From positions 37,063 through 101,062 of the forward strand of contig JAJYXE010000024.1 of assembly GCA_021791145.1 (NCBI GenBank): a stretch of 64,000 bases of DNA, given 5' to 3'. The notes beneath the pieces were generated by a model. It was not told the origin of the DNA. It was given only the letters and a program-made list of their open reading frames with translations, and did no database searches. The position numbers and the translations under genes are program-made. Shown here piece after piece: positions 1-64,000 of this stretch. Each line of letters opens with the position of its first letter. Within the stretch, counting starts at the first letter, position 1. The stretch is from Actinomycetes bacterium. Its GTDB lineage: Bacteria > Actinomycetota > Acidimicrobiia > Acidimicrobiales > RAAP-2.

Positions 1-1
1 C

Positions 2-76
2 TGGGACTCCGAGGACGCCCCCCTGCGAACGGTGCGGGGGTTCGGCTACCGCTACGACCCGCACCCGGGCCTCTGA
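2..76 (+). CDS. OmpR/PhoB-type response regulator, C-terminal end only
   Basis: The first 75 bases read as the last 24 residues of a protein whose gene starts before the window. The tail VRGFGYRYDP is the usual end of the OmpR/PhoB winged-helix DNA-binding domain (the final beta-hairpin, normally VRGxGYRF). So this is very probably the DNA-binding end of a two-component response regulator. The partner kinase and target genes are outside the window. It ends in TGA and converges with ruvB, whose stop is 5 bases further on. Confidence 0.7.
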   Translation, partial: WDSEDAPLRTVRGFGYRYDPHPGL

Positions 77-81
77 GGTCA

Positions 82-1149
82 TCAGAAGAGAGCCGCCTCC
101 GGAGGCGCTGCACCGAGGTGCGCCCACGCGCGCGCCGTCGGCGCCCGACCGCGCGGCGTCCGGTGGATCAAGCCCTGTTGGAGGAGGTAGGGCTCGTAGG
201 CGTCCTCGATCGTGTCGGGCTCCTCGCCCACGCACTGGGCGAGCGTAGTCAGCCCGACGGGTCGGCCGCCGAACCGCTCGCAGAGCGCGTGGAGGATCGC
301 GCGGTCCATCTTGTCGAGTCCGAGCTCGTCGACCCCGAAGAGCTCGAGCCCCTCGGCGGCCGTCCTCTTTGACACGGTGCCGTCGCCGCGCACTTCCGCG
401 AAGTCCCGCACACGGCGAAGCAGCCGGTTCGCGACGCGCGGCGTGCCGCGCGCCCGCCCCCCGATCATCCGTGCGCCCTCGGCGTCGATCTCGACCCCGA
501 GGATGCGCGCCGAACGGCGCACGATCGCTTCGAGGTCGCCAGGTTCGTAGAGGTCGAGCCGCCCGACGAACCCGAAGCGGTCCCGGAGCGGTCCTGCGAC
601 GAGCCCGGTCCTCGTCGTGGCGCCGACCAGCGTGAAGCGCGGCAAGTCGAGGCGGATCGAGCGCGCCGTCGGACCCTTTCCGATGAGGATGTCGATCTTC
701 GCGTCCTCCATCGCGGGGTAGAGCACCTCTTCGACCGACCGGTGGAGCCGGTGGATCTCGTCGATGAAGAGGACGTCGCCCTCCTGGAGGTCCGTCAGGA
801 GCGCGGCCAGGTCCCCTGCCCGGGCGAGCACCGGACCGGAGGTGATCCGCAGCCCCACGCCCATCTCGGCGGCGACGATGCCCGCGAGCGACGTCTTGCC
901 GAGCCCCGGGGGCCCGGCGAAGAGGATGTGGTCCACCGGTTGGCGCCGGGCGCGCGCGGCCTGCACCACGATCCCGAGGTGCTCGACGAGGTCCGCCTGG
1001 CCGACGAACTCCGCGAGCCGGCGAGGCCGGAGGCTCGCGTCGTACTCGGCGTCGTCCTCGGGCACCTCCGACGGGTCGACGGCGCGCGGTGCCGGCGCAC
1101 GCCCCGCCTGGGCCTCCTGCGCGCCCGCCAGGACCTCCCGGCGGGTCAT
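82..1149 (-). CDS. ruvB: RuvB, Holliday-junction branch-migration ATPase
   Basis: Hexameric AAA+ motor that drives Holliday-junction branch migration together with RuvA. The 355-residue length is normal. Walker [12 protein letters not shown], Walker B DEIH, sensor GATTRTG and the arginine finger in LRDRFGF are all visible. The C-terminal winged helix runs from about residue 275 and includes [17 protein letters not shown]. The N-terminus has about 30 extra polar residues before the core ([12 protein letters not shown]), so a later start is possible. The ATG overlaps the ruvA stop as ATGA, which indicates translational coupling in ruvC-ruvA-ruvB. Confidence 0.97.
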
Positions 1150-1739
1150 CGGGCGGCGAGGTCCCGCAGGGCGAGCCTGAGGAGCTCCTCCACCCCGACA
1201 TCCTCGCGCCGCCCCTCGAGCGCCCTGCGGATCTCCTCGGGCCCGTACCCGAGCTCTGCGAGCGCGGCTCGGGCCTCGGCGCGCGCCCCGGCACGTCCGG
1301 TCACGCCGGCGACGGCACCATCGGACAGGTCCGGCAGGTCCAAGCGGCTCTTCAGGTCGATGAGGAGGCGGGCGGCGGTCTTCCTCCCGATCCCGGGCAC
1401 CGAGCAGAGCGTCTCGGCGTCACCTTCGAGCACGGCGGTCGACAACGCCGCCGGCGAGAGCGCGGACAGCACCGACAGCGCGAGCGCTGGACCCACGCCG
1501 TGCGCGCCGAGGAGCGCCTCGAAGCACCGGCGCTCGTCGTCGTGGGTGAAGCCGTACAGCACGATCGCGTCCTCACGCACGTGGGTGTGCACGTGGAGGA
1601 ACACCTCGGTGCCCGCCGCGCCGAGTGCGGCCGCGGTGCGCGCCGGCACGCTCACCCGATAGCCCACCCCGCCGACCTCCACGAGCAGGTCCCCGTCCGA
1701 CCCGCGCCACGCGAGCGTGCCGCGCAGCGAGCCGATCAC
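1146..1739 (-). CDS. ruvA: RuvA, Holliday-junction DNA-binding subunit
   Basis: RuvA tetramers bind the four-way junction and load RuvB. I start it at the GTG at 1739 because the protein then begins VIGSLRGTL, the family's usual MIGxLRG. A longer reading to 1814 adds residues with no family resemblance. The helix-hairpin-helix [16 protein letters not shown] (about residues 105-120) and the C-terminal domain III ([13 protein letters not shown]) are present. That gives 197 residues, a normal length. The GTG overlaps the ruvC stop as GTGA, and its own stop overlaps the ruvB start as ATGA. Confidence 0.95.
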
Positions 1740-2275
1740 CGCCCTGCTCCCGCGCGCGACGACGCGCCCGCCGCACCGATCGCGCGCCGGACCGGCGCGC
1801 CAAAGAGATGGCACAGCGCGAGGGCCAGCGCATCGGCGACGTCCGGAGGGCCGGGGACGCAGCCGACGCCGAGCACCGCGGCGACCATCTCGCGCACCTG
1901 CCCCTTGTCGGCAGCCCCCCAGCCCGCGAGCGCCTGCTTCACCTCGTTGGACGTGTACTGGGCGACTTCACATCCTGCCGAGGCTGCCTCGGCGAGAGCG
2001 AGGCCGCTGGCCTGACCCACCGACATTGCAGTGCGTGCGTTGACCTGGAAGAAGACCCGCTCCACCGCGACGGCGTCAGGCCGGTGCTCTCCCATGAGCG
2101 CCCGGAGCTCGTCGCGCAGCAGCCGGAGCCGCTCGGGGAGCGGCGCTGCAGGGTTGGTCTCGAGCACGCCTGCGGCAACCGCGCGGAGCGCGCCGGGGCG
2201 GGTGGGCGCTCCGGAGGCGGCGACGACCCCGTACCCGCAACGCGAGAGGCCGGGATCGATGCCGAGCACGAACAT
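1736..2275 (-). CDS. ruvC: RuvC, Holliday-junction resolvase
   Basis: Endonuclease that cuts Holliday junctions symmetrically after RuvAB branch migration. The start chosen gives MFVLGIDPGLSRCGYG, the canonical first strand with the first catalytic Asp. The second acidic residue is in VERVFFQVN, and the C-terminal acidic pair lies in PPDVADALALALCH. Length 179 is close to typical. An upstream in-frame ATG at 2320 adds 15 unrelated residues and is not favoured. First gene of the coupled ruvCAB operon; yebC ends 93 bases upstream, as in many actinobacteria. Confidence 0.95.
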   Translation of the reverse strand: MFVLGIDPGLSRCGYGVVAASGAPTRPGALRAVAAGVLETNPAAPLPERLRLLRDELRALMGEHRPDAVAVERVFFQVNARTAMSVGQASGLALAEAASAGCEVAQYTSNEVKQALAGWGAADKGQVREMVAAVLGVGCVPGPPDVADALALALCHLFGAPVRRAIGAAGASSRAGAGR

Positions 2276-2368
2276 GCGTTCGACGCTACTCCACCGCGGC
2301 GCGCCGGGCGTGGCTTTCACGGCGAGCTCGAGGTCCGGGGCGCGGCCGCGCCTCGGACCGGCTCCCGG

Positions 2369-3118
2369 TCAGCCCGCGTACGCGGCGAGGACGGTCTCGG
2401 GGATGTCGTAGTTGGCGTGGACCGCCTGGACGTCGTCGTGGTCCTCGATCGCCTCGAGGAGCCGCAGCACCCGCTGGGCCTCCTGGGGGTCGGTGATGTC
2501 GATCGTCGTGATCGGCACCAGCGTGAGCTCGGCGTTTCGCGGTGCCATGCCCGCAGCCTCGAGGGCGTCGCGCACGGCCGCAAGGTCAGTCGGGGCCGAC
2601 ACCACCTGCCAGCGCTCGCCCACGTCGACGACGTCCTCTGCACCCGCGTCGGCCGCAGCTTCGGTGATCGCGTCCTCGTCGAGCGACCGGTCGAGCTCGA
2701 CCACGCCCTTGCGCTCGAACTGCCAGCTCACGGCTCCAGGCTCCGCGAGCGAGCCGCCGTTTCTCGTGAACAGGTTGCGCAGCTCGGCAGCGGTGCGGTT
2801 GCGGTTGTCGGTGAGGGTCTCGACGATGACCGCGACCCCGCCGGGCGCGTACCCCTCGTAGGAGACGGCCTCGTACCGGACGCCTTCGAGCTCGCCGGTG
2901 CCGCGCTTGATCGCACGCTCGATCGTGTCCATCGGCATCGAGTCCGCGCGCGCGCGTTCGAATGCCGTGCGAAGGGCGGCGTTGTTGGTGACGTCGCCGC
3001 CGCCCTCTCGAGCGGCAACCTCGAGCGAGCGGATGTGCTTCACGAACCGCTTGGAGCGCGCGGCGTCTTGCGCCCCCTTGCGGTACTTGGTGGTTGCCCA
3101 CTTCGAGTGACCCGACAT
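2369..3118 (-). CDS. YebC/PmpR family translational or regulatory protein
   Basis: The protein begins MSGHSKWATTKYRKGAQDAA, the signature start of the YebC/TACO1 family, and its 249 residues match the family. Members have been described as DNA-binding regulators and more recently as ribosome-associated factors that relieve stalling, so the exact role is open. The reading frame continues far upstream (to 3829), but that part lies antisense to pdxT and is not real. Its position between pdxT and ruvC is the standard actinobacterial order. Confidence 0.93.
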   Translation of the reverse strand: MSGHSKWATTKYRKGAQDAARSKRFVKHIRSLEVAAREGGGDVTNNAALRTAFERARADSMPMDTIERAIKRGTGELEGVRYEAVSYEGYAPGGVAVIVETLTDNRNRTAAELRNLFTRNGGSLAEPGAVSWQFERKGVVELDRSLDEDAITEAAADAGAEDVVDVGERWQVVSAPTDLAAVRDALEAAGMAPRNAELTLVPITTIDITDPQEAQRVLRLLEAIEDHDDVQAVHANYDIPETVLAAYAG

Positions 3119-3192
3119 CTGCAGCGTCCTTCCTGACGTCCTGCGAACGTGGTGCGAGAGTGCCCGAGCCCCCGCGCTCGAGCAACGTGATG

Positions 3193-3933
3193 CTACCGCC
3201 GCGCCGCCAAAGGGTCGCCGGGCGCCGCGTGGTCGGCCCCTTCGGCACGACGTCCGCCGGTCCGCAGCTCTCGGACCGCCCCCCGCTTGCCGCCGCGCAC
3301 CGTCTGGTCGTGCACCATCTGGTGGTCGTGCACCATCTGGGCGAACAGCCGTTGGAGACGACGGTCCGGCGTGAGCTCCGGATGGAACGTCGCGGCGAGC
3401 ACATGACCCTGGCGGAGGACCACCGGGTGGGGGCCTTGCGAGCTCTCCGTGCCGAGCACGTCGACTTCGTCCGACACCTCGGTCACGAGCGGCGCCCTGA
3501 TGAAGACCGCGGGCAGCGGTCCTTCGCCGACTCCCAGGGCCCCGTCGAGGAGCTCCACATCCGCCTCGAAGGAAAAACGCTGGGGGCCATAGCCGTTGCG
3601 ACGCACCGTGCAGTCGAGCGCCCCGAACGACACCTGGTCCGCGCGCCCGTCCTCGACCCGGGCAGCGAGCAGGATGAGGCCGGCGCACGTCCCGAAGGTC
3701 GGCAGGCCCTCGGCGATCGCCTCGCGCACGGGGACGGACAGCCCCGAGGACTCGAGCAGCATCGAGAGCGTCGTCGACTCGCCGCCCGGCAGCACCAGAC
3801 CGTCGAGCTCGTCGAGGTCGCGGGGCCACCGCACACGGCGGGTCGCCAGGCCCACCTCACGAAAGGCGGCCTCGTGCTCCAAGACGTCGCCTTGGAGGGC
3901 GAGGACGCCGACCGTCGCCGCCGGCTCCTCCAC
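3193..3933 (-). CDS. pdxT: PdxT, glutaminase subunit of pyridoxal 5'-phosphate synthase
   Basis: Class-I glutamine amidotransferase that supplies ammonia to PdxS for vitamin B6 synthesis. GGEST and the nucleophile-bearing GTCAGLILLA (Cys near residue 83) are present, with the catalytic His and Glu in FHPE. At 246 residues it is longer than the usual ~190-200. The extra ~45 residues after LFAQMVHDH are polar and contain a short internal repeat (MVHDHQ/MVHDQ), so the real end of the fold is probably near residue 200. It starts 2 bases after the pdxS stop, so the two are co-transcribed. Confidence 0.95.
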   Translation of the reverse strand: MEEPAATVGVLALQGDVLEHEAAFREVGLATRRVRWPRDLDELDGLVLPGGESTTLSMLLESSGLSVPVREAIAEGLPTFGTCAGLILLAARVEDGRADQVSFGALDCTVRRNGYGPQRFSFEADVELLDGALGVGEGPLPAVFIRAPLVTEVSDEVDVLGTESSQGPHPVVLRQGHVLAATFHPELTPDRRLQRLFAQMVHDHQMVHDQTVRGGKRGAVRELRTGGRRAEGADHAAPGDPLAARR

Positions 3934-3935
3934 CG

Positions 3936-4841
3936 CTACCAGCCGCGGTCGGCCAGCCGCTCGCCGAGCTCGGAGATCTCCTCACCGCGCATGGCCCCGC
4001 CGAGCCCACGGCTCACCTTGGCCACATGGTCGGCGTCCTCGAAGTGGGTCGTCGCCTCTACGATCGCCCGGGCGCGGCGGGCGGGGTCCTCGCTCTTGAA
4101 GATGCCCGACCCGACGAAGACGGCTTCGGCCCCGAGCTGCATGACGAGCGCCGCGTCCGCAGGCGTCGCGATCCCCCCCGCACAGAAGAGCGGGACCGGC
4201 AGCTTGCCGGTCTCGGCGATCTCGTGGACGAGGCCGATCGGGGCGCGCAGCTCCTTCGCCCACCCGTAGAGCTCCGCGGCATCTGCCTGCCCGACCTTGC
4301 GGATGTCGCCGACGATCGAGCGAAGGTGGCGCACCGCCTCCACGATGTTGCCGGTGCCGGCCTCACCTTTGGAGCGGATCATCGCCGCACCCTCGGAGAT
4401 CCGCCGCAGCGCCTCCCCGAGGTTCGTCGCGCCGCACACGAAGGGCACCGTGAACGCCCACTTGTCGATGTGGTACGCCTCGTCGGCCGGCGTGAGGACC
4501 TCGCTCTCGTCGACGTAGTCGACGCCGAGCGCCTGGAGGACCTGCGCCTCGGCGAAGTGGCCGATCCGCGCCTTGGCCATCACCGGGATGGTGACCGCCT
4601 CTTGGATCCCCTCGATCAGCGCGGGGTCGCTCATCCGCGCGACGCCGCCCTCCCGCCTGATGTCCGCCGGGACCCGCTCGAGCGCCATCACCGAGACCGC
4701 GCCGGCGTCCTCGGCGATCTTCGCCTGCGTGGCGTCGACGACGTCCATGATCACCCCGCCGCGCAGCATGTCGGCGAGCCCCCGCTTCACCGTGAAGGTG
4801 CCGGTCTCACGTCGCCCGTTCGCCGTCGTCATGGGTGGCAT
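3936..4841 (-). CDS. pdxS: PdxS, pyridoxal 5'-phosphate synthase lyase subunit
   Basis: TIM-barrel subunit that makes PLP from ribose 5-phosphate, glyceraldehyde 3-phosphate and PdxT-derived ammonia. The 301 residues match the family almost end to end: [14 protein letters not shown], the substrate-binding lysine in MAKARIGHF, and [10 protein letters not shown]. The phosphate-binding segment is [14 protein letters not shown] followed by [11 protein letters not shown]. The ATG at 4841 gives a short N-terminal tail ([16 protein letters not shown]) as in relatives. A second ATG at residue 4 is possible. It forms an operon with pdxT. Confidence 0.97.
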
Positions 4842-4928
4842 CCTACCGGCTGCGCCCCGCGGTCCCCGCCAGACCCACTCGACGTCTGCCGGGCGGCTCC
4901 GGGCGCCGGGGGGCGCGCTGCGACCGGG

Positions 4929-6116
4929 CTACCACTCCCCCAACGCGTCGATCCGAACCGCGGTCACGTCGAGCTCCCCGGCGGGCGCCGCCCCGCCGGT
5001 GCCGGCCATCGGGTCGATCCAGATCCATCGGGTGGCCGCCCAGCGGCGGCCCGTGAACGGGGACGCGGTGCCCGAGGGCCGCCCGCCCATGGAGGCGAGC
5101 GCGTCGTGCAGGCCCGGCGGGTAGCGGACCGCGAGCGCCGCTGCCTGGTCCGCCTCGTACTCCCGGCCCCGTCCGACGGCGGCGTGCACGAGCTGGTCCC
5201 TCCCGGTCGCCCACGCCAGCAGCCCGACGGTCGCGAGCGCCACGGAGGAGACCTCGGCGTCGCGCCGCTTCACGTGGACGAGCTCGTGGGCCACCACACC
5301 CTCCATCTCGATGAGCCCGACCCTCGACAGGAGGCCCGAGGTGACGACCAGCACCGCGCGACCGCCGCGACCGGCGAGCGCGCATGCGTTGGCGACCGCG
5401 TCGTCCACGAGCCGCAGCTCGGGCCGCGCGACGCCGATGGTCGCACAGAGCCCCTCGACCTGGTTGAACAGGGCAGGCAAGCCACCCTCGCCGACCTCGC
5501 TGCCGCCCACCAGGCGGAGCGCGAGCCACATCGACCCCGTCGAGACGAAGACGCCTGCGACCACGAACACCACCACCGCGGCTGCCGCACCGGCCACGGT
5601 CCCCACGGTCACCCCGAGGACCACGCCGAGGAGGATCGCCGGTGCTGCCGACGCGCCCATCGTGAGCATGCGCAGGCGGACGCCGTTGGCGCGCCGCCTC
5701 GCCTCGTTGCGCGCATCGGCGAGCTCGTGCGCGCCGAGCTGGGTACCTGCAGCCTGCGGCAAACGGACCTCCGGGGAGCTCGAGGCACTGCCCCGCCGGC
5801 GCCCGTGCGCCGTCCCTCCCGGCGCCGTCCGCCCGGTCGACGCCGGCTTGCGGCGCGCCGCCCGGGACGCCTCCCCAGCCGACCTCAGCGCGGCGCCGGC
5901 TCGGGGCTCGCCCCGCGCGGCCGCCTTCGGGGCAGAAGACCTCCTCCCTGCGGCGGGCCCGGACCGGGGCAGCGACGGGGCGCCGGGGCTGGAGGAGCCC
6001 GCCGCTGCGCTCCCCGAGCCGCGGTCCTGGGCGGGGCGGCCCGGGACCGAGCCCTTCGGCTTTCGCGTGCGACCACGTGGCGCACCACGCTCACGGTCTG
6101 CGCCGGTCTCGCTCAT
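4929..6116 (-). CDS. M48-family (HtpX-like) membrane zinc metalloprotease
   Basis: The zinc-binding HELVH helix lies at about residues 276-280, and the third ligand is in EYEADQAA about 50 residues later, both diagnostic of peptidase family M48. Two hydrophobic segments lie in residues about 150-205. The first ~110 residues are rich in Arg, Pro, Ser and Ala and look disordered; such a tail is not usual for HtpX and may be partly mis-started. HtpX-type enzymes degrade misfolded membrane proteins. The ATG overlaps the stop of the PimA-like gene, so it is the next gene in that operon. Confidence 0.85.
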   Translation of the reverse strand: MSETGADRERGAPRGRTRKPKGSVPGRPAQDRGSGSAAAGSSSPGAPSLPRSGPAAGRRSSAPKAAARGEPRAGAALRSAGEASRAARRKPASTGRTAPGGTAHGRRRGSASSSPEVRLPQAAGTQLGAHELADARNEARRRANGVRLRMLTMGASAAPAILLGVVLGVTVGTVAGAAAAVVVFVVAGVFVSTGSMWLALRLVGGSEVGEGGLPALFNQVEGLCATIGVARPELRLVDDAVANACALAGRGGRAVLVVTSGLLSRVGLIEMEGVVAHELVHVKRRDAEVSSVALATVGLLAWATGRDQLVHAAVGRGREYEADQAAALAVRYPPGLHDALASMGGRPSGTASPFTGRRWAATRWIWIDPMAGTGGAAPAGELDVTAVRIDALGEW

Positions 6117-7393
6117 CGTCCGACTACGTTATCGCCACCCTCATCCAGGTCTTCTTCGAGCACCACCTCGTCACGACGCCTTGCCTGCGGCGCGCCGAGC
6201 CCGCCACGACGTTCCCCACGACGCCCCCCGCGACGCTCGCCCCAGCGCCGCCAGGCGCGCAGGTAGAGCTCGCTGTAGCGCTGCGCCAGCCGCTCCGTCG
6301 ACCATCGGGAGGCGTACGACGCCGCGGCCTCGAGGGCCGCGGGGTCGGGCGGCAGGCGGAGTGCCGTGCCGAGCGCGGCACGGAGCGCTCCGGCGTCACC
6401 TGGCGTCACGAGCGCCGCATGCCCGCCGGCAGCCTCCCGATACCCGGGGATGTCCGACGCCACGACGCGACAGCGTGCCGCCATCCCCTCGAGCAGCACC
6501 ATGCCGAAGGACTCGCCCCCGAGAGAAGGCGCGCAGAGCACCGCCGCCTCGGCGAGGCGGTCGGCAACCTCTTCGTCGCTCACGACCCCGATCCAGTGCA
6601 CGCGGTCGGACTCGGGGTACCGGGCCTGCAGGCGGGCGGTCTCGGGGCCGACGCCGGCCACCCAAAGCTCTGCGGCGAGCGGGCCATCGTCCCCGCTGCA
6701 GAACGCGTCCAGGAGGACCCCGAGCCCCTTGCGGCGTTCGTGACGGCCGAGAAAGAGCACCGCGGGAAGCGAGGACCCGACAAGACGGGTGCCCCCGAAG
6801 CGATCGAGGTCGACGCCGTTGAAGAGAACCTCGACGTCGCCGCCGCCGCACAGGGCCGCTGCCGTGGCTCGCGCGACCTCCGACACCGCCGCACGCACCT
6901 GGACCCTGCGACATGCCCGCCTGGTGAATGGCGCGAGGAGCGGCGCGGCGCGCGGGATCCCGGAGCGGTGGAAGGTCGCAACGATCGGCCAGCGCTCCGA
7001 GAAGAGGAAGCCGTAGCCCAGCGCCGGCGCCAGGGGTTCGTGAAGGTGCACCACGTCAGCTCCCCACTCGCGCACGGCGGCCACCGCGCGCGCGGCGGCG
7101 AGCGGCGACACGCAGATGGGAGCGACCGAGCCGTTGGCCCGCACGCCCACCGAGCGGCCGGCGACGAAGACGCGCCCGTCCGTCCAGCCCTCGGGCCGGT
7201 CGCCGGGTGCGACCACGACGACCTGGTGACCGGCGCGCCGCAGCGCGCGCGCGAGCCCCACGGCCTGGCCCTGCACCCCCCCGGGTCTCGACAGGTCGTA
7301 GGGGCAGATCATCGCCACCCGCAGCAGCGGCGCGCCGTGCGCCCCCCGGACGCTCGCCGCCCGCTCGGAGCCGCTCGCGCCCTCAGGCGTCAC
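6113..7393 (-). CDS. pimA: PimA-like GT4 glycosyltransferase (phosphatidylinositol mannosyltransferase)
   Basis: GT-B fold glycosyltransferase. ICPYDLSRPGGVQGQA is the PimA-type N-terminal loop. The retaining GT4 signature GESFGMVLLEGMAA, with the nucleotide-sugar-binding Glu residues, lies in the C-terminal domain. PimA transfers mannose from GDP-mannose to phosphatidylinositol on the inner membrane face. Start: the GTG at 7393 gives the same 11-base overlap with the preceding stop (GTGACGCCTGA) as that seen between the two genes upstream. GTG at 7318 or ATG at 7312 would start just before the fold. The acyltransferase and phosphatidyltransferase next door support this specific role. Confidence 0.85.
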   Translation of the reverse strand: MTPEGASGSERAASVRGAHGAPLLRVAMICPYDLSRPGGVQGQAVGLARALRRAGHQVVVVAPGDRPEGWTDGRVFVAGRSVGVRANGSVAPICVSPLAAARAVAAVREWGADVVHLHEPLAPALGYGFLFSERWPIVATFHRSGIPRAAPLLAPFTRRACRRVQVRAAVSEVARATAAALCGGGDVEVLFNGVDLDRFGGTRLVGSSLPAVLFLGRHERRKGLGVLLDAFCSGDDGPLAAELWVAGVGPETARLQARYPESDRVHWIGVVSDEEVADRLAEAAVLCAPSLGGESFGMVLLEGMAARCRVVASDIPGYREAAGGHAALVTPGDAGALRAALGTALRLPPDPAALEAAASYASRWSTERLAQRYSELYLRAWRRWGERRGGRRGERRGGLGAPQARRRDEVVLEEDLDEGGDNVVGR

Positions 7394-8300
7394 GGTCGCT
7401 CGGCCAGTTCGGCTGGTAGAGGTGCCACTGCTCCGGCGCCCTGCGCACCATCCACTCGAACCGCCGCGCGAGCTCCTGGGTGAGGCGTGCCACGTCGTCG
7501 CGCAGGGTCCCGGTCCGCGTCGTGTCGATCGGTGCTGTGACGTACGCGAGGTGGGCGTCACCCGGCCCGCTGTAGACGGCGGCGGGGACGAGCAGCGCGT
7601 CAGTCCGAAGGGCGAGCGTCGCGGGTCCTGCGGGCAGCGTCGTCTCCTCGCCGAAGAACTCCACCCGTACGCCGTTGCCGACGATGTCGCGGTCGCACAG
7701 CAGCCCGACGACGCCGCCGCTGCGCAGCTCACGCAGGAGGGTTCGGCCGGACTCGTCGCCGAGGGGGACGATCCGCAGCCCCATCGCCTCGCGCTCCTCG
7801 AGGAACCAGCGGAAGAGCGCCGGAGGCTCGATCCTCTCGACGACGCTCGTCATGGGATGGCCCTCGAGCGCGAGGAACGCGCCACCCCACTCCCAGCTCC
7901 CGATGTGCGGGAGCGCGAGGAGCACGCCGCGTTCGGACGCGAACGCCTCCTCGAGGCGCTCGTACCCCCAGTCGACGACGAAACGATGGCGCACCACGTC
8001 AGGAGGCATGGATGGCAGCCGTGCGCCCTCCACCCAATAGCGCGCGTAGCTGCGATAGGAGCGCAACGCCCAGCGGCGAACGACCGCGGGGTCGGGCGCG
8101 ACGGCCGGGGACGTCGACGCCAGCACCCGTGCGACGATCCGCTCACGCATCTCGAGGTCTCCTCGTGGTCGGCGCGCGAGCGCCGCTCCGACCAGCGCGG
8201 CGACGCCCGAGGCCACCGGCTCGGGCAGGACGCTGAGACCGGCCCCTGACACCCGGTAGGCGAGGAAGGTCGCGGCGGCGCGCAGCCGCTCAGACGCCAC
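7383..8300 (-). CDS. PatA-like phosphatidylinositol-mannoside acyltransferase (HtrB/LpxL family)
   Basis: Member of the lysophospholipid/lipid A acyltransferase family. The HxxxxE catalytic motif is visible as PHIGSWEWGG. By its position between the phosphatidyltransferase and PimA genes it is most likely the enzyme that acylates the mannose of PIM lipids. The start at GTG 8300 gives 305 residues and an 11-base overlap (GTGGCGTCTGA) with the upstream gene. The open frame runs on to 8417, but that extra stretch is low-complexity Arg/Ala. Acts at the inner membrane. Confidence 0.85.
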   Translation of the reverse strand: MASERLRAAATFLAYRVSGAGLSVLPEPVASGVAALVGAALARRPRGDLEMRERIVARVLASTSPAVAPDPAVVRRWALRSYRSYARYWVEGARLPSMPPDVVRHRFVVDWGYERLEEAFASERGVLLALPHIGSWEWGGAFLALEGHPMTSVVERIEPPALFRWFLEEREAMGLRIVPLGDESGRTLLRELRSGGVVGLLCDRDIVGNGVRVEFFGEETTLPAGPATLALRTDALLVPAAVYSGPGDAHLAYVTAPIDTTRTGTLRDDVARLTQELARRFEWMVRRAPEQWHLYQPNWPSDRDA

Positions 8301-9171
8301 GGTCGCCGGGGCCCGAGCGGCCGCGGTGGCCCGAGCGGGACGGGCCGTGCGACGTACGGGTGGTCCGCGCTGCCCTCGCCGCGTCGGTTCGCTCCCTGCG
8401 CGCCCTGGCACGTGCACTTCGGCTGTCGAGCGCCTCCTGGCGCCGCAATCGCCAGCGCGCGCCGAGCTCGCCGGCTCCGGCTGCCGCGTCCGACCCGTCG
8501 CGCCGGGAGCGCCGGCGCGCCGTGCGAGCCGGCGACGGGGCTCCCTGGGCTCGTGCGATCCGTGCCTCTTTGAAGGGGCCGTCCGCCGAGCGCCAGGCGG
8601 TGGCGAACCGTGCGATCGCGGTGAGCATGGTGAGGCCGAAGAGCGCCCACAACACCGGCACGAGGAGCCAGGGCTCGAGGAAGCCCGCGCCGAGGAGGAT
8701 CATGCGCTCGGCCCGCTCCATGAGGCCGCCGAAGAGGCCGCCGTTGGTCATCGGGAGGCCGAGCGCACCGGCCTTCGCCCGCACGTACGACACGAGCGAC
8801 GCGGCGCCGAGCACCGCCAAAGGGAGCAACGCCAGCTCACCCTCGCGGACCGAGACCAGGTACCAGGCGACGCCGGCCATGAGCACCGCGTCCGCGACGC
8901 GGTCCATGACCGAGTCGAACAGCGCCCCCCGCACCGATGCGGTCCCGGCGGCCTTCGCGACTGGGCCGTCGAACAGATCGTGGAAACCGGTGACCGCGAG
9001 AAGCGGGATCCCGACGAGCAGGTGCCCGGTCGCGACGACGATCGACGTCGCCACGGCGAACGCGAGCCCCGAGGCCGTCAGGATGTCGGCGGTGACCCCC
9101 AGCCGCACGAGCTGTCGGCCGACGGGACCCGTCACCCGCTCGACCCCGCCGCGCCATCTCCCGTCGAACAC
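8290..9171 (-). CDS. pgsA: CDP-alcohol phosphatidyltransferase (phosphatidylinositol-phosphate synthase type)
   Basis: Integral membrane enzyme joining CDP-diacylglycerol to inositol phosphate, the first step of PIM synthesis. The family motif is present as DLFDGPVAK, then G, D and D at the expected spacing (RGALFDSVMDR). One position is unusual: the AR of the motif reads AK. The start is uncertain; GTG 9171 precedes the first amphipathic helix (VFDGRWRGG). The reading frame stays open for thousands of bases upstream, but that part is antisense to other genes. The last ~70 residues are basic and low-complexity, beyond the normal family end. Confidence 0.82.
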   Translation of the reverse strand: MFDGRWRGGVERVTGPVGRQLVRLGVTADILTASGLAFAVATSIVVATGHLLVGIPLLAVTGFHDLFDGPVAKAAGTASVRGALFDSVMDRVADAVLMAGVAWYLVSVREGELALLPLAVLGAASLVSYVRAKAGALGLPMTNGGLFGGLMERAERMILLGAGFLEPWLLVPVLWALFGLTMLTAIARFATAWRSADGPFKEARIARAQGAPSPARTARRRSRRDGSDAAAGAGELGARWRLRRQEALDSRSARARARRERTDAARAARTTRTSHGPSRSGHRGRSGPGDRGV

Positions 9172-9390
9172 CCGTTGGATCCTACTCGCGGCCTTCTTGG
9201 TGGACCTTCCTGGCGGGCCTCTTCGGCGGGCTTCCCGGCGGCCCCCGGACCGTGGGCCAGTCACTGGTGCGCCCTTTTGCCCTGCTGCGGGTGGGGTGCT
9301 TGACCGTCGCCAGGACGCCTCCCCTATCGTGGCCGCACGCCCCGGTCCGCCCACGTTCGATCGCGCCGGTTCCCGGCGCCTGCCTTCGCG

Positions 9391-10572
9391 GTGCTCGCGG
9401 CGGTCCTCTGCGGCACGCTCCTGTCCGTGTGCGCCGGAACGGCGGCGGCGGCGCCGGCCCGCCCAGGATCCCCGCATCGCGCGCCTCGGGCCGACGCGCA
9501 CCGATCGGGAGAGCGGCACCACCCCTCGTTGCCCTTCAAGGCGCCCGACGGCTACCGCGAGACCGCCCACCTCGAGGCGGGCCCGAACCTCGCTCCGGGG
9601 TCCCAGCCCTCGGCGCTTCCGACCGACGTGCTCATCGCGGACCGCAACAACAACAGGCTGATCATCGTCAACCCCCAGGGGAACATCGTCTGGAGGTTCC
9701 CACGTCCCGGCGACCTCGCCCCCGGGCAGACCTTTCGCACACCTGACGACGCCTTCTTCACCCCCAACGGGAGGGACATCATCGTCACCCAGGAGGACAA
9801 CTACGTCGTCTCGGAGATCTCGCTCGCGACCGGGCACATCGTGTGGCGCTACGGCCACCCCGGGACTCCGGGCTCGGGGCCCGGCTACCTCGACAACCCC
9901 GACGACGCGATGATGCTCCCCAACGGAGACGTCGTCCTGGCCGACATCAAGAACTGCCGCCTGCTCGTGCTGCGCCCGCCGAGCCACACGCCGCTCGAGG
10001 TGGTCGGCCAGACGACGAACGCCTGCGTCCACACACCTCCCGCGCGCTGGGGCAGCCCCAACGGGGTCTTCCCGCTCTCGGACGGCAACTGGGTCGTGAC
10101 CGAGATCGACGGCGACTGGGTCGACGGGTTCGACCTCGCGACCGGAAAGGTCCTCTGGTCGACCAACCCCCCCGGCGTGGCCTACCCGTCCGACACCAAC
10201 CAGGTCCACGGCACACTCTTCGTCACCGCCGACTACTCGGACCCTGGGCAGGTGGTCGAGTTCACCTCGAGCGGCCGGCTCGTGTGGCGCTACGCGCCCA
10301 CCGGCGCCCAGGCGCTCGCCGATCCCTCGCTCGCGATGGCGCTGCCCAACGGTGACGTCATCTTGAACGACGACTGGAACCACCGCGTGATCGTCGTCGA
10401 CCCCAAGACGAACCAGATCGTCTGGCAGTACGGCCACACGGGGATCCCGGGCGCCGGTCCGGGCTACCTCGACAAACCCGACGGGCTCGACCTCGTGCCG
10501 CCGTTCTCGCTCACGATCCTCCACCGCGACGCCATGCAGGGGCCGCAGAGCCCCGCGCCCGCGGGTGGTTAA
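9391..10572 (+). CDS. Secreted beta-propeller (PQQ/NHL-like repeat) protein
   Basis: 393 residues. GTG 9391 is the only usual start codon between the in-frame TGA at 9301 and the signal sequence. The N-terminus (AAVLCGTLLSVCAGTAAAAPA) looks like a signal peptide with an Ala-x-Ala site. The body has repeated blades of the type VWRYGHPGTPGSGPGYLD...LPNGDVVLADI, recurring near the end as VWQYGHTGIPGAGPGYLD. This resembles PQQ-like or arylsulfotransferase-like propellers, but no catalytic residues can be assigned. It lies on the opposite strand to the surrounding core genes, divergent from pgsA. Confidence 0.75.
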   Translation: MLAAVLCGTLLSVCAGTAAAAPARPGSPHRAPRADAHRSGERHHPSLPFKAPDGYRETAHLEAGPNLAPGSQPSALPTDVLIADRNNNRLIIVNPQGNIVWRFPRPGDLAPGQTFRTPDDAFFTPNGRDIIVTQEDNYVVSEISLATGHIVWRYGHPGTPGSGPGYLDNPDDAMMLPNGDVVLADIKNCRLLVLRPPSHTPLEVVGQTTNACVHTPPARWGSPNGVFPLSDGNWVVTEIDGDWVDGFDLATGKVLWSTNPPGVAYPSDTNQVHGTLFVTADYSDPGQVVEFTSSGRLVWRYAPTGAQALADPSLAMALPNGDVILNDDWNHRVIVVDPKTNQIVWQYGHTGIPGAGPGYLDKPDGLDLVPPFSLTILHRDAMQGPQSPAPAGG

Positions 10573-10609
10573 CTGGCGGCAGCGCACACCGGCAGGAGCT
10601 GCCGGCCAG
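10573..10609 (+). terminator. Imperfect stem-loop between the propeller gene and the EF-G-like gene
   Basis: CTGGCGGCAGC (10573-10583) and GCTGCCGGCCAG (10598-10609) form an inverted repeat with one bulged base around a 14-base loop, immediately after the TAA stop. No T-run follows, so it may be a weak or Rho-assisted terminator, or a leader hairpin for the next gene. The second arm ends 3 bases before the Shine-Dalgarno stretch. Confidence 0.4.
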
Positions 10610-10629
10610 CCTAAAAGGAGGTCGCCGTC

Positions 10630-12705
10630 GTGGCATTGACGCCGTCGGAGATCCGCAACGTGGCCCTCGTCGGCCATCACGCGGCAGGCAAGACCACTCT
10701 CGCGGAGGCGCTCCTGCTCTCCACCGGTGCCCTGAGCCGTCAGGGGTCGATCGAGAAGGGCACCACGGTCTGCGACTTCGAGCCCGAGGAGATCGCGCGC
10801 CAGCTGTCGGTCTCGTTCGCGATCGCGCCCTGCACGGTCGACGGCGTGAAGCTCAACCTCCTCGACACCCCGGGCTACGCAGACTTCGCCACCGACATGC
10901 GCGATGCGCTCGGCCTTGCGGACCTTGCGGTCGTGGTGGTGAGCGCGACCGACGGCGTCCAGGCGCAGACCGAAGACGCCTGGCGGGCAGCCGCCGCGCT
11001 CGGCATCCCACGGATCGTCGTGATCGACAAGCTCGACCGCGAGCGCGCCGACTTCGACCGCACGCTCGCCGAGGTGCGCGCCGCCTTCGGCGCCGGGGTC
11101 GCGCCTGTCGAGCTGCCGATCGGCTCGGAGAGCGAGTTCCGCGGCGTCATCGACCTCCTCGACGACCGCGCGGCGCTCTACGACACCGGCGCCGGCGCTC
11201 CGCTCCGAGGCATGGACGGCCCGATCCCCGATGACCTCGCGGTCACCGAGCACGCCGTCCACGAGCAGCTCGTCGAAGGCATCGTCGTCGGCGACGACGA
11301 GCTGATGGCGCGCTATCTCGAGGGCGAGCCGATCGAGCGCAGCGAGCTGCAGGGGAGCCTTGCCACGGGTGTGGCCGCAGGCGCGGTCTTCCCCGTGCTG
11401 TGCTGCTCTGGCATCACGGGCGTCGGTGTCGACCGCCTGGCGCGCCTGCTCGTCGAGCTGTGCCCCTCCCCCGACCGCGGCCGGCCGGCGCAGGTGACCG
11501 CCGGCGGCACCACGACCGAGGTGGCGGCAGATCCGTCCGGCCCCCCGCTCCTCGTCGTCGGCAAGACGCTCTCGGACCAGCACGCGGGCCGCCTCTCCTT
11601 GTGCAAGGTCCTCTCGGGCACGCTCCAGCCCGACACCGTGCTCACCAATCCGCGCACCCGCACCGACGAGCGGCTGCACGTCCTCGCCATGCTCCGGGGA
11701 CACGAGACGACGCCGGTGGACTCGGCGGTCGCCGGTGACTTCGTGGCGATCCCCCGGCTCGCAGGATCGCTCACCGGGGACACCCTGGCACCGAAGGACA
11801 AGCCGGTCGTCGTCGCGTTCTCCGACCCCGAGCCGCCTGCGCTCGCCGTGGCCGTCGCCCCGGCGTCCCGGGCGGACGAGGACAAGCTCATGTCCGCGCT
11901 CCAGCGCCTGTGCGAGGAGGACCGCAGCCTGAGCGTGTCCCGCAACGACGAAGCGCACCAGACCGTGCTCGGCGTCTCGGGCGAGGTGCACCTGGCCGTC
12001 ACGCTCGAGCGGCTGTCGCGCAAGTTCGGCGTCACCGTGGAGCGCCAGGAGGTCGCGATCCCCTACCGCGAGACCATCTCCAAGCCGGCGGCGGCCGAGG
12101 GCAAGCACAAGAAGCAGTCAGGCGGCCACGGTCAGTTCGGCGTCTGCCACCTGCGCGTCGAGCCGCTCGCGCGCGGTGAGGGGTTCCAGTTCCACGACGA
12201 GGTCGTCGGCGGAGCGATCCCCCGCCAGTACATTCCCGCCGTCGAGAAGGGCGTCGTCGAGGCGATGGGGCGCGGGGGCGCCTTCGGCTATCCCGTGGTC
12301 GACGTGTCGGTGACGGTCGACGACGGCAAGTACCACTCGGTCGACTCCTCGGAGCTCAGCTTCAAGACCGCCGCAGCGCTCGCCTTCCGTGAGGCCATCG
12401 CACATGCCGGACCGATCTTGTTGGAGCCGGTCTCGAAGGTCGTCGTGCAGGTGCCCGCCGACCTGCAGGGAGACGTGCTGGGCGACCTCAACTCGCGCCG
12501 GGGGAGGATCGTCGGCACCGAAGCCGCCGCGGACTCCTTCCACGAGGTGACGGCGATGGTCCCGACCGCCGAGCTCGCTCGCTACGCGGTCGACCTCCGG
12601 GCGCTCACCGGGGGCCGCGCGCGCTTCCGGGCCGAGCACGACCACTACGACCCGGTGCCCGAGCATCTCGTCGCCGGCCTGGCGAGGAACGTCGCCCCCG
12701 AGTAA
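10630..12705 (+). CDS. EF-G-like GTPase (FusA2-type paralogue)
   Basis: 691 residues with the full EF-G architecture: G domain at the N-terminus, domain II, and domains III-V (domain IV includes KKQSGGHGQFGVCHLRVEP). G-domain motifs deviate from canonical EF-G: P-loop GHHAAGKTT, G3 DTPGYADF where EF-G has DTPGH, and G4 IDKLDRE where NKxD is normal. This fits the actinobacterial FusA2-like paralogues, which are not the main elongation factor; their function is not firmly known. The start GTG is preceded by a perfect AAAAGGAGGT (10613-10622) at 7 bases. Confidence 0.88.
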   Translation: MALTPSEIRNVALVGHHAAGKTTLAEALLLSTGALSRQGSIEKGTTVCDFEPEEIARQLSVSFAIAPCTVDGVKLNLLDTPGYADFATDMRDALGLADLAVVVVSATDGVQAQTEDAWRAAAALGIPRIVVIDKLDRERADFDRTLAEVRAAFGAGVAPVELPIGSESEFRGVIDLLDDRAALYDTGAGAPLRGMDGPIPDDLAVTEHAVHEQLVEGIVVGDDELMARYLEGEPIERSELQGSLATGVAAGAVFPVLCCSGITGVGVDRLARLLVELCPSPDRGRPAQVTAGGTTTEVAADPSGPPLLVVGKTLSDQHAGRLSLCKVLSGTLQPDTVLTNPRTRTDERLHVLAMLRGHETTPVDSAVAGDFVAIPRLAGSLTGDTLAPKDKPVVVAFSDPEPPALAVAVAPASRADEDKLMSALQRLCEEDRSLSVSRNDEAHQTVLGVSGEVHLAVTLERLSRKFGVTVERQEVAIPYRETISKPAAAEGKHKKQSGGHGQFGVCHLRVEPLARGEGFQFHDEVVGGAIPRQYIPAVEKGVVEAMGRGGAFGYPVVDVSVTVDDGKYHSVDSSELSFKTAAALAFREAIAHAGPILLEPVSKVVVQVPADLQGDVLGDLNSRRGRIVGTEAAADSFHEVTAMVPTAELARYAVDLRALTGGRARFRAEHDHYDPVPEHLVAGLARNVAPE

Positions 12706-12729
12706 CGGCCCGCCGGTCGGCGCCCGGGG

Positions 12730-13254
12730 TCAGTCCGTTCTACCGCCCCGGGGCCATGCCGGACGGAGCTTCTCCCAGGCGCCGTTGAGCGTCTCGGGGA
12801 TCACCCGCACGCCCGCGACCGACGTCATGAAGTTGGTGTCGCCCGACCAACGGGGCACCACGTGCAGGTGGAGGTGGCGCGGGATGCCGGCGCCCGCGGC
12901 GCGCCCGAGGTTGGCGCCGAGGTTGACCCCGTCGGGCGCATAGGCGGTGGTGATGGCCTCGACCGCGGCCACGGTCGCCGCCCACAGCTCGGAGGACTCC
13001 TCGGCGCTCAGCTCGTCGAGCTCGGAGAGGTGACGCAGCGGCAGCACGAGAAGGTGGCCGCTCGCGTAGGGGTAGGCGTTCAAGACGGCGAACGTACGCG
13101 TCCCTCGCCACACCACGCCGTTGTCCACCGAGGGAGGGCCGCTCCGAGCGATCGCGCAGAAGACGCAGCCGTCGCCCTCGCCCTTGCGCTCGGTCTCCGT
13201 CGCTGCGCGCACGTACTCGTCGCGCCACCCCGCCCAGAGCTGCTCGAGCGGCAC
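12730..13254 (-). CDS. HIT-family nucleotide hydrolase/phosphorylase
   Basis: The histidine triad HLHLHVVPRW lies near residue 130 and a CVFC zinc pair near residue 35. The N-terminus PLEQLWAGWRDEYV matches HIT proteins of the mycobacterial Ap4A phosphorylase type. The GTG at 13254 starts 2 bases after the thrS stop, giving 174 residues. The open frame upstream is antisense to thrS. Substrate is probably a dinucleoside polyphosphate such as Ap4A, which ThrRS and other synthetases produce. The thrS-HIT-pgsA order is conserved in mycobacteria; here the propeller and EF-G genes intervene. Confidence 0.9.
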   Translation of the reverse strand: MPLEQLWAGWRDEYVRAATETERKGEGDGCVFCAIARSGPPSVDNGVVWRGTRTFAVLNAYPYASGHLLVLPLRHLSELDELSAEESSELWAATVAAVEAITTAYAPDGVNLGANLGRAAGAGIPRHLHLHVVPRWSGDTNFMTSVAGVRVIPETLNGAWEKLRPAWPRGGRTD

Positions 13255-13256
13255 GG

Positions 13257-15251
13257 CTACGCGCCCGGAGCAAGCCGGCGCGCGGTGACGTCGCCGAGGA
13301 CCCTTTGCACCACCTCGTCGAGCGGCACGCCCCGCTCGGGGCGTTCGTCGCCTCGGCGGTTGACCCCGACGGTTCCGGCGGCCACGTCGTCGTCGCCGAC
13401 CACGAGCACATAGGGGATCTTCTCGAGCTTCGCCCGCCGGATGCGCCCGCCGAGCGGCTCGCTCGCGTCCTCCATGTCGGCACGCAGTCCCTCGGCACCG
13501 AACCGCGCGGCCGCCGAGACGGCGTAGGGGGTGTGGTCGTCGCGGACCGGCAGCACGCGGACCTGGACCGGTGACAGCCAGGTGGGAAGGTTGCCGGCGA
13601 AGTGCTCGAGCAGCACGCCGAAGAAACGCTCCACCGAGCCGAACAGGGCGCGGTGCACCATGACCGGCAGGTGCTTGGCGTTGTCCGCACCGGTGTACTC
13701 GAGCCCGAAGCGTCTGGGCAGCTGCAGGTCGAGCTGAACGGTGGACATCTGCCAGTTCCTGCCGATCGCGTCGCGCGCCTGGACGGAGATCTTCGGTCCG
13801 TAGAACGCGCCACCGCCCTCGTCGAGGACGAGCTCGAGCCCCCGCCCCTCGGCGACGCGCCGCAGGACGTCGGTCGCTTCCTCCCACTCCTCGTCGGTGC
13901 CCACCGCCTTGCCTTCGGGCCTGGTGGAGAGCTCGAGCCAGAAGTCGTCCAGGCCGAAGTCGCGCAAGAGGTCGAGGACGAAGGTGAGTGCCGCGCTCAG
14001 CTCCTCGGCCATCTGCTCACGCGTGCAGAAGATGTGCGCGTCGTCTTGGGTCATGCCCCGCACGCGGGTGAGGCCGTGCACGACGCCGGACTTCTCGTAG
14101 CGGTAGACCGTGCCGAACTCGAAGAGGCGCATGGGCAGCTCGCGGTACGAACGCTGCCGGCTGCGGAAGACGAGGATGTGGAACGGGCAATTCATCGGCT
14201 TCACGTAGTAGGTCGAGCCGTCGTCGAGCTGCATCGGCGGGTACATCGAGTCGGCGAACCAGTCGACGTGCCCGGACTCTTCGAAGAGCAGTGCCTTGGT
14301 GATGTGCGGCGAGTACACGAAGTCGTAGCCCGCCTCCGCGTGCCGCCGGCGCGAGTAGTCCTCCATCTCCCGGCGGACGATCCCACCTTTGGGGTGGAAG
14401 ACCGGGAGCCCCGAGCCGATCTCCTCGGGGAACGAGAAGAGATCGAGCTCGTGCCCGATCCGCCGGTGGTCGCGCCGCTCGGCCTCCTCGAGCCGGTGGA
14501 GGTAGTCGGCGAGCGCCTGCTCGGACGCCCACGCCGTCCCGTAGATCCGCTGCAGCTGCTGGCGGTGCTCGTCGCCTCGCCAGTACGCGCCGGCGACGCG
14601 GGTCAGCCGGAAGTGACCGAGCCGCCCGGTGGAGGGGACGTGGGGCCCGCGGCAGAGGTCCACGAAGGACTCGGAGTTCCGGTAGGTGGAGACGAGGGGC
14701 GGGCCCTCACCTTGTGGCCCGCGTGCGGCGTCGACCTCGTCACCGCCCCGGGCGACTGCCTCGATGATCTCCTGCTTGAACGGCTGGCCCTCGAAGAGCG
14801 CGAGCGCCTCTGGGATCGACAGCTCCTCTCGCACGAAGGGCTGGTCCTCCGAGATGATCTTCCGCATCTCGGCGTCGACGCGCTCCAGGTCGTCCTCTGA
14901 GAAGTGGGCGCCCCCCGGCAGCTCGAAGTCGTAGTAGAAGCCGTCGGCGATCACCGGGCCGATCGCGAAGCGCGCGCCCCGCCAGAGGCGGAGGACGGCC
15001 TGCGCCATCACGTGCGCGGTGGAATGCCGGATCACCTCGAGGCCCGCCTGGGACGACGCTGTCACGATCGCCACCGTCGCGCCGTCCGGCAGCCTGGAGG
15101 AGAGGTCGACGAGTCGACCGTCCACCTCCGCGGCGACCGCAGCGGCCGCGAGGCGCGGGCCGATCGCAGCCGCGAGATCGGCGCCGGTGGCGCCCTCCGG
15201 CAGCGTTCGCTCCGACCCGTCGGAGAGCTTCACCGTCACCCGCTCGGTCAC
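13257..15251 (-). CDS. thrS: Threonyl-tRNA synthetase
   Basis: 664 residues. Domains in order are TGS (1-65), the editing SAD domain (with HSTAHVMAQAV), the class II catalytic core, and the C-terminal anticodon-binding domain. The core zinc ligand is in NCPFHILVF, motif 2 is RLFEFGTVYRYEKSGVVHGL, and a second zinc ligand lies in the TQDDAHIFC region. Start is GTG 15251 (VTERVTVKLSDG). Charges tRNA-Thr in the cytoplasm. No T-box leader is evident in the 64 bases to the upstream gene. Confidence 0.97.
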   Translation of the reverse strand: MTERVTVKLSDGSERTLPEGATGADLAAAIGPRLAAAAVAAEVDGRLVDLSSRLPDGATVAIVTASSQAGLEVIRHSTAHVMAQAVLRLWRGARFAIGPVIADGFYYDFELPGGAHFSEDDLERVDAEMRKIISEDQPFVREELSIPEALALFEGQPFKQEIIEAVARGGDEVDAARGPQGEGPPLVSTYRNSESFVDLCRGPHVPSTGRLGHFRLTRVAGAYWRGDEHRQQLQRIYGTAWASEQALADYLHRLEEAERRDHRRIGHELDLFSFPEEIGSGLPVFHPKGGIVRREMEDYSRRRHAEAGYDFVYSPHITKALLFEESGHVDWFADSMYPPMQLDDGSTYYVKPMNCPFHILVFRSRQRSYRELPMRLFEFGTVYRYEKSGVVHGLTRVRGMTQDDAHIFCTREQMAEELSAALTFVLDLLRDFGLDDFWLELSTRPEGKAVGTDEEWEEATDVLRRVAEGRGLELVLDEGGGAFYGPKISVQARDAIGRNWQMSTVQLDLQLPRRFGLEYTGADNAKHLPVMVHRALFGSVERFFGVLLEHFAGNLPTWLSPVQVRVLPVRDDHTPYAVSAAARFGAEGLRADMEDASEPLGGRIRRAKLEKIPYVLVVGDDDVAAGTVGVNRRGDERPERGVPLDEVVQRVLGDVTARRLAPGA

Positions 15252-15315
15252 CGACCTCTCGTTCCTTTCTCGCCGTGCGCGCCGCTCGGCACTTCACGAG
15301 CCCCCGATCGCGGGC

Positions 15316-16437
15316 TCACAGCACGACCCCGAGCAGCGCCGCTCCCGCAGCGACCGATGTGCCGGCCTCGGCCCGCTCGTCGAGGACGTCCAGCGCGCCG
15401 GGGACGTCGAGGTCGTCGTCCAGGCGCGCTCGAACCGCGTCCAGCGCGCCGGCGCCTGTGGCCGACGTCGGCGCCCGGCGCCAGCGCTCGAGGCGCTCTG
15501 CGGCAGGCGCCAGCTCCGCGTCGTCCCACTCCCAGTCACGCCGGTAGTGGTGCCCGAGGACGGTGAGCCGGATCACCGCCGGTTCCCAGCTCTTCAAGAG
15601 GTCGCCGACGAAGACGAGGTTGCCGAGCGACTTCGACATCTTCTGCCCTCCGAGGCCGACCAGCCCCCCGTGCAACCAGTGCCGGACGAATTGGCGCCCG
15701 GTGACGGCTTCGGACTGCGCGGTCTCGCACTCGTGATGGGGGAAGACCAAGTCCCGTCCTCCACCGTGGAGGTCCACGGTCGGCCCGAGCTCGCGCATCG
15801 CGAGCGCAGAGCACTCGATGTGCCATCCCGGTCTTCCCGGACCCCAGCGCGACTCCCACGAAGGCTCGTCGGAAAGCGACGGCTGCCAGAGCACGAAGTC
15901 GAGCGGGTGGCGCTTCGCGGGATCGCCCGGGTTGCCGCCGTGCTCCGCGGCGAGCACGAGCATCTGGTCTTCGGAGAGGTGGCTCACCTTGCCGAACCCC
16001 GGGAACGTGGTGACGTCGAAGTAGACGCCACCGCCGGACCGGTATGCATGCCCCGTGTCGAGCGACGCTCCCACGAGCGACAGGATGTCGGGGATCGCTG
16101 AGGTGGCACGCGGCTCGACGTCGGGGGGGAGGAGGCCGAGGGCCTTCATGTCCGAGTCGAAGCGGGACATCTCCTCGGCCGCGAGGTCCAGGTAGTGGAC
16201 ACCGAGCTCTCGCGCCTTTCGGAGGATGTCGTCGTCGACGTCGGTGACGTTGCGCACGCAGCGCACACGGTGGCCCAGGTCGAGGAGGCGCCGCTTCAGG
16301 ACGTCGTAGATTAAGTAGACGGCGGCGTGGCCGATGTGCGCCGCGTCGTAGGGCGTGATGCCGCAGGTGTACATGGACACGAGCGGTCCGGGCTCGAACG
16401 GGACGATGCGCTGGCGCGCGGTGTCGTAGAGCTGCAA
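15316..16437 (-). CDS. mshC: MshC-type cysteine ligase (mycothiol biosynthesis)
   Basis: A CysS paralogue. CGITPYDAAHIGHAA, GGGRDLVFPHHE and KMSKSLGNLVFVG, followed by HHYRRDWEWDD, match MshC (Cys:GlcN-Ins ligase) better than cysteinyl-tRNA synthetase, which has CGPTVYD and HCGGMDL. Zinc ligands are the first Cys (TCGI), the Cys in WHIECSA, and the PHHE His. At 373 residues it is shorter than the usual ~410. It lacks the ~25-residue N-terminal extension and any tRNA-binding C-terminal domain, which argues further against CysS. The start is TTG at 16437, one base after the stop of the F420 reductase. Confidence 0.8.
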   Translation of the reverse strand: MQLYDTARQRIVPFEPGPLVSMYTCGITPYDAAHIGHAAVYLIYDVLKRRLLDLGHRVRCVRNVTDVDDDILRKARELGVHYLDLAAEEMSRFDSDMKALGLLPPDVEPRATSAIPDILSLVGASLDTGHAYRSGGGVYFDVTTFPGFGKVSHLSEDQMLVLAAEHGGNPGDPAKRHPLDFVLWQPSLSDEPSWESRWGPGRPGWHIECSALAMRELGPTVDLHGGGRDLVFPHHECETAQSEAVTGRQFVRHWLHGGLVGLGGQKMSKSLGNLVFVGDLLKSWEPAVIRLTVLGHHYRRDWEWDDAELAPAAERLERWRRAPTSATGAGALDAVRARLDDDLDVPGALDVLDERAEAGTSVAAGAALLGVVL

Positions 16438-16438
16438 C

Positions 16439-17092
16439 TCAGATCCCTGCCAGCTTCAAGGTGGCGTGGGCGCGGTGTCGGATGCTCAGCGTGACGCACA
16501 CCGCGGTGAACGACTCGATCGCGGAGGCTTGGCTCAGGCTGCCCGCGTCGAGCGGGCGGAGCCCTTCGATGCGCTCGATGAGCGAGACCGTCTCCGCCGT
16601 CGCCTCCGGGTCGTCCGCGCAGACGAGCACGTCTGCCATGAGCCCGGAGTCGAGGTCGGCCATCTCACGGGCGGGAAGGTGGTGGAACGCCGCCGCGACC
16701 CTCGTGCGGGGCAGGGCGGCCTGCACCGCCGCCGCGACCGATCCGCGAGGGTGGACGAGGGGCAGCGCCTCTCTGCCCTGACGCACCAGCGCATTGGCCA
16801 TCGACACCAGGACCTTGCCCACGAGCGGGTCTTCGAGCTCCGACACGGTCTGCACGGCCCCCTCCCAGGGGGTCGCGAGCACGACCAGCTTCGCCCCGGC
16901 CGCGTGGTCGTTCCCGACACCGTCGATCGCGCCCGACAACCGGGCAGACCACGGGGCCGTCGCCGCATCGACGACGGCCGCCGCGCGCGCCGGGTCCCTC
17001 GATCCGATCCCGACCGACATGCCCGCGGCCGCGAGCCGCAGCCCCAGGCCCCGTCCCGCGGGCCCCGTCCCTCCGATGATCCCGACGTCCAC
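16439..17092 (-). CDS. npdG: F420-dependent NADP reductase (NpdG/Fno)
   Basis: 217 residues. The N-terminal Rossmann motif is GIIGGTGPAGRGLGLRLAAAG, followed by GSRD (NADP-ribose phosphate recognition). LATPWEG, VSMANAL and AAFHHLPAREMAD are characteristic of the F420:NADP oxidoreductase family. It transfers hydride between reduced F420 and NADP, so the host probably makes coenzyme F420. It is coupled to mshC (TGA, one base, TTG) and divergent from the InhA-type gene across 97 bases that must hold both promoters. Confidence 0.9.
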   Translation of the reverse strand: MDVGIIGGTGPAGRGLGLRLAAAGMSVGIGSRDPARAAAVVDAATAPWSARLSGAIDGVGNDHAAGAKLVVLATPWEGAVQTVSELEDPLVGKVLVSMANALVRQGREALPLVHPRGSVAAAVQAALPRTRVAAAFHHLPAREMADLDSGLMADVLVCADDPEATAETVSLIERIEGLRPLDAGSLSQASAIESFTAVCVTLSIRHRAHATLKLAGI

Positions 17093-17189
17093 CTGTCCAC
17101 CTTCTCACACGGCCCCAGCGCCCGGCGCGTCCTCCCGGCGCGACAGCGGCCTGCCTCTTCGGTCCCGTACGGCGGTAGCCTCGCCCGCC

Positions 17190-17972
17190 GTGGGCATCCT
17201 CGAGGGTAAGCGCATACTCGTCACCGGCGTGCTGACCGACGACTCCCTTGGCTTCGCCGCGGCGCACTGCGCGTCGACCGAAGGCGCGGAGATCGTGCTC
17301 TCCGGGTTCGGCCGGGGGCTCTCGCTCACCAAGCGCACGGCGAGAAAGCTCCCCCGAGAGCCCGACGTCCTCGAGATCGACGCCACGGACGCTGGCCAGC
17401 TCGCCGCGGCGGCAGCGGACCTGGCTGCACGTTGGGGGCGCCTCGACGGACTCCTCCACGCGATCGGCTTCGCGCCTCCGACCTGCCTCGGCTCGGGCAT
17501 GTTCACCGCCGAGTGGGACGACGTCTCGCTGGCGCTCCAGGTGTCGGCCTATTCGCTCAAGTCCCTGGTCGCCGCGTTCCTCCCGCTGCTCGAGGTGTCT
17601 GGCGCCGACGGTGGCGCCTCGGTCGTGTCGCTCGACTTCGACGCGACGGTCGCGTGGCCCGCGTACGACTGGATGGGGGTGGCGAAGGCAGCGCTCGAGT
17701 CTCTCACCCGCTACCTCGCCAAGGAGCTCGGGCCCAAGGGGATCCGGGTGAACCTCGTCGCATCGGGTCCCGTCCGGACCATGGCGGCGAGATCGATCCC
17801 GGGGTTCTCGTCGTTCGAGGACTCCTGGGGCAAGCGTGCGCCGCTCGGCTGGGACGTGCACGACGCGACGCCCGTCGGGAAGGCGTGCGCCGCCCTGCTC
17901 TCGGACTGGCTGCCCATGACGACCGGTGAGATGGTCCACGTCGACGGCGGCGCGCACGCCGTCGGTGCCTGA
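17190..17972 (+). CDS. fabI: Enoyl-[acyl carrier protein] reductase, InhA type
   Basis: Last reductive step of fatty-acid elongation, NADH-dependent. 260 residues from GTG 17190. GVLTDDSLGFAAAH is the glycine-poor FabI/InhA nucleotide-binding loop, and the catalytic Tyr-x6-Lys is in AYDWMGVAKAALES (InhA has YNWMTVAKSALES). The C-terminus MTTGEMVHVDGGAH is typical. It is more like mycobacterial InhA than E. coli FabI. Its last six codons and stop are part of a 58-bp tandem duplication. Confidence 0.93.
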   Translation: MGILEGKRILVTGVLTDDSLGFAAAHCASTEGAEIVLSGFGRGLSLTKRTARKLPREPDVLEIDATDAGQLAAAAADLAARWGRLDGLLHAIGFAPPTCLGSGMFTAEWDDVSLALQVSAYSLKSLVAAFLPLLEVSGADGGASVVSLDFDATVAWPAYDWMGVAKAALESLTRYLAKELGPKGIRVNLVASGPVRTMAARSIPGFSSFEDSWGKRAPLGWDVHDATPVGKACAALLSDWLPMTTGEMVHVDGGAHAVGA

Positions 17973-18069
17973 CACATCGCCACGCACGCCCCGGTGCCCG
18001 ACGGTCGCCTGGCACGCCGTCGGTGCCTGACGCATCGCCACGCACGCCCCGGTGCCCGACGGTCGCCTG
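17954..18069 (+). repeat. 58-bp tandem duplication covering the 3' end of the InhA-type gene
   Basis: Two copies in tandem with period 58 (17954-18011 and 18012-18069) and one visible mismatch (ACACATC versus ACGCATC). The first copy contains the last codons and TGA stop of the InhA-type gene; the second repeats them out of use. The duplication fills the gap to the DUF4129 gene. It looks recent. Confidence 0.9.
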
Positions 18070-18076
18070 AGCCTCG

Positions 18077-19678
18077 CTACTGCGAGCGTCCCCCTGCGCC
18101 GGTCTCCGGCCTGGTCGGCTCCGGGGGGGTCGTGCCGAGGGCGGCTGCGAGCACGTCGGCGTCGGCAGCCGCCTGATCGGCGAACGGCCATGGCGGCGCC
18201 CCGGCGTACCGGACGTCCTCGTAGGCCGAGGTGAGCGAATCGAGCGCGACCGTCCCTCCACGCGCCACGCCGGGAAAAGCCCTGAGCCGTGCAGCAAGCT
18301 CCCTCGGCGTCTCGGCGGACCCGCGTCCCTCGTCGGCCGCTCTCGCGGCAAGGAGGAGCCGCCGGTACGCGACGCGGACCGGGTCCCCGGGGAGGGGGTC
18401 GGGGCCCACGGCTTCCTCCCCTGACGCCGCGGCGGCCGTGCGTCGACCCTCGAAGAGCCCTGCGATCCGGCGGAGGAGCTCGCAGAGGAGGCGGCGCGCC
18501 TGCTCGCCGACGTGCCCCCAGGTGAACACCGACTCGCGCTCGTCGCCTGCCGTGGCGACGGGCCGTCGGCGACGGGACCATCGGAGCACCGCCCGCACCC
18601 CGAGCGCCACCCCGGCGGTCAGCACGGCCCCGAGGACGCAGAGGACGGCGATGCCCAAGGGCGAGAGGCTTTCCGTCGCAGTGCCCAGCCGGTGCCGCCG
18701 GGGCGCTGTCTGGGCGAACGTGATCGGCTTCGCACGCGCCTCTGGGTGCAAGGCGATGCGGGGAAGGCGGCTGAAGAGCCAGTCCCCGATCGAGCCGAGC
18801 ACGGCGCCGACTGCGTGCAGGACATGACCCGCCGCCGGCCCGACTGCGGCCCCTGCACCTCCGAGGAGGAGCGCGACCAACACGACGAGCGCGAGGGGGA
18901 CGGCCAATGCTGGGAGCCACAGCGCGCTCGACGCGCCGCGGACGCGCCGAAGCACCTGGCGTTCGACGTCAGCTCGCTGCGCCCAGGCCGCTGCCGCCAA
19001 CCCGACGGGGAAGTACACGAAGAGGAGCCATGGCGCCGCGCTGCTCGCGCGGTCGAAGCTGCCTGCGCCGGTCGCCGCCTGATGGCCGAAGACGAGGAGG
19101 AAGACCAGTGCACCCACGAGCAGGGAGACCGCGGGCCGGCGCACGGTGGGGCGCGCGGCGGCAACCCACGCCCCGCGCCCCCACTCGCACAGCACGACGG
19201 CCCAGCTCCATGGCACGGCCCGCGCCGCCACGACAGAGCGGGTCGGGATCGCCCAGGGGTGGAACGCCGCCGCCCACGTCGCGGCCGGCGCGCTGAGCCC
19301 GGTCACGAGCCCCGCGCTGAGTGCGGCGCCGGCGAGCGCTCCCAGCGCGGCGGCAGCTCGCCAGGCCCAGCGGCCCGCGCCCTGGCACCGGCGTGCCCGG
19401 CCGCGCGCCAGCGTGACGACGCCGAGCGCGGCGAGCGCGGGGAGCACGAAGGCGAGGTACGGCATGTCCACCCTCGGACGGCCGGGGCCTGCACTGCCGT
19501 TCGCGATGACGTCGAACGCGAGCGACAGCCACGCCCCCTCCGAGACGAGCAGGAGCGCGCCGGCACCGAAGCCGCCGGCACCGCGCGCGACGCCACCGGG
19601 GGCGACGGCGCCGAGCCCGACGGCACGGCCCGGCGCGCCGGCACGGCCGGGCGCGCTACCCGTCGATCTCGAGGACAT
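18077..19678 (-). CDS. Multi-pass membrane protein with C-terminal DUF4129 domain
   Basis: 533 residues from ATG 19678. Several hydrophobic segments in the first ~400 residues are followed by a cytoplasmic DUF4129-like segment (VRVAYRRLLLAARAADEG...TPRELAARLRAF, ending in YEDVRYAG). DUF4129 is normally found with transglutaminase, DUF58 and MoxR genes, as here; no transglutaminase domain is visible in this protein. Role unknown, probably cell-envelope related. The ATG lies inside the end of the DUF58 gene (23-base overlap), so the pair is coupled. Confidence 0.8.
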   Translation of the reverse strand: MSSRSTGSAPGRAGAPGRAVGLGAVAPGGVARGAGGFGAGALLLVSEGAWLSLAFDVIANGSAGPGRPRVDMPYLAFVLPALAALGVVTLARGRARRCQGAGRWAWRAAAALGALAGAALSAGLVTGLSAPAATWAAAFHPWAIPTRSVVAARAVPWSWAVVLCEWGRGAWVAAARPTVRRPAVSLLVGALVFLLVFGHQAATGAGSFDRASSAAPWLLFVYFPVGLAAAAWAQRADVERQVLRRVRGASSALWLPALAVPLALVVLVALLLGGAGAAVGPAAGHVLHAVGAVLGSIGDWLFSRLPRIALHPEARAKPITFAQTAPRRHRLGTATESLSPLGIAVLCVLGAVLTAGVALGVRAVLRWSRRRRPVATAGDERESVFTWGHVGEQARRLLCELLRRIAGLFEGRRTAAAASGEEAVGPDPLPGDPVRVAYRRLLLAARAADEGRGSAETPRELAARLRAFPGVARGGTVALDSLTSAYEDVRYAGAPPWPFADQAAADADVLAAALGTTPPEPTRPETGAGGRSQ

Positions 19679-20894
19679 CACGTTCCCGCCATCCCGGCTC
19701 GTAGGAGACCACCCACCGGCCGTCGACCGAACCGGCCGAGGGTCCCCGGCCAGCACACGTCGCGACCCACATCGCGCTCAGCGCGCTGCGGCGACGCAGG
19801 TGTGCGATCGCTGCAGGCAGTCCCTCCGAGAAGTCCGCCGACACCACGAGCGCGCTGGTGCCCATCCCGAGTCGCGGACCCTGCTCGAGGAGCACTCGCT
19901 CGAGCGGCACCGCGCCGGCGGTCGTCACGCGGGCCAGCGCCTCAAGCATGAGGGGGAGGGATCCTCGTGCCGACTGCGTCGGGATGGCGACGAGCCGGCC
20001 TCGGGACGTGCCGTTGGCGAAGACGCCGACCGGGACCTTGGCGTCGACGAGGTGCGCCACGACGCTCGCGGCGACCGACACCACCAGCTCGGTCACGTCC
20101 GCCCCGACCCCAGCCGTCACGCCCGCCGGGGGGAGGAGGTCGACGAAGACGACCACGCCCAGCGTGGTCGCCGGTTCGTGCACCCGGACGAGCAGGTCCC
20201 CGTGGCGCGCGCTCGCCCGCCAGTCCACGTGGCGCACGGGGTCGCCAGATCGGTACGCCCGGACCCCGATCACCCGCGTGGGGTCAGGGGCGAGGCTCTG
20301 GCGGACCCGTCGGTCGGGAACCGGGATGCGCGCAGCGACGAGCGGCGAGGCGAGCGGCACCACCTTGGGGTAGACGAGGAGCGACATCTCGTTGCGCACC
20401 TCGCGTCGTTGCTCACGCGTGCCGACCGGGCTGCCCGAGCGCAGCTCGGCTGGGCCGAAGAGGTGCTCACCCCGCGCGTCGCAGCGGACGGTCAGGCGGC
20501 GGCGCAGCCGCCGGTACGGGAGCAGGGAGACCACGAGCTGGAGCTCTGTCCGCCACCCCGCGGCGACCACCGGCGCGCCTTCGAGCGTCAAGCGGGACGG
20601 GACCTGCTCGCGCACGTGCAGCCAAGTGAGGGGGAGGAGCTTGTCGTTCACGATCTCCACCTCCACGGACACGGACTCGCCGAACGCCGCGCGCCGGCGT
20701 GAGAGGGTCCGCGTGTAGCCCACGCCTGCCAGCGACTCCCTGCCCCAGATCCACAGGAGGAGCGACGCCACGACGATCAGCACGCCCGCCGCGGCGAGGT
20801 ACCTCCCGGCGACCACCCAACCGACGACGGCGATCGCCGCGCCCGCGGCGGCGATCCCCCACTCCGGGTCGATCCGGGCTCGCACCTCTCGCAC
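19656..20894 (-). CDS. DUF58 domain membrane protein
   Basis: 412 residues from GTG 20894. Two transmembrane segments near residues 15-55 are followed by a beta-rich region. The DUF58 signature GDPVRHVDWRASARHGDLLVR lies near residue 218, and a von Willebrand A-like fold follows (VVVFVDLLPP). DUF58 proteins pair with MoxR ATPases, and the MoxR gene lies 15 bases upstream. The pairing is thought to act in assembly of metal-containing or envelope complexes, but no target is visible. Confidence 0.88.
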   Translation of the reverse strand: MREVRARIDPEWGIAAAGAAIAVVGWVVAGRYLAAAGVLIVVASLLLWIWGRESLAGVGYTRTLSRRRAAFGESVSVEVEIVNDKLLPLTWLHVREQVPSRLTLEGAPVVAAGWRTELQLVVSLLPYRRLRRRLTVRCDARGEHLFGPAELRSGSPVGTREQRREVRNEMSLLVYPKVVPLASPLVAARIPVPDRRVRQSLAPDPTRVIGVRAYRSGDPVRHVDWRASARHGDLLVRVHEPATTLGVVVFVDLLPPAGVTAGVGADVTELVVSVAASVVAHLVDAKVPVGVFANGTSRGRLVAIPTQSARGSLPLMLEALARVTTAGAVPLERVLLEQGPRLGMGTSALVVSADFSEGLPAAIAHLRRRSALSAMWVATCAGRGPSAGSVDGRWVVSYEPGWRERDVLEIDG

Positions 20895-20909
20895 GGTCGA
20901 TCCTCCGGG

Positions 20910-21872
20910 CTACCCGGCGACCTCTTGCTCGACGGGGACCGGCACCCTGGCGAGCAGATCGGCGAGGAGGCGCTGGGGGCTGTCGCCACCGAGTCGCGCG
21001 TCGGAGCGAAGGATGAGCCGGTGCGCCAGCACCGGCGGAGCCAGCAGCTTCACGTCGTCGGGGAGCACGAAGCGGCGACCGTCGAGGAGCGCGCGCGCTT
21101 GTGCGGCCCGCAGGAGCGCCAGCGCCGCGCGCGGGCTCGCTCCCAGTGCCAGCCGGTCGTCTCCCCGCGTCGCTCGGACGAGCTCGAGCAGGTACGCGCG
21201 CACGGCCTCACCCACCATCACCTCGCCGCGTGCCGACTGCAGCCTCACGATCTCACCGGGTGAGGTCACGGCGTGAAGCCGCGCGAACGGGTCGTCGTTG
21301 CCGAACCTTCGCAGCATCTCGTCCTCCTCCTCGACGCTCGGATAGCCCGGCGCGACGCGGACGAGGAACCGGTCGAGCTGTGCCTCGGGAAGGGGGAACG
21401 TGCCCTCGAGCTCGACGGGGTTCTGCGTGGCGAGCACGACGAAAGGCTCGGGCAGCGCGAAGGTACGCCCGTCAACGGTCACCTGGCGCTCCTCCATCGC
21501 CTCGAGCAGCGCGGATTGCGTCCTCGGCGTGGCCCGGTTGATCTCGTCCGCGAGCAGCACGGGCGTGAAGACCGGGCCGGGACGGAACTCGAACTCCGCG
21601 GACCTCTGGTCGAAGACGCTCGATCCGGTCACGTCGGAGGGGAGGACGTCGGGGGTGAACTGCACCCGCCGGAAGCCGCACCCCATCGCGGCGGCGAGCG
21701 ATCGGGCGAGCAGCGTCTTTCCCACGCCGGGCACGTCTTCGACCAGCACATGGCCACGGGACAGCAGTGCGACGAGGAGGAGGTCCACGACCTCCCGCTT
21801 GCCGACGACCACAGTCGCCACCGCCTCGCGCAGGCGCGCGAGCGCATCGGGGGTCCGACCGGCCTGCTGCAC
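20910..21872 (-). CDS. MoxR-family AAA+ ATPase
   Basis: 320 residues from GTG 21872. Walker A is VEDVPGVGKTLLARSLA, Walker B LLADEINRATPRTQSALLEAM, and sensor 1 is in VLATQNPVELEGTFPLPEAQLDRF. All are diagnostic of MoxR chaperone-like ATPases. It probably remodels the partner encoded by the DUF58 gene next to it. It is the first gene of MoxR-DUF58-DUF4129 and is transcribed away from the cobalamin riboswitch operon. Confidence 0.93.
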   Translation of the reverse strand: MQQAGRTPDALARLREAVATVVVGKREVVDLLLVALLSRGHVLVEDVPGVGKTLLARSLAAAMGCGFRRVQFTPDVLPSDVTGSSVFDQRSAEFEFRPGPVFTPVLLADEINRATPRTQSALLEAMEERQVTVDGRTFALPEPFVVLATQNPVELEGTFPLPEAQLDRFLVRVAPGYPSVEEEDEMLRRFGNDDPFARLHAVTSPGEIVRLQSARGEVMVGEAVRAYLLELVRATRGDDRLALGASPRAALALLRAAQARALLDGRRFVLPDDVKLLAPPVLAHRLILRSDARLGGDSPQRLLADLLARVPVPVEQEVAG

Positions 21873-21919
21873 AAGTCGTGACGCTAGCTGCGCAAGGGGC
21901 TATCATCCGCCTCGACACA

Positions 21920-22064
21920 GGGCAGCGGACCCAGGAAGCCGGTGCGAGTCCGGCACGGTGCCGCCACTGTGATCGGGGAGCTTCCCTCGCGCAGACCACG
22001 GCCCAGCTCGGGCTGGAAGGTCGAGGGGAGCGTTGATCCGGAGTCAGGATACTGACCGCTGCCC
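21920..22064 (+). promoter_or_regulatory. Adenosylcobalamin riboswitch
   Basis: The closing helix GGGCAGCGG (21920-21928) pairs with CCGCTGCCC (22056-22064). Inside it are the conserved blocks GGTGCGAGTCCGGCACGGTG, GCCGCCACTGTGA (B12 box core) and AGTCAGGATACTG near the 3' end. Downstream, CCTCC (22064-22068) can pair with the GGAGG Shine-Dalgarno at 22091-22095, so control of translation is plausible. It precedes the lipoprotein-ECF transporter operon, which should therefore be repressed by cobalamin. Confidence 0.93.
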
Positions 22065-22107
22065 TCCCTACGACGGGGCGAGAGCACCCCGGAGGAGCGT
22101 GCATGAC

Positions 22108-22719
22108 ATGGCCGGTACTTCGTTTCTTGGTCGGCTTTCTTCTCTTGCTCGGGCTTCTTCCCGGCCTTCCTTCAGCCCGCGCCGTCCTTCCGGTGCGCCT
22201 CGCCGGGTCATGGCGGTCGCGGCGTTCGTGCTGCTGTCGGGGGTGACCGCGGCCGCCTGCGGCTCCGGCAGCCCGTCGGGCACCCCGTCCCGCTCGTCGA
22301 CAGGCACGAAGCCCGCAGCGGCCCTGGCCGGGTCGTGCACCGGGGTGCCGGGCGCCCACCACGCCCGCCTCGTGGTCGAGACCTCGCCAGGAAAGGTCGT
22401 CGCGCGCTGCGTCGGCTTTGCCGCAAAGAGCATCCCCGCGCTCAAGCTGCTCGAGAAGAGCGGGATCCAGTTCGGCACACAGAAGTTCAGCTTCGGTGTC
22501 GCCATCTGCCAGGTCGACCACGTCCCGGCGCACTACACCCAGTGCCTGCCGTCCGGGCAGGACTATTGGGCGCTCTTCTTGTCGAAGAACGGCCGAACCT
22601 GGACGACCCCGTCGGTCGGCGTGAGCGAGATCACCGTGCCGTCGGGGGGTTCGATCGGCCTGCGCTACGACCCACCGACCGGCTCCCCGCCGCCACCACC
22701 GCACCCGACGCCGGCGTGA
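22108..22719 (+). CDS. Riboswitch-controlled lipoprotein with DUF4430-like domain
   Basis: About 203 residues. A hydrophobic stretch (MAVAAFVLLSGVTAAACGSG) ends in a lipobox-like TAAAC, so the protein is probably anchored outside the membrane. The C-terminal part (YWALFLSKNGRTWTTPSVG, then ITVPSGGSIGLRYD) resembles DUF4430/transcobalamin-like domains found beside B12-regulated transporters. It may bind cobalamin or a precursor before handing it to the ECF transporter; that is inference. ATG 22108 has GGAGGA at 22091-22096; GTG 22099 is an in-frame alternative. It overlaps the next gene by GTGA. Confidence 0.72.
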   Translation: MAGTSFLGRLSSLARASSRPSFSPRRPSGAPRRVMAVAAFVLLSGVTAAACGSGSPSGTPSRSSTGTKPAAALAGSCTGVPGAHHARLVVETSPGKVVARCVGFAAKSIPALKLLEKSGIQFGTQKFSFGVAICQVDHVPAHYTQCLPSGQDYWALFLSKNGRTWTTPSVGVSEITVPSGGSIGLRYDPPTGSPPPPPHPTPA

Positions 22720-23552
22720 CGCGCACGGCGGCGGTCGCGCTCTGGGTGCTGGCCGCGCTGGTGGTCGCCCTGTTCGACTCAGACCCCGTCGCTCGCGCCG
22801 TCGTGCTGGCAGGTGCGTGGGCGCTGCTCGCGCGCCGGCAGGTGACCGGGAGGCGTCTGCGTACGCTGGCGGTCGGGCTCGGCGTGCTGGCGCTCTTTAC
22901 GACCACGCTCAACGGGCTCCTCTCTCACACCGGCGCGACCGTGATCGGGGTGCTGCCGTCGTGGCTTCCGCTCGTCGGCGGCCCCGTCACGGCGGAAGCC
23001 TTCGCCAACGGCGGCTCGATCGCGCTCGGACTGATCGCGGCGATCTCGGTGACCGCGGTGCTCTCCGTGGTCATCGAACCGACCGATCTCGTCGACGCAC
23101 TTCCCGGCCCGCTCCACCATGCCGGCGCCGCGCTCGGCGCCGCGCTCAACCTGGTCCCGGCCACCGCCGCCAGCTTCGTCGCCGTACGCGACGCGCAGCG
23201 GCTGCGCGGCTGGCGGCCGCGGGGCGCCCGGGCGCTGGTCGACCTCGCCGTCCCGGTCCTGCTCGGCGCGATCGACCGGTCCGTTCAGCTGGCCGAGTCG
23301 ATGGAGGCACGCGCCTTCGGCGCCGGCCCTCGCACGAGGTTGGCCGGCGGCGAACGTTCGGCGCGCCTCACCGCCCTCGCGCTCGCCGCCCTCCTCGTCC
23401 TCGTCGTCGCGGTCGTCGCCTACGCTCTCGGCGAGACGGGGAGCTGGTACGCCTACCCCTTGCCGACGGTCCCCTCGCTGGCCCCCGCCGTCCTCGTCCC
23501 CGCCGTCGTGATCGCCCTCGCCGGCGCACTGCTTCCTTCGGAGCCGGCATGA
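22716..23552 (+). CDS. ECF transporter T component (EcfT/CbiQ-like)
   Basis: 278 residues from the GTG that overlaps the lipoprotein stop. Five or so hydrophobic segments are seen. The two Ala-Arg-Gly-type coupling motifs appear as RDAQRLRGW and SMEARAFG, which lie in the cytoplasmic helices that contact the ATPases. It is the energy-coupling membrane subunit that links the S component to the ABC ATPases. The adjacent riboswitch points to vitamin B12 or cobinamide import. Confidence 0.85.
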   Translation: MTRTAAVALWVLAALVVALFDSDPVARAVVLAGAWALLARRQVTGRRLRTLAVGLGVLALFTTTLNGLLSHTGATVIGVLPSWLPLVGGPVTAEAFANGGSIALGLIAAISVTAVLSVVIEPTDLVDALPGPLHHAGAALGAALNLVPATAASFVAVRDAQRLRGWRPRGARALVDLAVPVLLGAIDRSVQLAESMEARAFGAGPRTRLAGGERSARLTALALAALLVLVVAVVAYALGETGSWYAYPLPTVPSLAPAVLVPAVVIALAGALLPSEPA

Positions 23553-23565
23553 GCTCGGCACCGGC

Positions 23566-25062
23566 GTGACACGCGCGCAGGCGATCCTCGGGACCGGCGC
23601 GACGACGCTCGCGTTCGAGAAACTGACCTACACGTACCCGGCATGGTCCGACATGCCTGCACCCGCGCTCGTCGACGTCGACCTCCGGATGCAGCCGGGC
23701 CTGACCCTCGTCGACGGCGACTCGGGTTCTGGGAAGTCCACCCTCCTGCGACTGTGCAACGGCCTCGTGCCCCACTTCCACGGCGGCTCGCTCCGAGGCC
23801 GTGCCGTCGTCTGCGGCCTCGACGTGCTGACCACCCCCACCCGGCGCCTCGCCCGCCACGTGGGCTTCGTCTTCCAAGAGCCCGAGCTGGGCTTCGTCCG
23901 CGGCACCGTCGCCCGAGAGGTGGCGTTCTTCCCCGAGAACCTCGGTCTTCAACGCGAGTCCATACGGCGGCGCGTGCACGACGCCCTCGACCAGGTGGGC
24001 ATCGGCGGCCTGGCATCGCGCAGGCTCGCCACGCTGTCGGGAGGGGAGCGCCAGCGCGTCGCGCTCGCGGGGGCCCTCGCCGCCGGACCCGCCGTGCTCG
24101 CGATGGACGAGCCGCTGTCCCAGCTCGACGGCCGGGGCGCGACCGCCCTCACCGCCACGCTCTCGGCGCTCGCCGCCGGAGGGACCACCGTCGTGATCGC
24201 AGAGCACCGTCTCGGGCACCTCATCGGCGCCCGCAGGGTGACGCTCGCCGAGGGCCGCGTCACCTCGGACCGCTCAAGCGCCTCGGGCAGCGAGCGGCCA
24301 AGCGCGCCACGCGGCGCGCCGGACGATGCGCCGCACGCCGCGCCGCGTACCGACCAGCCGTCGTCACGACCGCCGCGAGCGCCTGGGGGCGCGGGCCAAA
24401 ACGGATGGTCGCTCTCCCGCGTGACGGTCGGGGCGGGCGGGCGACCTCTCCTCGAAGGCGTCGACCTCGCGGGTGGCGCCGGCGAGGTGGTCGTGGTGAC
24501 GGGAGCAAACGGGTCGGGCAAGACCACGCTGTTGCGGACCATCGCCGGCCTCGCCGAGCCGCTCGCGGGGCACGTGGAGCGCCGACCGGGCCGGATCGCC
24601 TACCTGCCGCAGGAACCGGGCGTGCTCCTGCACCGCCACAGCGTGCGCGCAGAGGTCGACCAGACCCTGCGCTGGTCCCAGCTGTCCGGAAGCGCCCAGG
24701 AGGTGCTCGACCTGCTCGGGCTGGGCGACATCGCGGACCGCGACCCCCGCGATCTTTCGGGCGGCCAGCGACAGCGTGCAGCCCTGGCCGTCGTCCTGGC
24801 GGGCCGGCCGGCGCTCGCGCTGCTCGACGAGCCCACGCGTGGCATGGACGCCGCGGCGCGGGTCTCGCTGGCCGAGGTCCTGCGCCACCTCGCCGAGGCG
24901 GGGACCGCGGTCGTGGCCGCCACCCACGACGTCGCGCTGGCACGGGAGCTGCACGGACGCGTCGTCCGGATCGAAGACGGCGTGCTCGTCGCCGACGAGC
25001 CGGGTGCGGGTCCTGCACTTCGCGCAGCGATGGCCCGACAGGCTTCTCGGAGCGGGCCGTGA
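23566..25062 (+). CDS. ECF transporter double ATPase (fused EcfA-EcfA')
   Basis: 498 residues carrying two ABC ATPase domains in one chain. The first has Walker A GDSGSGKSTLL, the Q-loop in VFQEPE, signature LSGGERQRVALA and Walker B VLAMDEP. The second starts near residue 285 with GANGSGKTTLL, LSGGQRQRAALA and LLDEPTRGMD. A low-complexity linker rich in Ser, Ala and Arg joins them. In many ECF systems the two ATPases are separate genes. The start GTG lies 13 bases after the EcfT stop. Confidence 0.9.
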   Translation: MTRAQAILGTGATTLAFEKLTYTYPAWSDMPAPALVDVDLRMQPGLTLVDGDSGSGKSTLLRLCNGLVPHFHGGSLRGRAVVCGLDVLTTPTRRLARHVGFVFQEPELGFVRGTVAREVAFFPENLGLQRESIRRRVHDALDQVGIGGLASRRLATLSGGERQRVALAGALAAGPAVLAMDEPLSQLDGRGATALTATLSALAAGGTTVVIAEHRLGHLIGARRVTLAEGRVTSDRSSASGSERPSAPRGAPDDAPHAAPRTDQPSSRPPRAPGGAGQNGWSLSRVTVGAGGRPLLEGVDLAGGAGEVVVVTGANGSGKTTLLRTIAGLAEPLAGHVERRPGRIAYLPQEPGVLLHRHSVRAEVDQTLRWSQLSGSAQEVLDLLGLGDIADRDPRDLSGGQRQRAALAVVLAGRPALALLDEPTRGMDAAARVSLAEVLRHLAEAGTAVVAATHDVALARELHGRVVRIEDGVLVADEPGAGPALRAAMARQASRSGP

Positions 25063-25988
25063 GGCGTCACGCCGGCGCAGCTCTCCCGATCGCGTCGGTC
25101 GTCGGCGCCGCGGTGTTCCTCTGGCCGTTCTTCTCCTCCGGGCCCCCCGGGGCAGCGACTGCGGCGGCCTTCGGGATCGGAACGGCCGCGGGCCTGGCCG
25201 CGCTCGAGCTGGCCGCCGGCCGCCTCGACGCGCGACGGCTCGCCCTTCTCGCCGCCCTCTCCGCCATCGACGCGGCCGCGCGCGCCGTCGTCGTGACCGG
25301 GATCGGTGGCTTCAGCCCGATCTTCCTCCTCATCCTGTGCGGGGGCTACGTCTTCGGAGCCGAGTACGGCTTCCTGCTCGGGGCCACGACCCTGCTCGTG
25401 TCGGCGCTGGTCACCGGCGGGCTCGGCCCGTGGCTGCCCTATCAGCTCTTCGCCGCCGGCTGGGTCGGCGCGCTCGCCGGGCTGGCCGGTCGAGGGAGGA
25501 CCGGGCGCCCGACTCGCCGCGACGTCGCCGTGCTGGTGGCGGTGGGAGTGGTCACCGGCTACGGCTTCGGCGCCGTCATGGACGTGTGGAACTGGACCTT
25601 CTTCCAGTCGTCTCCAGGGCTCGGGTTCCACCCCGGCATGGCGGCCGGAGAGGCGCTCTCGCACTTCGCCCGCTTCTACGTGGTCACCTCGGCGCTCTAT
25701 GACACGTTTCGTGCGGGGGGCAACGCAGTGATGGTGGCCGTGCTCGGGACGCCGGTCCTCGTCGCCCTCGCCCGTCTCCGTGCGAGGCTCTCGGTGACGG
25801 TCGAGCCCGTCGCGCCGGCCGCATCGGTGGACCCCGTCGCGCCGGCCGCATCGGTGCAGCCCGTCGCGCCCGCCGCATCGGTGGAGCCTGTCGCGCCCGC
25901 CGCATCGGTCGAGCCCGTCGCCCCGCCCGGCGTCGGCACACGAGGGGGAGCGCCCGAGCGGGCGCGAGAGGAGAGGCCGGTAGGCTGA
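25059..25988 (+). CDS. ECF transporter S component (substrate-binding membrane protein), candidate cobalamin carrier
   Basis: 309 residues from the GTG overlapping the ATPase stop (GTGA). About six hydrophobic segments are followed by a repetitive tail. FSPIFLLILCGGYVFGAEYGFLLG and VGVVTGYGFGAVMDVWNW look like the S components that accompany B12-riboswitch ECF operons (CbrT-like). It would bind the vitamin within the membrane. The C-terminal ~65 residues are a nine-residue repeat (V-E/D/Q-PVAPAAS) unlike the family and probably lie in the cytoplasm or outside the membrane domain. Confidence 0.8.
   Translation: MRRHAGAALPIASVVGAAVFLWPFFSSGPPGAATAAAFGIGTAAGLAALELAAGRLDARRLALLAALSAIDAAARAVVVTGIGGFSPIFLLILCGGYVFGAEYGFLLGATTLLVSALVTGGLGPWLPYQLFAAGWVGALAGLAGRGRTGRPTRRDVAVLVAVGVVTGYGFGAVMDVWNWTFFQSSPGLGFHPGMAAGEALSHFARFYVVTSALYDTFRAGGNAVMVAVLGTPVLVALARLRARLSVTVEPVAPAASVDPVAPAASVQPVAPAASVEPVAPAASVEPVAPPGVGTRGGAPERAREERPVG
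25803..25930 (+). repeat. 27-bp in-frame tandem repeat in the S-component gene
   Basis: Four full copies and part of a fifth of a 27-base unit (GAGCCCGTCGCGCC followed by sGCCGCATCGGTG) encode the nine-residue units VEPVAPAAS, VDPVAPAAS, VQPVAPAAS and so on. Copy number is likely to vary between strains by slippage. Confidence 0.9.
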
Positions 25989-26044
25989 CACGGCTATGAA
26001 CCCGGGCGACCCGACATCCGGCTCGACGGTCTAGGAGCGGGGCG

Positions 26045-27997
26045 ATGCCACCGACGACGCACGGCATGGCCGGGGGATGGATGGGGATGCGCTCCTTCCG
26101 CCAGGACCGCTCGGTCCTCCAGCACCGGGTCAAGAAGGGCACCACGCGCCGGATGCTCCGCTTCGCGATGCCGTACCGCAAGATCCTCATGGTCTTCGTC
26201 CCGGTCGTCGTGCTGAGCGCCGCCGCCGGCGCGGTGAACCCGCTCATCCTCCGGGCGATCATCGATCGCGGGATCCTCGGCCACGACGCCAGGATCGTCG
26301 TCGAGCTTGCGGTGCTCGCCGCGGGCCTGGCGCTGTTCACAGCCGCGCTCTCGCTTTACCAGCGCCGGGTGTCGGCGATCATCGGCGAGGGCCTCATCTA
26401 CGACATGCGGGCCAAGGTCTTCCGGCACATCCAGAAGATGCCCATCGCGTTCTTCACGAGGACGCAGACCGGTGCGCTCGTGAGCCGCCTCAACAACGAC
26501 GTGATCGGCGCGCAGCAGGCGTTCACGACACTCCTCTCGAACGTCGTGGGCAACCTCATCACCGTGCTCATCATGGTCGGCGCGATGTTCTACCTGTCGT
26601 GGCAGATCACGCTCCTCGCGCTCGCGCTGCTCCCGGTCTTCCTCGTGCCCGCCCGGATGGTCGGACGCAGGATCGGCGCGCTCACGAAGGAGGGCTACGA
26701 CCTCAACGCGCAGATGAACATGGTCATGCAGGAGCGCTTCAACGTCTCGGGCGCGATGCTGGTGAAGCTCTACGGCCGTCCGCAGGCCGAGGCGCGCAAC
26801 TTTGAGGACAAGGCGTCCCGGGTCCGCGACATCGGTGTCGCCCAGGCGCTGTACGCGCGCATGTTCATGGTGGCCCTTGTGCTCACCGCCTCGCTTGCGA
26901 CCGCGTTCGCCTACGGCTTCGGCGGTGTCGCCGCGGTGCACGGGACCCTCGCGGTCGGCACGGTCGTCGCCCTCACCGCCTATCTCGCTCGGCTCTACGG
27001 ACCGCTCACGCAGCTCTCCAACGTGAACCTCGACGTGATGACCACGCTCGTCTCGTTCGAGCGGATCTTCGAGGTGCTCGACCTCCCGCCGATGATCGCC
27101 GAGCGGCCCGATGCCGTGAGGATCCCCCGGGGGAGCGCCAGCATCGAATTCGACCACGTGTCGTTCACCTACCCGAGCGCCGACGACGTCTCCTTGGCGT
27201 CGCTCGAGTCGGTCGCCGTCTTGGAGGCCCCCGTGCGCAGGGAGGTCCTCCACGACGTCTCGTTCAAGGTCGAGCCCGGGCAGATGGTGGCGCTCGTCGG
27301 ACCGTCGGGTGCTGGCAAGACCACGATCAGCGCGCTCGTGTCACGGCTCTACGACGCGACGAGCGGGACCGTGCGCGTGAGCGGTGTGGACGTTCGGGAC
27401 GCGACGCTCGACTCGCTGCGCGAGGTGGTCGGCGTCGTCACCCAGGACCCCCACCTCTTCCACGACACGCTGCGTGCCAACCTCCTCTACGCGCGACCCG
27501 AGGCGAGCGACGCCGAGCTCATGGCCGCGCTCGAGCAGGCCCAGGTCACCCCCGTCGTGGCCGGGCTCCCTCAGGGGCTCGACACGCTCGTCGGCGAGCG
27601 CGGCTACCGGCTCTCGGGGGGCGAGAAGCAGCGGGTCTCGCTCGCGCGCCTGATCCTCAAGGCCCCCGACGTCGTCGTGCTCGACGAAGCCACCGCGCAC
27701 CTCGACTCGGAGTCCGAGGTTGCCGTCCAAGAGGCGCTCCGCCGCGCGCTCGTCGGCCGGACGTCGCTCGTGATCGCCCACCGCCTCTCGACCGTGCGCG
27801 ACGCGGACCAGCTGCTCGTGGTCGACGGCGGAAGGATCGTGGAGCGGGGGACCCATGCCGAGCTCCTGGCCGCCGGCGGCCTCTACACGCTGCTCTACCA
27901 CACCCAGTTCGCAGACCAAGAGGAAGAGGCACTCGCCTTGGCGGCACCGGCCGCGCGCGGCGGGAGCAGGCCCGCGCTCGCAGAGGCGACGGACTAG
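26045..27997 (+). CDS. ABC exporter half-transporter (membrane domain fused to ATPase)
   Basis: 650 residues: a six-helix exporter domain (about 40-340) and a nucleotide-binding domain with Walker A GPSGAGKTTIS, Q-loop VTQDPHLFHD, signature LSGGEKQRVSLAR, Walker B VVVLDEATAHLD and the switch His in IAHRLSTV. It is a typical homodimeric or heterodimeric drug or lipid exporter. The next two genes follow at 2 and 16 bases, and the last is a MarR regulator, so this looks like a self-regulated efflux operon. Shine-Dalgarno AGGAG precedes ATG 26045. Confidence 0.93.
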   Translation: MPPTTHGMAGGWMGMRSFRQDRSVLQHRVKKGTTRRMLRFAMPYRKILMVFVPVVVLSAAAGAVNPLILRAIIDRGILGHDARIVVELAVLAAGLALFTAALSLYQRRVSAIIGEGLIYDMRAKVFRHIQKMPIAFFTRTQTGALVSRLNNDVIGAQQAFTTLLSNVVGNLITVLIMVGAMFYLSWQITLLALALLPVFLVPARMVGRRIGALTKEGYDLNAQMNMVMQERFNVSGAMLVKLYGRPQAEARNFEDKASRVRDIGVAQALYARMFMVALVLTASLATAFAYGFGGVAAVHGTLAVGTVVALTAYLARLYGPLTQLSNVNLDVMTTLVSFERIFEVLDLPPMIAERPDAVRIPRGSASIEFDHVSFTYPSADDVSLASLESVAVLEAPVRREVLHDVSFKVEPGQMVALVGPSGAGKTTISALVSRLYDATSGTVRVSGVDVRDATLDSLREVVGVVTQDPHLFHDTLRANLLYARPEASDAELMAALEQAQVTPVVAGLPQGLDTLVGERGYRLSGGEKQRVSLARLILKAPDVVVLDEATAHLDSESEVAVQEALRRALVGRTSLVIAHRLSTVRDADQLLVVDGGRIVERGTHAELLAAGGLYTLLYHTQFADQEEEALALAAPAARGGSRPALAEATD

Positions 27998-27999
27998 CG

Positions 28000-28374
28000 A
28001 TGGCCGCGACGTCCACCAGACGCAAGCTGTGGAAGAAGGTGCGCGACGCGCCGGCCCGCTTCATCGGCCGCACCCCGTGGCTGCGGCGGCGCTACGCACG
28101 TCGCATCCTTCGGACCATCGACAAGCTCCAGGACAAGGGTCGACCCCTCCCCGACAACCTGAGCCGGCTCGAACGCCAGCTGCGGCGCGTCCCCAAGCCC
28201 AAGCGCCAGCAGGTCGTCGAGCAGATGATGGAGATGGGTTCGGAGGACGACGTGCTGACCAACCGTGCACTGCGACGGGCCGCGGGGCGCCAAGAGCGGC
28301 AGAAGGGCCAGCGAGGCGGGGGGCTGCGCCCGGGCACCATGCCCGGTCAGCCTCGCCAGCGCCCCCGCAACTGA
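28000..28374 (+). CDS. Small basic protein of unknown function
   Basis: 124 residues, extremely rich in Arg and Lys (TRRKLWKKVRDAPARF, LRRRYARRILRTI), predicted helical, with no membrane segment and no family that I recognise. The C-terminus is Gly/Pro/Arg-rich and looks disordered. It starts 2 bases after the exporter stop codon, so it is translated with the exporter. It may bind nucleic acid or the membrane surface; no specific function can be assigned. Confidence 0.6.
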   Translation: MAATSTRRKLWKKVRDAPARFIGRTPWLRRRYARRILRTIDKLQDKGRPLPDNLSRLERQLRRVPKPKRQQVVEQMMEMGSEDDVLTNRALRRAAGRQERQKGQRGGGLRPGTMPGQPRQRPRN

Positions 28375-28390
28375 CCTGCACCGGAGCACA

Positions 28391-29002
28391 GTGGCCGACC
28401 GCGACCCGCTCCCCTTCGACCCGATCGCCGAGGCGCGCCGCCAGTGGCGCGTCCACGGGTGGGGCGATGCCGCACCGGCCATGGCGGTCGTGACCTCGAT
28501 CATCCGGGTCCAGCAGATCCTGTTGGCCCGCGCGGACGCCGCCCTACGGCCGTTCGAACTGACCTTCGCCCGCTACGAAGTCCTGATGCTCCTCTCGTTC
28601 TCTTCAAGGGGCGCGCTCCCGCTCGGCAAGATCGGGGAGCGCCTGCAGGTGAACCCCGCCAGCGTCACCAACGCGATCGACCGGCTCGAGGAGCAGGGCC
28701 TCGTCGAGCGGCTCCCGAACCCCGACGACGGCCGAGGCACGCTCGCTCGCCTGACCGATGACGGGCGCGACAGGGCCGTCGCGGCCACCGAGGCGCTCAA
28801 CCGCCGGGTCTTCGCCGACCTGGGCGTCGACCGTGCCCGCCTGGAGGCGCTTTTCCGGCTGCTTCGCGATTTGCGGCAGGCGGCCGGCGACTTCTCCGAC
28901 GCGGTCAAGGACGCCGGTGCGGTCGGGGCCGCCGGCGGCTTGTCCGGCGCGGTCGGGGCCGCCGACTTCGTCAGGGACGCCGGCGGCGCGCAGGGTCGGT
29001 GA
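28391..29002 (+). CDS. MarR-family transcriptional regulator
   Basis: 203 residues from GTG 28391 with GGAG just upstream. The winged helix is clear: FELTFARYEVLMLLSF, GKIGERLQVNPASVTNAIDRLEEQGLVERLPNPDDGRGTLARLTDDG. MarR dimers usually repress neighbouring efflux genes and respond to small aromatic ligands; the exporter two genes upstream is the obvious target. The last ~40 residues are an Ala/Gly-rich degenerate repeat (GAVGAAGGLSGAVGAAD). That end overlaps the convergent aldo/keto reductase gene by 32 bases. Confidence 0.9.
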   Translation: MADRDPLPFDPIAEARRQWRVHGWGDAAPAMAVVTSIIRVQQILLARADAALRPFELTFARYEVLMLLSFSSRGALPLGKIGERLQVNPASVTNAIDRLEEQGLVERLPNPDDGRGTLARLTDDGRDRAVAATEALNRRVFADLGVDRARLEALFRLLRDLRQAAGDFSDAVKDAGAVGAAGGLSGAVGAADFVRDAGGAQGR

Positions 29003-29996
29003 TCGAGGGCGGATCCCACCCGCCGTCGGGGGGGTTCAGGGTGGTGCCCGGCGGCACGATCTCGTCGACGGCGTCGAGGACCTCGGCGGACAGCACGACG
29101 TCGGCGGCGCCGAGCTGGGACTCCAGCTGGTCCATCGTGCGCGGGCCGATGATCGCGGCGGTGACTGCCGGATGGCGGAGCACGAAGGCGATCGACAGGT
29201 GGATCAGGCTGATGCCGGCACGGTCCGCCAGCTGCGCGAGCTCCTCCACCGCCTCGAGCTTGCGCTGGTTCCCGGGCAGGGCCATGTCGTAGCGCTGGGG
29301 AACCCGCTCGGCCCGGTGGCTCCTGGGCATCTCCTGCCCCTTGCGCACCCTGCCGGTGAGCCAGCCGCCGGCGAGCGGGCTCCAGGGGATCACCCCCATG
29401 CCGTAGCGCTCGCAGGTGGGGAGGACCTCGCGTTCGACGCCGCGCACCAGCAGCGAGTACGGGGGCTGCTCGCACACGAACCGCTCCCTGCCGCGTCGCT
29501 CCGCCACCCACTGCGACTCGACGATCTCGGACGCAGGGAACGTGGAGCTGCCGAGATAGCGGACCTTCCCCTGGTGCACCAGATCGGTCAGCGCGCTGAG
29601 CGTCTCGTCGATGTCGCAGGTCGGGTCCGGCCGGTGGACCTGGTAGAGGTCGATCCATTCGGTGCCGAGGCGGCGCAGGCTCGCCTCGCACTCGGCGACG
29701 ATCCACCGGCGGGAGTTGCCGCGGGCGTTCGGGCCTGGCCCCATCGCCCCGTGGACCTTGGTCGCGAGGACGATTTCGTCGCGCCGGTCGGCGATCGCCT
29801 TGGCAACGATCTCCTCGGACTCACCGCCCGAGTACACGTCCGCCGTGTCGATGAAGTTGATGCCTGCGTCGAGCGCCCGCCGGATGATGCGCACCGACTC
29901 GTCGTGGTCCGGGTTCCCCCAGGCGCCGAACATCATGGCGCCAAGGCACAGTGAGCTGACCTGGACGCCGGTGCGGCCGAGCGTACGGAGTTCCAT
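28971..29996 (-). CDS. Aldo/keto reductase
   Basis: 341 residues from ATG 29996, a TIM-barrel NADPH-dependent carbonyl reductase. Catalytic tetrad: Asp in FIDTAD, Tyr in VYSGGESE, Lys in LATKVHG, His in YQVHRPD. NADPH-binding segments near the C-terminus are IIGPRTMDQLESQLGA. The substrate is unknown. It lies 17 bases after the metal-transporter permease gene and could be transcribed with it. The open frame upstream of the ATG is antisense-type noise overlapping that permease gene. Confidence 0.93.
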   Translation of the reverse strand: MELRTLGRTGVQVSSLCLGAMMFGAWGNPDHDESVRIIRRALDAGINFIDTADVYSGGESEEIVAKAIADRRDEIVLATKVHGAMGPGPNARGNSRRWIVAECEASLRRLGTEWIDLYQVHRPDPTCDIDETLSALTDLVHQGKVRYLGSSTFPASEIVESQWVAERRGRERFVCEQPPYSLLVRGVEREVLPTCERYGMGVIPWSPLAGGWLTGRVRKGQEMPRSHRAERVPQRYDMALPGNQRKLEAVEELAQLADRAGISLIHLSIAFVLRHPAVTAAIIGPRTMDQLESQLGAADVVLSAEVLDAVDEIVPPGTTLNPPDGGWDPPSITDPARRRRP

Positions 29997-30013
29997 GACC
30001 TCGAACCTACCCC

Positions 30014-30799
30014 CTAGCGACGGAGGGCGGACCAGGCACGCGCCGCGAGGTAGAAGGCCGCGGCGACCGTCCCGACGAAGAACCCGACCGGCCATGTCGT
30101 GAGGTACGAGGCTGCGATCGCCACCCACACCGTCACGAGTGCGACCCCCACCGCGAGCGCGATCGCGCTGAGGGGAGACCGGGACACGGCACGGGCGGCG
30201 GCGGGCGGCCCGACCATCAGCGGGAACATCAGGAGCGCTCCGACGACCGGGACCGACATGGTCGTGACCAAGGAGACGAGGAGCAGGAACAGCACGTCCA
30301 CCAACCCCCTGCGCACGCCCCGGGCTGCCGCGACCTCGGGTGCGACCGACGAGAGGAGGAGCGGGCGGTACATGAGCGCGACGGCGACCAGGCCCGCAGC
30401 TGCCAGCGCGCTCGTGAGCCACAGCTGGGCGTCGCTCACCCCGACGATGTCGCCGAACAGGAGGCCGTAGACGGCAGAGACGTACTCGGTGCGCCAGCTG
30501 AGGAACAACGAGCCGAGGCCGAGCATGGTGGCGACGACGAGGGCCGTCGCGACGTCGCTCCTACGTCGCCTGCCCAGCCACCCGATGCTCAGTGCAGCCA
30601 CCGGTGCGAAGACCGCCAGGCCCATCACCGTGTCCGCACCGACGAGGGACGCCCCGGCGGCACCGGCGAAGGACGAAAGCGGCACCGCGTGGGCGACGAA
30701 GGACGCGCCGCGCAGCACCACGAAGAACCCGACCGCCCCGGCGACCACGCCGATGATCGTCCCGACGGCCCATGCGTTGACCATGAACCCCGAGAACAT
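30014..30799 (-). CDS. Zinc/manganese ABC transporter permease 2 (ABC-3 family)
   Basis: 261 residues, strongly hydrophobic, with the ABC-3 family features: FVVLRGASFVAHAVP near the start, YRPLLLSSVAPEVAAARGV in the middle, and the coupling region ALLMFPLMVGPPAAARAVSRS. It pairs with the similar upstream permease, so the membrane channel is probably a heterodimer. Its ATG overlaps the stop of that gene by one base (TGATG). It is the last transporter gene of zur-znuA-znuC-permease-permease. Confidence 0.9.
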   Translation of the reverse strand: MFSGFMVNAWAVGTIIGVVAGAVGFFVVLRGASFVAHAVPLSSFAGAAGASLVGADTVMGLAVFAPVAALSIGWLGRRRRSDVATALVVATMLGLGSLFLSWRTEYVSAVYGLLFGDIVGVSDAQLWLTSALAAAGLVAVALMYRPLLLSSVAPEVAAARGVRRGLVDVLFLLLVSLVTTMSVPVVGALLMFPLMVGPPAAARAVSRSPLSAIALAVGVALVTVWVAIAASYLTTWPVGFFVGTVAAAFYLAARAWSALRR

Positions 30800-31653
30800 C
30801 AGTCCGGCCCCCTCTTCGGGCGCACGAGCCGGCTGGGGAGCTCGACAGCCACGAAGGCGACGAAGATGATCGCAACGACGAAGAAGCTGATGGGCCACCC
30901 TGCGTGCGCGGGCGGCCACGTCTGGCTCGCGTAGGCGAGCACCACGCCCCCCCACGTCGCCACGAGCCCGAGGCCGGCCGCCATCGCCATCGCGACCGGT
31001 GGCCGCCTGCTCAGCCGCAACGCGACGGCGGGGGGGCCGATGAGCAGCGCAGGCGAGAGGATCGTGCCGACGACCATCGAGGTGAGCGACACCGTCACGC
31101 CCATCAGGACGAGAAAGCCGAGCGTGACCGCGCGGATTGGGACCCCGCGGATCGACGCGAGCTCGGGGTGGACGGAGGCAAGGAGGAGGGGGCGGTACAC
31201 GAACGCGACGGCGACCACCCCCAGGCAGGCGAGCCCCGCCATCGGAGGCACCGTGCCCGGGCTCACGGCGAAGAGCGACCCGAAGAGGACGGTGATGGTC
31301 GCGCCGGTCGTCGAGGTGGTGGTCGTGTCGAGGTACAAGAGCAGCGCTGAGATGCCGAGCGCCGCGCCGAGCACGACGCCGGTGGCGACGTCCCGGCCGC
31401 GTCGTCCCTGGACGCCCAAGAGATCCATCGCGCCCGCGACGACCGCGCCGACTCCGACGAACCCCCACAGGGGGTTCACGTTCGCAAGGTAGGCGCCCGA
31501 GCCCCCCAGGGTGCCGAGGTCCCCCAGCGCGTGCCCTGCGAACGACTGGCCGCGCAGCACCACGAAGACCCCGACGAGGCCCGAGACGACGGCGGTGAGA
31601 GCGCCGGCCTCGAGGGCCACGTGCACGGGTCCGCTCTGGAGGAACCCTGTCAT
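30799..31653 (-). CDS. znuB: Zinc/manganese ABC transporter permease 1 (ABC-3 family)
   Basis: 284 residues with multiple transmembrane helices. FVVLRGQSFAGHALGDLGTLGG, YRPLLLASVHPELASIRGV and LSPALLIGPPAVALRLSRR are ABC-3 family signatures. It imports Zn2+ or Mn2+ across the inner membrane together with the ATPase upstream, whose stop overlaps its ATG (ATGA). The metal cannot be decided from the permease; the adjacent Fur-family regulator and the operon order favour zinc. Confidence 0.9.
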   Translation of the reverse strand: MTGFLQSGPVHVALEAGALTAVVSGLVGVFVVLRGQSFAGHALGDLGTLGGSGAYLANVNPLWGFVGVGAVVAGAMDLLGVQGRRGRDVATGVVLGAALGISALLLYLDTTTTSTTGATITVLFGSLFAVSPGTVPPMAGLACLGVVAVAFVYRPLLLASVHPELASIRGVPIRAVTLGFLVLMGVTVSLTSMVVGTILSPALLIGPPAVALRLSRRPPVAMAMAAGLGLVATWGGVVLAYASQTWPPAHAGWPISFFVVAIIFVAFVAVELPSRLVRPKRGPD

Positions 31654-32447
31654 CGCACGCGCACGTCGTGGCCGCCCACGATCACGAGCGTCCCGTCGAC
31701 GTCCAGGACGCGGACGGGATAGCGGTAGAGCCTGCTCAGGACGTCACTGCGGACGACCTCGGCCGTGGTGCCGCTCACCGCGCGCCCTTCAGCCAGGTAG
31801 ACGACGCGGTCCATGTGGGGCAGCAGCGCGTTCATGTCGTGTGCCGACAGGAGCACGGCGAGCCCGTGCTCCTCGGTCAGCCTCGCGACGAGCTCCACGA
31901 TCTCGTGGCCGCTCTTGATGTCGAGGTTGGCGAGCGGCTCGTCCATGATGAGCAGCGCGGGGTCCCCGACCAACGCATGCGCGATGAGGACCCGCTGGAG
32001 CTCCCCGCCCGACAGCGTCCCGACCCGCGTGTCCGCGAACCGCGCCGCTCCGACGGCCTCGAGCATCTCGTCGACCCGCCTGCGGCGCGCTCTCGACGGC
32101 AGTCGGATCCCGAACCGCTCGCCGTCGACGCCGAGGGACACGAGGTCGCGCGCGCGGATCGGCGTGTCCGCGTCGATCGCGACCTTCTGCGGGACGTAGC
32201 CGATCCCTCGGTGAGGGCGCGTCACCGTCCCCGTGTCGGCTGGGAGCAGGCCCAGCACGACGCGGAACGCGGTGGTCTTCCCCGCACCGTTGGCGCCGAT
32301 CATCCCCACCAGCTCGCCACGCCCCACGGTGAAGCTGACCTCGTCGAGGACGCGACGGGCGCCGAAGGAGACCGAGACCCCTTCGACCTTCAGCACGGGC
32401 TCCGCCTGCCCGGACGCAGCCTCCGCAGGGGCGGGCAGCGTGCTCAC
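31650..32447 (-). CDS. znuC: Zinc/manganese ABC transporter ATPase
   Basis: 265 residues from the GTG that overlaps the binding-protein stop (GTGA). Walker A is GANGAGKTTAFR, Q-loop GYVPQKVAIDADTP, signature LSGGELQRVLIAHAL, Walker B LLIMDEPLANLD, and the switch His is in LLSAHDMNALL. Q-K in the Q-loop and this neighbourhood are typical of ZnuC/MntB-type ATPases. A C-terminal tail of about 35 residues (YRYPVRVLDVDGTLVIVGG) is common in the family. Confidence 0.92.
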   Translation of the reverse strand: MSTLPAPAEAASGQAEPVLKVEGVSVSFGARRVLDEVSFTVGRGELVGMIGANGAGKTTAFRVVLGLLPADTGTVTRPHRGIGYVPQKVAIDADTPIRARDLVSLGVDGERFGIRLPSRARRRRVDEMLEAVGAARFADTRVGTLSGGELQRVLIAHALVGDPALLIMDEPLANLDIKSGHEIVELVARLTEEHGLAVLLSAHDMNALLPHMDRVVYLAEGRAVSGTTAEVVRSDVLSRLYRYPVRVLDVDGTLVIVGGHDVRVR

Positions 32448-33466
32448 CGCGCCGACGCGCGCTGGCCGCGGCCGAGCGCCTTCTCCAGGGCCTCCACGGT
32501 CGCCACCATCCAGCGCTGGTAGTCGTAGCGCGGGGGCATCGTCTCGTAGACGCCGACCACCGGAACGCGTGCGCGGCGCGCGTCGGCGAGGATCGTGCCG
32601 GTCAGGGTGTCGGTGACCTGCCGGTTGTAGACGAGCGCCTTGACCTTCCTCTTCAAGAGCAGCTGCTCGACGAGCGCGACGTCCTGGGGCGAGGGGTCGA
32701 TCCCGTTCATCACGTCCGCCTGGAAGCTGAACGGGGTGGCGTTGCGCAGACCGGCGGCTTGGAGCAGGTAGTCCGCGACCGGCTCGGTGGTCGCGACAGG
32801 GGTTCCTCCGAACCTCGCGCGCAGCGTCGAGATCGCGTGCGTCCACGTGCGGAGCGACCGGTCGAAGTGCAGGAGGTTGCGATGGAACACCTGCCGGTGC
32901 GCGGGATCGAGTGCCGAGAGATCCTTCGCCACGGCCTTCGCCACCGCCGGCATGGTCCGCGGCGAGTACCAAAGGTGCGGGTTGCGCGTGCTCGAGGGCA
33001 GGTGCAGGAGGTCCTGGACGACGATCACCTTGCGCGCGGGGTTCGGCGAGGCGTTCTCGATGGTCTGCATGAACGTGTCGTAGCCGAGCCCGTTCTGGAC
33101 GACGAGGCGTGCGGAGGTGACGACCCGCGCCACGCTCGGGCTGGCCTCGAAGCTGTGGGGGTCGGTGGCGGGGTTGCGCATGATCGCCGACACCTCCACG
33201 TACCTGCCGCCGATCTGGGCGATCACGTTCGCGTACTGGTTCTCGGCACCGACCGCTCCGATGCGCGAGGCCGCATCGAGCACCGCCGGCCGGCTCCGGG
33301 ACACGACCGGCTCGGCGCGGGCCACGCGGTCGCCGCCGAGGTGGAGGCCCCTGAGCTGGCTCGGCGCGAGCGGGAGGCCCACCACGAGCGGGAGGCCGAC
33401 CACGAGCGGGAGGCCGACGGAGAGGAGCACGCGGAGGCGCAGCGCCAGCGACAGCCTTCCTGCCAT
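32444..33466 (-). CDS. znuA: Zinc/manganese ABC transporter substrate-binding protein (ZnuA/TroA family)
   Basis: 340 residues. The signal region contains an unusual repeat (VVGLPLVVGLPL). The cluster A-I fold is clear: AENQYANVIAQIGG, DPHSFEASPSVARVV, NPHLWYSPRTMPAVA (metal-ligand His residues in DPHSF and NPHLW), and VMNGIDPSPQD. There is no His-rich loop of the kind seen in many ZnuA proteins. ATG 33466 has an ideal GGAGGT 6 bases upstream. A Fur/Zur-like operator lies just before it. Confidence 0.9.
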   Translation of the reverse strand: MAGRLSLALRLRVLLSVGLPLVVGLPLVVGLPLAPSQLRGLHLGGDRVARAEPVVSRSRPAVLDAASRIGAVGAENQYANVIAQIGGRYVEVSAIMRNPATDPHSFEASPSVARVVTSARLVVQNGLGYDTFMQTIENASPNPARKVIVVQDLLHLPSSTRNPHLWYSPRTMPAVAKAVAKDLSALDPAHRQVFHRNLLHFDRSLRTWTHAISTLRARFGGTPVATTEPVADYLLQAAGLRNATPFSFQADVMNGIDPSPQDVALVEQLLLKRKVKALVYNRQVTDTLTGTILADARRARVPVVGVYETMPPRYDYQRWMVATVEALEKALGRGQRASAR

Positions 33467-33499
33467 CGATCCACCTCCTCGCGCGTCCGGCGATCTCAG

Positions 33500-34009
33500 T
33501 CAGGAATGATAATCACTCTCACTTTGGGCCGAAGCGGCGAGCCTCGCGTCAGCGGCGTGCCCGGCGTCCCCCGCGTGCCCGGCGTCGCATGTGGCACAGG
33601 TCCCGACGAGATCCAGGCGGTGCTCGTTCACCACGAAACCCGTCCTGGCCGCGACCAGTCGTGCCGTCTCACCGAGCGCACGCTCGAGCGTCGGCAGGGG
33701 CGGGACGTCCTCCACCCTTCCGCAGACGCCGCAGACGAGGTGGTGGTGGTGGCCCGAGATCTCCTCTGCGAGCTCCACCCGCCAGTGGTCCTCTGCGGTC
33801 GCGACGCGCCGCACGACCCCTGCGTCGATGAGCGCGGTGACGTTGCGATAGGCGCTGCTCTGAGGGATCCCCGGAGCCCGGTCGAGGATCTCGGGCACGG
33901 TGAGCGGCCGCCCGGACTCGGCGAGCGCGTCCACGAGCAGCCGGCGCATCCTCGTGTAGCGCTGGTCCTGCGCCTCGAGCCGCCGTTCCACCGCGTCGTG
34001 CAAGGACAC
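33500..34009 (-). CDS. zur: Fur-family metalloregulator, probably Zur
   Basis: 169 residues from GTG 34009. The winged helix (RPLTVPEILDRAPGIPQSSAYRNVTALIDAGVV) is followed by the metal-binding and dimer domain with SGHHHHLVCGVCGRVEDV and a second Cys pair (GTCATC), which bind structural zinc. The last ~25 residues (DAGHAGDAGHAADARLAAS) are a repetitive tail. As first gene of the operon it probably represses znuACBB when zinc is plentiful. A Mn-specific Mur or a Fur cannot be excluded. Confidence 0.88.
   Translation of the reverse strand: MSLHDAVERRLEAQDQRYTRMRRLLVDALAESGRPLTVPEILDRAPGIPQSSAYRNVTALIDAGVVRRVATAEDHWRVELAEEISGHHHHLVCGVCGRVEDVPPLPTLERALGETARLVAARTGFVVNEHRLDLVGTCATCDAGHAGDAGHAADARLAASAQSESDYHS
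33503..33520 (-). promoter_or_regulatory. Putative Zur/Fur-type operator before znuA
   Basis: The AT-rich core AATGATAATCACT stands out in very G+C-rich surroundings. It is close to a palindrome (TGATAATCA) and to the GATAATGATAATC pattern of Fur-family boxes. It overlaps the last codons of zur (Ser-Asp-Tyr-His-Ser) and lies about 40 bases before the znuA start, where a repressor would act. Inferred from sequence likeness only. Confidence 0.5.
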
Positions 34010-34180
34010 CTTCGAATTCTACGGGCCCGGCGCACAGCCTCGGCAGACGGGCGCGGGTCGCACCACCGGCGTCGAGCTTGCGTGCGCACGGGACGTCGGG
34101 ACCGTCACGGCGGCCCCAGACGGCGGCGGTCAGCGGGAGCCGGGGCAGGCGCCGCCTCCCCGGCGCGCCATGATGGCCAG

Positions 34181-35380
34181 ATGGACAAGCCCCCCTCGCA
34201 GCTCTCGCGCGGGCCGCTCGCCGGGTGCCTCGTCGCCGACTTCAGCCGGGTCCTGGCGGGGCCGCTCGCGACGATGATCCTGGGCGACCTGGGTGCCACG
34301 GTCGTGAAGGTCGAGCACCCGCACGGCGACGACACGCGCCATTGGGGTCCCCCGTTCAAGGGGTCCGAGAGCACGTACTTCCTGAGCGTCAACCGCAACA
34401 AGCGCAGTGTCGTGCTGGACCTCGCCACCCCGGACGGGGTGGCGGACGCCCGGCGCCTCGCCGGGCGCGCGACAGTCCTCGTGGAGAACTTCCGCCCGGG
34501 CCGCCTCGCTCGGTTCGGGCTCGGCTACGACCAGCTCTCGGAGACGAACCCCGGGCTCGTCTACTGCTCGATCTCGGGCTTCGGCGGCGCGAGCACCCCC
34601 GGAGGCGACCTCGCCGGCTACGACTTCGTCGTCCAGGCGATGAGCGGCCTCATGGACATCACCGGCCACCCCGGCGGTCCGCCGACGAAGGTGGGCGTCG
34701 CGGTGGTCGACGTGCTCACGGGCCTCAACGCCGCGATCGGGATCCTTGCCGCTCTCGGCGCCCGGCGAGACTCCGGCCGGGGCCAGCTGGTCGAGGTCTG
34801 CCTCATGTCGAGCGCCTTCGCCGCCCTCGTCAACCAGGCGTCCTCCTACCTCAATACCGGGACCGTCCCGCACGCCATGGGCAACCGCCACCCGAGCATC
34901 GCCCCGTACGAGACGCTCGACGCCAAAGGGGGCGTCCTCGCGGTCGCGGTGGGCAACGACGGGCAGTTCCGCACGCTGTGCCGCGCGCTCGGCGACGAGG
35001 CACTGGCGGACGACGCGCGCTTCGCGACCAACCCTGCACGCGTCGCCCACCGTGACGCGCTCGTCGAGCGGCTCGAAGCGCTCCTCGCCACGCGTCCAGC
35101 CGCCGAGTGGGTGGAGGCGCTGCGGGCCGCTGGCGTGCCCTGCGGCCCGGTCAACGACATCGCCGACGCGTTCGCCGACGCGCGCCGGCTCGGCCTCGAA
35201 GCCGTCGTCGCCCAGTCCGGTCCCGCCGGCGACGTGCGGTCCGTGGCCAACCCCCTGCAGCTGTCCGGGTCCCCCGTCACTTACCGCCGGCCGCCGCCGT
35301 CACTCGGCCAAGACACCGACGAGGTCCTGAGGTGGCTCCGCGACACGGGCGTGCCCCAACCCCTCGATCCCCCGGCGTAG
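34181..35380 (+). CDS. CaiB/BaiF (class III) CoA-transferase
   Basis: 399 residues from ATG 34181. N-terminal LAGCLVADFSRVLAGPLATMILGDLGATVVKVEHP is the family hallmark. NRNKRSVVLDLATPDG and GYDFVVQAMSGLMDITGHPGGPPTKVG surround the expected catalytic Asp region, and VPCGPVNDIADAF is near the C-terminus. These enzymes move CoA between carboxylic acids by a ping-pong mechanism with a glutamyl/aspartyl anhydride; the substrate cannot be predicted. The long upstream open frame is antisense to znuA and zur. Confidence 0.93.
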   Translation: MDKPPSQLSRGPLAGCLVADFSRVLAGPLATMILGDLGATVVKVEHPHGDDTRHWGPPFKGSESTYFLSVNRNKRSVVLDLATPDGVADARRLAGRATVLVENFRPGRLARFGLGYDQLSETNPGLVYCSISGFGGASTPGGDLAGYDFVVQAMSGLMDITGHPGGPPTKVGVAVVDVLTGLNAAIGILAALGARRDSGRGQLVEVCLMSSAFAALVNQASSYLNTGTVPHAMGNRHPSIAPYETLDAKGGVLAVAVGNDGQFRTLCRALGDEALADDARFATNPARVAHRDALVERLEALLATRPAAEWVEALRAAGVPCGPVNDIADAFADARRLGLEAVVAQSGPAGDVRSVANPLQLSGSPVTYRRPPPSLGQDTDEVLRWLRDTGVPQPLDPPA

Positions 35381-35427
35381 GGCTCCACCTCCCGCAGGAT
35401 GCCCGATCCCGACGGCCGTCGGGAAGC

Positions 35428-37158
35428 TCAGGGCGCGCTGGTCGCAGGCCGGCGCGCGGCCTCCAGCTGGGCGAGCTCCTCTTCCACCTTCCAGTCGTGC
35501 TCGAGCTCGTCGCGCTTGGCCGCCCGCGGGGACCAACGTCCCACCATGAAGAGGACGAGGGGGATGAAGGCCAGCTCGGCGGCGACGCAGACCCACCACC
35601 AGTGCTGCCACTGGGAAGCCGCCGAGGCGCTCGCCGCGGCCACCTGGCGGAGCTGCGACGCGTGGGCCGTGAAGAAGGCCGCTTCGCGTGGGATGCGGGG
35701 ATCGTGGGCGACGGCGAGAAGGCTCTTCAGGCCGACCTCCTTGATCGCCTTCGCGAGCAGCGGACCGGGGATCTTCGACTGGGGGTACTTGGAGAGCTGG
35801 GCGAAGAGCGCGGGATGCGCGAGCACGACCTTCACGGTCGGGTCCGCCCTCTCGATCGCGAGCGCCTTTCGGCCGAGTGTCCCGTACTGCACCAGGGCAT
35901 TGGTCGACGAGACGACGTAGGGCAGGATGAACACGGAGACCGCGACCGTGGCCCGGATGATCCACCCCCAGACGGCGAGGCCGTGCGCGGTCAGCGCGGG
36001 GTTCCGCCGTTCGACGGTCTCGGTGAAGCTGGCCATCCACGGCGCGTAGGCGATCGCGAGGAACACCGCTAGCACCGACACGATCCAGACGAGGGTGTAG
36101 TAGCCCGTGTGCGGCGCGGTGGCCTCGGAGAGGTACACGATCGTCATGGCCGCAGCGCCCACCGCACCCACGATCATGAAGGGCTTGCGCACCCGGAGCC
36201 TGTCGGAGACGACGCCCACCACCACGAGCGCGACCGCGTCGGCCGCCCACCACCAGTTGCCGAGGGCGTTCGCCTGGGACGGCGAGAAGCTGAAGATCGT
36301 CTCGAAGTAGATCGGGTTGAAGCCGACGGCCGTGTAGTAGATGATCAGGAGCAGGCTGATCGCCACGGCGGACAGCACGACGTCCGCGCGCACCACCTGG
36401 CGCCAGGGCTTGCGGAGGCTCGCCTCGACGTCGATGCCCTTCGCCCGCGCCTCGACGAGCACCCGGTCGCGAAGGCTGACCATCAGCTGGTCCCGAAGCT
36501 TCGGGGACAGCTCGCGCAGGCCGAAGAGCGCGACGAGGAAGACCGCCAAGCCCGCGATGCCGCAGATGACGAACTGGTCCTGCCACGCGACGAGGTGGCT
36601 CAACGTGTGGCTGGCGACCTCCGCGACGACCAGGCTCCCCACGACCGGCCCGAGCGTCCAGAACCCCATCGCCGAGGCACGGCCGAGCTGGGGGGAGAAG
36701 TCCCGCACGAGCGCGGGAGTCGCGACCAGGATGATGCCCTCGACGAACCCCACGGCACCGAGCGCGACGCCGAAGGCCCACTCGTTGGGGGCGTTGGGGA
36801 TCGCGAACAGCGTGAGGAGCGCGGTGACGCCGAGTCCGTAGGCGACCAGGTTCGCCCTGCCCCACCGGTCCGCGAGCCCGGCGAGCACGGAGGTGAAGGC
36901 GCCGATCGCGTTCAGCACCACGGTCACGTCCACGTAGAAGCGGAAGGACATGTGGTAGTGCTCGAGGATCTGGGGCGCGACGGCCCCGGGGACGTAGAGC
37001 TGGTAGTAGAGGACGATCGCGGCGAGCACCACGATCCCGAGGTACAAGACGCGCGGCGCCGTGTCGGGATAGCGGTCGATCTGGCGGTACCACAGCGCTC
37101 GCGCGAGCGCGTTTCTGCGTGCCGGTGGCGGTGCGCCCTCAACCATCGTCGTGCCCAT
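35428..37158 (-). CDS. Major facilitator superfamily transporter
   Basis: 576 residues, twelve likely transmembrane helices. The MFS loop 2-3 motif is in LAGLADRWGRANLVAYG, repeated in degenerate form as GVVSDRLRVRKPFM. A long hydrophilic loop of about 85 residues (about 440-525, with HPALFAQLSKYPQSKIPG) sits before the final helix. C-terminal tail is acidic and probably cytoplasmic. The substrate is unknown; its position next to the CoA-transferase (convergent, 47 bases apart) may hint at an organic acid. Confidence 0.85.
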   Translation of the reverse strand: MGTTMVEGAPPPARRNALARALWYRQIDRYPDTAPRVLYLGIVVLAAIVLYYQLYVPGAVAPQILEHYHMSFRFYVDVTVVLNAIGAFTSVLAGLADRWGRANLVAYGLGVTALLTLFAIPNAPNEWAFGVALGAVGFVEGIILVATPALVRDFSPQLGRASAMGFWTLGPVVGSLVVAEVASHTLSHLVAWQDQFVICGIAGLAVFLVALFGLRELSPKLRDQLMVSLRDRVLVEARAKGIDVEASLRKPWRQVVRADVVLSAVAISLLLIIYYTAVGFNPIYFETIFSFSPSQANALGNWWWAADAVALVVVGVVSDRLRVRKPFMIVGAVGAAAMTIVYLSEATAPHTGYYTLVWIVSVLAVFLAIAYAPWMASFTETVERRNPALTAHGLAVWGWIIRATVAVSVFILPYVVSSTNALVQYGTLGRKALAIERADPTVKVVLAHPALFAQLSKYPQSKIPGPLLAKAIKEVGLKSLLAVAHDPRIPREAAFFTAHASQLRQVAAASASAASQWQHWWWVCVAAELAFIPLVLFMVGRWSPRAAKRDELEHDWKVEEELAQLEAARRPATSAP

Positions 37159-37473
37159 CGAGACGCGCCCCCCTCTGCGTGAGCTCCATCGACCGCTCGC
37201 CCATCAACGCTAGCCCGCACCAGGGCCTGCACCGCAGCCAACCGGCGCCTTCTTTCTGTCCATGAGGCGGTGCCGGTGCTCGCGGCGCGGCGGTGCCGGT
37301 GCTCGCGGCGCGGCGGTGCCGGTGCTCGCGGACCCCCTCGATCGCAGCATCTACGATCCTCGAGATGTGCGTGCAGGCTGCCGAGTGGACGCTCGAAGGG
37401 GAGCCGTCCGCGCGCGGGACGGCCAAGCACCGGTGTGTCGGCTCGGCCTCCCTCTGGACGAGGGCCGGATGAG
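37159..37473. other. Intergenic region between the MFS and DUF3054 genes
   Basis: No convincing gene. It contains the divergent promoters for the MFS gene (minus) and the DUF3054 gene (plus) and a 23-bp tandem repeat at 37267-37331. The short open frames here are made of the repeat and have no recognisable product. Confidence 0.6.
37267..37331 (+). repeat. 23-bp tandem repeat, almost three copies
   Basis: The unit GCGGTGCCGGTGCTCGCGG plus GCGCG starts at 37267, 37290 and 37313; the third copy stops after 19 bases. Copies are identical where they overlap. It is intergenic, about 200 bases before the DUF3054 start. Confidence 0.9.
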
Positions 37474-37863
37474 ATGAGCCGCTGGCGCGCCGCCGCTCTG
37501 GTCGACGTGGTCGCCGTCGTCCTCTTCGTGGTGATCGGGCGTGCCTCGCACGACCACGCGGAGACGGCGGGAGGCATCGCGACCACCGCATGGCCCTTCG
37601 CTGCGGGGCTGGGGCTCGGATGGGGGCTGCTCGCCTTGGCCGGGAGGCTGCGCGGCCGGGCCGTCACGCCCTCGTCGCTCCCTGCTGGTGCAGTGGTCTG
37701 CGCCACGACGGTCGCGGTCGGGATGTCGCTCCGGATCGCCGCGGGTCAGGGCAGCGCGCCCGCCTTCGTGGGCGTGGCCACCGGCTTCCTCGGTGCGGTG
37801 ATGCTCGCCGGCCGGCTGGCGCTTGGCGCCGCGGGCCGGCGCTTCGCCCGCCACGGCTCCTGA
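37474..37863 (+). CDS. DUF3054 family small membrane protein
   Basis: 129 residues from ATG 37474, about four transmembrane helices. ALVDVVAVVLFVVIGRASHDHAE at the start and the central TAWPFAAGLGLGW match DUF3054, a family common in actinobacteria and haloarchaea with unknown function. Downstream of the stop, the 18-base unit GCGGCGGCTCCTCAGG-type sequence occurs twice before the convergent DUF3817 gene. Confidence 0.8.
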   Translation: MSRWRAAALVDVVAVVLFVVIGRASHDHAETAGGIATTAWPFAAGLGLGWGLLALAGRLRGRAVTPSSLPAGAVVCATTVAVGMSLRIAAGQGSAPAFVGVATGFLGAVMLAGRLALGAAGRRFARHGS

Positions 37864-37915
37864 GGCCGCGGCGGCTCCTCAGGTCGCGGCGGCTCCTCAC
37901 CCCGAGGCGCCTCGC

Positions 37916-39037
37916 TCAGGTGGGCAGGGCCGACGCTGGTGTCCGGGACGCCTCTCTTGGCGCGCGCTCATCCGTCGCGTCGTCCGCGCTGGGCCGGGCG
38001 CGCAGCACGATGGGCACGAGGTAGGCGCTGCCTGCGAGCACCGACGCCACGAACATGAGGGCGATGCCCAAGAACCGGACCGCGGAGTGCGGCTCGGTCA
38101 TAAGCCCGCCGAACCCTGCGAGCGCCGTGCAGACCGCACCGGTCCATCCCGAGATCCGCGCGATCCGACCGAGCCTGCGCACCCGCACCAAGAAGGCGAA
38201 TGCGCCCAGCCCGATGAACAGACCCAGGGTTGCGTGGATGCCGTAGACCGCCGCGCCGCGCTGGGGCACCCACTCGCTCGGCCGCCCGAAGGGCACGAGC
38301 ACGAGGGCGAGGATCCCCACGAGGAGCTCCACACCCACCGCACCGGCGAGCATCGCAGCCCACATCCCGGTCTCGGGCTCGACATCGACGGGCTTGAGCG
38401 ACGGCAACGGCTCGGGGAGCTTCTCACCGTGGCGGTGCGATCGCCATCGCCTGGCGCGGTACGCCTCGGGGTCCTCGTGGACGAGGTGCCACCAGCCGAA
38501 GACCGCGAGCGCCGCAAAGATCGGCCACTCCACCGAATAGACCCAGCTCAGCTCATTGCCCGCCAGCGCTCTCGTCGCCTGCCACCAACCGGCCAGCGCA
38601 CACGCGGGGGCTGCGACGAGCACCTCCACGTGGAGCAGCAACGCCCGCGGTGAGAGCCAGCGCTGCCGCAGCGCCGCGACGCGCGCCGACCTGTCGCGCC
38701 CGACCGCGGCGGCATGTCCTGGCCGGCTCCCGGCGGGCTCGGTCGACTCGAAGCGCCGCGTCATCTTCCGTTCCGCCACAAAGGCGCAGAAGGGGACCGT
38801 GCCCGCGAGCAGCACGAGGAGCATCTGGAACTTCGGGACGCGGAGCTTGCGCGTGAGCTGGAACGCGGTCACCAGGTAGACGATGTACAAGAAGCCGTGC
38901 AAGGTCCCGACGACGTTCACGACCTGCGGCCGGCCCGCCGCGAGCTGCAGCGGGATGCCGGCGAAGACGAGCACGATGAGGAGCGTCGCCGTCGTGAACG
39001 CCATGATCCTGTAGCGGACGAGGACCCCCCTGTGCAT
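37916..39037 (-). CDS. DUF3817 domain fused to a second membrane domain
   Basis: 373 residues. The first ~100 residues (VRYRIMAFTTATLLIVLVFAGIPLQ, GTLHGFLYIVYLVTAFQLTRKLR) are a DUF3817 domain, which usually stands alone at about 100 residues. A hydrophilic linker (RRFESTEPAGSRPGHAAAVG) is followed by about six more helices that I do not recognise (SWVYSVEWPIFAALAVFGWWHLVHEDPEAYRARR). Either this is a true fusion or the second part is an uncharacterised domain; no stop or frameshift separates them. Inner-membrane, function unknown. Confidence 0.75.
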   Translation of the reverse strand: MHRGVLVRYRIMAFTTATLLIVLVFAGIPLQLAAGRPQVVNVVGTLHGFLYIVYLVTAFQLTRKLRVPKFQMLLVLLAGTVPFCAFVAERKMTRRFESTEPAGSRPGHAAAVGRDRSARVAALRQRWLSPRALLLHVEVLVAAPACALAGWWQATRALAGNELSWVYSVEWPIFAALAVFGWWHLVHEDPEAYRARRWRSHRHGEKLPEPLPSLKPVDVEPETGMWAAMLAGAVGVELLVGILALVLVPFGRPSEWVPQRGAAVYGIHATLGLFIGLGAFAFLVRVRRLGRIARISGWTGAVCTALAGFGGLMTEPHSAVRFLGIALMFVASVLAGSAYLVPIVLRARPSADDATDERAPREASRTPASALPT

Positions 39038-39122
39038 CGGCAGTCAAACTACGCCGCGCGCGCCGGCCCCCGGAGGTCGGCGCGCGACGCCTGGCGCCTG
39101 GGTCCGCCCGGAGAGCCCACGG

Positions 39123-39926
39123 TCACCCTTCTTCGATCGTGCGGATCCGTTCGGCCAGGAAGCGCTCGGGGTCCTGCGCCCGCTCGACGAGCAGCTCGTG
39201 CAGCTCGGGGTGCGTCAAGACCAGGAAGCGGTTGGCCTTGATGGCGTCGACCACCATCTCCCCGACAGCCATCGGGTCGGCAGGCGTCATGCCCTTCACC
39301 GGTGGCCGCATGCGCACCGGGGGCCCCGAGAACGTGACCTGTTGGCGCAAGTTCGTCGCGACGGGACCTGGGCACAGGCAGGTCACCCCGACGTGGCGCG
39401 GATGGAGGTACAGCGCCAGCGCCTCGCTGAGGGCGATCACCGCCGCCTTGCTCACCGAGTAGGGCATGCGCTCGTACTCGTACTGGAAGAGACCGGCCGC
39501 CGACGCGGTGTTCACGACGTGGCCGCTCTCCTGCTCGAGGAGCAGTGGCAGGAACGTCGCGTTGCTCCGCACGACCGACAGGAGGTTCGTGCTCATGATG
39601 CGCTCCCACTCCTGGAGCGGGATCTCCTCGGGAACGCCGGCAGCCACGACCCCGACGTTGTTCATGACGATGTCGATCCGTCCCAGCCGGCGCAGGATCA
39701 CGTCACGAGCGGTCTCGAAGGCCGCCTGGTCGTTGACGTCGAGCGCCATGCCGAAGCACTCGGTGCCTCGCCAGGACGCCTCGTCCGCCACCGCCATGGC
39801 GCGGTCGCGGTCGACGTCTGCAACCGCAACGTGCGCGCCGGCGGCCGCGAGCGCGACGGCGGCACCCCGCCCGATCCCGCTCCCCCCGCCGGTGATCAGG
39901 GCGACCTTGCCCGAGAGGTCCTCCAT
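39123..39926 (-). CDS. Short-chain dehydrogenase/reductase
   Basis: 267 residues. The cofactor loop is TGGGSGIGRG, with VADVDR suggesting NAD preference, then NNVGVV. The catalytic Ser lies in NTASAAG and Tyr-Lys in MPYSVSKAAV, and PGPVATNL follows. The start at ATG 39926 (MEDLSGKVALITGG) is conventional; an upstream ATG (39989) adds 21 unrelated residues. Substrate unknown. It follows a methyltransferase gene by 59 bases on the same strand. Confidence 0.92.
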   Translation of the reverse strand: MEDLSGKVALITGGGSGIGRGAAVALAAAGAHVAVADVDRDRAMAVADEASWRGTECFGMALDVNDQAAFETARDVILRRLGRIDIVMNNVGVVAAGVPEEIPLQEWERIMSTNLLSVVRSNATFLPLLLEQESGHVVNTASAAGLFQYEYERMPYSVSKAAVIALSEALALYLHPRHVGVTCLCPGPVATNLRQQVTFSGPPVRMRPPVKGMTPADPMAVGEMVVDAIKANRFLVLTHPELHELLVERAQDPERFLAERIRTIEEG

Positions 39927-39985
39927 CAGCTCGTGCCCCCGGGGTGTGACAAGGTCGTCATGGACGCATCCTTGCAGGTCTCGAC

Positions 39986-40738
39986 TCACCCCTTGCGCGC
40001 CGGCTCACGCTTGCGGGCGAGCACCTCGAGGTTCCAGGTGAGGACCTCGCGCAGGACCGGGACCCGCACGATCGCGCCGGCGCGCTCGGGGAGGTAGCGC
40101 GGGCGCGCCTCGACCAGGTCGAGCAGCGGGTGCTCCTCGAGGCGGCGGAGGGTGGAGCCCACGTGCAGCGGGAACAGCGACTCCCCGAACAGGTTCTTCG
40201 GCCCGTGGCCCGCACGCCGCGCGTAGCGGCGGCACGCCCGCTCTCCCCCGAGGTAGTGCCAGGGAGACGTCTCGTGGCCTCCCCACGGCCCGTACCAGGT
40301 GGTGAAGGACAGCCAGAGATGCCCGCCCGGCCGCAGCACGCGCGCCATCTCGTCGACCACCGCGAAGGGCTCGGGCACGTGCTCGAGCACGTTGGAGGAC
40401 ACGACGAGGTCGACGGCGCCCGAGGGCACGGGAAGGGCGCGGGCGTCCGCCACCACCGACGCGGCCGCCGGCGGCCCCCGCCAGGACAGCTCGCCGAGGT
40501 CCGCGTCGATCAGCACGCAGCGGGCGCCGGCAGCGCGGAGGGCCCGCGTGAGGTAGCCGGCCCCGCCCCCGACGTCGAGGACGAGCGCGCCCGAGAGACG
40601 GACGACGCGGGCCAGCTGCACGACGGCGTCGGCGGACAACAGGTCGTAGAAGGCGTCGGGGTCGCGCTGCTCCAGGCGAAAGCCGCGAAGGAGCCGCAGC
40701 GACCGCCTGACGGTGCGCGTCGAGCCGCCGTCGCTCAT
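39986..40738 (-). CDS. SAM-dependent class I methyltransferase
   Basis: 250 residues. Motif I VLDVGGGAGYLTRALRAAG binds SAM, with acidic residue in LIDADL; the Methyltransf_11 core follows with VVADARALPVPSGAVDLVVSSNVLEHVPEP and MARVLRPGGHLWLSF. WYGPWGGHETSPWHYLGG in the C-terminal half suggests a small-molecule or lipid/sugar acceptor but does not identify it. The ATG overlaps the S9 peptidase stop (ATGA), so the two are coupled. Confidence 0.88.
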   Translation of the reverse strand: MSDGGSTRTVRRSLRLLRGFRLEQRDPDAFYDLLSADAVVQLARVVRLSGALVLDVGGGAGYLTRALRAAGARCVLIDADLGELSWRGPPAAASVVADARALPVPSGAVDLVVSSNVLEHVPEPFAVVDEMARVLRPGGHLWLSFTTWYGPWGGHETSPWHYLGGERACRRYARRAGHGPKNLFGESLFPLHVGSTLRRLEEHPLLDLVEARPRYLPERAGAIVRVPVLREVLTWNLEVLARKREPARKG

Positions 40739-42576
40739 GCGGGGCGCCGACCGAGCACGCTGTCGAGGAACGCCAGCGCCCTCGTGTAGGCGTCGAGCCG
40801 GTTGGCAAGCCGGGCGAGGCCGTGGCCCTCGTCCTCGTACACGGTCAGCTCGCAGCGGACCCCGCGCTCGCTGAGGCGCGCGACGAGCTGCTCGGCTTCG
40901 CCCACAGGGACACGCGGATCGTTGCGCCCATGAACGACGAACAGCGGCGCGCCGATCCGGTCGGCGCTCCGCAGCGGAGACGCTCGCTCGAGGAACGGGC
41001 GGTCGACGGTGAGCGAGCCGTACTCGCGCTCTCGATGCGCCCGCCGGTAGTCAGCGGTGTGCTCGAGGAAGGTGACGAGGTCCGAGATCCCGACGATGTC
41101 GACCCCGGCGGCCCACAGCTCCGGTTGGAAGGCCAGACCGGCCAGCACCATGTAGCCGCCGTAGGACCCGCCCCACAGCGCCGCACGCCGCGGGTCGAAC
41201 CCCGCCGTCGCCAGCCAGTCGTGGACGGATGCGAGGTCGCGGACCGAGTCGAGGCGGCGTGTCCGGTCGTCGAGTGACGCGTAGCGCTTGCCGTAGCCGG
41301 TCGATCCCCGCACGTTGGGGATGACCACGCCGTAGCCCGACCGGGCGAGCGCCTGGGCCACCGGGTTGAAGATTTGGGTGGCTTGCGCCTCGGGCCCGCC
41401 GTGGACGATCACCACCACCGGCAGCGGCGCCGGCTGCGTGAGCGACGGAGGTCGCAGGACGAAGAGCGGGATTGACTCGCCATCGAAGGCGGCCACCTCG
41501 GTCGTCTCGATCGGTGACAGGTCCAAGGGCGTTACCAAGGCGGGGCTCCGGGTGAGCTGCCGGGGAGCGCCTTCCACCCGGCCCACCCACACGTCGGCGG
41601 CACGCCTGGGGGTCGTGAGCGAGTGGAACACCCGCGTACCGGCGAGGTCCAGCTTCGGCGGCGCGGCCGCGTAGGGGTCCACCACCCCGGGCTCTGCGAG
41701 GGGGACCTCACCGACCTCGCGCAGGCTCCGTGCGTCGAAGAGGCGCAATGCGCTGGCCCCGTTGCGGTTCTCGACGACGAGCAGGACATCGCCGTCCGTG
41801 CTCGTGATCGGCAGAGCGTCCCACTGGCCGTCGACACCCGGCACCGTGGACGTGTCGCCTGACGCGAGGTCGCAGAGGACCACGGCCGCGCGATCCCGGC
41901 CGACGTTGGACGAGACGAAGCAGGTGTCGGGGCCCGTCCAGGCCGGACAGCGAACCTGGGCGGCCTCGTCGGGGTGGGCCAGGACCACCTGGGACTCCCC
42001 GCTCTGGGTGTCGACCAAGAGGAGATCGGTGTCGAGAGGGCGGTCCCCCGGGCGCTCGACCGCCACGTACCTCCCGTCGGGCGAGAAGCCCGACGATGGC
42101 ATGCACCAGCCGCCTCCCGTGTAGAGCGCGCGGTGGGATCTCGACTCGAGGTCGCAGACCCAGACGTCGAAGTCGACCCCGTTGCGGCGGTTCGAGACGT
42201 ACGCCACGACCGTGCCGGCAGGCGAGACCCCAGCGAGGTGGTGGCCGAACTCCGGGGCTGCGGTGAGCGCCTCCATGTCCGAGCGCGTCCGAGCCGGCGC
42301 CGGCCGGTCCAGGTCGAGGAGGTACAACTGGTGGCGCTCGTCGCCTGTCGCGTCGACCTCCAAGACGGCACGCCGGCTCCCCGGCACGTAGAGCGCGGCT
42401 GCGACGGGATCGGGCAACGCGCTCTTCTCCACGAGCTCTCCCGCGACGAGCTCGTAGAGCTGCATCGTGCCCGTGAGGTCGCTTCGGACGAGGACCCGTT
42501 CTCCGGACGCGACGAGCTCCACGTCCGCGAGGCAGGTGGCACGCGCCTCGAGGAGCGCACGCATGACTGTGGACAT
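40735..42576 (-). CDS. S9-family prolyl oligopeptidase-like serine peptidase
   Basis: 613 residues from ATG 42576 (an ATG three codons earlier is also possible). An N-terminal beta-propeller of WD/TolB-like blades (SPDGRYVAVERPGDRP) is followed by a C-terminal alpha/beta hydrolase. The nucleophile is in WGGSYGGYMVLAG, the Asp in VHGRNDPRVP, and the His in EDEGHGLARL. PNVRGSTGYG and HGGPEAQ are typical S9 oxyanion-region motifs. It cleaves short peptides, probably in the cytoplasm as no signal peptide is seen. The longer open frame upstream overlaps the next methyltransferase and is not used. Confidence 0.92.
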   Translation of the reverse strand: MSTVMRALLEARATCLADVELVASGERVLVRSDLTGTMQLYELVAGELVEKSALPDPVAAALYVPGSRRAVLEVDATGDERHQLYLLDLDRPAPARTRSDMEALTAAPEFGHHLAGVSPAGTVVAYVSNRRNGVDFDVWVCDLESRSHRALYTGGGWCMPSSGFSPDGRYVAVERPGDRPLDTDLLLVDTQSGESQVVLAHPDEAAQVRCPAWTGPDTCFVSSNVGRDRAAVVLCDLASGDTSTVPGVDGQWDALPITSTDGDVLLVVENRNGASALRLFDARSLREVGEVPLAEPGVVDPYAAAPPKLDLAGTRVFHSLTTPRRAADVWVGRVEGAPRQLTRSPALVTPLDLSPIETTEVAAFDGESIPLFVLRPPSLTQPAPLPVVVIVHGGPEAQATQIFNPVAQALARSGYGVVIPNVRGSTGYGKRYASLDDRTRRLDSVRDLASVHDWLATAGFDPRRAALWGGSYGGYMVLAGLAFQPELWAAGVDIVGISDLVTFLEHTADYRRAHREREYGSLTVDRPFLERASPLRSADRIGAPLFVVHGRNDPRVPVGEAEQLVARLSERGVRCELTVYEDEGHGLARLANRLDAYTRALAFLDSVLGRRPA

Positions 42577-42661
42577 GGCCACCATTCTCCCCGGCACTGG
42601 CCCTCCAACAAGCCCTGCAACGAGCCTTACAACGAGTGGACGAGGCGGCGCGGTCGCAGGA

Positions 42662-43444
42662 TCACGTCGCGGCTTCCTTCTGCCAGACCGAGACGTGGGA
42701 GTCACAGTCGGCGGTGAACGGCGCACGCGTCCAGTCCGCCCACCGCTCACGCAGCGTCATGCCCGCGATCCGCGCCATGAGGTCGAGCTCAGCCGGCCAC
42801 GCGTAGCGGAACGGCATCGAGGTCACCTGCATCCGTCCGTTCGAGATCAGGTAATGGTGCGAGGTGAATTGCTGGGTGGCGACGTCGATCTCGTCGAACC
42901 CGAGATGCGCCGGGCTCACGTCGAACGGCCTTATCACCTCTCCAAGAGGCAGCCGCTGGAGCTGCGGCACCTCGACCTCGACGACGAAGCAGCCCCCCGG
43001 CTCGAGGTGCTCGGCGACATTGCAGAAGCAGGCGACCTGCGCGTCCTGCGTGGCCAGGTTCTCGATCGTGTTGTAGACGAGGTACGCGAGCGAGAACCTC
43101 TTCCCCACCTGCGCCGTGGCGAAGTCGCCGATCGTCACCTCGATCTCCCCTGCCCCGTCCTTCTCAAAAAGGCGGGCCACCATCTGCGGCGAGAGGTCGA
43201 TCCCGTGCACACGGATCCCTCGCCGGCTGAGCGGCAAGGCGAGCCGTCCGGTCCCGACGCCGAGCTCCAGGGCATCTCCGCCCCAGGCGAGCCCGGCAAG
43301 GAATTGCACCGCGGGATCGACGTGGTCGGCATCGAACATCTCGGCGGAGGTCTCGTCGTAGCGGGCGGCCACGGGCTCATCGAAGTAGTTGGGCCGCCCG
43401 GACGCCTCGTCTCCTCGCGCGGTGCTCGCGCCGAGAGTGCTCAT
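42662..43444 (-). CDS. SAM-dependent methyltransferase (paralogue of the one at 57.2 kb)
   Basis: 260 residues. Motif I is LELGVGTGRLALPLSRRG, followed by VHGIDLSPQMV. The stretch LAYLVYNTIENLATQDAQVACFCN and the C-terminus LMARIAGMTLRERWADWTRAPFTAD closely match the second methyltransferase in this window (YLVYNTIGNLLTQDDQVRCFEN; LMARIAGLRLRDRWGGWNQEPFTAA). Acceptor unknown. It is transcribed away from the HtrA gene and lies 85 bases upstream of the S9 peptidase on the same strand. Confidence 0.88.
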   Translation of the reverse strand: MSTLGASTARGDEASGRPNYFDEPVAARYDETSAEMFDADHVDPAVQFLAGLAWGGDALELGVGTGRLALPLSRRGIRVHGIDLSPQMVARLFEKDGAGEIEVTIGDFATAQVGKRFSLAYLVYNTIENLATQDAQVACFCNVAEHLEPGGCFVVEVEVPQLQRLPLGEVIRPFDVSPAHLGFDEIDVATQQFTSHHYLISNGRMQVTSMPFRYAWPAELDLMARIAGMTLRERWADWTRAPFTADCDSHVSVWQKEAAT

Positions 43445-43634
43445 AGCGAGATACTGGCACCGTCGCCCGAAGGGGGCCGGGCCGGGCAGCGTCGGGCTCG
43501 AGGCGTGGCGGCCGAGGGGGTTCGGCTCGAGGCGTGGCGGCCCCGGGACGTTCGACCCTTCCGGACAACCCGAGCACGCTCAAGACTCGTCGTGAGCGGC
43601 GGCCGGCAGGGCACGCCGCTGCCTCGGAGCCGAC

Positions 43635-44855
43635 ATGTCCACCCACCCGACCCAAGGGGATTCCATCCCGCCACCAGGGGACGTCAACACGCCATCAGAT
43701 GCCGTCCCCGCTCACGAGGGGCACACGCAGCAGCTGGGGCGAGTTCCAAGCGGCACACACCTGCGGACAGGACGGCCGCGCCACCGCCGGCTGTCGGGAC
43801 CGCTGGCCACGCTCGTCGTCGTGCTGGTCCTTCTCGCCTGCGGGATCGGTCTCGGCATCGGCTACGCGCTGCACGGCACGGCCAACGGGCCCTCGACGCA
43901 GCCGAGGGGCGCGACCTCCCCCCCGGGATCCTCTACCGTGTCCGCGATCGCCGCAGCGGTCGCGCCCGAGACCGTCGACATCACGGCGACACTCGGCTAC
44001 CAGACAATGGCAAGCGCCGGCACGGGCATGGTCGTGACTTCCTCGGGGAGGGTCATCACCAACAACCACGTGATCGCAGGCGCCACGGCGATCGAGGCCA
44101 CCGACCTCGGCAACAACAGGACCTACCGCGCCGTCGTCGTGGGCTACGACGCCACCCATGACGTGGCCGTCGTGCAGCTCGAGGGAGCATCCACACTGCC
44201 GACCGTGAGGTTCACAGGGTCCTCCCCGCGACTCGGCGACACGGTGGTGGCGATCGGCAACGCCGGGGGAAAGGGAACGCCCACTGCTGCAGCGGGAGTG
44301 GTGACCGGGCTCGACCAGACGATCACAGCGCGATCCGAGCTCTCGGGCACCACCGAGCACCTCACCGGGCTCATCGAGACCAACGCGGCGATCCAGGCCG
44401 GCCAATCAGGCGGCCCCCTCGTCAACGCAAAGGCCCGTGTCGTGGGCATGGTCACGGCCGGCTCGTCGGATTTCACGTTCAGCCAGAACGCCAGCCAGGG
44501 CTACGCCGTCCCCGCTCCGACGCTCCGCTCGATCGCCGGGGACATCGTCAGCGGCAAGGAGTCGGCGACGGTCCACGTCGGTCCCACCGCCTTCCTTGGC
44601 GTGATGGTGACGGCCACCCAAGAGCCGGGCGCGCTCGTGCTGCAGGTTCTCGCGACATCGCCGGCAGCCCGCGCGGGCATCGTCCCCGGCGACCTCATCG
44701 TCCGCATGGCGGGAAAGTCGGTCGGATCCCCCGACACCGTCTCGAGCGTCCTCGCCCGCCTCGACCCCGGCACCGCCCTTCCCGTCGAGGTGTTCGGTGC
44801 GAGCGGGCAGACCCGAACGGTCACCGTCACCCTGGTGGCTGGACCCCCCGCCTGA
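43635..44855 (+). CDS. HtrA/DegP-like membrane-anchored serine protease with PDZ domain
   Basis: 406 residues. A Pro-rich cytoplasmic tail is followed by one transmembrane helix (LATLVVVLVLLACGIGLGIGYAL) and a trypsin-like domain with His in ITNNHVIAG, Asp in THDVAVVQL and Ser in AGQSGGPLV. A C-terminal PDZ domain (GVMVTATQEPGALVLQ...AGIVPGDLIVRMAGKSV) completes it. It should act outside the membrane in protein quality control. GGAG sits 5 bases before ATG 43635. Confidence 0.93.
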   Translation: MSTHPTQGDSIPPPGDVNTPSDAVPAHEGHTQQLGRVPSGTHLRTGRPRHRRLSGPLATLVVVLVLLACGIGLGIGYALHGTANGPSTQPRGATSPPGSSTVSAIAAAVAPETVDITATLGYQTMASAGTGMVVTSSGRVITNNHVIAGATAIEATDLGNNRTYRAVVVGYDATHDVAVVQLEGASTLPTVRFTGSSPRLGDTVVAIGNAGGKGTPTAAAGVVTGLDQTITARSELSGTTEHLTGLIETNAAIQAGQSGGPLVNAKARVVGMVTAGSSDFTFSQNASQGYAVPAPTLRSIAGDIVSGKESATVHVGPTAFLGVMVTATQEPGALVLQVLATSPAARAGIVPGDLIVRMAGKSVGSPDTVSSVLARLDPGTALPVEVFGASGQTRTVTVTLVAGPPA

Positions 44856-45186
44856 TCGTTGCCGTCAGCCGAAGAGAACCCCCGCAGCGACGAGACTCCC
44901 CCCACCGGCACGCGACCGGCGGGGCTCGCGAGCGCGCTCCTTTCTCATCTCGTTTCATCTCGCCGAATCCGTCCCGGCCGGTCCAATGGGCCGTTGGACC
45001 CTGGCCTGCGCCCGCCGAGACGTCAGACAGTGGCAAGAGACGCGACGACCTCTGCAGTTCGGGCGAAGGAGCCGAGCGACGCGAGCGACACCTCTGCAGA
45101 ACGTGCGATGAAGACGCAGCGCGAACAAGGGACCCGTCGCCGGGACCCGGTAGAAGGGACCCCGTAGAAGGGAGACGACGATCTCG
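44856..45186. other. Intergenic region with short direct repeats
   Basis: No gene is supported. Two copies of CCTCTGCAG lie about 40 bases apart (near 45050 and 45094). Just before the stress-protein gene, the 14-15-base unit GGGACCC(C)GGTAGAA-type sequence is repeated (45129-45170) and runs into the Shine-Dalgarno AAGGGAG. The promoter of the stress-protein gene should lie here. Confidence 0.5.
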
Positions 45187-45693
45187 ATGGAACCCCACGC
45201 CGCGCCACCGCCGGTGGTCGTCGGCTTCGACGGCTCCGAGGGAAGCCGTCGGGCGCTCGAATGGGCAGCCGCGGAGTGCGAGCTCAGACACTGCGCGCTG
45301 GTGGTGGTGCACGCCGATCGCTGGGCGCCCGTGACCCTCGAGCTGCCCGCCTTCCAAGACGAAGAGCGCACCGAGGAGCGGATCCTCGAAGAAGGCATCG
45401 AGCTCGCCAAGAACGGACGTCCGGCACTCGACGTGCGCGGCCTCCGGGCTCCACCTCCTGCGGGCGAGTCGCTGATCGAGGCCGCCCGGGGCGCGTCGCT
45501 CCTCGTCGTGGGCTCCAGGGGACTCAGGCACCTCGAACAGATGGTCATCGGATCGGTCAGCCGCTACTGCGTGGATCACGCGCACTGCCCTGTCGTCGTC
45601 GTGCGCCCCCCGGAGGCGCCGGCAGCGCCGGAGGCTCGGGAGGGGCCGGAGGAGCGCCCGCCGGACCTGCCCGACGTGCAGCGGCATGCCTGA
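45187..45693 (+). CDS. Universal stress protein (UspA family)
   Basis: 168 residues. N-terminal VVVGFDGSEGSRRALEWAAAEC and the ATP-binding motif VVGSRGLRHLEQMVIGSVSRYCVDHAHCPVVVV (the G-x2-G-x9-G-S pattern) are diagnostic of the ATP-binding USP group. The ~30-residue C-terminal tail is rich in Pro and Glu and is not part of the fold. A single-domain USP of this kind responds to starvation or hypoxia in actinobacteria; the trigger here is unknown. Confidence 0.92.
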   Translation: MEPHAAPPPVVVGFDGSEGSRRALEWAAAECELRHCALVVVHADRWAPVTLELPAFQDEERTEERILEEGIELAKNGRPALDVRGLRAPPPAGESLIEAARGASLLVVGSRGLRHLEQMVIGSVSRYCVDHAHCPVVVVRPPEAPAAPEAREGPEERPPDLPDVQRHA

Positions 45694-45707
45694 GCGTCCC
45701 CCTTCGC

Positions 45708-46205
45708 TCACCAACCCATCATCGGCCCGCCGCGGATCCCTGTGGCCTGCCCTCCTGCGGCCTGCCCTCCTGTGGCCTGCCCGCTCCAGCTGGACACGTG
45801 CGCCGCCATCCACGAGACCATCGCGCTGCACCACCCCGTCGCATTTGTAACGCCCGCAGGCGGGCGCTGCGGCGGGCTCGTCGAGAGCCAGCGCTCGCAG
45901 CTCGCCTCCAAGCGTGCCGGGCCTCCCCACGTCTCTTGCGGGTCGACACCGTGGCGGGCCCCGTACCGGTCCATCCACCGGGCCATGTCGGTGCACCACT
46001 GCCCGGTGCCCGTTGCAGTGCGTGCCTGCCGCAGCCACTGCTGACAGCCTTCTACGACCGTCCCCGTCACGAGTGCGCCGACCGACGCGCTGGCGGTCCT
46101 CGCCGGGCCACCTTTCGCGCTCACCCCGAGCCCGAGCCCGAGCCCGAGCCCGAGGCCGGTCGCGACCACGAGTGCGGCTACCAGGACCACGACGCGGGTG
46201 CGCAT
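45708..46205 (-). CDS. Predicted secreted protein with low-complexity ends
   Basis: 165 residues from ATG 46205, which has GGAGGAGG 5 bases upstream. The N-terminus is a signal-type helix (TRVVVLVAALVVATGLGLGLGLGLGV) encoded partly by a 6-base tandem repeat. The middle contains Cys and Trp residues in similar surroundings, CQQWLRQARTATG, WCTDMARWMDRYG and WCSAMVSWMAAHV, suggesting a small repeated helical unit. The C-terminus is GQATGGQAAGGQATG, again from a short repeat. I do not recognise a family. Convergent with the stress-protein gene (14 bases). Confidence 0.6.
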   Translation of the reverse strand: MRTRVVVLVAALVVATGLGLGLGLGLGVSAKGGPARTASASVGALVTGTVVEGCQQWLRQARTATGTGQWCTDMARWMDRYGARHGVDPQETWGGPARLEASCERWLSTSPPQRPPAGVTNATGWCSAMVSWMAAHVSSWSGQATGGQAAGGQATGIRGGPMMGW

Positions 46206-46213
46206 GAGCGTCC

Positions 46214-46253
46214 TCCTCCATGACACGTGCTCTTCCTCCATGACACGTGCTCT
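46214..46253 (-). repeat. 20-bp exact tandem duplication containing the Shine-Dalgarno of the secreted protein
   Basis: TCCTCCATGACACGTGCTCT occurs at 46214-46233 and again at 46234-46253. On the coding strand each copy ends with ATGGAGGA, so the ribosome-binding sequence and an out-of-use ATG are duplicated upstream of the gene that starts at 46205. Confidence 0.9.
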
Positions 46254-46447
46254 CCTCAGAGCCTTCCGCGCCGCCCGAGACCTCGCCAGGGCCGAACGTC
46301 CCTCACGACCCAGCGCAAGGCGAGCCCTTCGCCTCGGAGGAGACGCAGGGGCGTTCCCCTCCTCCTCATCCCATCGATGTCGCCGAGAGCGAGCCGTACA
46401 CTTCGCGGCGATGCGCGTCTGCATCTCGAGGGGCTGAACGTCGAGCC

Positions 46448-46891
46448 GTGCGCGCGCTCGTCCAACGGGTGCAGCACGCGTCGGTCCGCGTCGGAGACGA
46501 CCAGATCGGCACGATCGGGCCGGGCCTGTGCGTGTTCGTCGGGGTGACCCACACCGACGAGGGTTCACATGCCGAGCGGATGGCAGAGCGGCTGTGGAAC
46601 CTCCGGATCTTCGAAGACGACCAGGGGCGCACCAATCTCTCCGCCTGCGATCTCGGCCGTGAGGTGCTGGTCGTCAGCCAGTTCACGCTCTACGCCGACA
46701 CGGCCAAGGGCAGGCGCCCGTCGTTCGTCCGCGCCGCTCCCCCCGAGCACGCCGAGCCGCTGGTCGACCTGCTCGTCGCGGCGCTGCGCCGGCTCGGTGC
46801 CACGGTCGCCACGGGACGCTTCCGCGCCACGATGCGCGTGGAGCTGGAGAACGACGGCCCCTTCACGCTGCTCCTCGACAGCGGTGCGTGA
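46448..46891 (+). CDS. dtd: D-aminoacyl-tRNA deacylase
   Basis: 147 residues from GTG 46448 ([16 protein letters not shown], the family's MRxVxQRVxxAxVxV). [17 protein letters not shown] carries the active-site Thr region, and the C-terminal cis-Pro motif is [11 protein letters not shown]. It removes D-amino acids mischarged on tRNA, acting as a dimer in the cytoplasm. The gene is followed after 43 bases by a macro-domain gene on the same strand. Confidence 0.95.
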
Positions 46892-46934
46892 AGGAGGGGT
46901 CCCGGCGCCCTCCCCGCAGGCCTACCGTGGCGCG

Positions 46935-47480
46935 GTGCGAGCACATGCGGTGGCTGTGGGCGACACGACGATCGAGCTGGTGCTCGGGAACATCGTCGAG
47001 CAGCCGGACGTGGACGCGCTGGTCAACGCGGCCAACGCCGCGCTGGCGCCGGGCGGCGGCGTCGCCGGAGCGATCCATCGGGCCGCGGGTCCGGGGCTCG
47101 CCGAGGAGTGCCGGCCGCTCGCGCCGATCACTCCCGGTGAGGCGGTCATCACGGCTGGCCACCGGCTCGCGAACCGACACGTGATCCACTGTCTCGGTCC
47201 GGTGTTCGGAAGGGATCGACCCGCCGACGAGCTGCTCGCAGCCTGCTACCGCAACGCCCTGGAGCTCGCCGACCGCCACGGGCTGCGATCCCTCGCCTTC
47301 CCGGCGATCTCGACCGGCGCGTTCGGCTACCCGATGGACCAGGCCGCGGTGGTCGCCATCCGTTCGGTGCTCGAGACGATCAGGACGCTGGCGTCGGTCC
47401 GCACCGTGCGGTTCGTGCTGGCCGACGACCTGTCCTTCCGCCTCCACGTCGCGGTGCTGGAGCGCCTCCTCGAGTCCTGA
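46935..47480 (+). CDS. Macro domain protein (ADP-ribose binding or hydrolysing)
   Basis: 181 residues. LGNIVEQPDVDALVNAANAALAPGGGVAGAIHRAAGPGL is the macrodomain ADP-ribose pocket, followed by GEAVITAGHRLANRHVIHCLGP and FPAISTGAFGYPMDQAA. Such proteins typically deacetylate O-acetyl-ADP-ribose or remove ADP-ribose from proteins or nucleic acids. The start is uncertain: GTG 46935 is taken, but an AAGGAGGGG at 46891-46899 is better placed for a start a little further upstream, and GTG 46884 is also in frame. Confidence 0.92.
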   Translation: MRAHAVAVGDTTIELVLGNIVEQPDVDALVNAANAALAPGGGVAGAIHRAAGPGLAEECRPLAPITPGEAVITAGHRLANRHVIHCLGPVFGRDRPADELLAACYRNALELADRHGLRSLAFPAISTGAFGYPMDQAAVVAIRSVLETIRTLASVRTVRFVLADDLSFRLHVAVLERLLES

Positions 47481-47517
47481 GCCGGCATGTGGCTCTGGCA
47501 AGGATCCTCGCGGAGGA

Positions 47518-48108
47518 TCAGACGAGCTCGACGCCCCGGCGGAGAAGCTCCTCGAGCGACTGCTCGCCCTTGGTGGGCTCGACCGGGCGGGTGGCGCGCG
47601 TCACGACAACGGTGTCGTAGCCGAGCCGCCGGGCGTCGATCGCCGTCTCCTTCACGCAGACATCCTGCGCCAGCCCGACCACGACGACCCGCGAGACCCC
47701 CCGTCGCTCCAGGATGTCCTGAAGGCCGGTGCGCTTCTCCAGACCGGTCGAGACGTCGCGCACGGTGAACCCCGAGTAGCCGTCCTCCTGACCGGTTCCC
47801 TTGCGCACGACCGGACCGACGACGTGGAGCGAGGGGTGCAGCTCGGCCCCCCAGGTGCCGACGACGCAGTGAACCGGCCAGATCCCACCGTCCTTCTTGA
47901 AATGGGGGGTGGACGGAGGATGCCAGTCCTGGGTGTAGACGACGAGCGCCCCGGCGGACCGAGCAGCTTCGACGAGGTCGTTGACCGGCGCGATCACCGA
48001 GTCCCCACCTTCGACGTAGAGGGCTCCTCTCGGATCGGCGAAGTCGTTCTGGACGTCGACCACGACCAGCGCGCTGGCGTCGTCGAAGCGAACCGCCGGT
48101 GTGCTCAC
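47518..48108 (-). CDS. pncA: Nicotinamidase / isochorismatase-family hydrolase
   Basis: 196 residues from GTG 48108. The catalytic triad is visible: Asp in VVDVQNDFADP, Lys in VVRKGTGQ, Cys in AQDVCVKETAIDA. The metal site is YTQDWHPPSTPHF. This combination fits PncA, which converts nicotinamide to nicotinic acid for NAD salvage. An alternative start at 48135 would include a duplicated 15-base segment (CTCGCACACTTGTGC) just upstream. Convergent with the macro-domain gene. Confidence 0.9.
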   Translation of the reverse strand: MSTPAVRFDDASALVVVDVQNDFADPRGALYVEGGDSVIAPVNDLVEAARSAGALVVYTQDWHPPSTPHFKKDGGIWPVHCVVGTWGAELHPSLHVVGPVVRKGTGQEDGYSGFTVRDVSTGLEKRTGLQDILERRGVSRVVVVGLAQDVCVKETAIDARRLGYDTVVVTRATRPVEPTKGEQSLEELLRRGVELV

Positions 48109-48204
48109 GGTCTCGCACACTTGTGCCTCGCACACTTGTAACGTGCAGCCGAGGGACGCCGGAACGCGGCGTCATCGTCTGGAGTCAAGAGAGGCGCAGT
48201 CGGC

Positions 48205-48555
48205 GTGATCGTGTGCGTGCCCGTGAACAGTACCGGTGAGGTGGACCCGCGGTGGGGACGCGCCGCGCGCGTGGCCCTCGCCTCGGTCGAGGGTGGTGCC
48301 ATCGCCGACTGGCAAGAGCACGACGTGCACTGGGACTCCCTCCATGACGCAGGAGGGGAAGGCGCCCACCACGCCAGGGTCGCTCGCTTCCTCCGCGAGC
48401 ACCGTGTCGCCCTGGTCGTCGCCGACCACATGGGTGACGGCATGACCAGGATGCTCGGGACCATGCATGTGGGCGTCCACCTGGGCGCGGCCGGCGATGC
48501 CCGGCTCGCGGTGCTCACGGCGGCCGCCGTCCGCGAATCTCACGCGACCGGCTGA
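48205..48555 (+). CDS. NifX/NafY-like (dinitrogenase iron-molybdenum cofactor family) protein
   Basis: 116 residues from GTG 48205. VCVPVNSTGEVDPRWGRAARVALASV and HHARVARFLREHRVALVVADHMGDGMTRML match the small RNase H-like fold of NifX/NafY/NifB-C proteins. Outside nitrogen fixers these are orphan proteins of unknown role; no nif genes are in the window. It is divergent from pncA. Confidence 0.75.
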   Translation: MIVCVPVNSTGEVDPRWGRAARVALASVEGGAIADWQEHDVHWDSLHDAGGEGAHHARVARFLREHRVALVVADHMGDGMTRMLGTMHVGVHLGAAGDARLAVLTAAAVRESHATG

Positions 48556-48700
48556 CCGCACCCCCGACAGCCTCGCCGGCCCGTGGGGCCGAGCTCGGCG
48601 GGTTGGCCCTGACCGGGGCGAGCCCGTCGGAGTGCTCCGAGCCGGATCTGCGGCACAATGGTGCCGTGGGCGTCTGCTCCGAGAGGGCGAGGCCGGGGCG

Positions 48701-50023
48701 GTGAACACGCACTCGAGGGTGGTGACGGACGCACGTGGCGTCGTGCTGGACGTGGAGCCGTCGTTCACCGGCATCCTGGGTTGGGCTCCTGGGCAGGTCG
48801 TGGGACGACGCCTCGGTGAGCTGGTGCATCCCGAGGACCTGAAGCACGGCCTCCGGACGTGGACCCACGTCCTCCGCCGGCCCGAGGCGCGCACCTCCCC
48901 AGTGAGGATCCGATGTCGTCACCTCGACGGCGGCTGGGTCTGGATGGACGTCTCCTACCGGAACGCTCTCGAGAGCCGTGGCGCCGTCCTCGTCGACATG
49001 GTCGACGTACGCCACGAAGTCGAGCTCTCGCAGCGCCTGGACGTCCGTGAGCAGCTGCTCACCCAGTTGGGTGAGCTCGCGGGCGCCGGCGCCTTCCACG
49101 CCGACCTTGCCGGTCGGGTCCTGTACGCGAGCCGGCGGCTCGAGGAGATGACCAGGGTGAGAGCGGCCGCGAGCCTCGCCGAGCAGCTCGCTCCCGTGCC
49201 GGTCAGCGAACGCCCCAGGCTCACCGCCGCAGTCCAGCGTGCGGCGGGCGGAGAGAGGACCGTTCTTTCGGTGGAGACGAGCGCCGGTCGCTGGCACATC
49301 TCCGTCTGGCCCGTCGTCGTGGCCACAGGCACGGTCAGCGGCGTGACCGGGTGCATCGAGGACGACGCTCTCGCAGACGGTTCGACATCGGCTTTCGCGT
49401 ACGACCCGCTGACGGGCGCGCTCACTCGCGAGACGACGATGCGCGCCCTGGTCGACCTCGCCAGGCGCGAGGTGCTCGCCCCACCGGGCGCGATCCCAGC
49501 CGAGACCCGCCGCCGCGAGGACACCCTGGGGATCGCGTGCATCGTGGTGCGGCTTGGAGCGCTCGATCCCTTCACTGCACAGCACGGTCCCGATGCGCGC
49601 GACGAGCTCCTCAGCCTCGTCGCACTGCGCGTCAGGGACTCGGTGCGTTCGAGCGACATTCTCGGGCGCACGGCGGAGGACGAGCTCGCAGTGCTTTGCG
49701 CAAGGGTGCCCGGGCCGACAGCCGCCCTCTCGATCGCCCGAGCGATCCTGTCGCAGCTGAGCGAGCCCATGACGCTCAGTTCGGGGTTGACGCTCACGCT
49801 CCGGCCCGGCATCGGGGTGGGGTGGTCCCAACCGTCGACCGCGCAGCCCGAGCACATGCTCGCGAAGGCGCAGCGGGCAGCGGTGGAGTCAGCGAGCTCG
49901 GCGTCGCCCGAGCCGTTGCTCTCGACGCTCTACGCCCAACATCACGGACCTGCAGGCAGCGGCTCCCCGCCCGACCCCGCTGCGGTCGGTTCGCCGTCGG
50001 CCGCGAGCGGGCCATACGGCTGA
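48701..50023 (+). CDS. PAS domain protein with degenerate GGDEF domain
   Basis: 440 residues from GTG 48701. A PAS domain (residues about 1-115, ILGWAPGQVVGRRLGELVHPEDL, then WVWMDVSYRNALE) is followed by a second sensor-like region. A diguanylate-cyclase-like domain comes last, recognisable by DPLTGALTRE (normally DPLTGLxNR). The catalytic GGDEF site reads AEDEL (in GRTAEDELAVLCARV), so cyclase activity is unlikely and it may bind GTP or c-di-GMP, or only scaffold. The 3' end overlaps the convergent thioesterase by 82 bases. Confidence 0.8.
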   Translation: MNTHSRVVTDARGVVLDVEPSFTGILGWAPGQVVGRRLGELVHPEDLKHGLRTWTHVLRRPEARTSPVRIRCRHLDGGWVWMDVSYRNALESRGAVLVDMVDVRHEVELSQRLDVREQLLTQLGELAGAGAFHADLAGRVLYASRRLEEMTRVRAAASLAEQLAPVPVSERPRLTAAVQRAAGGERTVLSVETSAGRWHISVWPVVVATGTVSGVTGCIEDDALADGSTSAFAYDPLTGALTRETTMRALVDLARREVLAPPGAIPAETRRREDTLGIACIVVRLGALDPFTAQHGPDARDELLSLVALRVRDSVRSSDILGRTAEDELAVLCARVPGPTAALSIARAILSQLSEPMTLSSGLTLTLRPGIGVGWSQPSTAQPEHMLAKAQRAAVESASSASPEPLLSTLYAQHHGPAGSGSPPDPAAVGSPSAASGPYG

Positions 50024-50871
50024 CGGCGCGCGGCACCAGGGCCGAGCTCGATCGCCGACGCGACGAGGACCCGTTCGCTCTTCCCGTGCTCGAGGAGCCA
50101 CACGGACCACGCGTCGCCGTCTCGCTCGGAGACGAGCACCGGCTCGGCTGCCGGGTCGATCGGCGCATGGTGCTCGAGCAGCGCGACCGCCGCGTCCGAA
50201 GGACCGATGTCCACGGCGTCCTCGACCGCTGCCCACGCGATGGCGTTGTTGACGTGCCCCCACGCGTCGACGTCGCTGCGCCGGAGCGGCCAGGGCCGAG
50301 CGATCCGCAGGGCTGGCTCGTCGGGCGCTTCGAGCACGAGCTTCGCCGAAGCGTGCCTACCGTCGGCAGAAGCCCCGTAGACCGAGAAGAACCGCTCGTC
50401 GAGGCGGGCCGGGACCCCGGTCTTCGTGTCGACGGCGACCCAGATCGACACGGCGGTCACCTGGGCTCCCTCGGAGCCCGTCACGACCGTCGTGCGCTCA
50501 GCCCACCGGCTCGCGGTTGCCGAGCAGTACGTCCCCAGCACCAGGTCTTCACCGAGCACTGGGAACCGGTCCACCTCCATGCGCGTGCGCCGAAGGACCC
50601 AGCCGATCGTCGAGGGAAGTGCGGCGTCCGCGGCGTCGTCCTCGGCCACGTCGTGGAGGTAGCGGGCGATCGAGTCGAGCCTGGCTCGGCGGTCCGCTCC
50701 GACGTCTGCCATCCGGACTCTGCGCCTACCCTGGACGACCCTGCCGTGCACGGGGAGCTCTGCGCGTTGGTCTTCGACGAGGAGCGCCGAGGGCGCGTCC
50801 GGCGGGTGTCGCGGAGGGACCGTCACCGAAAGAATCGTGTCGGGCCATACGGGGATATGCAAGGCCGGCAT
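49942..50871 (-). CDS. Acyl-ACP thioesterase (FatA/FatB-like double hot-dog)
   Basis: 309 residues. The first hot-dog domain begins near RRRVRMADVGADRRARLDSIARYLHDVAEDDAADA and continues with WVLRRTRMEVDRFPVLGEDLVLGTYCSATASRWAERTTVV. The second has DVDAWGHVNNAIAWAAVED, with the Asn/His active-site pattern. It hydrolyses acyl-ACP to free fatty acid. The start is uncertain; the first ~40 residues are not family-like and a later GTG may be used. The C-terminal Gly/Pro-rich tail lies in the overlap with the GGDEF-like gene. Confidence 0.85.
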   Translation of the reverse strand: MPALHIPVWPDTILSVTVPPRHPPDAPSALLVEDQRAELPVHGRVVQGRRRVRMADVGADRRARLDSIARYLHDVAEDDAADAALPSTIGWVLRRTRMEVDRFPVLGEDLVLGTYCSATASRWAERTTVVTGSEGAQVTAVSIWVAVDTKTGVPARLDERFFSVYGASADGRHASAKLVLEAPDEPALRIARPWPLRRSDVDAWGHVNNAIAWAAVEDAVDIGPSDAAVALLEHHAPIDPAAEPVLVSERDGDAWSVWLLEHGKSERVLVASAIELGPGAARRQPYGPLAADGEPTAAGSGGEPLPAGP

Positions 50872-50914
50872 GGCGACTGCGCAGGCTCGTGCGACGCCGG
50901 CACGGCTGGTGCGC

Positions 50915-51217
50915 TCAGGATGCCGGCCCTGCTGATGCGTCGTCCCGCAGGAGGGCGAGCAGCTCCGTCGCGTCGATCACCAGGTGCTCGACGCCGTCGA
51001 CGCGGACCTCCGTGCCGGCATAGCGGGGATAGAGCACTCGATCGCCAGGCTTGACCTTGATCAGCTCCTCGTCATCACCGATCGCCATCACGACGCCGCG
51101 CTGGGGCTTCTCCTTGGCGGTGTCGGGGATGAGGAGGCCACCCGAGGTGACGCTCTCGTCCTCGAGCACCCGTACCAGCACTCGTGCGCCGAGCGGTTCC
51201 ACACGTTCTTTCATCAC
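50915..51217 (-). CDS. groES: GroES co-chaperonin (Cpn10)
   Basis: 100 residues: VEPLGARVLVRVLEDESVTSGGLLIPDTAKEKPQRGVVMAIG, with the mobile loop (ESVTSGGLLIP), and GDRVLYPRYAGTEVRVDG. It caps GroEL. No groEL is beside it; the next gene on this strand is the acyl-ACP thioesterase 43 bases on. The 128 bases upstream are a polypurine-rich stretch on the coding strand and show no CIRCE inverted repeat. Confidence 0.95.
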   Translation of the reverse strand: MMKERVEPLGARVLVRVLEDESVTSGGLLIPDTAKEKPQRGVVMAIGDDEELIKVKPGDRVLYPRYAGTEVRVDGVEHLVIDATELLALLRDDASAGPAS

Positions 51218-51345
51218 TGCCCCTTCTCTTCTTGGGGTTCGGCTCTTGTTCGTCCGTTGTTCTTCTGTTCGTCTCGGGTCCCGGCGGGCCCTTCCCTCTC
51301 TTCGAGTCTTCGCTCTTCAGTTGGTCTCAAGACACCCGCTCGCGT

Positions 51346-51609
51346 TCACGCGTGCGGGCGAAGGCCGAGGAGCCGGTCGATCTGGGGCTGGTCGAACCCG
51401 ACCACGGGCCGGCCGTCGATCTCGATGACCGGCACACCGATCCGACCGGTGCGGCGGACGAGATCGCTGGCCGCTTTCTGGTCTCGGGAGACATCGATCT
51501 CCTTGAAGGCCACTTGGCGGCTGCGGAGATAGCCCTTGGCTCTCTGGCACCACGGGCAGGTCGGCGTCGTGAACACCAGCACGCGGTGCTTGGTCTGGGT
51601 GGCGGACAT
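51346..51609 (-). CDS. Glutaredoxin-like redox protein
   Basis: 87 residues. The active site is FTTPTCPWCQRAKGYL (CPWC), cis-Pro in GRIGVPVIEIDGRPVVGFDQPQIDRLLGL. It resembles the small actinobacterial glutaredoxin-like proteins (YruB/mycoredoxin type) that work with mycothiol or thioredoxin reductase. It lies 16 bases after an ArsR regulator gene, probably one transcript with it. Confidence 0.9.
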   Translation of the reverse strand: MSATQTKHRVLVFTTPTCPWCQRAKGYLRSRQVAFKEIDVSRDQKAASDLVRRTGRIGVPVIEIDGRPVVGFDQPQIDRLLGLRPHA

Positions 51610-51625
51610 CAGCGATCCTCCTTGC

Positions 51626-52027
51626 TCACTCCTCGGTGCTCACTGCTCGCTGCTCACTGCTCGGTGACTCCTCGCCGGGACGACGTGCGCCGGCACGGCG
51701 GTCGGCCACGATCTGGTGGACGATGTCGCACGCGTCTGCGATGCGCGGCTCGATGAGCCGGTAGTGCACGGTCGTCCCTTCTCGGCGGGCCGCAACCAGC
51801 CCCGCGTGCCGCAACACCGACAGGTGCTGACTGGCGTTGGGCAAGCTCATGCCGACCTGCTCCGCGAGGTCGCCCACGCAGCGCTCGGCGTTGCGCAGGG
51901 CACCGATCAGCTGGAGCCGCTTCGGGTCGGTGAGCACCTTGCACAGCTCCGCGTGCAGCCGGAACTCGGCGTCCTCTTGGGGCTGGAACACCCTCGTCGA
52001 AGTGGCTCGGCTCACAGCACCCAGCAT
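51626..52027 (-). CDS. ArsR-family transcriptional regulator
   Basis: 133 residues. HAELCKVLTDPKRLQLIGALRNAERCVGDLAEQVGMSLPNASQHLSVLRHAGLVAARREGTTVHYRL is a complete ArsR winged helix. Two Cys (ELCK and ERCV) could sense metal or redox state, but no classical metal motif (ELCVCDL) is present. The Ser/Glu-rich tail is encoded by a short repeat (GCTCACTGCTCG-like). It is followed by the glutaredoxin gene; upstream 171 bases are shared with the MFS pseudogene and contain GCAAGCAAGCAAG. Confidence 0.9.
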   Translation of the reverse strand: MLGAVSRATSTRVFQPQEDAEFRLHAELCKVLTDPKRLQLIGALRNAERCVGDLAEQVGMSLPNASQHLSVLRHAGLVAARREGTTVHYRLIEPRIADACDIVHQIVADRRAGARRPGEESPSSEQRAVSTEE

Positions 52028-52198
52028 AGCAGTTACTTGCTTGCTTGCGCAGGCAGCTATCTATGGCCTGCATCCGACGTCCGAGACGCTCCTGGAGGAC
52101 CTCTGACCCTTGGGGGGGCGAGGGCGCTCCGTAGTGTCCTCAGCGAGCGGCAGCTGTGCCGGCTGCATGCGCGAAGTGGCTGATGCGGAGGGTGCGGG

Positions 52199-53442
52199 AT
52201 GCACGACAGTGCGAGGACCGAGTCCGGGACGCCCTCCCCCGTTGCAGTTGGCCCCAACTACAAGTGGGTCGTCCTCTCGAACACCAGATCGGGGTGCTGC
52301 TCGCATCGCTCAATACGATGAGCTTGATGATCGCGCTGCCGGTCATCTTCCGAGGGATCCGGCTCGACCCCCTCGAGCCCCAGAATTTCCCCTACCTGCT
52401 CTGGATCCTCATGGGCTACATGCTCGTGATGGCGGTCGTCGTGGTCACGGTCGGACGCATCGGGGACATGTTCGGCCGGGTACGCATGTACAACCTGGGT
52501 TTCGCCTGGTTCACGCTCCTCGCCATCCCGCTCTCGCTCGCGTGGAGCCACGGTCCGGCTGGCGCGCTCGAGCTCATCGTCCTTCGCATGCTCCAGGCAA
52601 TCGGCGGGGCGCTGCTGATGGCGAACTCCGCAGCGATCATCACCGACGCCTTCCCCGCCGAGCAGCTCGGTCTCGCGCTCGGGACGAACATGGTCGCGAT
52701 GATCGTCGGCTCGTTCCTCGGGATCATCGCCGGCGGCTTGCTGTCGGAGGTCAGCTGGCGCTGGGTGTTCCTCGTCAACGTTCCGATCGGCACCTTTGCC
52801 ACCGTCTGGGCCTACTTCAAGCTGAAGGAGATCGGGATCCGGATTCCGGCCAAGATCGATTGGCTCGGCAACGTCTCCTTCGCGGCGGGCCTCGCGATGA
52901 TCCTGGTCGGGATCACCTACAGCCTCGAGCCCTACAAGCACGCGTTGACCGGTTGGGGAAGTCCGTTCGTGCTCTCGATGATCTCAGGAGGAGTCATGCT
53001 CCTCGTCGTGTTCCTCCTCGTCGAGGCCAAGGTCGCGGCACCGATGTTCCGCCTCTCGCTCTTCCGCATCCGCCCGTTCTGGGCAGGCAATGTTGCGCAG
53101 CTGCTGAGCGCGATCGGACGCGGCGGCTTCCAGTTCATGCTCATGATCTGGTTCCAGGGGATCTGGCTCCCGCAGCACGGCGACAGCTTCTACGTGCACG
53201 AGGACGAGGAGACGCTCGCTCAAAGAGCTGCGCTCGCGGCACTCTCCGGCGCGGCGGCGCCAGGGGGCCCGGAGCCGGCGACGCCCGCAGCACGCGACGC
53301 CCGAGAGGTCGCGGCCGCGCGAGCCGCTTCTCTGGGATCTGACTCGACCTCAGAGAGTCTGGGCACGACGCCGGAGGTGGGCCGCCGTAGCGCAACCCGA
53401 GCGAGCCACCGCTCGAGCGCCCGTGCGCGAAGTCAGCCCTAG
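52199..53442 (+). pseudogene. DHA2-type MFS transporter with a 5' frameshift and an internal deletion
   Basis: ATG 52199 opens a good N-terminus ending in NYKWVVLSNT, then at about 52286 the homology jumps to another frame (IGVLLASLNTMSLMIALPVIF), as if one base were lost. The second frame continues through about nine transmembrane segments with GRIGDMFGRVRMYNLGFAWF and LRMLQAIGGALLMANSAAIITDAFP to LMIWFQGIWLPQHG. There the text jumps to DSFYVHEDEETLAQRAA, which resembles the cytoplasmic tail that ends these proteins, so roughly the last four or five helices appear deleted. Almost certainly non-functional. The remaining coding text is otherwise well preserved, so decay is recent. Confidence 0.75.
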
Positions 53443-53531
53443 CCACAGCCCTAGCCAGCCCGAGCCACACCTAGCCAGTTGCGCTCCACGAGTCTCCAAG
53501 CGCGCCGCCAACGGGCTGCCACCGAGCTGGT

Positions 53532-54530
53532 TCACGCCGTCTGGTCCAGCGAGCCGAAACCCTCCTCGAGCAGCCGTGCCGCACCGCGCACGACGGCACG
53601 CAACGGGTCGTCGATCACGACCGTCCCTACCCCGACCTCCTTCTCGACCCGCTGGGCAAGGCCGGGAAGGAGCGCACCCCCGCCGGCGACCTGGATGCCG
53701 GCACCGAGCACGTCCTTGGCGAGATCGGCTGGCATCTCCTCGAGCAACTGGCGAACTGCGTCGGCGATCGCTGCCACCGGCCGCTCCAACGCGGCCGCAA
53801 CCACATCGCCTTCGACCTCCAGCTCTTCAAGAGTGGAGGTGATCAGGCCCACGCCGGCGACGATCGCCGATCCAACTTCGCCACCGGTCAGACCGAGCTC
53901 GATCTTCAGCCGCTCGGCGTCCTTCTGGCTGATCCGAAGCCCGAGCGTCTGGTGCACCATCCGGCGAACTGCCTCGTCCATGGCGTTGCCGCCGAGCCGC
54001 AGCGAGCGGTACGCGAGCATGCGCCCGCCGACGACGACGGCGGCCTCAGTGGTCCCCCCACCTATGTCGAGCGCGAAGATGCCCCCGGGCGCTCTCGGGT
54101 CGGCCGCTGCGCTCAGTGCAGCTGCCACCGGCTCGTCGACCAGGCGGACGTCGAGACGTCGGCGGCCGAAGGTCGCCGCGGCGAGAAGGGCGTCGCGCTC
54201 GATCGGGGTCGCACCGCTCGGGACGCACAGCACCGCATGCGGGCGCAGCGCGCTCGCGTGGAAACGCGCGCGGTGCACGAAAGCCCGGAGCATGTCCGTG
54301 GCGGCGGCCAGATCCGAGATCACCCCGTCGCGCAGCGGGTGTACGACCTCGACTCCCGCAGGTTCGCGTCCCACGAGCTCATCGGCCCGACTGCCCACCT
54401 CCACGATCCGTCGCGACCGCCGGTCGAGCGCGATCGCGGAGGGCTCTTCGACAACCAGGCCGTGACCGTGCACGTACACGAGAGAGTTGACCGTGCCGAG
54501 GTCGACGGCGATTCCCGAGCGCACACCCAC
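53532..54530 (-). CDS. MreB/Mbl-like actin homologue
   Basis: 332 residues from GTG 54530. Phosphate 1 is VDLGTVNSLVYVHGHGLVVEEPSAIAL and phosphate 2 FALDIGGGTTEAAVVVGG. The connecting motifs are VHPLRDGVISDLAAATDMLRAFV, PSGATPIERDALLAAA, and the adenosine motif QVAGGGALLPGLA. MreB filaments position cell-wall synthesis under the membrane. No mreC/mreD is adjacent, and sequence details (DLGTVN rather than DLGTAN) suggest a paralogue. It sits at the border of the decaying region. Confidence 0.9.
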   Translation of the reverse strand: MGVRSGIAVDLGTVNSLVYVHGHGLVVEEPSAIALDRRSRRIVEVGSRADELVGREPAGVEVVHPLRDGVISDLAAATDMLRAFVHRARFHASALRPHAVLCVPSGATPIERDALLAAATFGRRRLDVRLVDEPVAAALSAAADPRAPGGIFALDIGGGTTEAAVVVGGRMLAYRSLRLGGNAMDEAVRRMVHQTLGLRISQKDAERLKIELGLTGGEVGSAIVAGVGLITSTLEELEVEGDVVAAALERPVAAIADAVRQLLEEMPADLAKDVLGAGIQVAGGGALLPGLAQRVEKEVGVGTVVIDDPLRAVVRGAARLLEEGFGSLDQTA

Positions 54531-55059
54531 TCTCCGACCCTCCGCGGTGCGGTCCGTCGCAGGGCCTCACCGCCAGTTGTCAATGCGAACTTTTTGGTGC
54601 AATTATTCTCTCTCGGTCTCGACGTTTGACCGCGCCACCTCACGACCTCGCGGGCACAACAGTGCGAACAGGCACGCACCCGCTCACCGAGCGCCGAGCG
54701 GTCCGGGAAAGGGCGAACGGGGACGCTGCTGGGGGGCTGCGGGCTTCAGTGCACCTGTCGCGCGCGTGGCCGAGGGGTCGCGCAGCCAGGGGTCGCGCGG
54801 CCGGGGGGTCGCGCGGCCGGGGGTCGTGTGTCGCAGGTGCCCGACGGAGGAGCGCGGCACCGGTGCGGCGCTCCCACCCTTGCTCGGCACCTGTAGGGTC
54901 CACTTATTCGTTCAGTGCCCCGACCTGGACTTCCGGAAACTTCGTTCAGTCCCCCGACCTGGACTTCCGGAAACGCCAATGTGTGGGGTACGACCATCGG
55001 TGGGACGGGAGGATTGAGGTCTCGTCGAGTGGCCTACCTCTGGTGGGACATGGCGCCTT
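54531..55059. other. Gene-free stretch with tandem repeats beside the mreB-like gene
   Basis: No gene is supported. The first ~80 bases, directly upstream of the mreB-like GTG, include an A+T-rich patch (CAATTATTCTCTC) that may be its promoter. At 54770-54830 a ~15-base unit, GGGGTCGCGCGGCC-like, is repeated about four times with drift. At 54907-54974 there is an exact 34-base tandem duplication. The remainder shows no coding signal and leads into a truncated MarR gene. Confidence 0.6.
54907..54974 (+). repeat. 34-bp tandem duplication
   Basis: Copies at 54907-54940 and 54941-54974 differ at one base (TCAGTGCCCC versus TCAGTCCCCC). Each contains GACCTGGACTTCCGGAAAC. It could be a replication slip or the repeated terminal motif of a lost insertion sequence; IS21-family elements have such repeated ends and an IS21-type remnant lies 3.3 kb downstream. 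Confidence 0.85.
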
Positions 55060-55317
55060 TTCCCCGAAAAGCCGCAGGTCAACCGGCACCTCAGGTATTT
55101 GGACCCAACAGGTGTGGTCGAGATGACCGTCGACGAAAGAGATCGGCGCCGGAGCCTGATCCGGATCACCGACTCGGCGCGGCGCGAGGTCTTCGCCGAG
55201 CGCCGCCAGCGCAGCGTCGCTGACGTGCTCCGCCAGCGCTTCCCCGAGCGACCTGAAGCGCAGCTCACCCAGATCGAAACGCTCCTCGAGGCGCTCGCCG
55301 ACCAGCCCTGTGACTGA
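55060..55317 (+). pseudogene. Truncated MarR-family regulator (C-terminal part)
   Basis: From about 55063 the frame reads PEKPQVNRHLRYLDPTGVVEMTVDERDRRRSLIRITDSARREVF, matching the recognition helix, wing (DERDRRRSLIRIT is the typical DxRDRR wing) and C-terminal dimer helix of MarR proteins. The N-terminal half is missing and no start codon is well placed, although TTG 55099 or ATG 55123 would allow a 65-70-residue product. Most likely a remnant. Confidence 0.65.
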
Positions 55318-55504
55318 CTCAGCCGATTCTCCCCGAGACGCCGATGTCCGCCCGGCAACCGAAGACCTCCGATTCCCACAGGCGTCACGCAGCCACGGGA
55401 TCGGCCCGGCCATCCCGTCACAGGCACAGGACCGCAGTCGGCCAAGGTGCACGAATCCGATCGCCCACCGGGACGCCCGTCTACAATTCGTCTACACTTG
55501 AGGT

Positions 55505-55741
55505 ATGGCTTCCGCAGACACCACCACCGTTCGTGTGCGCCGCCCAGACTCCGAGCGCCTGCAGTCCCTGGCCAAGGCCCGACAGACTCCCGTCATCGAC
55601 GTGCTGCACGCGGCTATCGACGCTCTGGAGCGGCAAGAGTTCCTTCGCGGGCTCGGTCAGGACTACCAGCGGCTGCGCGACGACCCCGAGCGCTGGGAGC
55701 AGTACCTGGCCGAGCGACGAGAGTGGGACACTCTCGCGTGA
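55505..55741 (+). CDS. Antitoxin of a MazEF-type module
   Basis: 78 residues from ATG 55505. N-terminal ADTTTVRVRRPDSERLQSLAKAR resembles a ribbon-helix-helix DNA-binding antitoxin, and the C-terminal part (QDYQRLRDDPERWEQYLAERREWDTL) is the toxin-neutralising tail. The stop overlaps the toxin start as GTGA. Upstream, GTCTACAATTC and GTCTACACTTG form an imperfect direct repeat containing TACAAT and TACACT, suitable as promoter and operator. GAGG is immediately before the ATG. Confidence 0.85.
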   Translation: MASADTTTVRVRRPDSERLQSLAKARQTPVIDVLHAAIDALERQEFLRGLGQDYQRLRDDPERWEQYLAERREWDTLA

Positions 55742-56073
55742 TCTGGCGTGGGCAGGTCTACGACGTGGACCTGGGCCAGCCGATAGGTCACGAGCCGGCC
55801 TTCCGTCGGCCTGCCGTTGTGGTCTCGGTCGACATCCTGAACAACAGCCCCGGCCAGCTGGTCATAGTCGTGCCGATGACGTCGGCCGCTTACGGGCTGC
55901 GCAGCCATGTCGAGGTCGAGCCGGGAAGCAGCGGGCTCGGTCACACGTCCTACGCTCGCTGCGATCAGCTGCGCGTGATCTCAACCGCCCGGTTGTCGAC
56001 CCGCCGGGGAATGATCGCCCCCGACCAGATGCGCGCCATCGACCAAACGCTGCGCTTCGTCCTCGACCTGTGA
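55738..56073 (+). CDS. MazF/PemK-family mRNA endoribonuclease toxin
   Basis: 111 residues from the overlapping GTG 55738. IWRGQVYDVDLGQPIGHEPAFRRPAVVVSVD is the MazF N-terminal signature (GxVxxVxL...G.E..K.RPaVVvs). VVPMTSAA and HTSYARCDQLRVISTARLSTRRG contain the catalytic Arg/Ser-Thr region. It cleaves mRNA at specific short sites when free of the antitoxin. Its stop overlaps an in-frame GTG (56070) of the following kinase reading frame, so all three may be translated together. Confidence 0.92.
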   Translation: MIWRGQVYDVDLGQPIGHEPAFRRPAVVVSVDILNNSPGQLVIVVPMTSAAYGLRSHVEVEPGSSGLGHTSYARCDQLRVISTARLSTRRGMIAPDQMRAIDQTLRFVLDL

Positions 56074-56222
56074 CCAGCAACCGCCCCATAGAACGATCCG
56101 CGACCGGACATCGTCGACCGGCGGAGGCGCCCGCTTCTCGCTGGGTCGGCGCCCTCGCAGCGGGGCACCATTGGCTGGACAATTCGTTCGACACCACGAC
56201 GGGCGTCCGCTGGGATGGAGGC

Positions 56223-57164
56223 GTGGCGTTGCACGACGATGAGATCGAGATCGATCTGCCGCTGGTGCGAGCACTTGTCGATCGGGCGATGCCGGAACTC
56301 GCCGGCCGCCCGCTTCGAGCGTTGGACGCCTCTGGGTCGAGCAACGCCCTGTTCCGACTCGGCGATGACCTCCTGGTTCGACTCCTACGCCAACCCGGCG
56401 GGGCAGAGACGATCGCCAAGGAGGCTCTCTGGCTGCCTCATGTTGCTCCAGCGCTTCGGGTGAGCGTCCCCGAGATCGTCGCCGCCGGCGAGCCCGACCT
56501 CGCCAACCCGGAGCGATGGTCGGTCGTCCGCTGGCTCGACGGGCAGACACCGACGGTCCCCGCCGGTCCCGACGAGGTGGGTGGGCTGGCGCGTGCCCTC
56601 GCCGAGGTCGTCGGCTCGCTCGGTGGGCTCACGGTACCCGCCGACGCGCTCGAAGACCCGGCCCTGCGCTGGTATCGCGGCGAGCCGCTCGCCGCGATGG
56701 ACGCCGCCACCCGGGCCTACCTCGCGCAGCGCCGCAGGCTGCCCGGGCTGGATCTCGACATCGACGGCTGCCTGCACGTCTGGGATGCAGCGATGGCGCT
56801 GCCCGACGCTGACCGGGTCGGCTCGCCGCGGTGGCTGCACGGCGACCTGCTCGCGGAGAACTTGCTTGTTCGCGACGGCGACCTGGCTGCGGTGCTCGAC
56901 TTCGGTGGTTTGGCAGTCGGAGACCCCACCGTCGACCTCGTCGTCGCCTGGGAGCTGCTCGACCCTCCCGGACGCGACCTGTTCCGCTCCCTCGTGGACA
57001 TCGACGAGGCCACCTGGTTGCGCGGGCGTGCCTGGGCACTGGCGATCGCAGCGATGACCTTCCCGTACTACTCCGACACCGTGACCGACCGCTGTGCCGC
57101 CCGGCTCACCATGGCCCGCGCCGTCCTGGCCGACGCCGCAGGCCCCTCTCCGAAAGGACCATGA
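56223..57164 (+). CDS. Aminoglycoside phosphotransferase-family kinase
   Basis: 313 residues from GTG 56223 (VALHDDEIEIDLPLVRALVDRAMPEL, the usual start of this subfamily). The frame is open back to GTG 56070, which overlaps the mazF stop, but the extra 51 residues are not family-like. SSNALFRLGDDLLVRL is the nucleotide loop, and the catalytic loop HGDLLAENLLVRDGDLAAVLDFGGLAVGDPTVDL contains the Asp/Asn pair and the DFG-like metal site. Members phosphorylate antibiotics or small alcohols; the substrate here is unknown. Confidence 0.88.
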   Translation: MALHDDEIEIDLPLVRALVDRAMPELAGRPLRALDASGSSNALFRLGDDLLVRLLRQPGGAETIAKEALWLPHVAPALRVSVPEIVAAGEPDLANPERWSVVRWLDGQTPTVPAGPDEVGGLARALAEVVGSLGGLTVPADALEDPALRWYRGEPLAAMDAATRAYLAQRRRLPGLDLDIDGCLHVWDAAMALPDADRVGSPRWLHGDLLAENLLVRDGDLAAVLDFGGLAVGDPTVDLVVAWELLDPPGRDLFRSLVDIDEATWLRGRAWALAIAAMTFPYYSDTVTDRCAARLTMARAVLADAAGPSPKGP

Positions 57165-57165
57165 C

Positions 57166-57906
57166 GTGCAGGGCTACGACCCCATGACCAGCTTCGGACA
57201 CACCGAGTCGCTGCGCTACGACGACGAGGACACCCGGGGGGACGAAGAGCAGACCGTCGCCTTCCTCGCCCGCCTCGCCGGCGGGCGTGAGGCGCTGGAG
57301 TTCGCCGTGGGCACCGGCCGCATCGCCCTGCCCTTGGCGGCCGCCGGAGTGGCCGTCGATGGCATCGAGATGTCCCCTCACATGGTCGAGCGCCTGCGCG
57401 AAAAGCCCGGCGGGGACGCCATCACGGTCACCGTCGGCGACATGTCACGAATCAGCACTTGGCGTACCTACGGGCTCGTCTACCTGGTGTACAACACGAT
57501 CGGCAACCTGCTGACCCAGGACGACCAGGTGCGATGCTTCGAGAACGCCGCCCGCCACCTGACCGATGACGGTGTCTTCGTCCTGGAGTGCCAGGTGCCG
57601 ACAGCCCCATCCCGACCTGGTCACCAGTTCGTGGACCCGGAGATCATCGGCGTCAACCACGTCGTGCTCGACGTGTGCCGCTACGACCCGGTCTGGCAGA
57701 TCCTCGACGAGAACCACGTCCACCTCACCTCTGACGGTGTTGTCTTCGGGCCGATCCGGTTGCGACTTGCCCACCCCCCCGAGTTCGACCTCATGGCCCG
57801 TATCGCCGGTCTTCGTCTGCGTGATCGCTGGGGAGGCTGGAACCAAGAGCCCTTCACAGCGGCCAGCTGGCGCCACGTCAGCGTCTACCAGCGCGCACGG
57901 ACGTGA
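57166..57906 (+). CDS. SAM-dependent methyltransferase, downstream of the MazEF-kinase genes
   Basis: 246 residues from GTG 57166, which has AAAGGA about 8 bases upstream; ATG 57184 is an alternative. Motif I is LEFAVGTGRIALPLAAAG and DGIEMSPHMVERL follows. YLVYNTIGNLLTQDDQVRCFEN and LMARIAGLRLRDRWGGWNQEPFTAA are very close to the methyltransferase at 42.7-43.4 kb, so the two are paralogues or the island copy was acquired separately. It starts one base after the kinase stop, forming a mazE-mazF-kinase-methyltransferase operon. Confidence 0.88.
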   Translation: MQGYDPMTSFGHTESLRYDDEDTRGDEEQTVAFLARLAGGREALEFAVGTGRIALPLAAAGVAVDGIEMSPHMVERLREKPGGDAITVTVGDMSRISTWRTYGLVYLVYNTIGNLLTQDDQVRCFENAARHLTDDGVFVLECQVPTAPSRPGHQFVDPEIIGVNHVVLDVCRYDPVWQILDENHVHLTSDGVVFGPIRLRLAHPPEFDLMARIAGLRLRDRWGGWNQEPFTAASWRHVSVYQRART

Positions 57907-58278
57907 CCAGACGGTCGCCTACACCGGCGTTTCGAAAGACCAACCCCTTGCGGGAACCGTCCTGGCCAAAGGGGGTGTCGACGGGAGGGTGTGCCGTAAC
58001 ACCCGCCCGCAAATAAGCCCGGTGACGGGGGCTATGTGCGACACCCCGGCCGGGACGCGCGCTGCCCGGCGGCCGAGCAGTGGGGTGCTTTCCTCGGCCG
58101 CCCAGCGTCGCTCCGAAAGCTCCTCCTGGCGCCGACGACAACAAACCGGGCGGCACGGGTCGGCTCACGCATATCGACGTACCTGAAGAAGCGCTCCTGT
58201 CAAGGGGTCTTCGACGGAGTCGAAGGCGATTTTGTGGGGGGCCTTTGCCGTCGATGACGGGGATGTGGGCGCGTGTGA
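57907..58278. other. Gene-free stretch leading into the IS21 remnant
   Basis: No gene is supported. It contains the inverted repeats at 57972-58047 and then unremarkable G+C-rich sequence. The short open frame ending near 58257 (GVFDGVEGDFVGGLCRR) is not recognisable. The beginning of the insertion-sequence fragment may lie here. Confidence 0.5.
57972..58047. repeat. Nested inverted repeats, possible insertion-sequence end
   Basis: GGGGTGTCG (57972-57980) pairs with CGACACCCC (58039-58047). Inside, GGGTGT (57987-57992) pairs with ACACCC (57999-58004) around GCCGTA. Located about 230 bases before the IstA fragment, it could be the left end of that element. Confidence 0.5.
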
Positions 58279-58706
58279 ACTCCCGGGCGCGGCCTCGAGG
58301 CGTCGTTCCTCGAAGAGCTCGCCGTGCTCGGCCCGCCGGCCTCGGTCGCAGAGCTCAACGCTCTGGCGTCGGCGTGGCTGGCCCCCCGGGTGAATGGCCG
58401 GACCCACGAAACGATCAAAGAGCGCCCCGTGGACCGCCTCGAGGCCGAGCGGCGGTTCCTTGCGCCCCTTCCCCGCCGCCGCTACGACACCGCCTACGCC
58501 GTGCCTCGGCGGGTCCACCTCGCCGTCCCGCTCGTCCACTGGAAGGGCGTGCGCTACTCGGTCACACCCGCCTGCATCGGACAGAAGGTCGCGTGCAGAG
58601 AGGAGGTCGACTCGGAGCTGCTCACCATCACCTGGGCCGGACAAGACGTGGGTCGCCACGCCATTTCGCCTCCCGGCTCGCCCGACGTGTGGGACCCCGA
58701 CCACCC
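58279..58706 (+). mobile_element. IS21-family transposase (IstA) remnant, C-terminal part only
   Basis: After a TGA at 58276 the frame reads SFLEELAVLGPPASVAELNALASAWLAPRVNGRTHETIKERPVDRL, then LEAERRFLAPLPRRRYDTAYAVPRRVHLAVPLVHWKGVRYSV and LLTITWAGQDVGRHAISPPGSPDVWDPDH. This is the C-terminal domain of IstA. The catalytic DDE domain and the HTH region are absent, and no istB follows. At about 58700 the same frame passes directly into the N-terminus of a tyrosine integrase (DPDHPM/GTFRRKKDAEAW), marking a deletion or recombination junction. Confidence 0.82.
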
Positions 58707-59746
58707 GATGGGCACGTTCCGACGCAAGAAGGACGCGGAGGCGTGGCCAACGACCACGGAAGCCGACCGGCTCTGCGGCGTCGTCGTCGATCCTCGAGGC
58801 GCCAGGACGCCGTTTCGCGAAACCGCCAGGCGGTGGCTCGAGGTCAAGACGACGGGCGAGCTCCGTCGCTCGAGACCGCGCCATCATCGACAACCATTTG
58901 GCTCCCGTCCTCGGCGATCGGGCGATCGGGTCGATCACGCGAGCGGACGTCCAAGCGCTCGTCGACGGCTGGGCATCGAAGAAAGCACCGTCCACGGTCG
59001 GACGGCAGTACTCGTGTCTCCGCGCGATCTTCGCATTCGCCGAGGCCGACGAACGGATCGTGCGGTCCCCCTGCCGCGGTATCCGGCTGCCGCAGGTCCA
59101 TCTCGTCGACCGGCCGGAGCTCCAGGCGGAACAGCTCTCGGCACTCGCCGAGGCGCTCGGGCCGGCCGAAGGCCCGATGATGTGGCTCGGCGCGGTGCTC
59201 GGCCTGCGATGGGCGGAGGTAGCGGGGCTGACCGTCGACCGGGTGAACTTCCTCGCAGGCAGGGTCACCGTCGGTCGGCAGCTCACCCGGCAGCGTGTGA
59301 TCGCGGCACCGAAGTCCGCCGCAGGCAAGAGATCGCTTGCTGCACCCAGCTGGCTGATGGAGGACCTGGCGGCAGTTCTGGCGAGGCGCGACCTCACCGC
59401 CGCCGATGGCGACACTCTCGTCTTCGTGAACCGAGACGAGGGCCCGCTCGACTACTCGGACTGGCGCCGACGGGTCTGGGGTCCTGCGTGCGTGCAGGCG
59501 CAACTCCCCCACCTCCGTTTCCACAACCTCCGATCGACGGCTGCCACCGCGCTCGTCGCGGCCGGCGTCGACATCAAGACCGCACAACGACGGCTCGGCC
59601 ACTCGTCGCCCCACGTGACGCTGGCGCTTTACGCGCGGGCAACGGCCTCCGCCGACCGCCAGGCCGCGGAGCTCGTCGGAGACATGTTGCGCTCGCATCG
59701 ATCGATCGATGGGGCGGCCTCGAAGCGAGCGCACCGATCCACGTAG
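58707..59746 (+). pseudogene. Tyrosine recombinase/integrase, 5'-truncated and frameshifted
   Basis: The N-terminal arm-binding part (GTFRRKKDAEAWPTTTEADRL, RETARRWLEVKTTGELRRS) is in the frame of the IstA fragment. At about 58865 homology moves to another frame (SVARDRAIIDNHLAPVLGDRAIGSITRADVQALVDGW), apparently by a small deletion between GTCGCTCGA-like copies. The catalytic domain is intact to 59746: Arg in LGLRWAEVAGL, HNLRST, the second His in LGHSSPHVTLALYARA, and the Tyr in that segment. The full protein cannot be made without frameshifting. It probably once mobilised this region. Confidence 0.8.
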
Positions 59747-59874
59747 TTGTCCCACCGTGCGGTCGCCAGTGGCAGCGCAAGCTGGCAAGCTCGTTGCCTG
59801 CGCGATCGACGCGCGATGACTCTTCGGAGCGACTCGGGGCGGTGGAGTTTCTAACGACTGAGCAGGGGGAACTT

Positions 59875-59902
59875 GGTGGGCCGTAGACGCTCGTATTCGA
59901 AC
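59875..59902 (-). repeat. Conserved element copy 1, downstream of VapBC
   Basis: On the plus strand: GGTGGGCCGTAG, three variable bases (ACG), then CTCGTATTCGAAC. It lies 54 bases after the vapC stop (59956) on the strand of transcription. It shares at least 20 positions with the copies at 60585 and 61484, in the same orientation. Confidence 0.8.
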
Positions 59903-59955
59903 TTCGAGGAGATTCGAGATCGGATCGGCGGCGTGGCTCCTCCGTGGAGCAGAGG

Positions 59956-60348
59956 TCAGGGATCGAAAAAGTGAAGCGCCGGTAGGACGGCCCGAACTCG
60001 TTTGAAGTCCGAGTCGCGAGTCCAGAGGCGGGCAGACGAGTCGACAGCGGCAACCGCGATCTCGACATCGGTTAGCGCGACGGTTTCGCCGCGCTCGCGC
60101 AGACGTGCCGCCGTTTCCCCGACGCTTTGCCACTGGACCGGGCCGAGGTCGGCCCACGGCAATCCCGTCAACAAGAGCCAGAGCCTTCCTCGGTCGGGCG
60201 ACCTTGCGCCGGCGAGCAACTCTGCGACGACTGAGCCACATACCAGAACCTCCCCCGCCACGAGGAGGTCATCCAATCGGGCCGACTTCGATCCTTTCCC
60301 TCGTCGCAGGTACTCGACCCAAACCGAGGTATCGGCGAGAACCGTCAA
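59956..60348 (-). CDS. VapC-type PIN-domain ribonuclease toxin
   Basis: 130 residues from TTG 60348, whose TTG overlaps the antitoxin stop (TTGA). PIN-domain acidic residues are VLADTSVWVEYLRRG (first Asp), the Glu in VVAELLAG, and DVEIAVAAVDSSARLWTRDSDF (third and fourth acids). Ends in FDP as is common for VapC. Such toxins cleave tRNA or rRNA when freed from VapB. It is one of three toxin operons facing the same way. Confidence 0.9.
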   Translation of the reverse strand: MTVLADTSVWVEYLRRGKGSKSARLDDLLVAGEVLVCGSVVAELLAGARSPDRGRLWLLLTGLPWADLGPVQWQSVGETAARLRERGETVALTDVEIAVAAVDSSARLWTRDSDFKRVRAVLPALHFFDP

Positions 60349-60548
60349 GTCGTTCGGTCAGTTGCGCGCAGGTGCCGGGAAACGTCCTCGATATCCACCG
60401 TTCCTGCGAGTTGCCGGAGCTGGTCGACAGCGTCGTGCGTGAGGTAGAAGCGCACCGCTCGCTGGATGGCCTCGGTCTTCGACACGCCGGGAAGACGCGA
60501 CATAAGAGAGGCGAGGAGGACGTCGTCAAGCTCGAGGGTCGTTCGCAC
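60345..60548 (-). CDS. VapB-type antitoxin
   Basis: 67 residues from GTG 60548. MRTTLELDDVLLASLMSRLPGVSKTEAIQRAVRFYL is a ribbon-helix-helix DNA-binding domain like those of VapB/CopG antitoxins; the tail would wrap the VapC active site. AAGG lies against the GTG. Upstream, TGCCA (60559-60563) and TGGCA (60571-60575) form a small inverted repeat that could be the autoregulatory operator. Confidence 0.88.
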   Translation of the reverse strand: MRTTLELDDVLLASLMSRLPGVSKTEAIQRAVRFYLTHDAVDQLRQLAGTVDIEDVSRHLRATDRTT

Positions 60549-60584
60549 ACCTTCAGTATGCCATAGAATCTGGCAGATTTGAGC

Positions 60585-60612
60585 CGTGAGCCGTAGTCAC
60601 TCGTACTCGAAC
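60585..60612 (-). repeat. Conserved element copy 2, downstream of the Phd/VapC pair
   Basis: Plus-strand GTGAGCCGTAG, three variable bases (TCA), then CTCGTACTCGAAC. It lies 35 bases after the toxin stop at 60647. Copies 1 and 2 also share the flanking TT after GAAC. Confidence 0.75.
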
Positions 60613-60646
60613 TTCTCTAAGCTGCACTCTCGCGTCGCCGCCCTGA

Positions 60647-61060
60647 TCACGCCCGGTTCGGTTCGCCTGGCCTCTCGACGGCAAGGCCTAGGTTCTGGGC
60701 GGCCTCCGCCATCCGAAGGTCGTAGGTGACGACGGCTTGTAGATCCCCTCCGACGACCTGCGCAGCTGCCAGGTGGATCGCATCGAGACTTCGCAACTGG
60801 ACGTTCGGGGTCAACGTAGCGGCGCGATCGAGCACCTCGGTGCTCAGCAGGATCTGGTCGAGGCGGGAGAGCTGTCGACGCGCGTGCGCGATGGCGGCAG
60901 GACCGCCGATGAGGACCGCTCTCACCACTTCCACTCGCGAAAGTGCGCTCGTCACGAGCTGGTCAGCACGGTGACGACGCAGGAAGCGCCGCAAAGCGTC
61001 CGACTGTGCCTCTCGCTGGACAAGCTTCACCAACGCGGACGAGTCGAGATAAAGCCTCAT
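60647..61060 (-). CDS. PIN-domain toxin (VapC family), second copy
   Basis: 137 residues from ATG 61060, overlapping the antitoxin stop as ATGA. LYLDSSALVKLVQREAQSDAL carries the first Asp and Lys of this VapC subgroup. Further acids are in LSRVEVVRAVL, LRSLDAIHLAAA and VVTYDLRMAEAA. It belongs to a different VapC subgroup from the toxin at 59956 (LDSSALVKL versus ADTSVWVEY), so the two operons are not a simple duplication. Confidence 0.9.
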   Translation of the reverse strand: MRLYLDSSALVKLVQREAQSDALRRFLRRHRADQLVTSALSRVEVVRAVLIGGPAAIAHARRQLSRLDQILLSTEVLDRAATLTPNVQLRSLDAIHLAAAQVVGGDLQAVVTYDLRMAEAAQNLGLAVERPGEPNRA

Positions 61061-61323
61061 CGCTCCTCAGCGCGCATCGCCGCCAGTCGGGCCGAAGCGT
61101 CGATGCCGTAGTCGTTCGGTGGGTCGTCGACCACATCGCCCTCGCCAGACGCGGCGAGAACCTGGCCGCTCGCCACGAGGTCCTGCCACCGGTCTTCATG
61201 AGTGGGAACGAGCAGTGCGACAAGCCGCCCTCGATCGGTCACCTCAATCGTCTCTCCGGTCGCAACCCGGGCGAGGTACCGACTGGCATGTTGGCGAAGC
61301 TCTCTGACCCCGATCCGTTCCAT
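61057..61323 (-). CDS. Phd/YefM-type antitoxin
   Basis: 88 residues from ATG 61323: MERIGVRELRQHASRYLARVATGETIEVTDRGRLVALLVP is the Phd/YefM fold that binds DNA and starts most such antitoxins. The C-terminal tail (DVVDDPPNDYGIDASARLAAMR) would neutralise the PIN toxin. The ATG directly follows an 8-bp palindrome with no room for a Shine-Dalgarno, so the message may be leaderless, or a GTG further upstream may be used. Confidence 0.88.
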   Translation of the reverse strand: MERIGVRELRQHASRYLARVATGETIEVTDRGRLVALLVPTHEDRWQDLVASGQVLAASGEGDVVDDPPNDYGIDASARLAAMRAEER

Positions 61324-61342
61324 AGTGCTACATAGTAGCACT
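61324..61342 (-). promoter_or_regulatory. Perfect palindrome abutting the Phd/YefM antitoxin start
   Basis: AGTGCTAC (61324-61331), ATA, GTAGCACT (61335-61342): eight-base perfect arms with a 3-base centre, touching the ATG. This is the expected place for the antitoxin-toxin complex to bind and repress its own promoter. Confidence 0.7.
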
Positions 61343-61452
61343 CGCAGTCCGGGCGAGGATCGGCACCGTCCCGGACGAGAACCGCAACGGTTGAACGAAA
61401 GGGGGATACCCGGTACCGGCCCAACGCGCGAACAGCAGAGACCCGCGGTCCT

Positions 61453-61512
61453 GGTTCGAATAGCGACCTACGGTCTCGAATCTGGTGGGCCGTAGGAACT
61501 CCTATTCGAACC
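61453..61512. repeat. Conserved element copy 3 within a long hairpin, downstream of RelBE
   Basis: Copy 3 of the element (61484-61511: GGTGGGCCGTAG, GAA, CTCCTATTCGAAC) is the right half of an inverted repeat. GGTTCGAATAG (61453-61463) pairs with CTATTCGAACC (61502-61512), 11 bases without mismatch, and CCTACGG (61467-61473) pairs with CCGTAGG (61490-61496). A 16-base loop and small internal asymmetry remain. It lies 48 bases after the RelE-type toxin stop at 61560. Confidence 0.8.
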
Positions 61513-61559
61513 AGCGCGAACTGCAGGAGCGCATCAGGTCCCTGTTCGGAAACTGACGC

Positions 61560-61823
61560 TCAGCGCGGGTCGGTCGAGTACGCAACGGACCGGTGACGGA
61601 CAGCGAGCACGCGCACCAGACGCTGATCGTCGTCCACTTGGTAGATGATTCGGTACGTACCGACTCGAAGTGACCGCAGCCCGCGTAGCCGTCCCCGAAG
61701 CAGGTGACCGGCCTCGGGCTCACGCTCGAGAAGTCCGAGAGCCTCGACCACGGCGTCGGAGAGTGGCCAGTCGAGGTCGACGATCTCCTTGCGAGCGCGC
61801 CGGGCGAGCTCGACCCGACTCAC
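61560..61823 (-). CDS. RelE/ParE-superfamily toxin
   Basis: 87 residues from GTG 61823, overlapping the antitoxin stop as GTGA. VELARRARKEIVDLDWPLSDAVVEAL, then LRGRLRGLRSLRVGTYRIIYQVDDDQRLVRVLAVRHRSVAY, is the RelE fold with its catalytic basic residues and C-terminal HR-x-x-Y. RelE-type toxins cut mRNA on the ribosome; a ParE-like gyrase toxin is less likely given YRIIY and the HRSVAY end. Confidence 0.9.
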   Translation of the reverse strand: MSRVELARRARKEIVDLDWPLSDAVVEALGLLEREPEAGHLLRGRLRGLRSLRVGTYRIIYQVDDDQRLVRVLAVRHRSVAYSTDPR

Positions 61824-62101
61824 CTTCTACGGCGCGACTGCAGTTCCCGGCGGACGTCATCGAGCGTCAGCGTCTCGCCGCGCTCCACTTCGCGCCGGCC
61901 CTCGTCGATAGCGGCCATCGTCTCGGCGTCCGACAAGATCTCCGCCGTCTCTTCCAAAGCCTCGTACTCATCCACTGGGACGAGGACGGCCGCCGGTCGG
62001 CCGTGGCGGGTAACGATGACGTGTTCGCGCAGGTCGGCAACCTGGTCGATGACCTGGCTGAGCTCAGCGCGAAGCTCACGAACAGGGACGGTCTTACTCA
62101 T
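61820..62101 (-). CDS. RelB/Phd-type antitoxin
   Basis: 93 residues from ATG 62101. VPVRELRAELSQVIDQVADLREHVIVTRHGRPAAVLVPVDEYEAL is the Phd/YefM-like DNA-binding domain that often pairs with RelE toxins. The C-terminal half (ETMAAIDEGRREVERGETLTLDDVRREL) is the usual toxin-binding tail. A palindromic operator lies 8 bases upstream. Confidence 0.9.
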   Translation of the reverse strand: MSKTVPVRELRAELSQVIDQVADLREHVIVTRHGRPAAVLVPVDEYEALEETAEILSDAETMAAIDEGRREVERGETLTLDDVRRELQSRRRR

Positions 62102-62108
62102 GCAGCAA

Positions 62109-62128
62109 GTGTACTATATTGAGTACAC
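62109..62128 (-). promoter_or_regulatory. Palindromic operator of the RelBE-type operon
   Basis: GTGTACT (62109-62115), ATATTG, AGTACAC (62122-62128): perfect seven-base arms in an A+T-rich island, 8 bases upstream of the antitoxin ATG. The TATAGTAC-type core on the minus strand may double as the -10 region. Confidence 0.75.
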
Positions 62129-62203
62129 ATCGTCCGGTGGTCTCCACTTGTCACAGTACGAGACGACCTTCGACGGCACGACCTCGTGCGTTCACCCAGG
62201 TAG

Positions 62204-62890
62204 ATGGCCCTGTGCTTCGCCTCCCAGCGCTCGGGACGGTGCTGCGCCAGAGCCCCGCCGAGGCTCCTGCTCACCCGTCCGACCCCGGTCGTCGCCTCTC
62301 TCCCGGTCCAGCGACGTCTTGCACCTGGCGAGGTGGCAGAGCTGGTTGCGGCCTACCGTAGGGGTGTCCCCGTCGAGGACCTGGCGGCGGCGTTCCGCGT
62401 GCATCGGACGACGGTGCTCGGCCACGTCCGGCGCCACGGTGTGCCCAAGCGGGAGCGCCGGGCGCTCCAGGGAGAAGATCTAGGCCGGGCTGCCCAGCTC
62501 TACGCCGAGGGCCGATCGGCTGCCTGGGTGGCCGTGCAGTTTGGCGTGGCAGCGAGCACCGTCCAGCGTGCTTTGAAGGAGCCGGTGTTGCCCTGCGGCC
62601 CGGAGGGCGGGCGCGTCGCGGTGAGCGCGCAGTGCAGTAGCGGGTGCCTTGGCGAGTCCGGCCCGGCTAGCCAGGCCCAAACACCCATCGACGAGCGGGA
62701 CGGCCGATCAAGGCGCATCCGCCTTCGGCGTTGGGCGATTTCCGATCTCGCTCACGTCGTCGCGAGGCGAGCCCACCTTGGCGAGAAGGCTGGCCTTGCT
62801 CTGTGCCGGCGGGCGCGGTGGATCTCCTCGGCCCGGCTCGTCAATCGGAGCCCCGACGACCGCGCGCCGATCTCGGGCTTGACGCTGTGA
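62204..62890 (+). pseudogene. Double helix-turn-helix fragment, probably of a serine recombinase
   Basis: Only the middle of this 228-residue open frame looks like protein. VQRRLAPGEVAELVAAYRRGVPVEDLAAAFRVHRTTVLGHVRRHGVPKR and AAQLYAEGRSAAWVAVQFGVAASTVQRALKE (about 62306-62590) are two consecutive helix-turn-helix units, as in the C-termini of actinobacterial resolvase/invertase proteins. The catalytic N-terminal domain is missing and the rest of the frame has no recognisable content; its end overlaps the DHFR-like gene. Likely a remnant. Confidence 0.55.
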
Positions 62891-63485
62891 CCTCGAGCGG
62901 GGGGTGGTCGAGGACCCGTGGGCGGTGCTCCACGAGCTGGATCCGTTGATCGAACGTCCTGGCGGTGATCATGTCGAGGGCGACGTCGGGGTAGCCGTCG
63001 TAGATGCGCTCACGACCGGTGGCGCCGGTGATGACCGGGAACATCACAACTCGGAACCGGTTGACGAGCCCAGCTCGCAGCAGCGACCGGCACAGGCTGA
63101 TGCTGCCGATCGTGCTCAAGACGCCCGGACCATCCGTTTTCATCGCCCGCACCGCCTCGACCGCGTCGCCGCGTACGAGGGTCGTGTTCGCCCAGGTGAG
63201 AGGTTCTTCGAGGGTGGAGGAGAACACCACCTTCGACGCTTCGGTCAGTCCTGCGTTGGCGGCCTCCTCCTCGGTGGAGAACTCGTCGATCCCCGCCGGG
63301 GCGACGCCGGCGGCGAAGCCCGACATCAGCCGGTACGTGGCCGCACCCATGAGCAGCGTGGACTCGGGTCGCTCGCCGAGCCACCCGAGGTACTCGGGGC
63401 CTTCGAGGCCCCACCACCCCGGCCACCCTTCCGCCGATGCATAGCCGTCCAGGGAGGTGATGAAGTCGACGATCAGCTCTCCCAT
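62841..63485 (-). CDS. Dihydrofolate reductase/RibD C-terminal domain family protein
   Basis: 214 residues from ATG 63485. LIVDFITSLDGYASAEG is the family N-terminus, followed by LLMGAATYRLM, SKVVFSSTLEEPLTWANTTLVRGDAVEAV, LSTIGSISLCRSLLRAGLVNRFRVVMFPVITGATGRERI. These YyaP/YwjB-like proteins have a DHFR-like NADPH fold and mostly unknown substrates. The last ~35 residues are an Arg/Ser tail. It follows the AHSA1-type remnant by 37 bases on the same strand; the pair is a common actinobacterial arrangement. Confidence 0.88.
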   Translation of the reverse strand: MGELIVDFITSLDGYASAEGWPGWWGLEGPEYLGWLGERPESTLLMGAATYRLMSGFAAGVAPAGIDEFSTEEEAANAGLTEASKVVFSSTLEEPLTWANTTLVRGDAVEAVRAMKTDGPGVLSTIGSISLCRSLLRAGLVNRFRVVMFPVITGATGRERIYDGYPDVALDMITARTFDQRIQLVEHRPRVLDHPPLEVTASSPRSARGRRGSD

Positions 63486-63522
63486 GCTGCGCTCCCCGCG
63501 TCCTCGGCCGCAGCGCGCGCCG

Positions 63523-63876
63523 TCATCGGGCGAGGAGCGCGTCGAGCTTGCGGTAGCCATCCTGGACGCCGACCTCCATGCCGCTTCTGACGAACGCGTC
63601 GCGGGCCTCGAAGCTGTCGGCCAGCGACGTTGCAGTGAGCCGGCAACGGCCCCCTGGGAGGTCCTCGAAGACGAAACGCCCCAGAGACACGTTGTCGGCC
63701 ACCGGCTCGTAGGTGAAGGGCTGGACGATGAGCTCGTCGGGTCGGACCTCGTGGAAGCAACCCCGAAACCAGTGCTCCTCGTCGCCTCGAACAGAGACGT
63801 AACGCCACTCGCCGCCGGTGCGGCAGTCCCACCGGTCGACGCGGGAGGAGTCGAGGCTGTCGGGGCCGACCCATTG
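63523..63876 (-). pseudogene. SRPBCC/AHSA1-family protein lacking its N-terminus
   Basis: From 63876 the frame reads WVGPDSLDSSRVDRWDCRTGGEWRYV, then GCFHEVRPDELIVQPFTYE and TATSLADSFEARDAFVRSGMEVGVQDGYRKLDALL, the C-terminal three quarters of an AHSA1 protein. A TAA stop lies directly before the first of these codons. The usual first ~35 residues (ending in ..W.GP) are absent in every frame upstream, and no start codon fits until the Met near the C-terminus. Sequence quality is otherwise good, so truncation is probably recent. Confidence 0.7.
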
Positions 63877-64000
63877 TTAGCGGCGTGACTTCCTGATCAC
63901 GACTGGCCAGGTCTCGGCGGCCCTCTTCGTGCATCGGTCTGGGCTGAGGCTGGCCGACGGGAACCCGATAGCAGGAGGATGAGCCGTCCCCCGAACGCGA

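Follow-up and report, generated by a model that had tools for sequence, protein, structure and literature searches.

Toxin-antitoxin (TA) gene pairs standing in rows behind tRNA genes seem to be mobile, and to change places, as small cassettes in acid-loving actinobacteria. The window, a stretch of 64 kb, contains an array of three such cassettes, each starting with a copy of the same sequence element. Judging from comparison of genomes, this element is likely to be half of the attP at which a large serine recombinase (LSR) acts, and the TA units are likely to be mini integrative cassettes mobilised in trans. The features of the array are as follows.

58394..59746, plus strand: tyrosine integrase frame, chromosome side of the array (Pfam)
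59876..60585: cassette 1, P' and VapBC
59876..59935, plus strand: first copy of the half-site P', forming the left end of cassette 1
59956..60348, minus strand: VapC toxin, PIN domain (Pfam)
60345..60548, minus strand: VapB antitoxin (Pfam)
60586..61484: cassette 2, P' and Phd/VapC
60586..60645, plus strand: second copy of the half-site P', forming the left end of cassette 2, two mismatches in the core
60647..61060, minus strand: VapC toxin, PIN domain (Pfam)
61057..61341, minus strand: Phd/YefM-type antitoxin (Pfam)
61454..61477, plus strand: type-a arm GTTCGAATA, right end of cassette 2, starting 31 nt ahead of the junction, followed by a short hairpin
61485..62136: cassette 3, P' and YefM/RelE-ParE
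61485..61544, plus strand: third copy of the half-site P', forming the left end of cassette 3
61560..61823, minus strand: ParE/RelE-type toxin (Pfam)
61820..62101, minus strand: YefM antitoxin (Pfam)
62137..62140, plus strand: fourth GTGG junction core, at which cassette 3 closes, without an element behind it; homology to the cassette of the related genome G018 stops here
62882..63876: region common to the window and G018, 84%

The consensus proposed in the initial annotation matches the window at 59875-59902, 60585-60612 and 61484-61511, always on the plus strand, with 0, 2 and 0 mismatches, and none of 100 dinucleotide shuffles contains a match. Thus the claim of three copies behind three toxin genes is borne out. 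For the operons given there as VapBC, Phd/VapC and RelBE-type, Pfam yields the domain pairs PIN/VapB, PIN/PhdYeFM and ParE/PhdYeFM. With toxin gene ends at 59956, 60647 and 61560, the distances of 54, 35 and 48 nt from toxin stop to element are correct to within a base. The element of about 28 nt is real, but it is longer than was noted: conservation extends rightwards from GTGG over some 50-60 nt. Its repeats are direct and in tandem. It is present in dozens of MAGs, mostly Acidimicrobiales-type. The exact element pattern had no match in viral contigs, nor had a 51-nt consensus in phage and plasmid records, and Rfam produced a single match in the window region 58000-64000, far below the gathering score.

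The contig G018:C18 contains an array at the same locus, as follows from the common region 62882..63876. Two cassettes occur there in swapped order and one is absent. Cassette 1 of the window is the second in the G018 array (84.7% over 718 nt), cassette 3 is the first (95.4% over 658 nt), and both alignments end at the cores; cassette 2 is unmatched in this orthologous contig. The gain, loss or reordering of operons with breakpoints in the element, suggested earlier as a test, is therefore what this locus displays. The comparison rests on a single relative, as the window flanks were matched in only one of the three genomes of this family, G018 itself. ARAGORN found no tRNA in the window. A tRNA-Val(tac) gene lies in G018 about 0.8 kb past the common region, a position whose equivalent is beyond the window end, and the docking tRNA of the window array would thus lie outside the window.

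Junctions were compared across genomes, which defined the site, the unit borders and the order changes. Among 118 unique junctions with the GTGG core, 60 pairs of elements are alike on the right side only, 24 pairs on the left side only, and none on both. The right-only pairs come from 54 copies and 19 families, have left agreement scores of 0-7, and do not include 10 trivial tRNA-tRNA pairs. The left-only pairs (21 element-element and 3 element-tRNA) involve 27 junctions from 10 families. A given unit recurs next to differing neighbours. Together with the G018 locus, these 84 pairs support the suggestion of operon cassettes that share a site of recombination.

Comparison also revealed the tRNA docking and the LSR/tRNA and LSR/element junctions. 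The tRNA genes at whose 3' ends the arrays dock are those for Val, Tyr and Leu. Of 23 tRNAs at most 2.5 kb from an element, 22 are downstream with the 3' end towards the element and one is upstream. The docked tRNA ends, as printed, read GTGGGC in 24 of 25 cases and GTGGCC in one. Origin of the element as a tRNA-derived repeat was considered and dropped, because the stretch common to it and most docked tRNAs barely exceeds GTGGGC.

In other genomes, genes of an LSR with Resolvase, Recombinase and Zn-ribbon domains adjoin the same kinds of tRNA as the arrays. The 3' end of the LSR gene carries GTTCGAATACG, the mirror image about GTGG/GCC of the element's CGTATTCGAAC. A scripted test of 31 LSR 3' ends placed an opposite-strand tRNA behind 16 of them, the element behind three, and neither behind 12. 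The element itself encodes the native C-terminal tail of the LSR (..VVGRRHSYSNxxDVRKR..). Among the best 120 LSR homologues, two have the VVGRRHSYSN.. tail, six have similar YSN tails, and 76 have antisense-tRNA tail motifs. Of the 41 genomes that carry the element, 29 contain LSR relatives (E<=1e-20), some of these being only about 30% identical; the MAGs may be incomplete. Several observations count against the LSR model, among them this limited occurrence of LSR relatives and the 12 LSR ends with neither neighbour. Most cassettes are without an LSR-type P half, and several element copies adjoin ordinary genes. The type-a arm occurs at exactly -31 in 16 of 139 left flanks, and an arm resembling GTTCGAATA lies at -31 or -30 in 18 of 139. 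Known serine integrases require both half-sites, and a free X half is thus unusual.

The following mechanism may be proposed, in which the action of the LSR in trans on cassettes, the existence of circles and the direction of growth are what we infer. The element would be the P' half of the attP of an LSR inserting at tRNA gene 3' ends. This attP would overlap the coding end of the LSR gene, the sequence GTTCGAATACG there being the other half. Each TA unit would have P' at one end, followed by the TA operon; its right end, X, would be free and abut the next core. A circle with the site X/P' would insert at X0/tRNA to yield X0/P'-TA-X/tRNA. As the tRNA would be kept intact, ready for the next insertion, rows would accumulate behind tRNA genes.

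The composition of the units is consistent with such cassettes. A second border within 2 kb closes 55 units and is absent from 59 of 114; the closed units are mostly of 600-900 bp (42 of 55). A panel of TA proteins matches 50 of the 55 closed units as compared to 13 of 69 chromosome-side flanks (Fisher p 9e-17). On the other hand, the 59 units that lack a second border, of which the panel matches only 27 of the 58 examined, count against the LSR model. These TA counts cover 113 of the 114 units, the element copy L057 from Polyangiaceae having been judged a chance match and excluded. In 44 of the 50 closed TA units an ORF covers at least 85% of a panel protein. In representative units the toxin and antitoxin families are adjacent, as in type II (and IV) TA operons. 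The best panel match is on the plus strand in 49 and on the minus strand in 34 of the 83 matched units, six of which match a membrane protein. Hence the element is located directly behind the toxin gene in one of the two orientations and not in general.

It is possible, though less than probable, that decay alone produced the arrays: successive LSR islands at tRNAs would have shrunk to a TA pair kept by addiction, leaving cis-mobilisable remnants, mini units that do not move by themselves. Indeed, there are elements of about 7 kb with P' at one end and an LSR gene at the tRNA end (L127 2864-9941; L140), a degenerate LSR end lies behind the tRNA in L104, and PMC5704250 describes accretion followed by decay. 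However, random deletion should not create exact borders on both sides and units of such uniform size. Nor would it be expected that a given unit is found beside different neighbours and that the order differs at one locus, as in G018.

Another possibility, which seems improbable, is that units are shuffled by homologous recombination between the element repeats with no site-specific recombinase involved. Exchange of the RecA type between these direct, tandem repeats could remove units or duplicate them. However, the well-conserved part of the element is only 27 bp, and docking at tRNAs that have little beyond GTGGGC in common with it, the one-way orientation and an empty tRNA-Leu site would be left unexplained. 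This empty site, a comparison in point for insertion at a tRNA that lacked an earlier element, was observed in two of nine relatives of G034, where a gene in common with G034 is followed by tRNA-Leu(taa) and no element, in support of the LSR model; the other seven have no tRNA behind that gene, which counts against it. A similar flank search among six further genomes of the G002 genus had no match.

It is equally doubtful that the cassettes are moved by another recombinase, such as a tyrosine integrase like that at 58394-59746. It borders the window array, there is no LSR match within the window, and the suggestion gains from the fact that tRNA 3' ends are classic tyrosine-integrase targets. 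However, the half-site mirroring the element about the core is the LSR gene 3' end in many genomes. The window integrase is a frame of 450 aa, whose residues 151-417 match Phage_integrase, Phage_int_M and a SAM-like domain. It has probably decayed, with the N-terminal part in another frame, and is probably not the agent that moves the cassettes, contrary to the suspicion raised by its position.

Least of all do we favour a small coding or RNA regulatory element beside the TA operons, whether as a short peptide or as a convergent transcript: columns 28-60 are most conserved at the second codon position, and frame 0 has the best protein similarity and the fewest stops (66 of 70 copies open across 22 codons), but this frame belongs to the LSR tail borne by the LSRs P0034 and P0035, which is why a free-standing small peptide gene was abandoned; columns 1-27 are nearly fixed at every codon position, the column-shuffle control gives frame 0 no special place, being exceeded by every frame and by frames 1 and 2 to a greater extent, and a shared 3' regulatory role is unlikely because the TA operon occurs in either orientation relative to the element.

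If LSR-mobilised cassettes are real, they would constitute a second, independent bacterial route to rows of exchangeable cassettes, with a serine rather than a tyrosine recombinase and with tRNA docks. They would also offer a physical route by which chromosomal TA pairs become abundant and patchily spread, moving as units of 0.6-0.9 kb. More tentatively, the system may be a serine-integrase counterpart of the integron, with tRNA 3' ends as docks, single TA operons captured via one portable half-site, and an LSR whose C-terminal tail is exchanged at every insertion, being of the antisense-tRNA kind in the docked state and native beside a cassette, possibly as a switch between insertion and excision. 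This tail swap is a testable idea on how serine integrases choose direction.

In integrons and superintegrons, small cassettes stand in arrays, each with a single recombination site, and TA pairs abound among them. Here, too, there is a cassette array with a single site per cassette in the same orientation. The differences are the serine recombinase, the tRNA dock and the absence of the attC consensus: as was recognised initially, the element lacks the integron boxes GTTRRRY / RYYYAAC, and nearly all copies end with TATTCGAAC. The integron integrase IntI is a tyrosine integrase encoded beside attI; the tyrosine integrase of the window matches phage-type domains. SCC elements have serine recombinases and tandem units, some recombinase-free, at a conserved gene 3' end. 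The serine recombinase, the tandem units and the units without recombinase recur here; however, SCC elements use Ccr, target the rlmH 3' end and have large cargo, whereas the targets observed here are tRNA genes and the cargo is TA.

The suggestion in the initial annotation that the system may be undescribed is true only in part, although the TA-only units set it apart. According to PMC3146451, the ssrA islands of Dehalococcoides are inserted at an RNA gene 3' end by DsiB, a CcrB-like serine recombinase, stand in tandem with direct repeats and a conserved adjacent motif, and include 15 units without an integration module; SCC and pseudo-SCC elements with Ccr recombinases are mentioned beside them. 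The recombinase frame extends into the RNA gene, and the authors propose that it may be whole only when on the circle or next to another island (PMC3146451). The likeness is thus in the serine recombinase, the RNA gene 3' end and tandem repeat-bounded units, some recombinase-free, all of which we found here with an LSR and tRNA 3' ends, as in LSR-driven tandem elements of the ssrA-GI or CIME kind. Unlike the islands, which target tmRNA and carry dehalogenase genes, with the word toxin nowhere in the text (PMC3146451), the present arrays use several tRNA genes, consist of 0.6-0.9 kb units with one TA operon each, differ in order between genomes, and are accompanied by LSR proteins displaying a tail encoded by the half-site. 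CIMEs are described in PMC5704250 as recombinase-free units that retain att sites and stack up, and as decayed ICE/IMEs, whereas the units here are uniform, with one operon and one standard half-site. A literature search of partial coverage, by which absence is unproven, found nothing on TA-only cassette arrays of this type. The Dehalococcoides ssrA islands, as presented in PMC3146451, are a close precedent; what is new here, as far as the literature covered shows, is the standardised sub-kilobase units with a single TA operon in shuffled arrays.

All three element copies that the initial annotation had reported in the window were recovered, with 0, 2 and 0 mismatches (no match in 100 dinucleotide shuffles), and Pfam confirmed the types of the accompanying operons as VapBC, Phd/VapC and YefM/RelE-ParE. 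The element copies lie on the plus strand and the three toxin-antitoxin (TA) operons on the minus strand. The initial annotation had also asked for strains to be compared for gain or loss of single operons with breakpoints inside the element. The orthologous locus of one relative, G018, available as a 5,610-bp MAG contig, provides this comparison: window positions 62882-63876 correspond to positions 2002-2993 of this contig, C18 (84%), and the adjoining array has the RelE cassette followed by the VapBC cassette, versus VapBC, Phd/VapC, RelE in the window. The RelE cassette of G018 (658 nt) matches window positions 61483-62140 at 95.4% and its VapBC cassette (718 nt) matches 59875-60592 at 84.7%, both alignments ending at the cores. 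The G018 array is followed by tRNA-Val(tac), whose window counterpart would, by offset, lie past the window end. Two other genomes of the G018 family gave no match to the window flanks. Between the third cassette and the region shared with G018 the window encodes a helix-turn-helix protein (62204-62890), followed by a RibD_C-domain protein (62841-63560).

The element's left boundary, at GTGG, is abrupt, and its conservation extends rightward for about 50-60 nt. In 70 non-redundant copies, columns 1-27 are near-invariant except for 12, 14 and partly 18, and columns 28-60 are variable, least so at the second codon position. All three frames exceeded a column-shuffle control, frames 1 and 2 more so, and frame 0, not singled out by it, is favoured only by absolute similarity and stop count. 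De-duplication left 115 copies, this and the other counts depending on a profile made from these same copies; many contigs carry two to four in the same orientation, mostly spaced by 500-1300 bp.

An exact scan of genome contigs with the inner 23 nt gave 68 matches on 58 stretches, 53 of which are Acidimicrobiaceae, Acidimicrobiales or Actinomycetes MAGs by record title. One of the five others, from Polyangiaceae (L057), looks like a chance match. At up to three mismatches, 99 matches and none to the reversed pattern were found in 38 genomes, hand-picked as known carriers from those behind the 58 stretches. In a class-wide draw the element occurred in 8 of 395 genomes, of which five had turned up before; one of the newly identified carriers consists of a single contig of 2,158,157 bp and has two copies. 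Viral contigs had no match to the exact pattern, and phage and plasmid records none to the consensus. MAG fragmentation affects nearly all of the data, many arrays breaking off at contig ends.

The borders were compared at 118 unique junctions, made up of 112 element copies plus six tRNA-Val sites after duplicates in 160-nt context had been collapsed. Only the right side is common to 60 element pairs (54 copies, 19 families; an earlier count of 70 included ten tRNA-tRNA pairs), only the left side to 24, and both sides to none. In three left-only pairs the same flank abuts a tRNA gene in one genome and the element in another, examples being L003 with L131 and, where the flank is the end of a large serine recombinase (LSR) gene, L127 with L042.

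The tRNA genes within 2.5 kb of copies are strongly oriented: 22 are downstream with the 3' end toward the element, none downstream in reverse, and one upstream (28 downstream and one upstream as copy-tRNA pairs). The 25 docked junctions listed (limit 3.7 kb) involve Val(cac) in eight cases, Tyr in seven, Val(gac) in five, Val(tac) in four and Leu(taa) in one; in three (L005, L104, L142) an LSR-type or similar end adjoins the tRNA. The docked tRNA ends read GTGGGC in 24 cases and GTGGCC in L158, and ARAGORN still calls these genes. Since the element's right side remains near GCCGTAG for every tRNA, the exchange point probably lies within GTGGGC and the tRNA gene is left whole. Genome G034 has a 373-bp unit at tRNA-Leu(taa). 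Nine relatives were checked at the same gene; two carry this tRNA 154-163 nt past the matched flank and lack the element, and in the remaining seven no tRNA occupies the position.

An LSR gene (Pfam Resolvase, Recombinase and Zn-ribbon) terminates at such tRNAs on the opposite strand. By a script test, 31 LSR 3' ends are followed by a tRNA in 16 cases (including L189, whose LSR is distant and whose tRNA lies further away), by the element in three, and by neither in 12, several of which are distant LSRs or fragments. The LSR end has GTTCGAATACG, spaced as the mirror of the element's CGTATTCGAAC about GTGG/GCC, 46 bp in total; a dyad of this sort is expected for a serine attP. At the natural L068 junction its outermost base differs. 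Among the best 120 of 2092 LSR homologues, the tails VVGRRHSYSN..DVRKR.., VVESRFPYSNRDLLRERL.. and RCRYSNLGQLRDRL.. occur in two, five and one, and antisense-tRNA-type tail motifs in 76. The element thus forms both the terminus of the LSR gene and one half of the LSR att site.

Of 41 carrier genomes, 29 have LSR relatives (E<=1e-20), some of them distant. L127 has three mini units ahead of a full LSR element abutting tRNA-Val(gac); this autonomous-looking element (2864-9941) contains DNA methylase, Replic_Relax and LSR genes and two genes without Pfam match. On the 2,158,157-bp contig, a degenerate stretch starting with an LSR-like end (L104, 3890-5503) separates tRNA-Val(gac) from a TA cassette. 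Genes for related LSRs terminate at tRNA-Gly, Leu and Ala (among L172, L173, L175, L178, L180, L187) and, presumably, at tmRNA (L174, L188); most in the set L172-L175, L178, L180, L187 and L188 have the GTTCGAATACG arm.

At the right ends of units (139 flanks), a GTTCGAATA-like arm followed by a hairpin starts -31 nt (16) or -30 nt (2) from the junction and recurs at the ends of unrelated TA units. A second arm, TTCGAGTCC, was found at 67-68 nt in nine flanks, and other units have no recognisable arm. These arms are candidate P halves of the cassettes themselves.

Cutting at each copy produced 114 units. The following copy closes 34 of them and a tRNA another 21, and 59 are open (second border absent within 2 kb). 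The closed units measure 600-900 bp in 42 of 55 cases. A panel of TA proteins, most verified by Pfam, matches 50 of 55 closed units, 27 of 58 open units and 13 of 69 chromosome-side flanks (stretches up to 1 kb); for closed units versus flanks Fisher p is 9e-17, with the panel, derived from these cassettes, biased toward the cassette side and related units non-independent. The TA operons, in both directions, include VapBC with several antitoxin types, YefM/RelE, HicAB of two sorts, AbiEii, MazF with a CcdA or ribbon-helix-helix partner, and TacA with a GNAT protein. Cassettes of the AbiEii type (type IV TA), roughly 1.26 kb long, occur in two genomes (L131-7219, Pfam-scanned; L024+314, whose frame looks broken).

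Four of the five TA-negative closed units encode a roughly 160-aa protein that is probably a membrane protein, with two helices visible by eye, and the fifth (L104) runs across the degenerate LSR end. The membrane-protein cassette, which also has a small partner frame, recurs at L127 2255-2734 and in L128, L131, L136, L039 and L040. Pfam gave it no match or only weak sub-threshold ones; it may be a toxin or defence pair of a kind not yet recognised. At L137-1936 the element is followed by a reverse-transcriptase gene (RVT_1) in place of a TA pair.

In the proposed model, a cassette circle with site X/P', P' being the element and X the free right end, would insert at X0/tRNA to give X0/P'-TA-X/tRNA, and repeated insertion would place the youngest cassette nearest the tRNA. 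The model accounts for the borders, orientation, uniform size and shuffling. The model presumes circles, LSR action in trans and tolerance of the free X half.

A literature search of partial coverage found no report of such TA-only cassette arrays. They work like an integron cassette array; however, they are not classed as integrons, because the recombinase differs and there is no attC consensus. They belong with tandem serine-recombinase elements at the ends of RNA genes. The nearest described system is the ssrA islands of Dehalococcoides, where the recombinase frame was proposed to be completed on the circle or via a neighbouring island (PMC3146451). The new features here are standardised, shuffled, TA-only units of sub-kilobase size, several tRNA targets, and LSR proteins showing the element-encoded tail.
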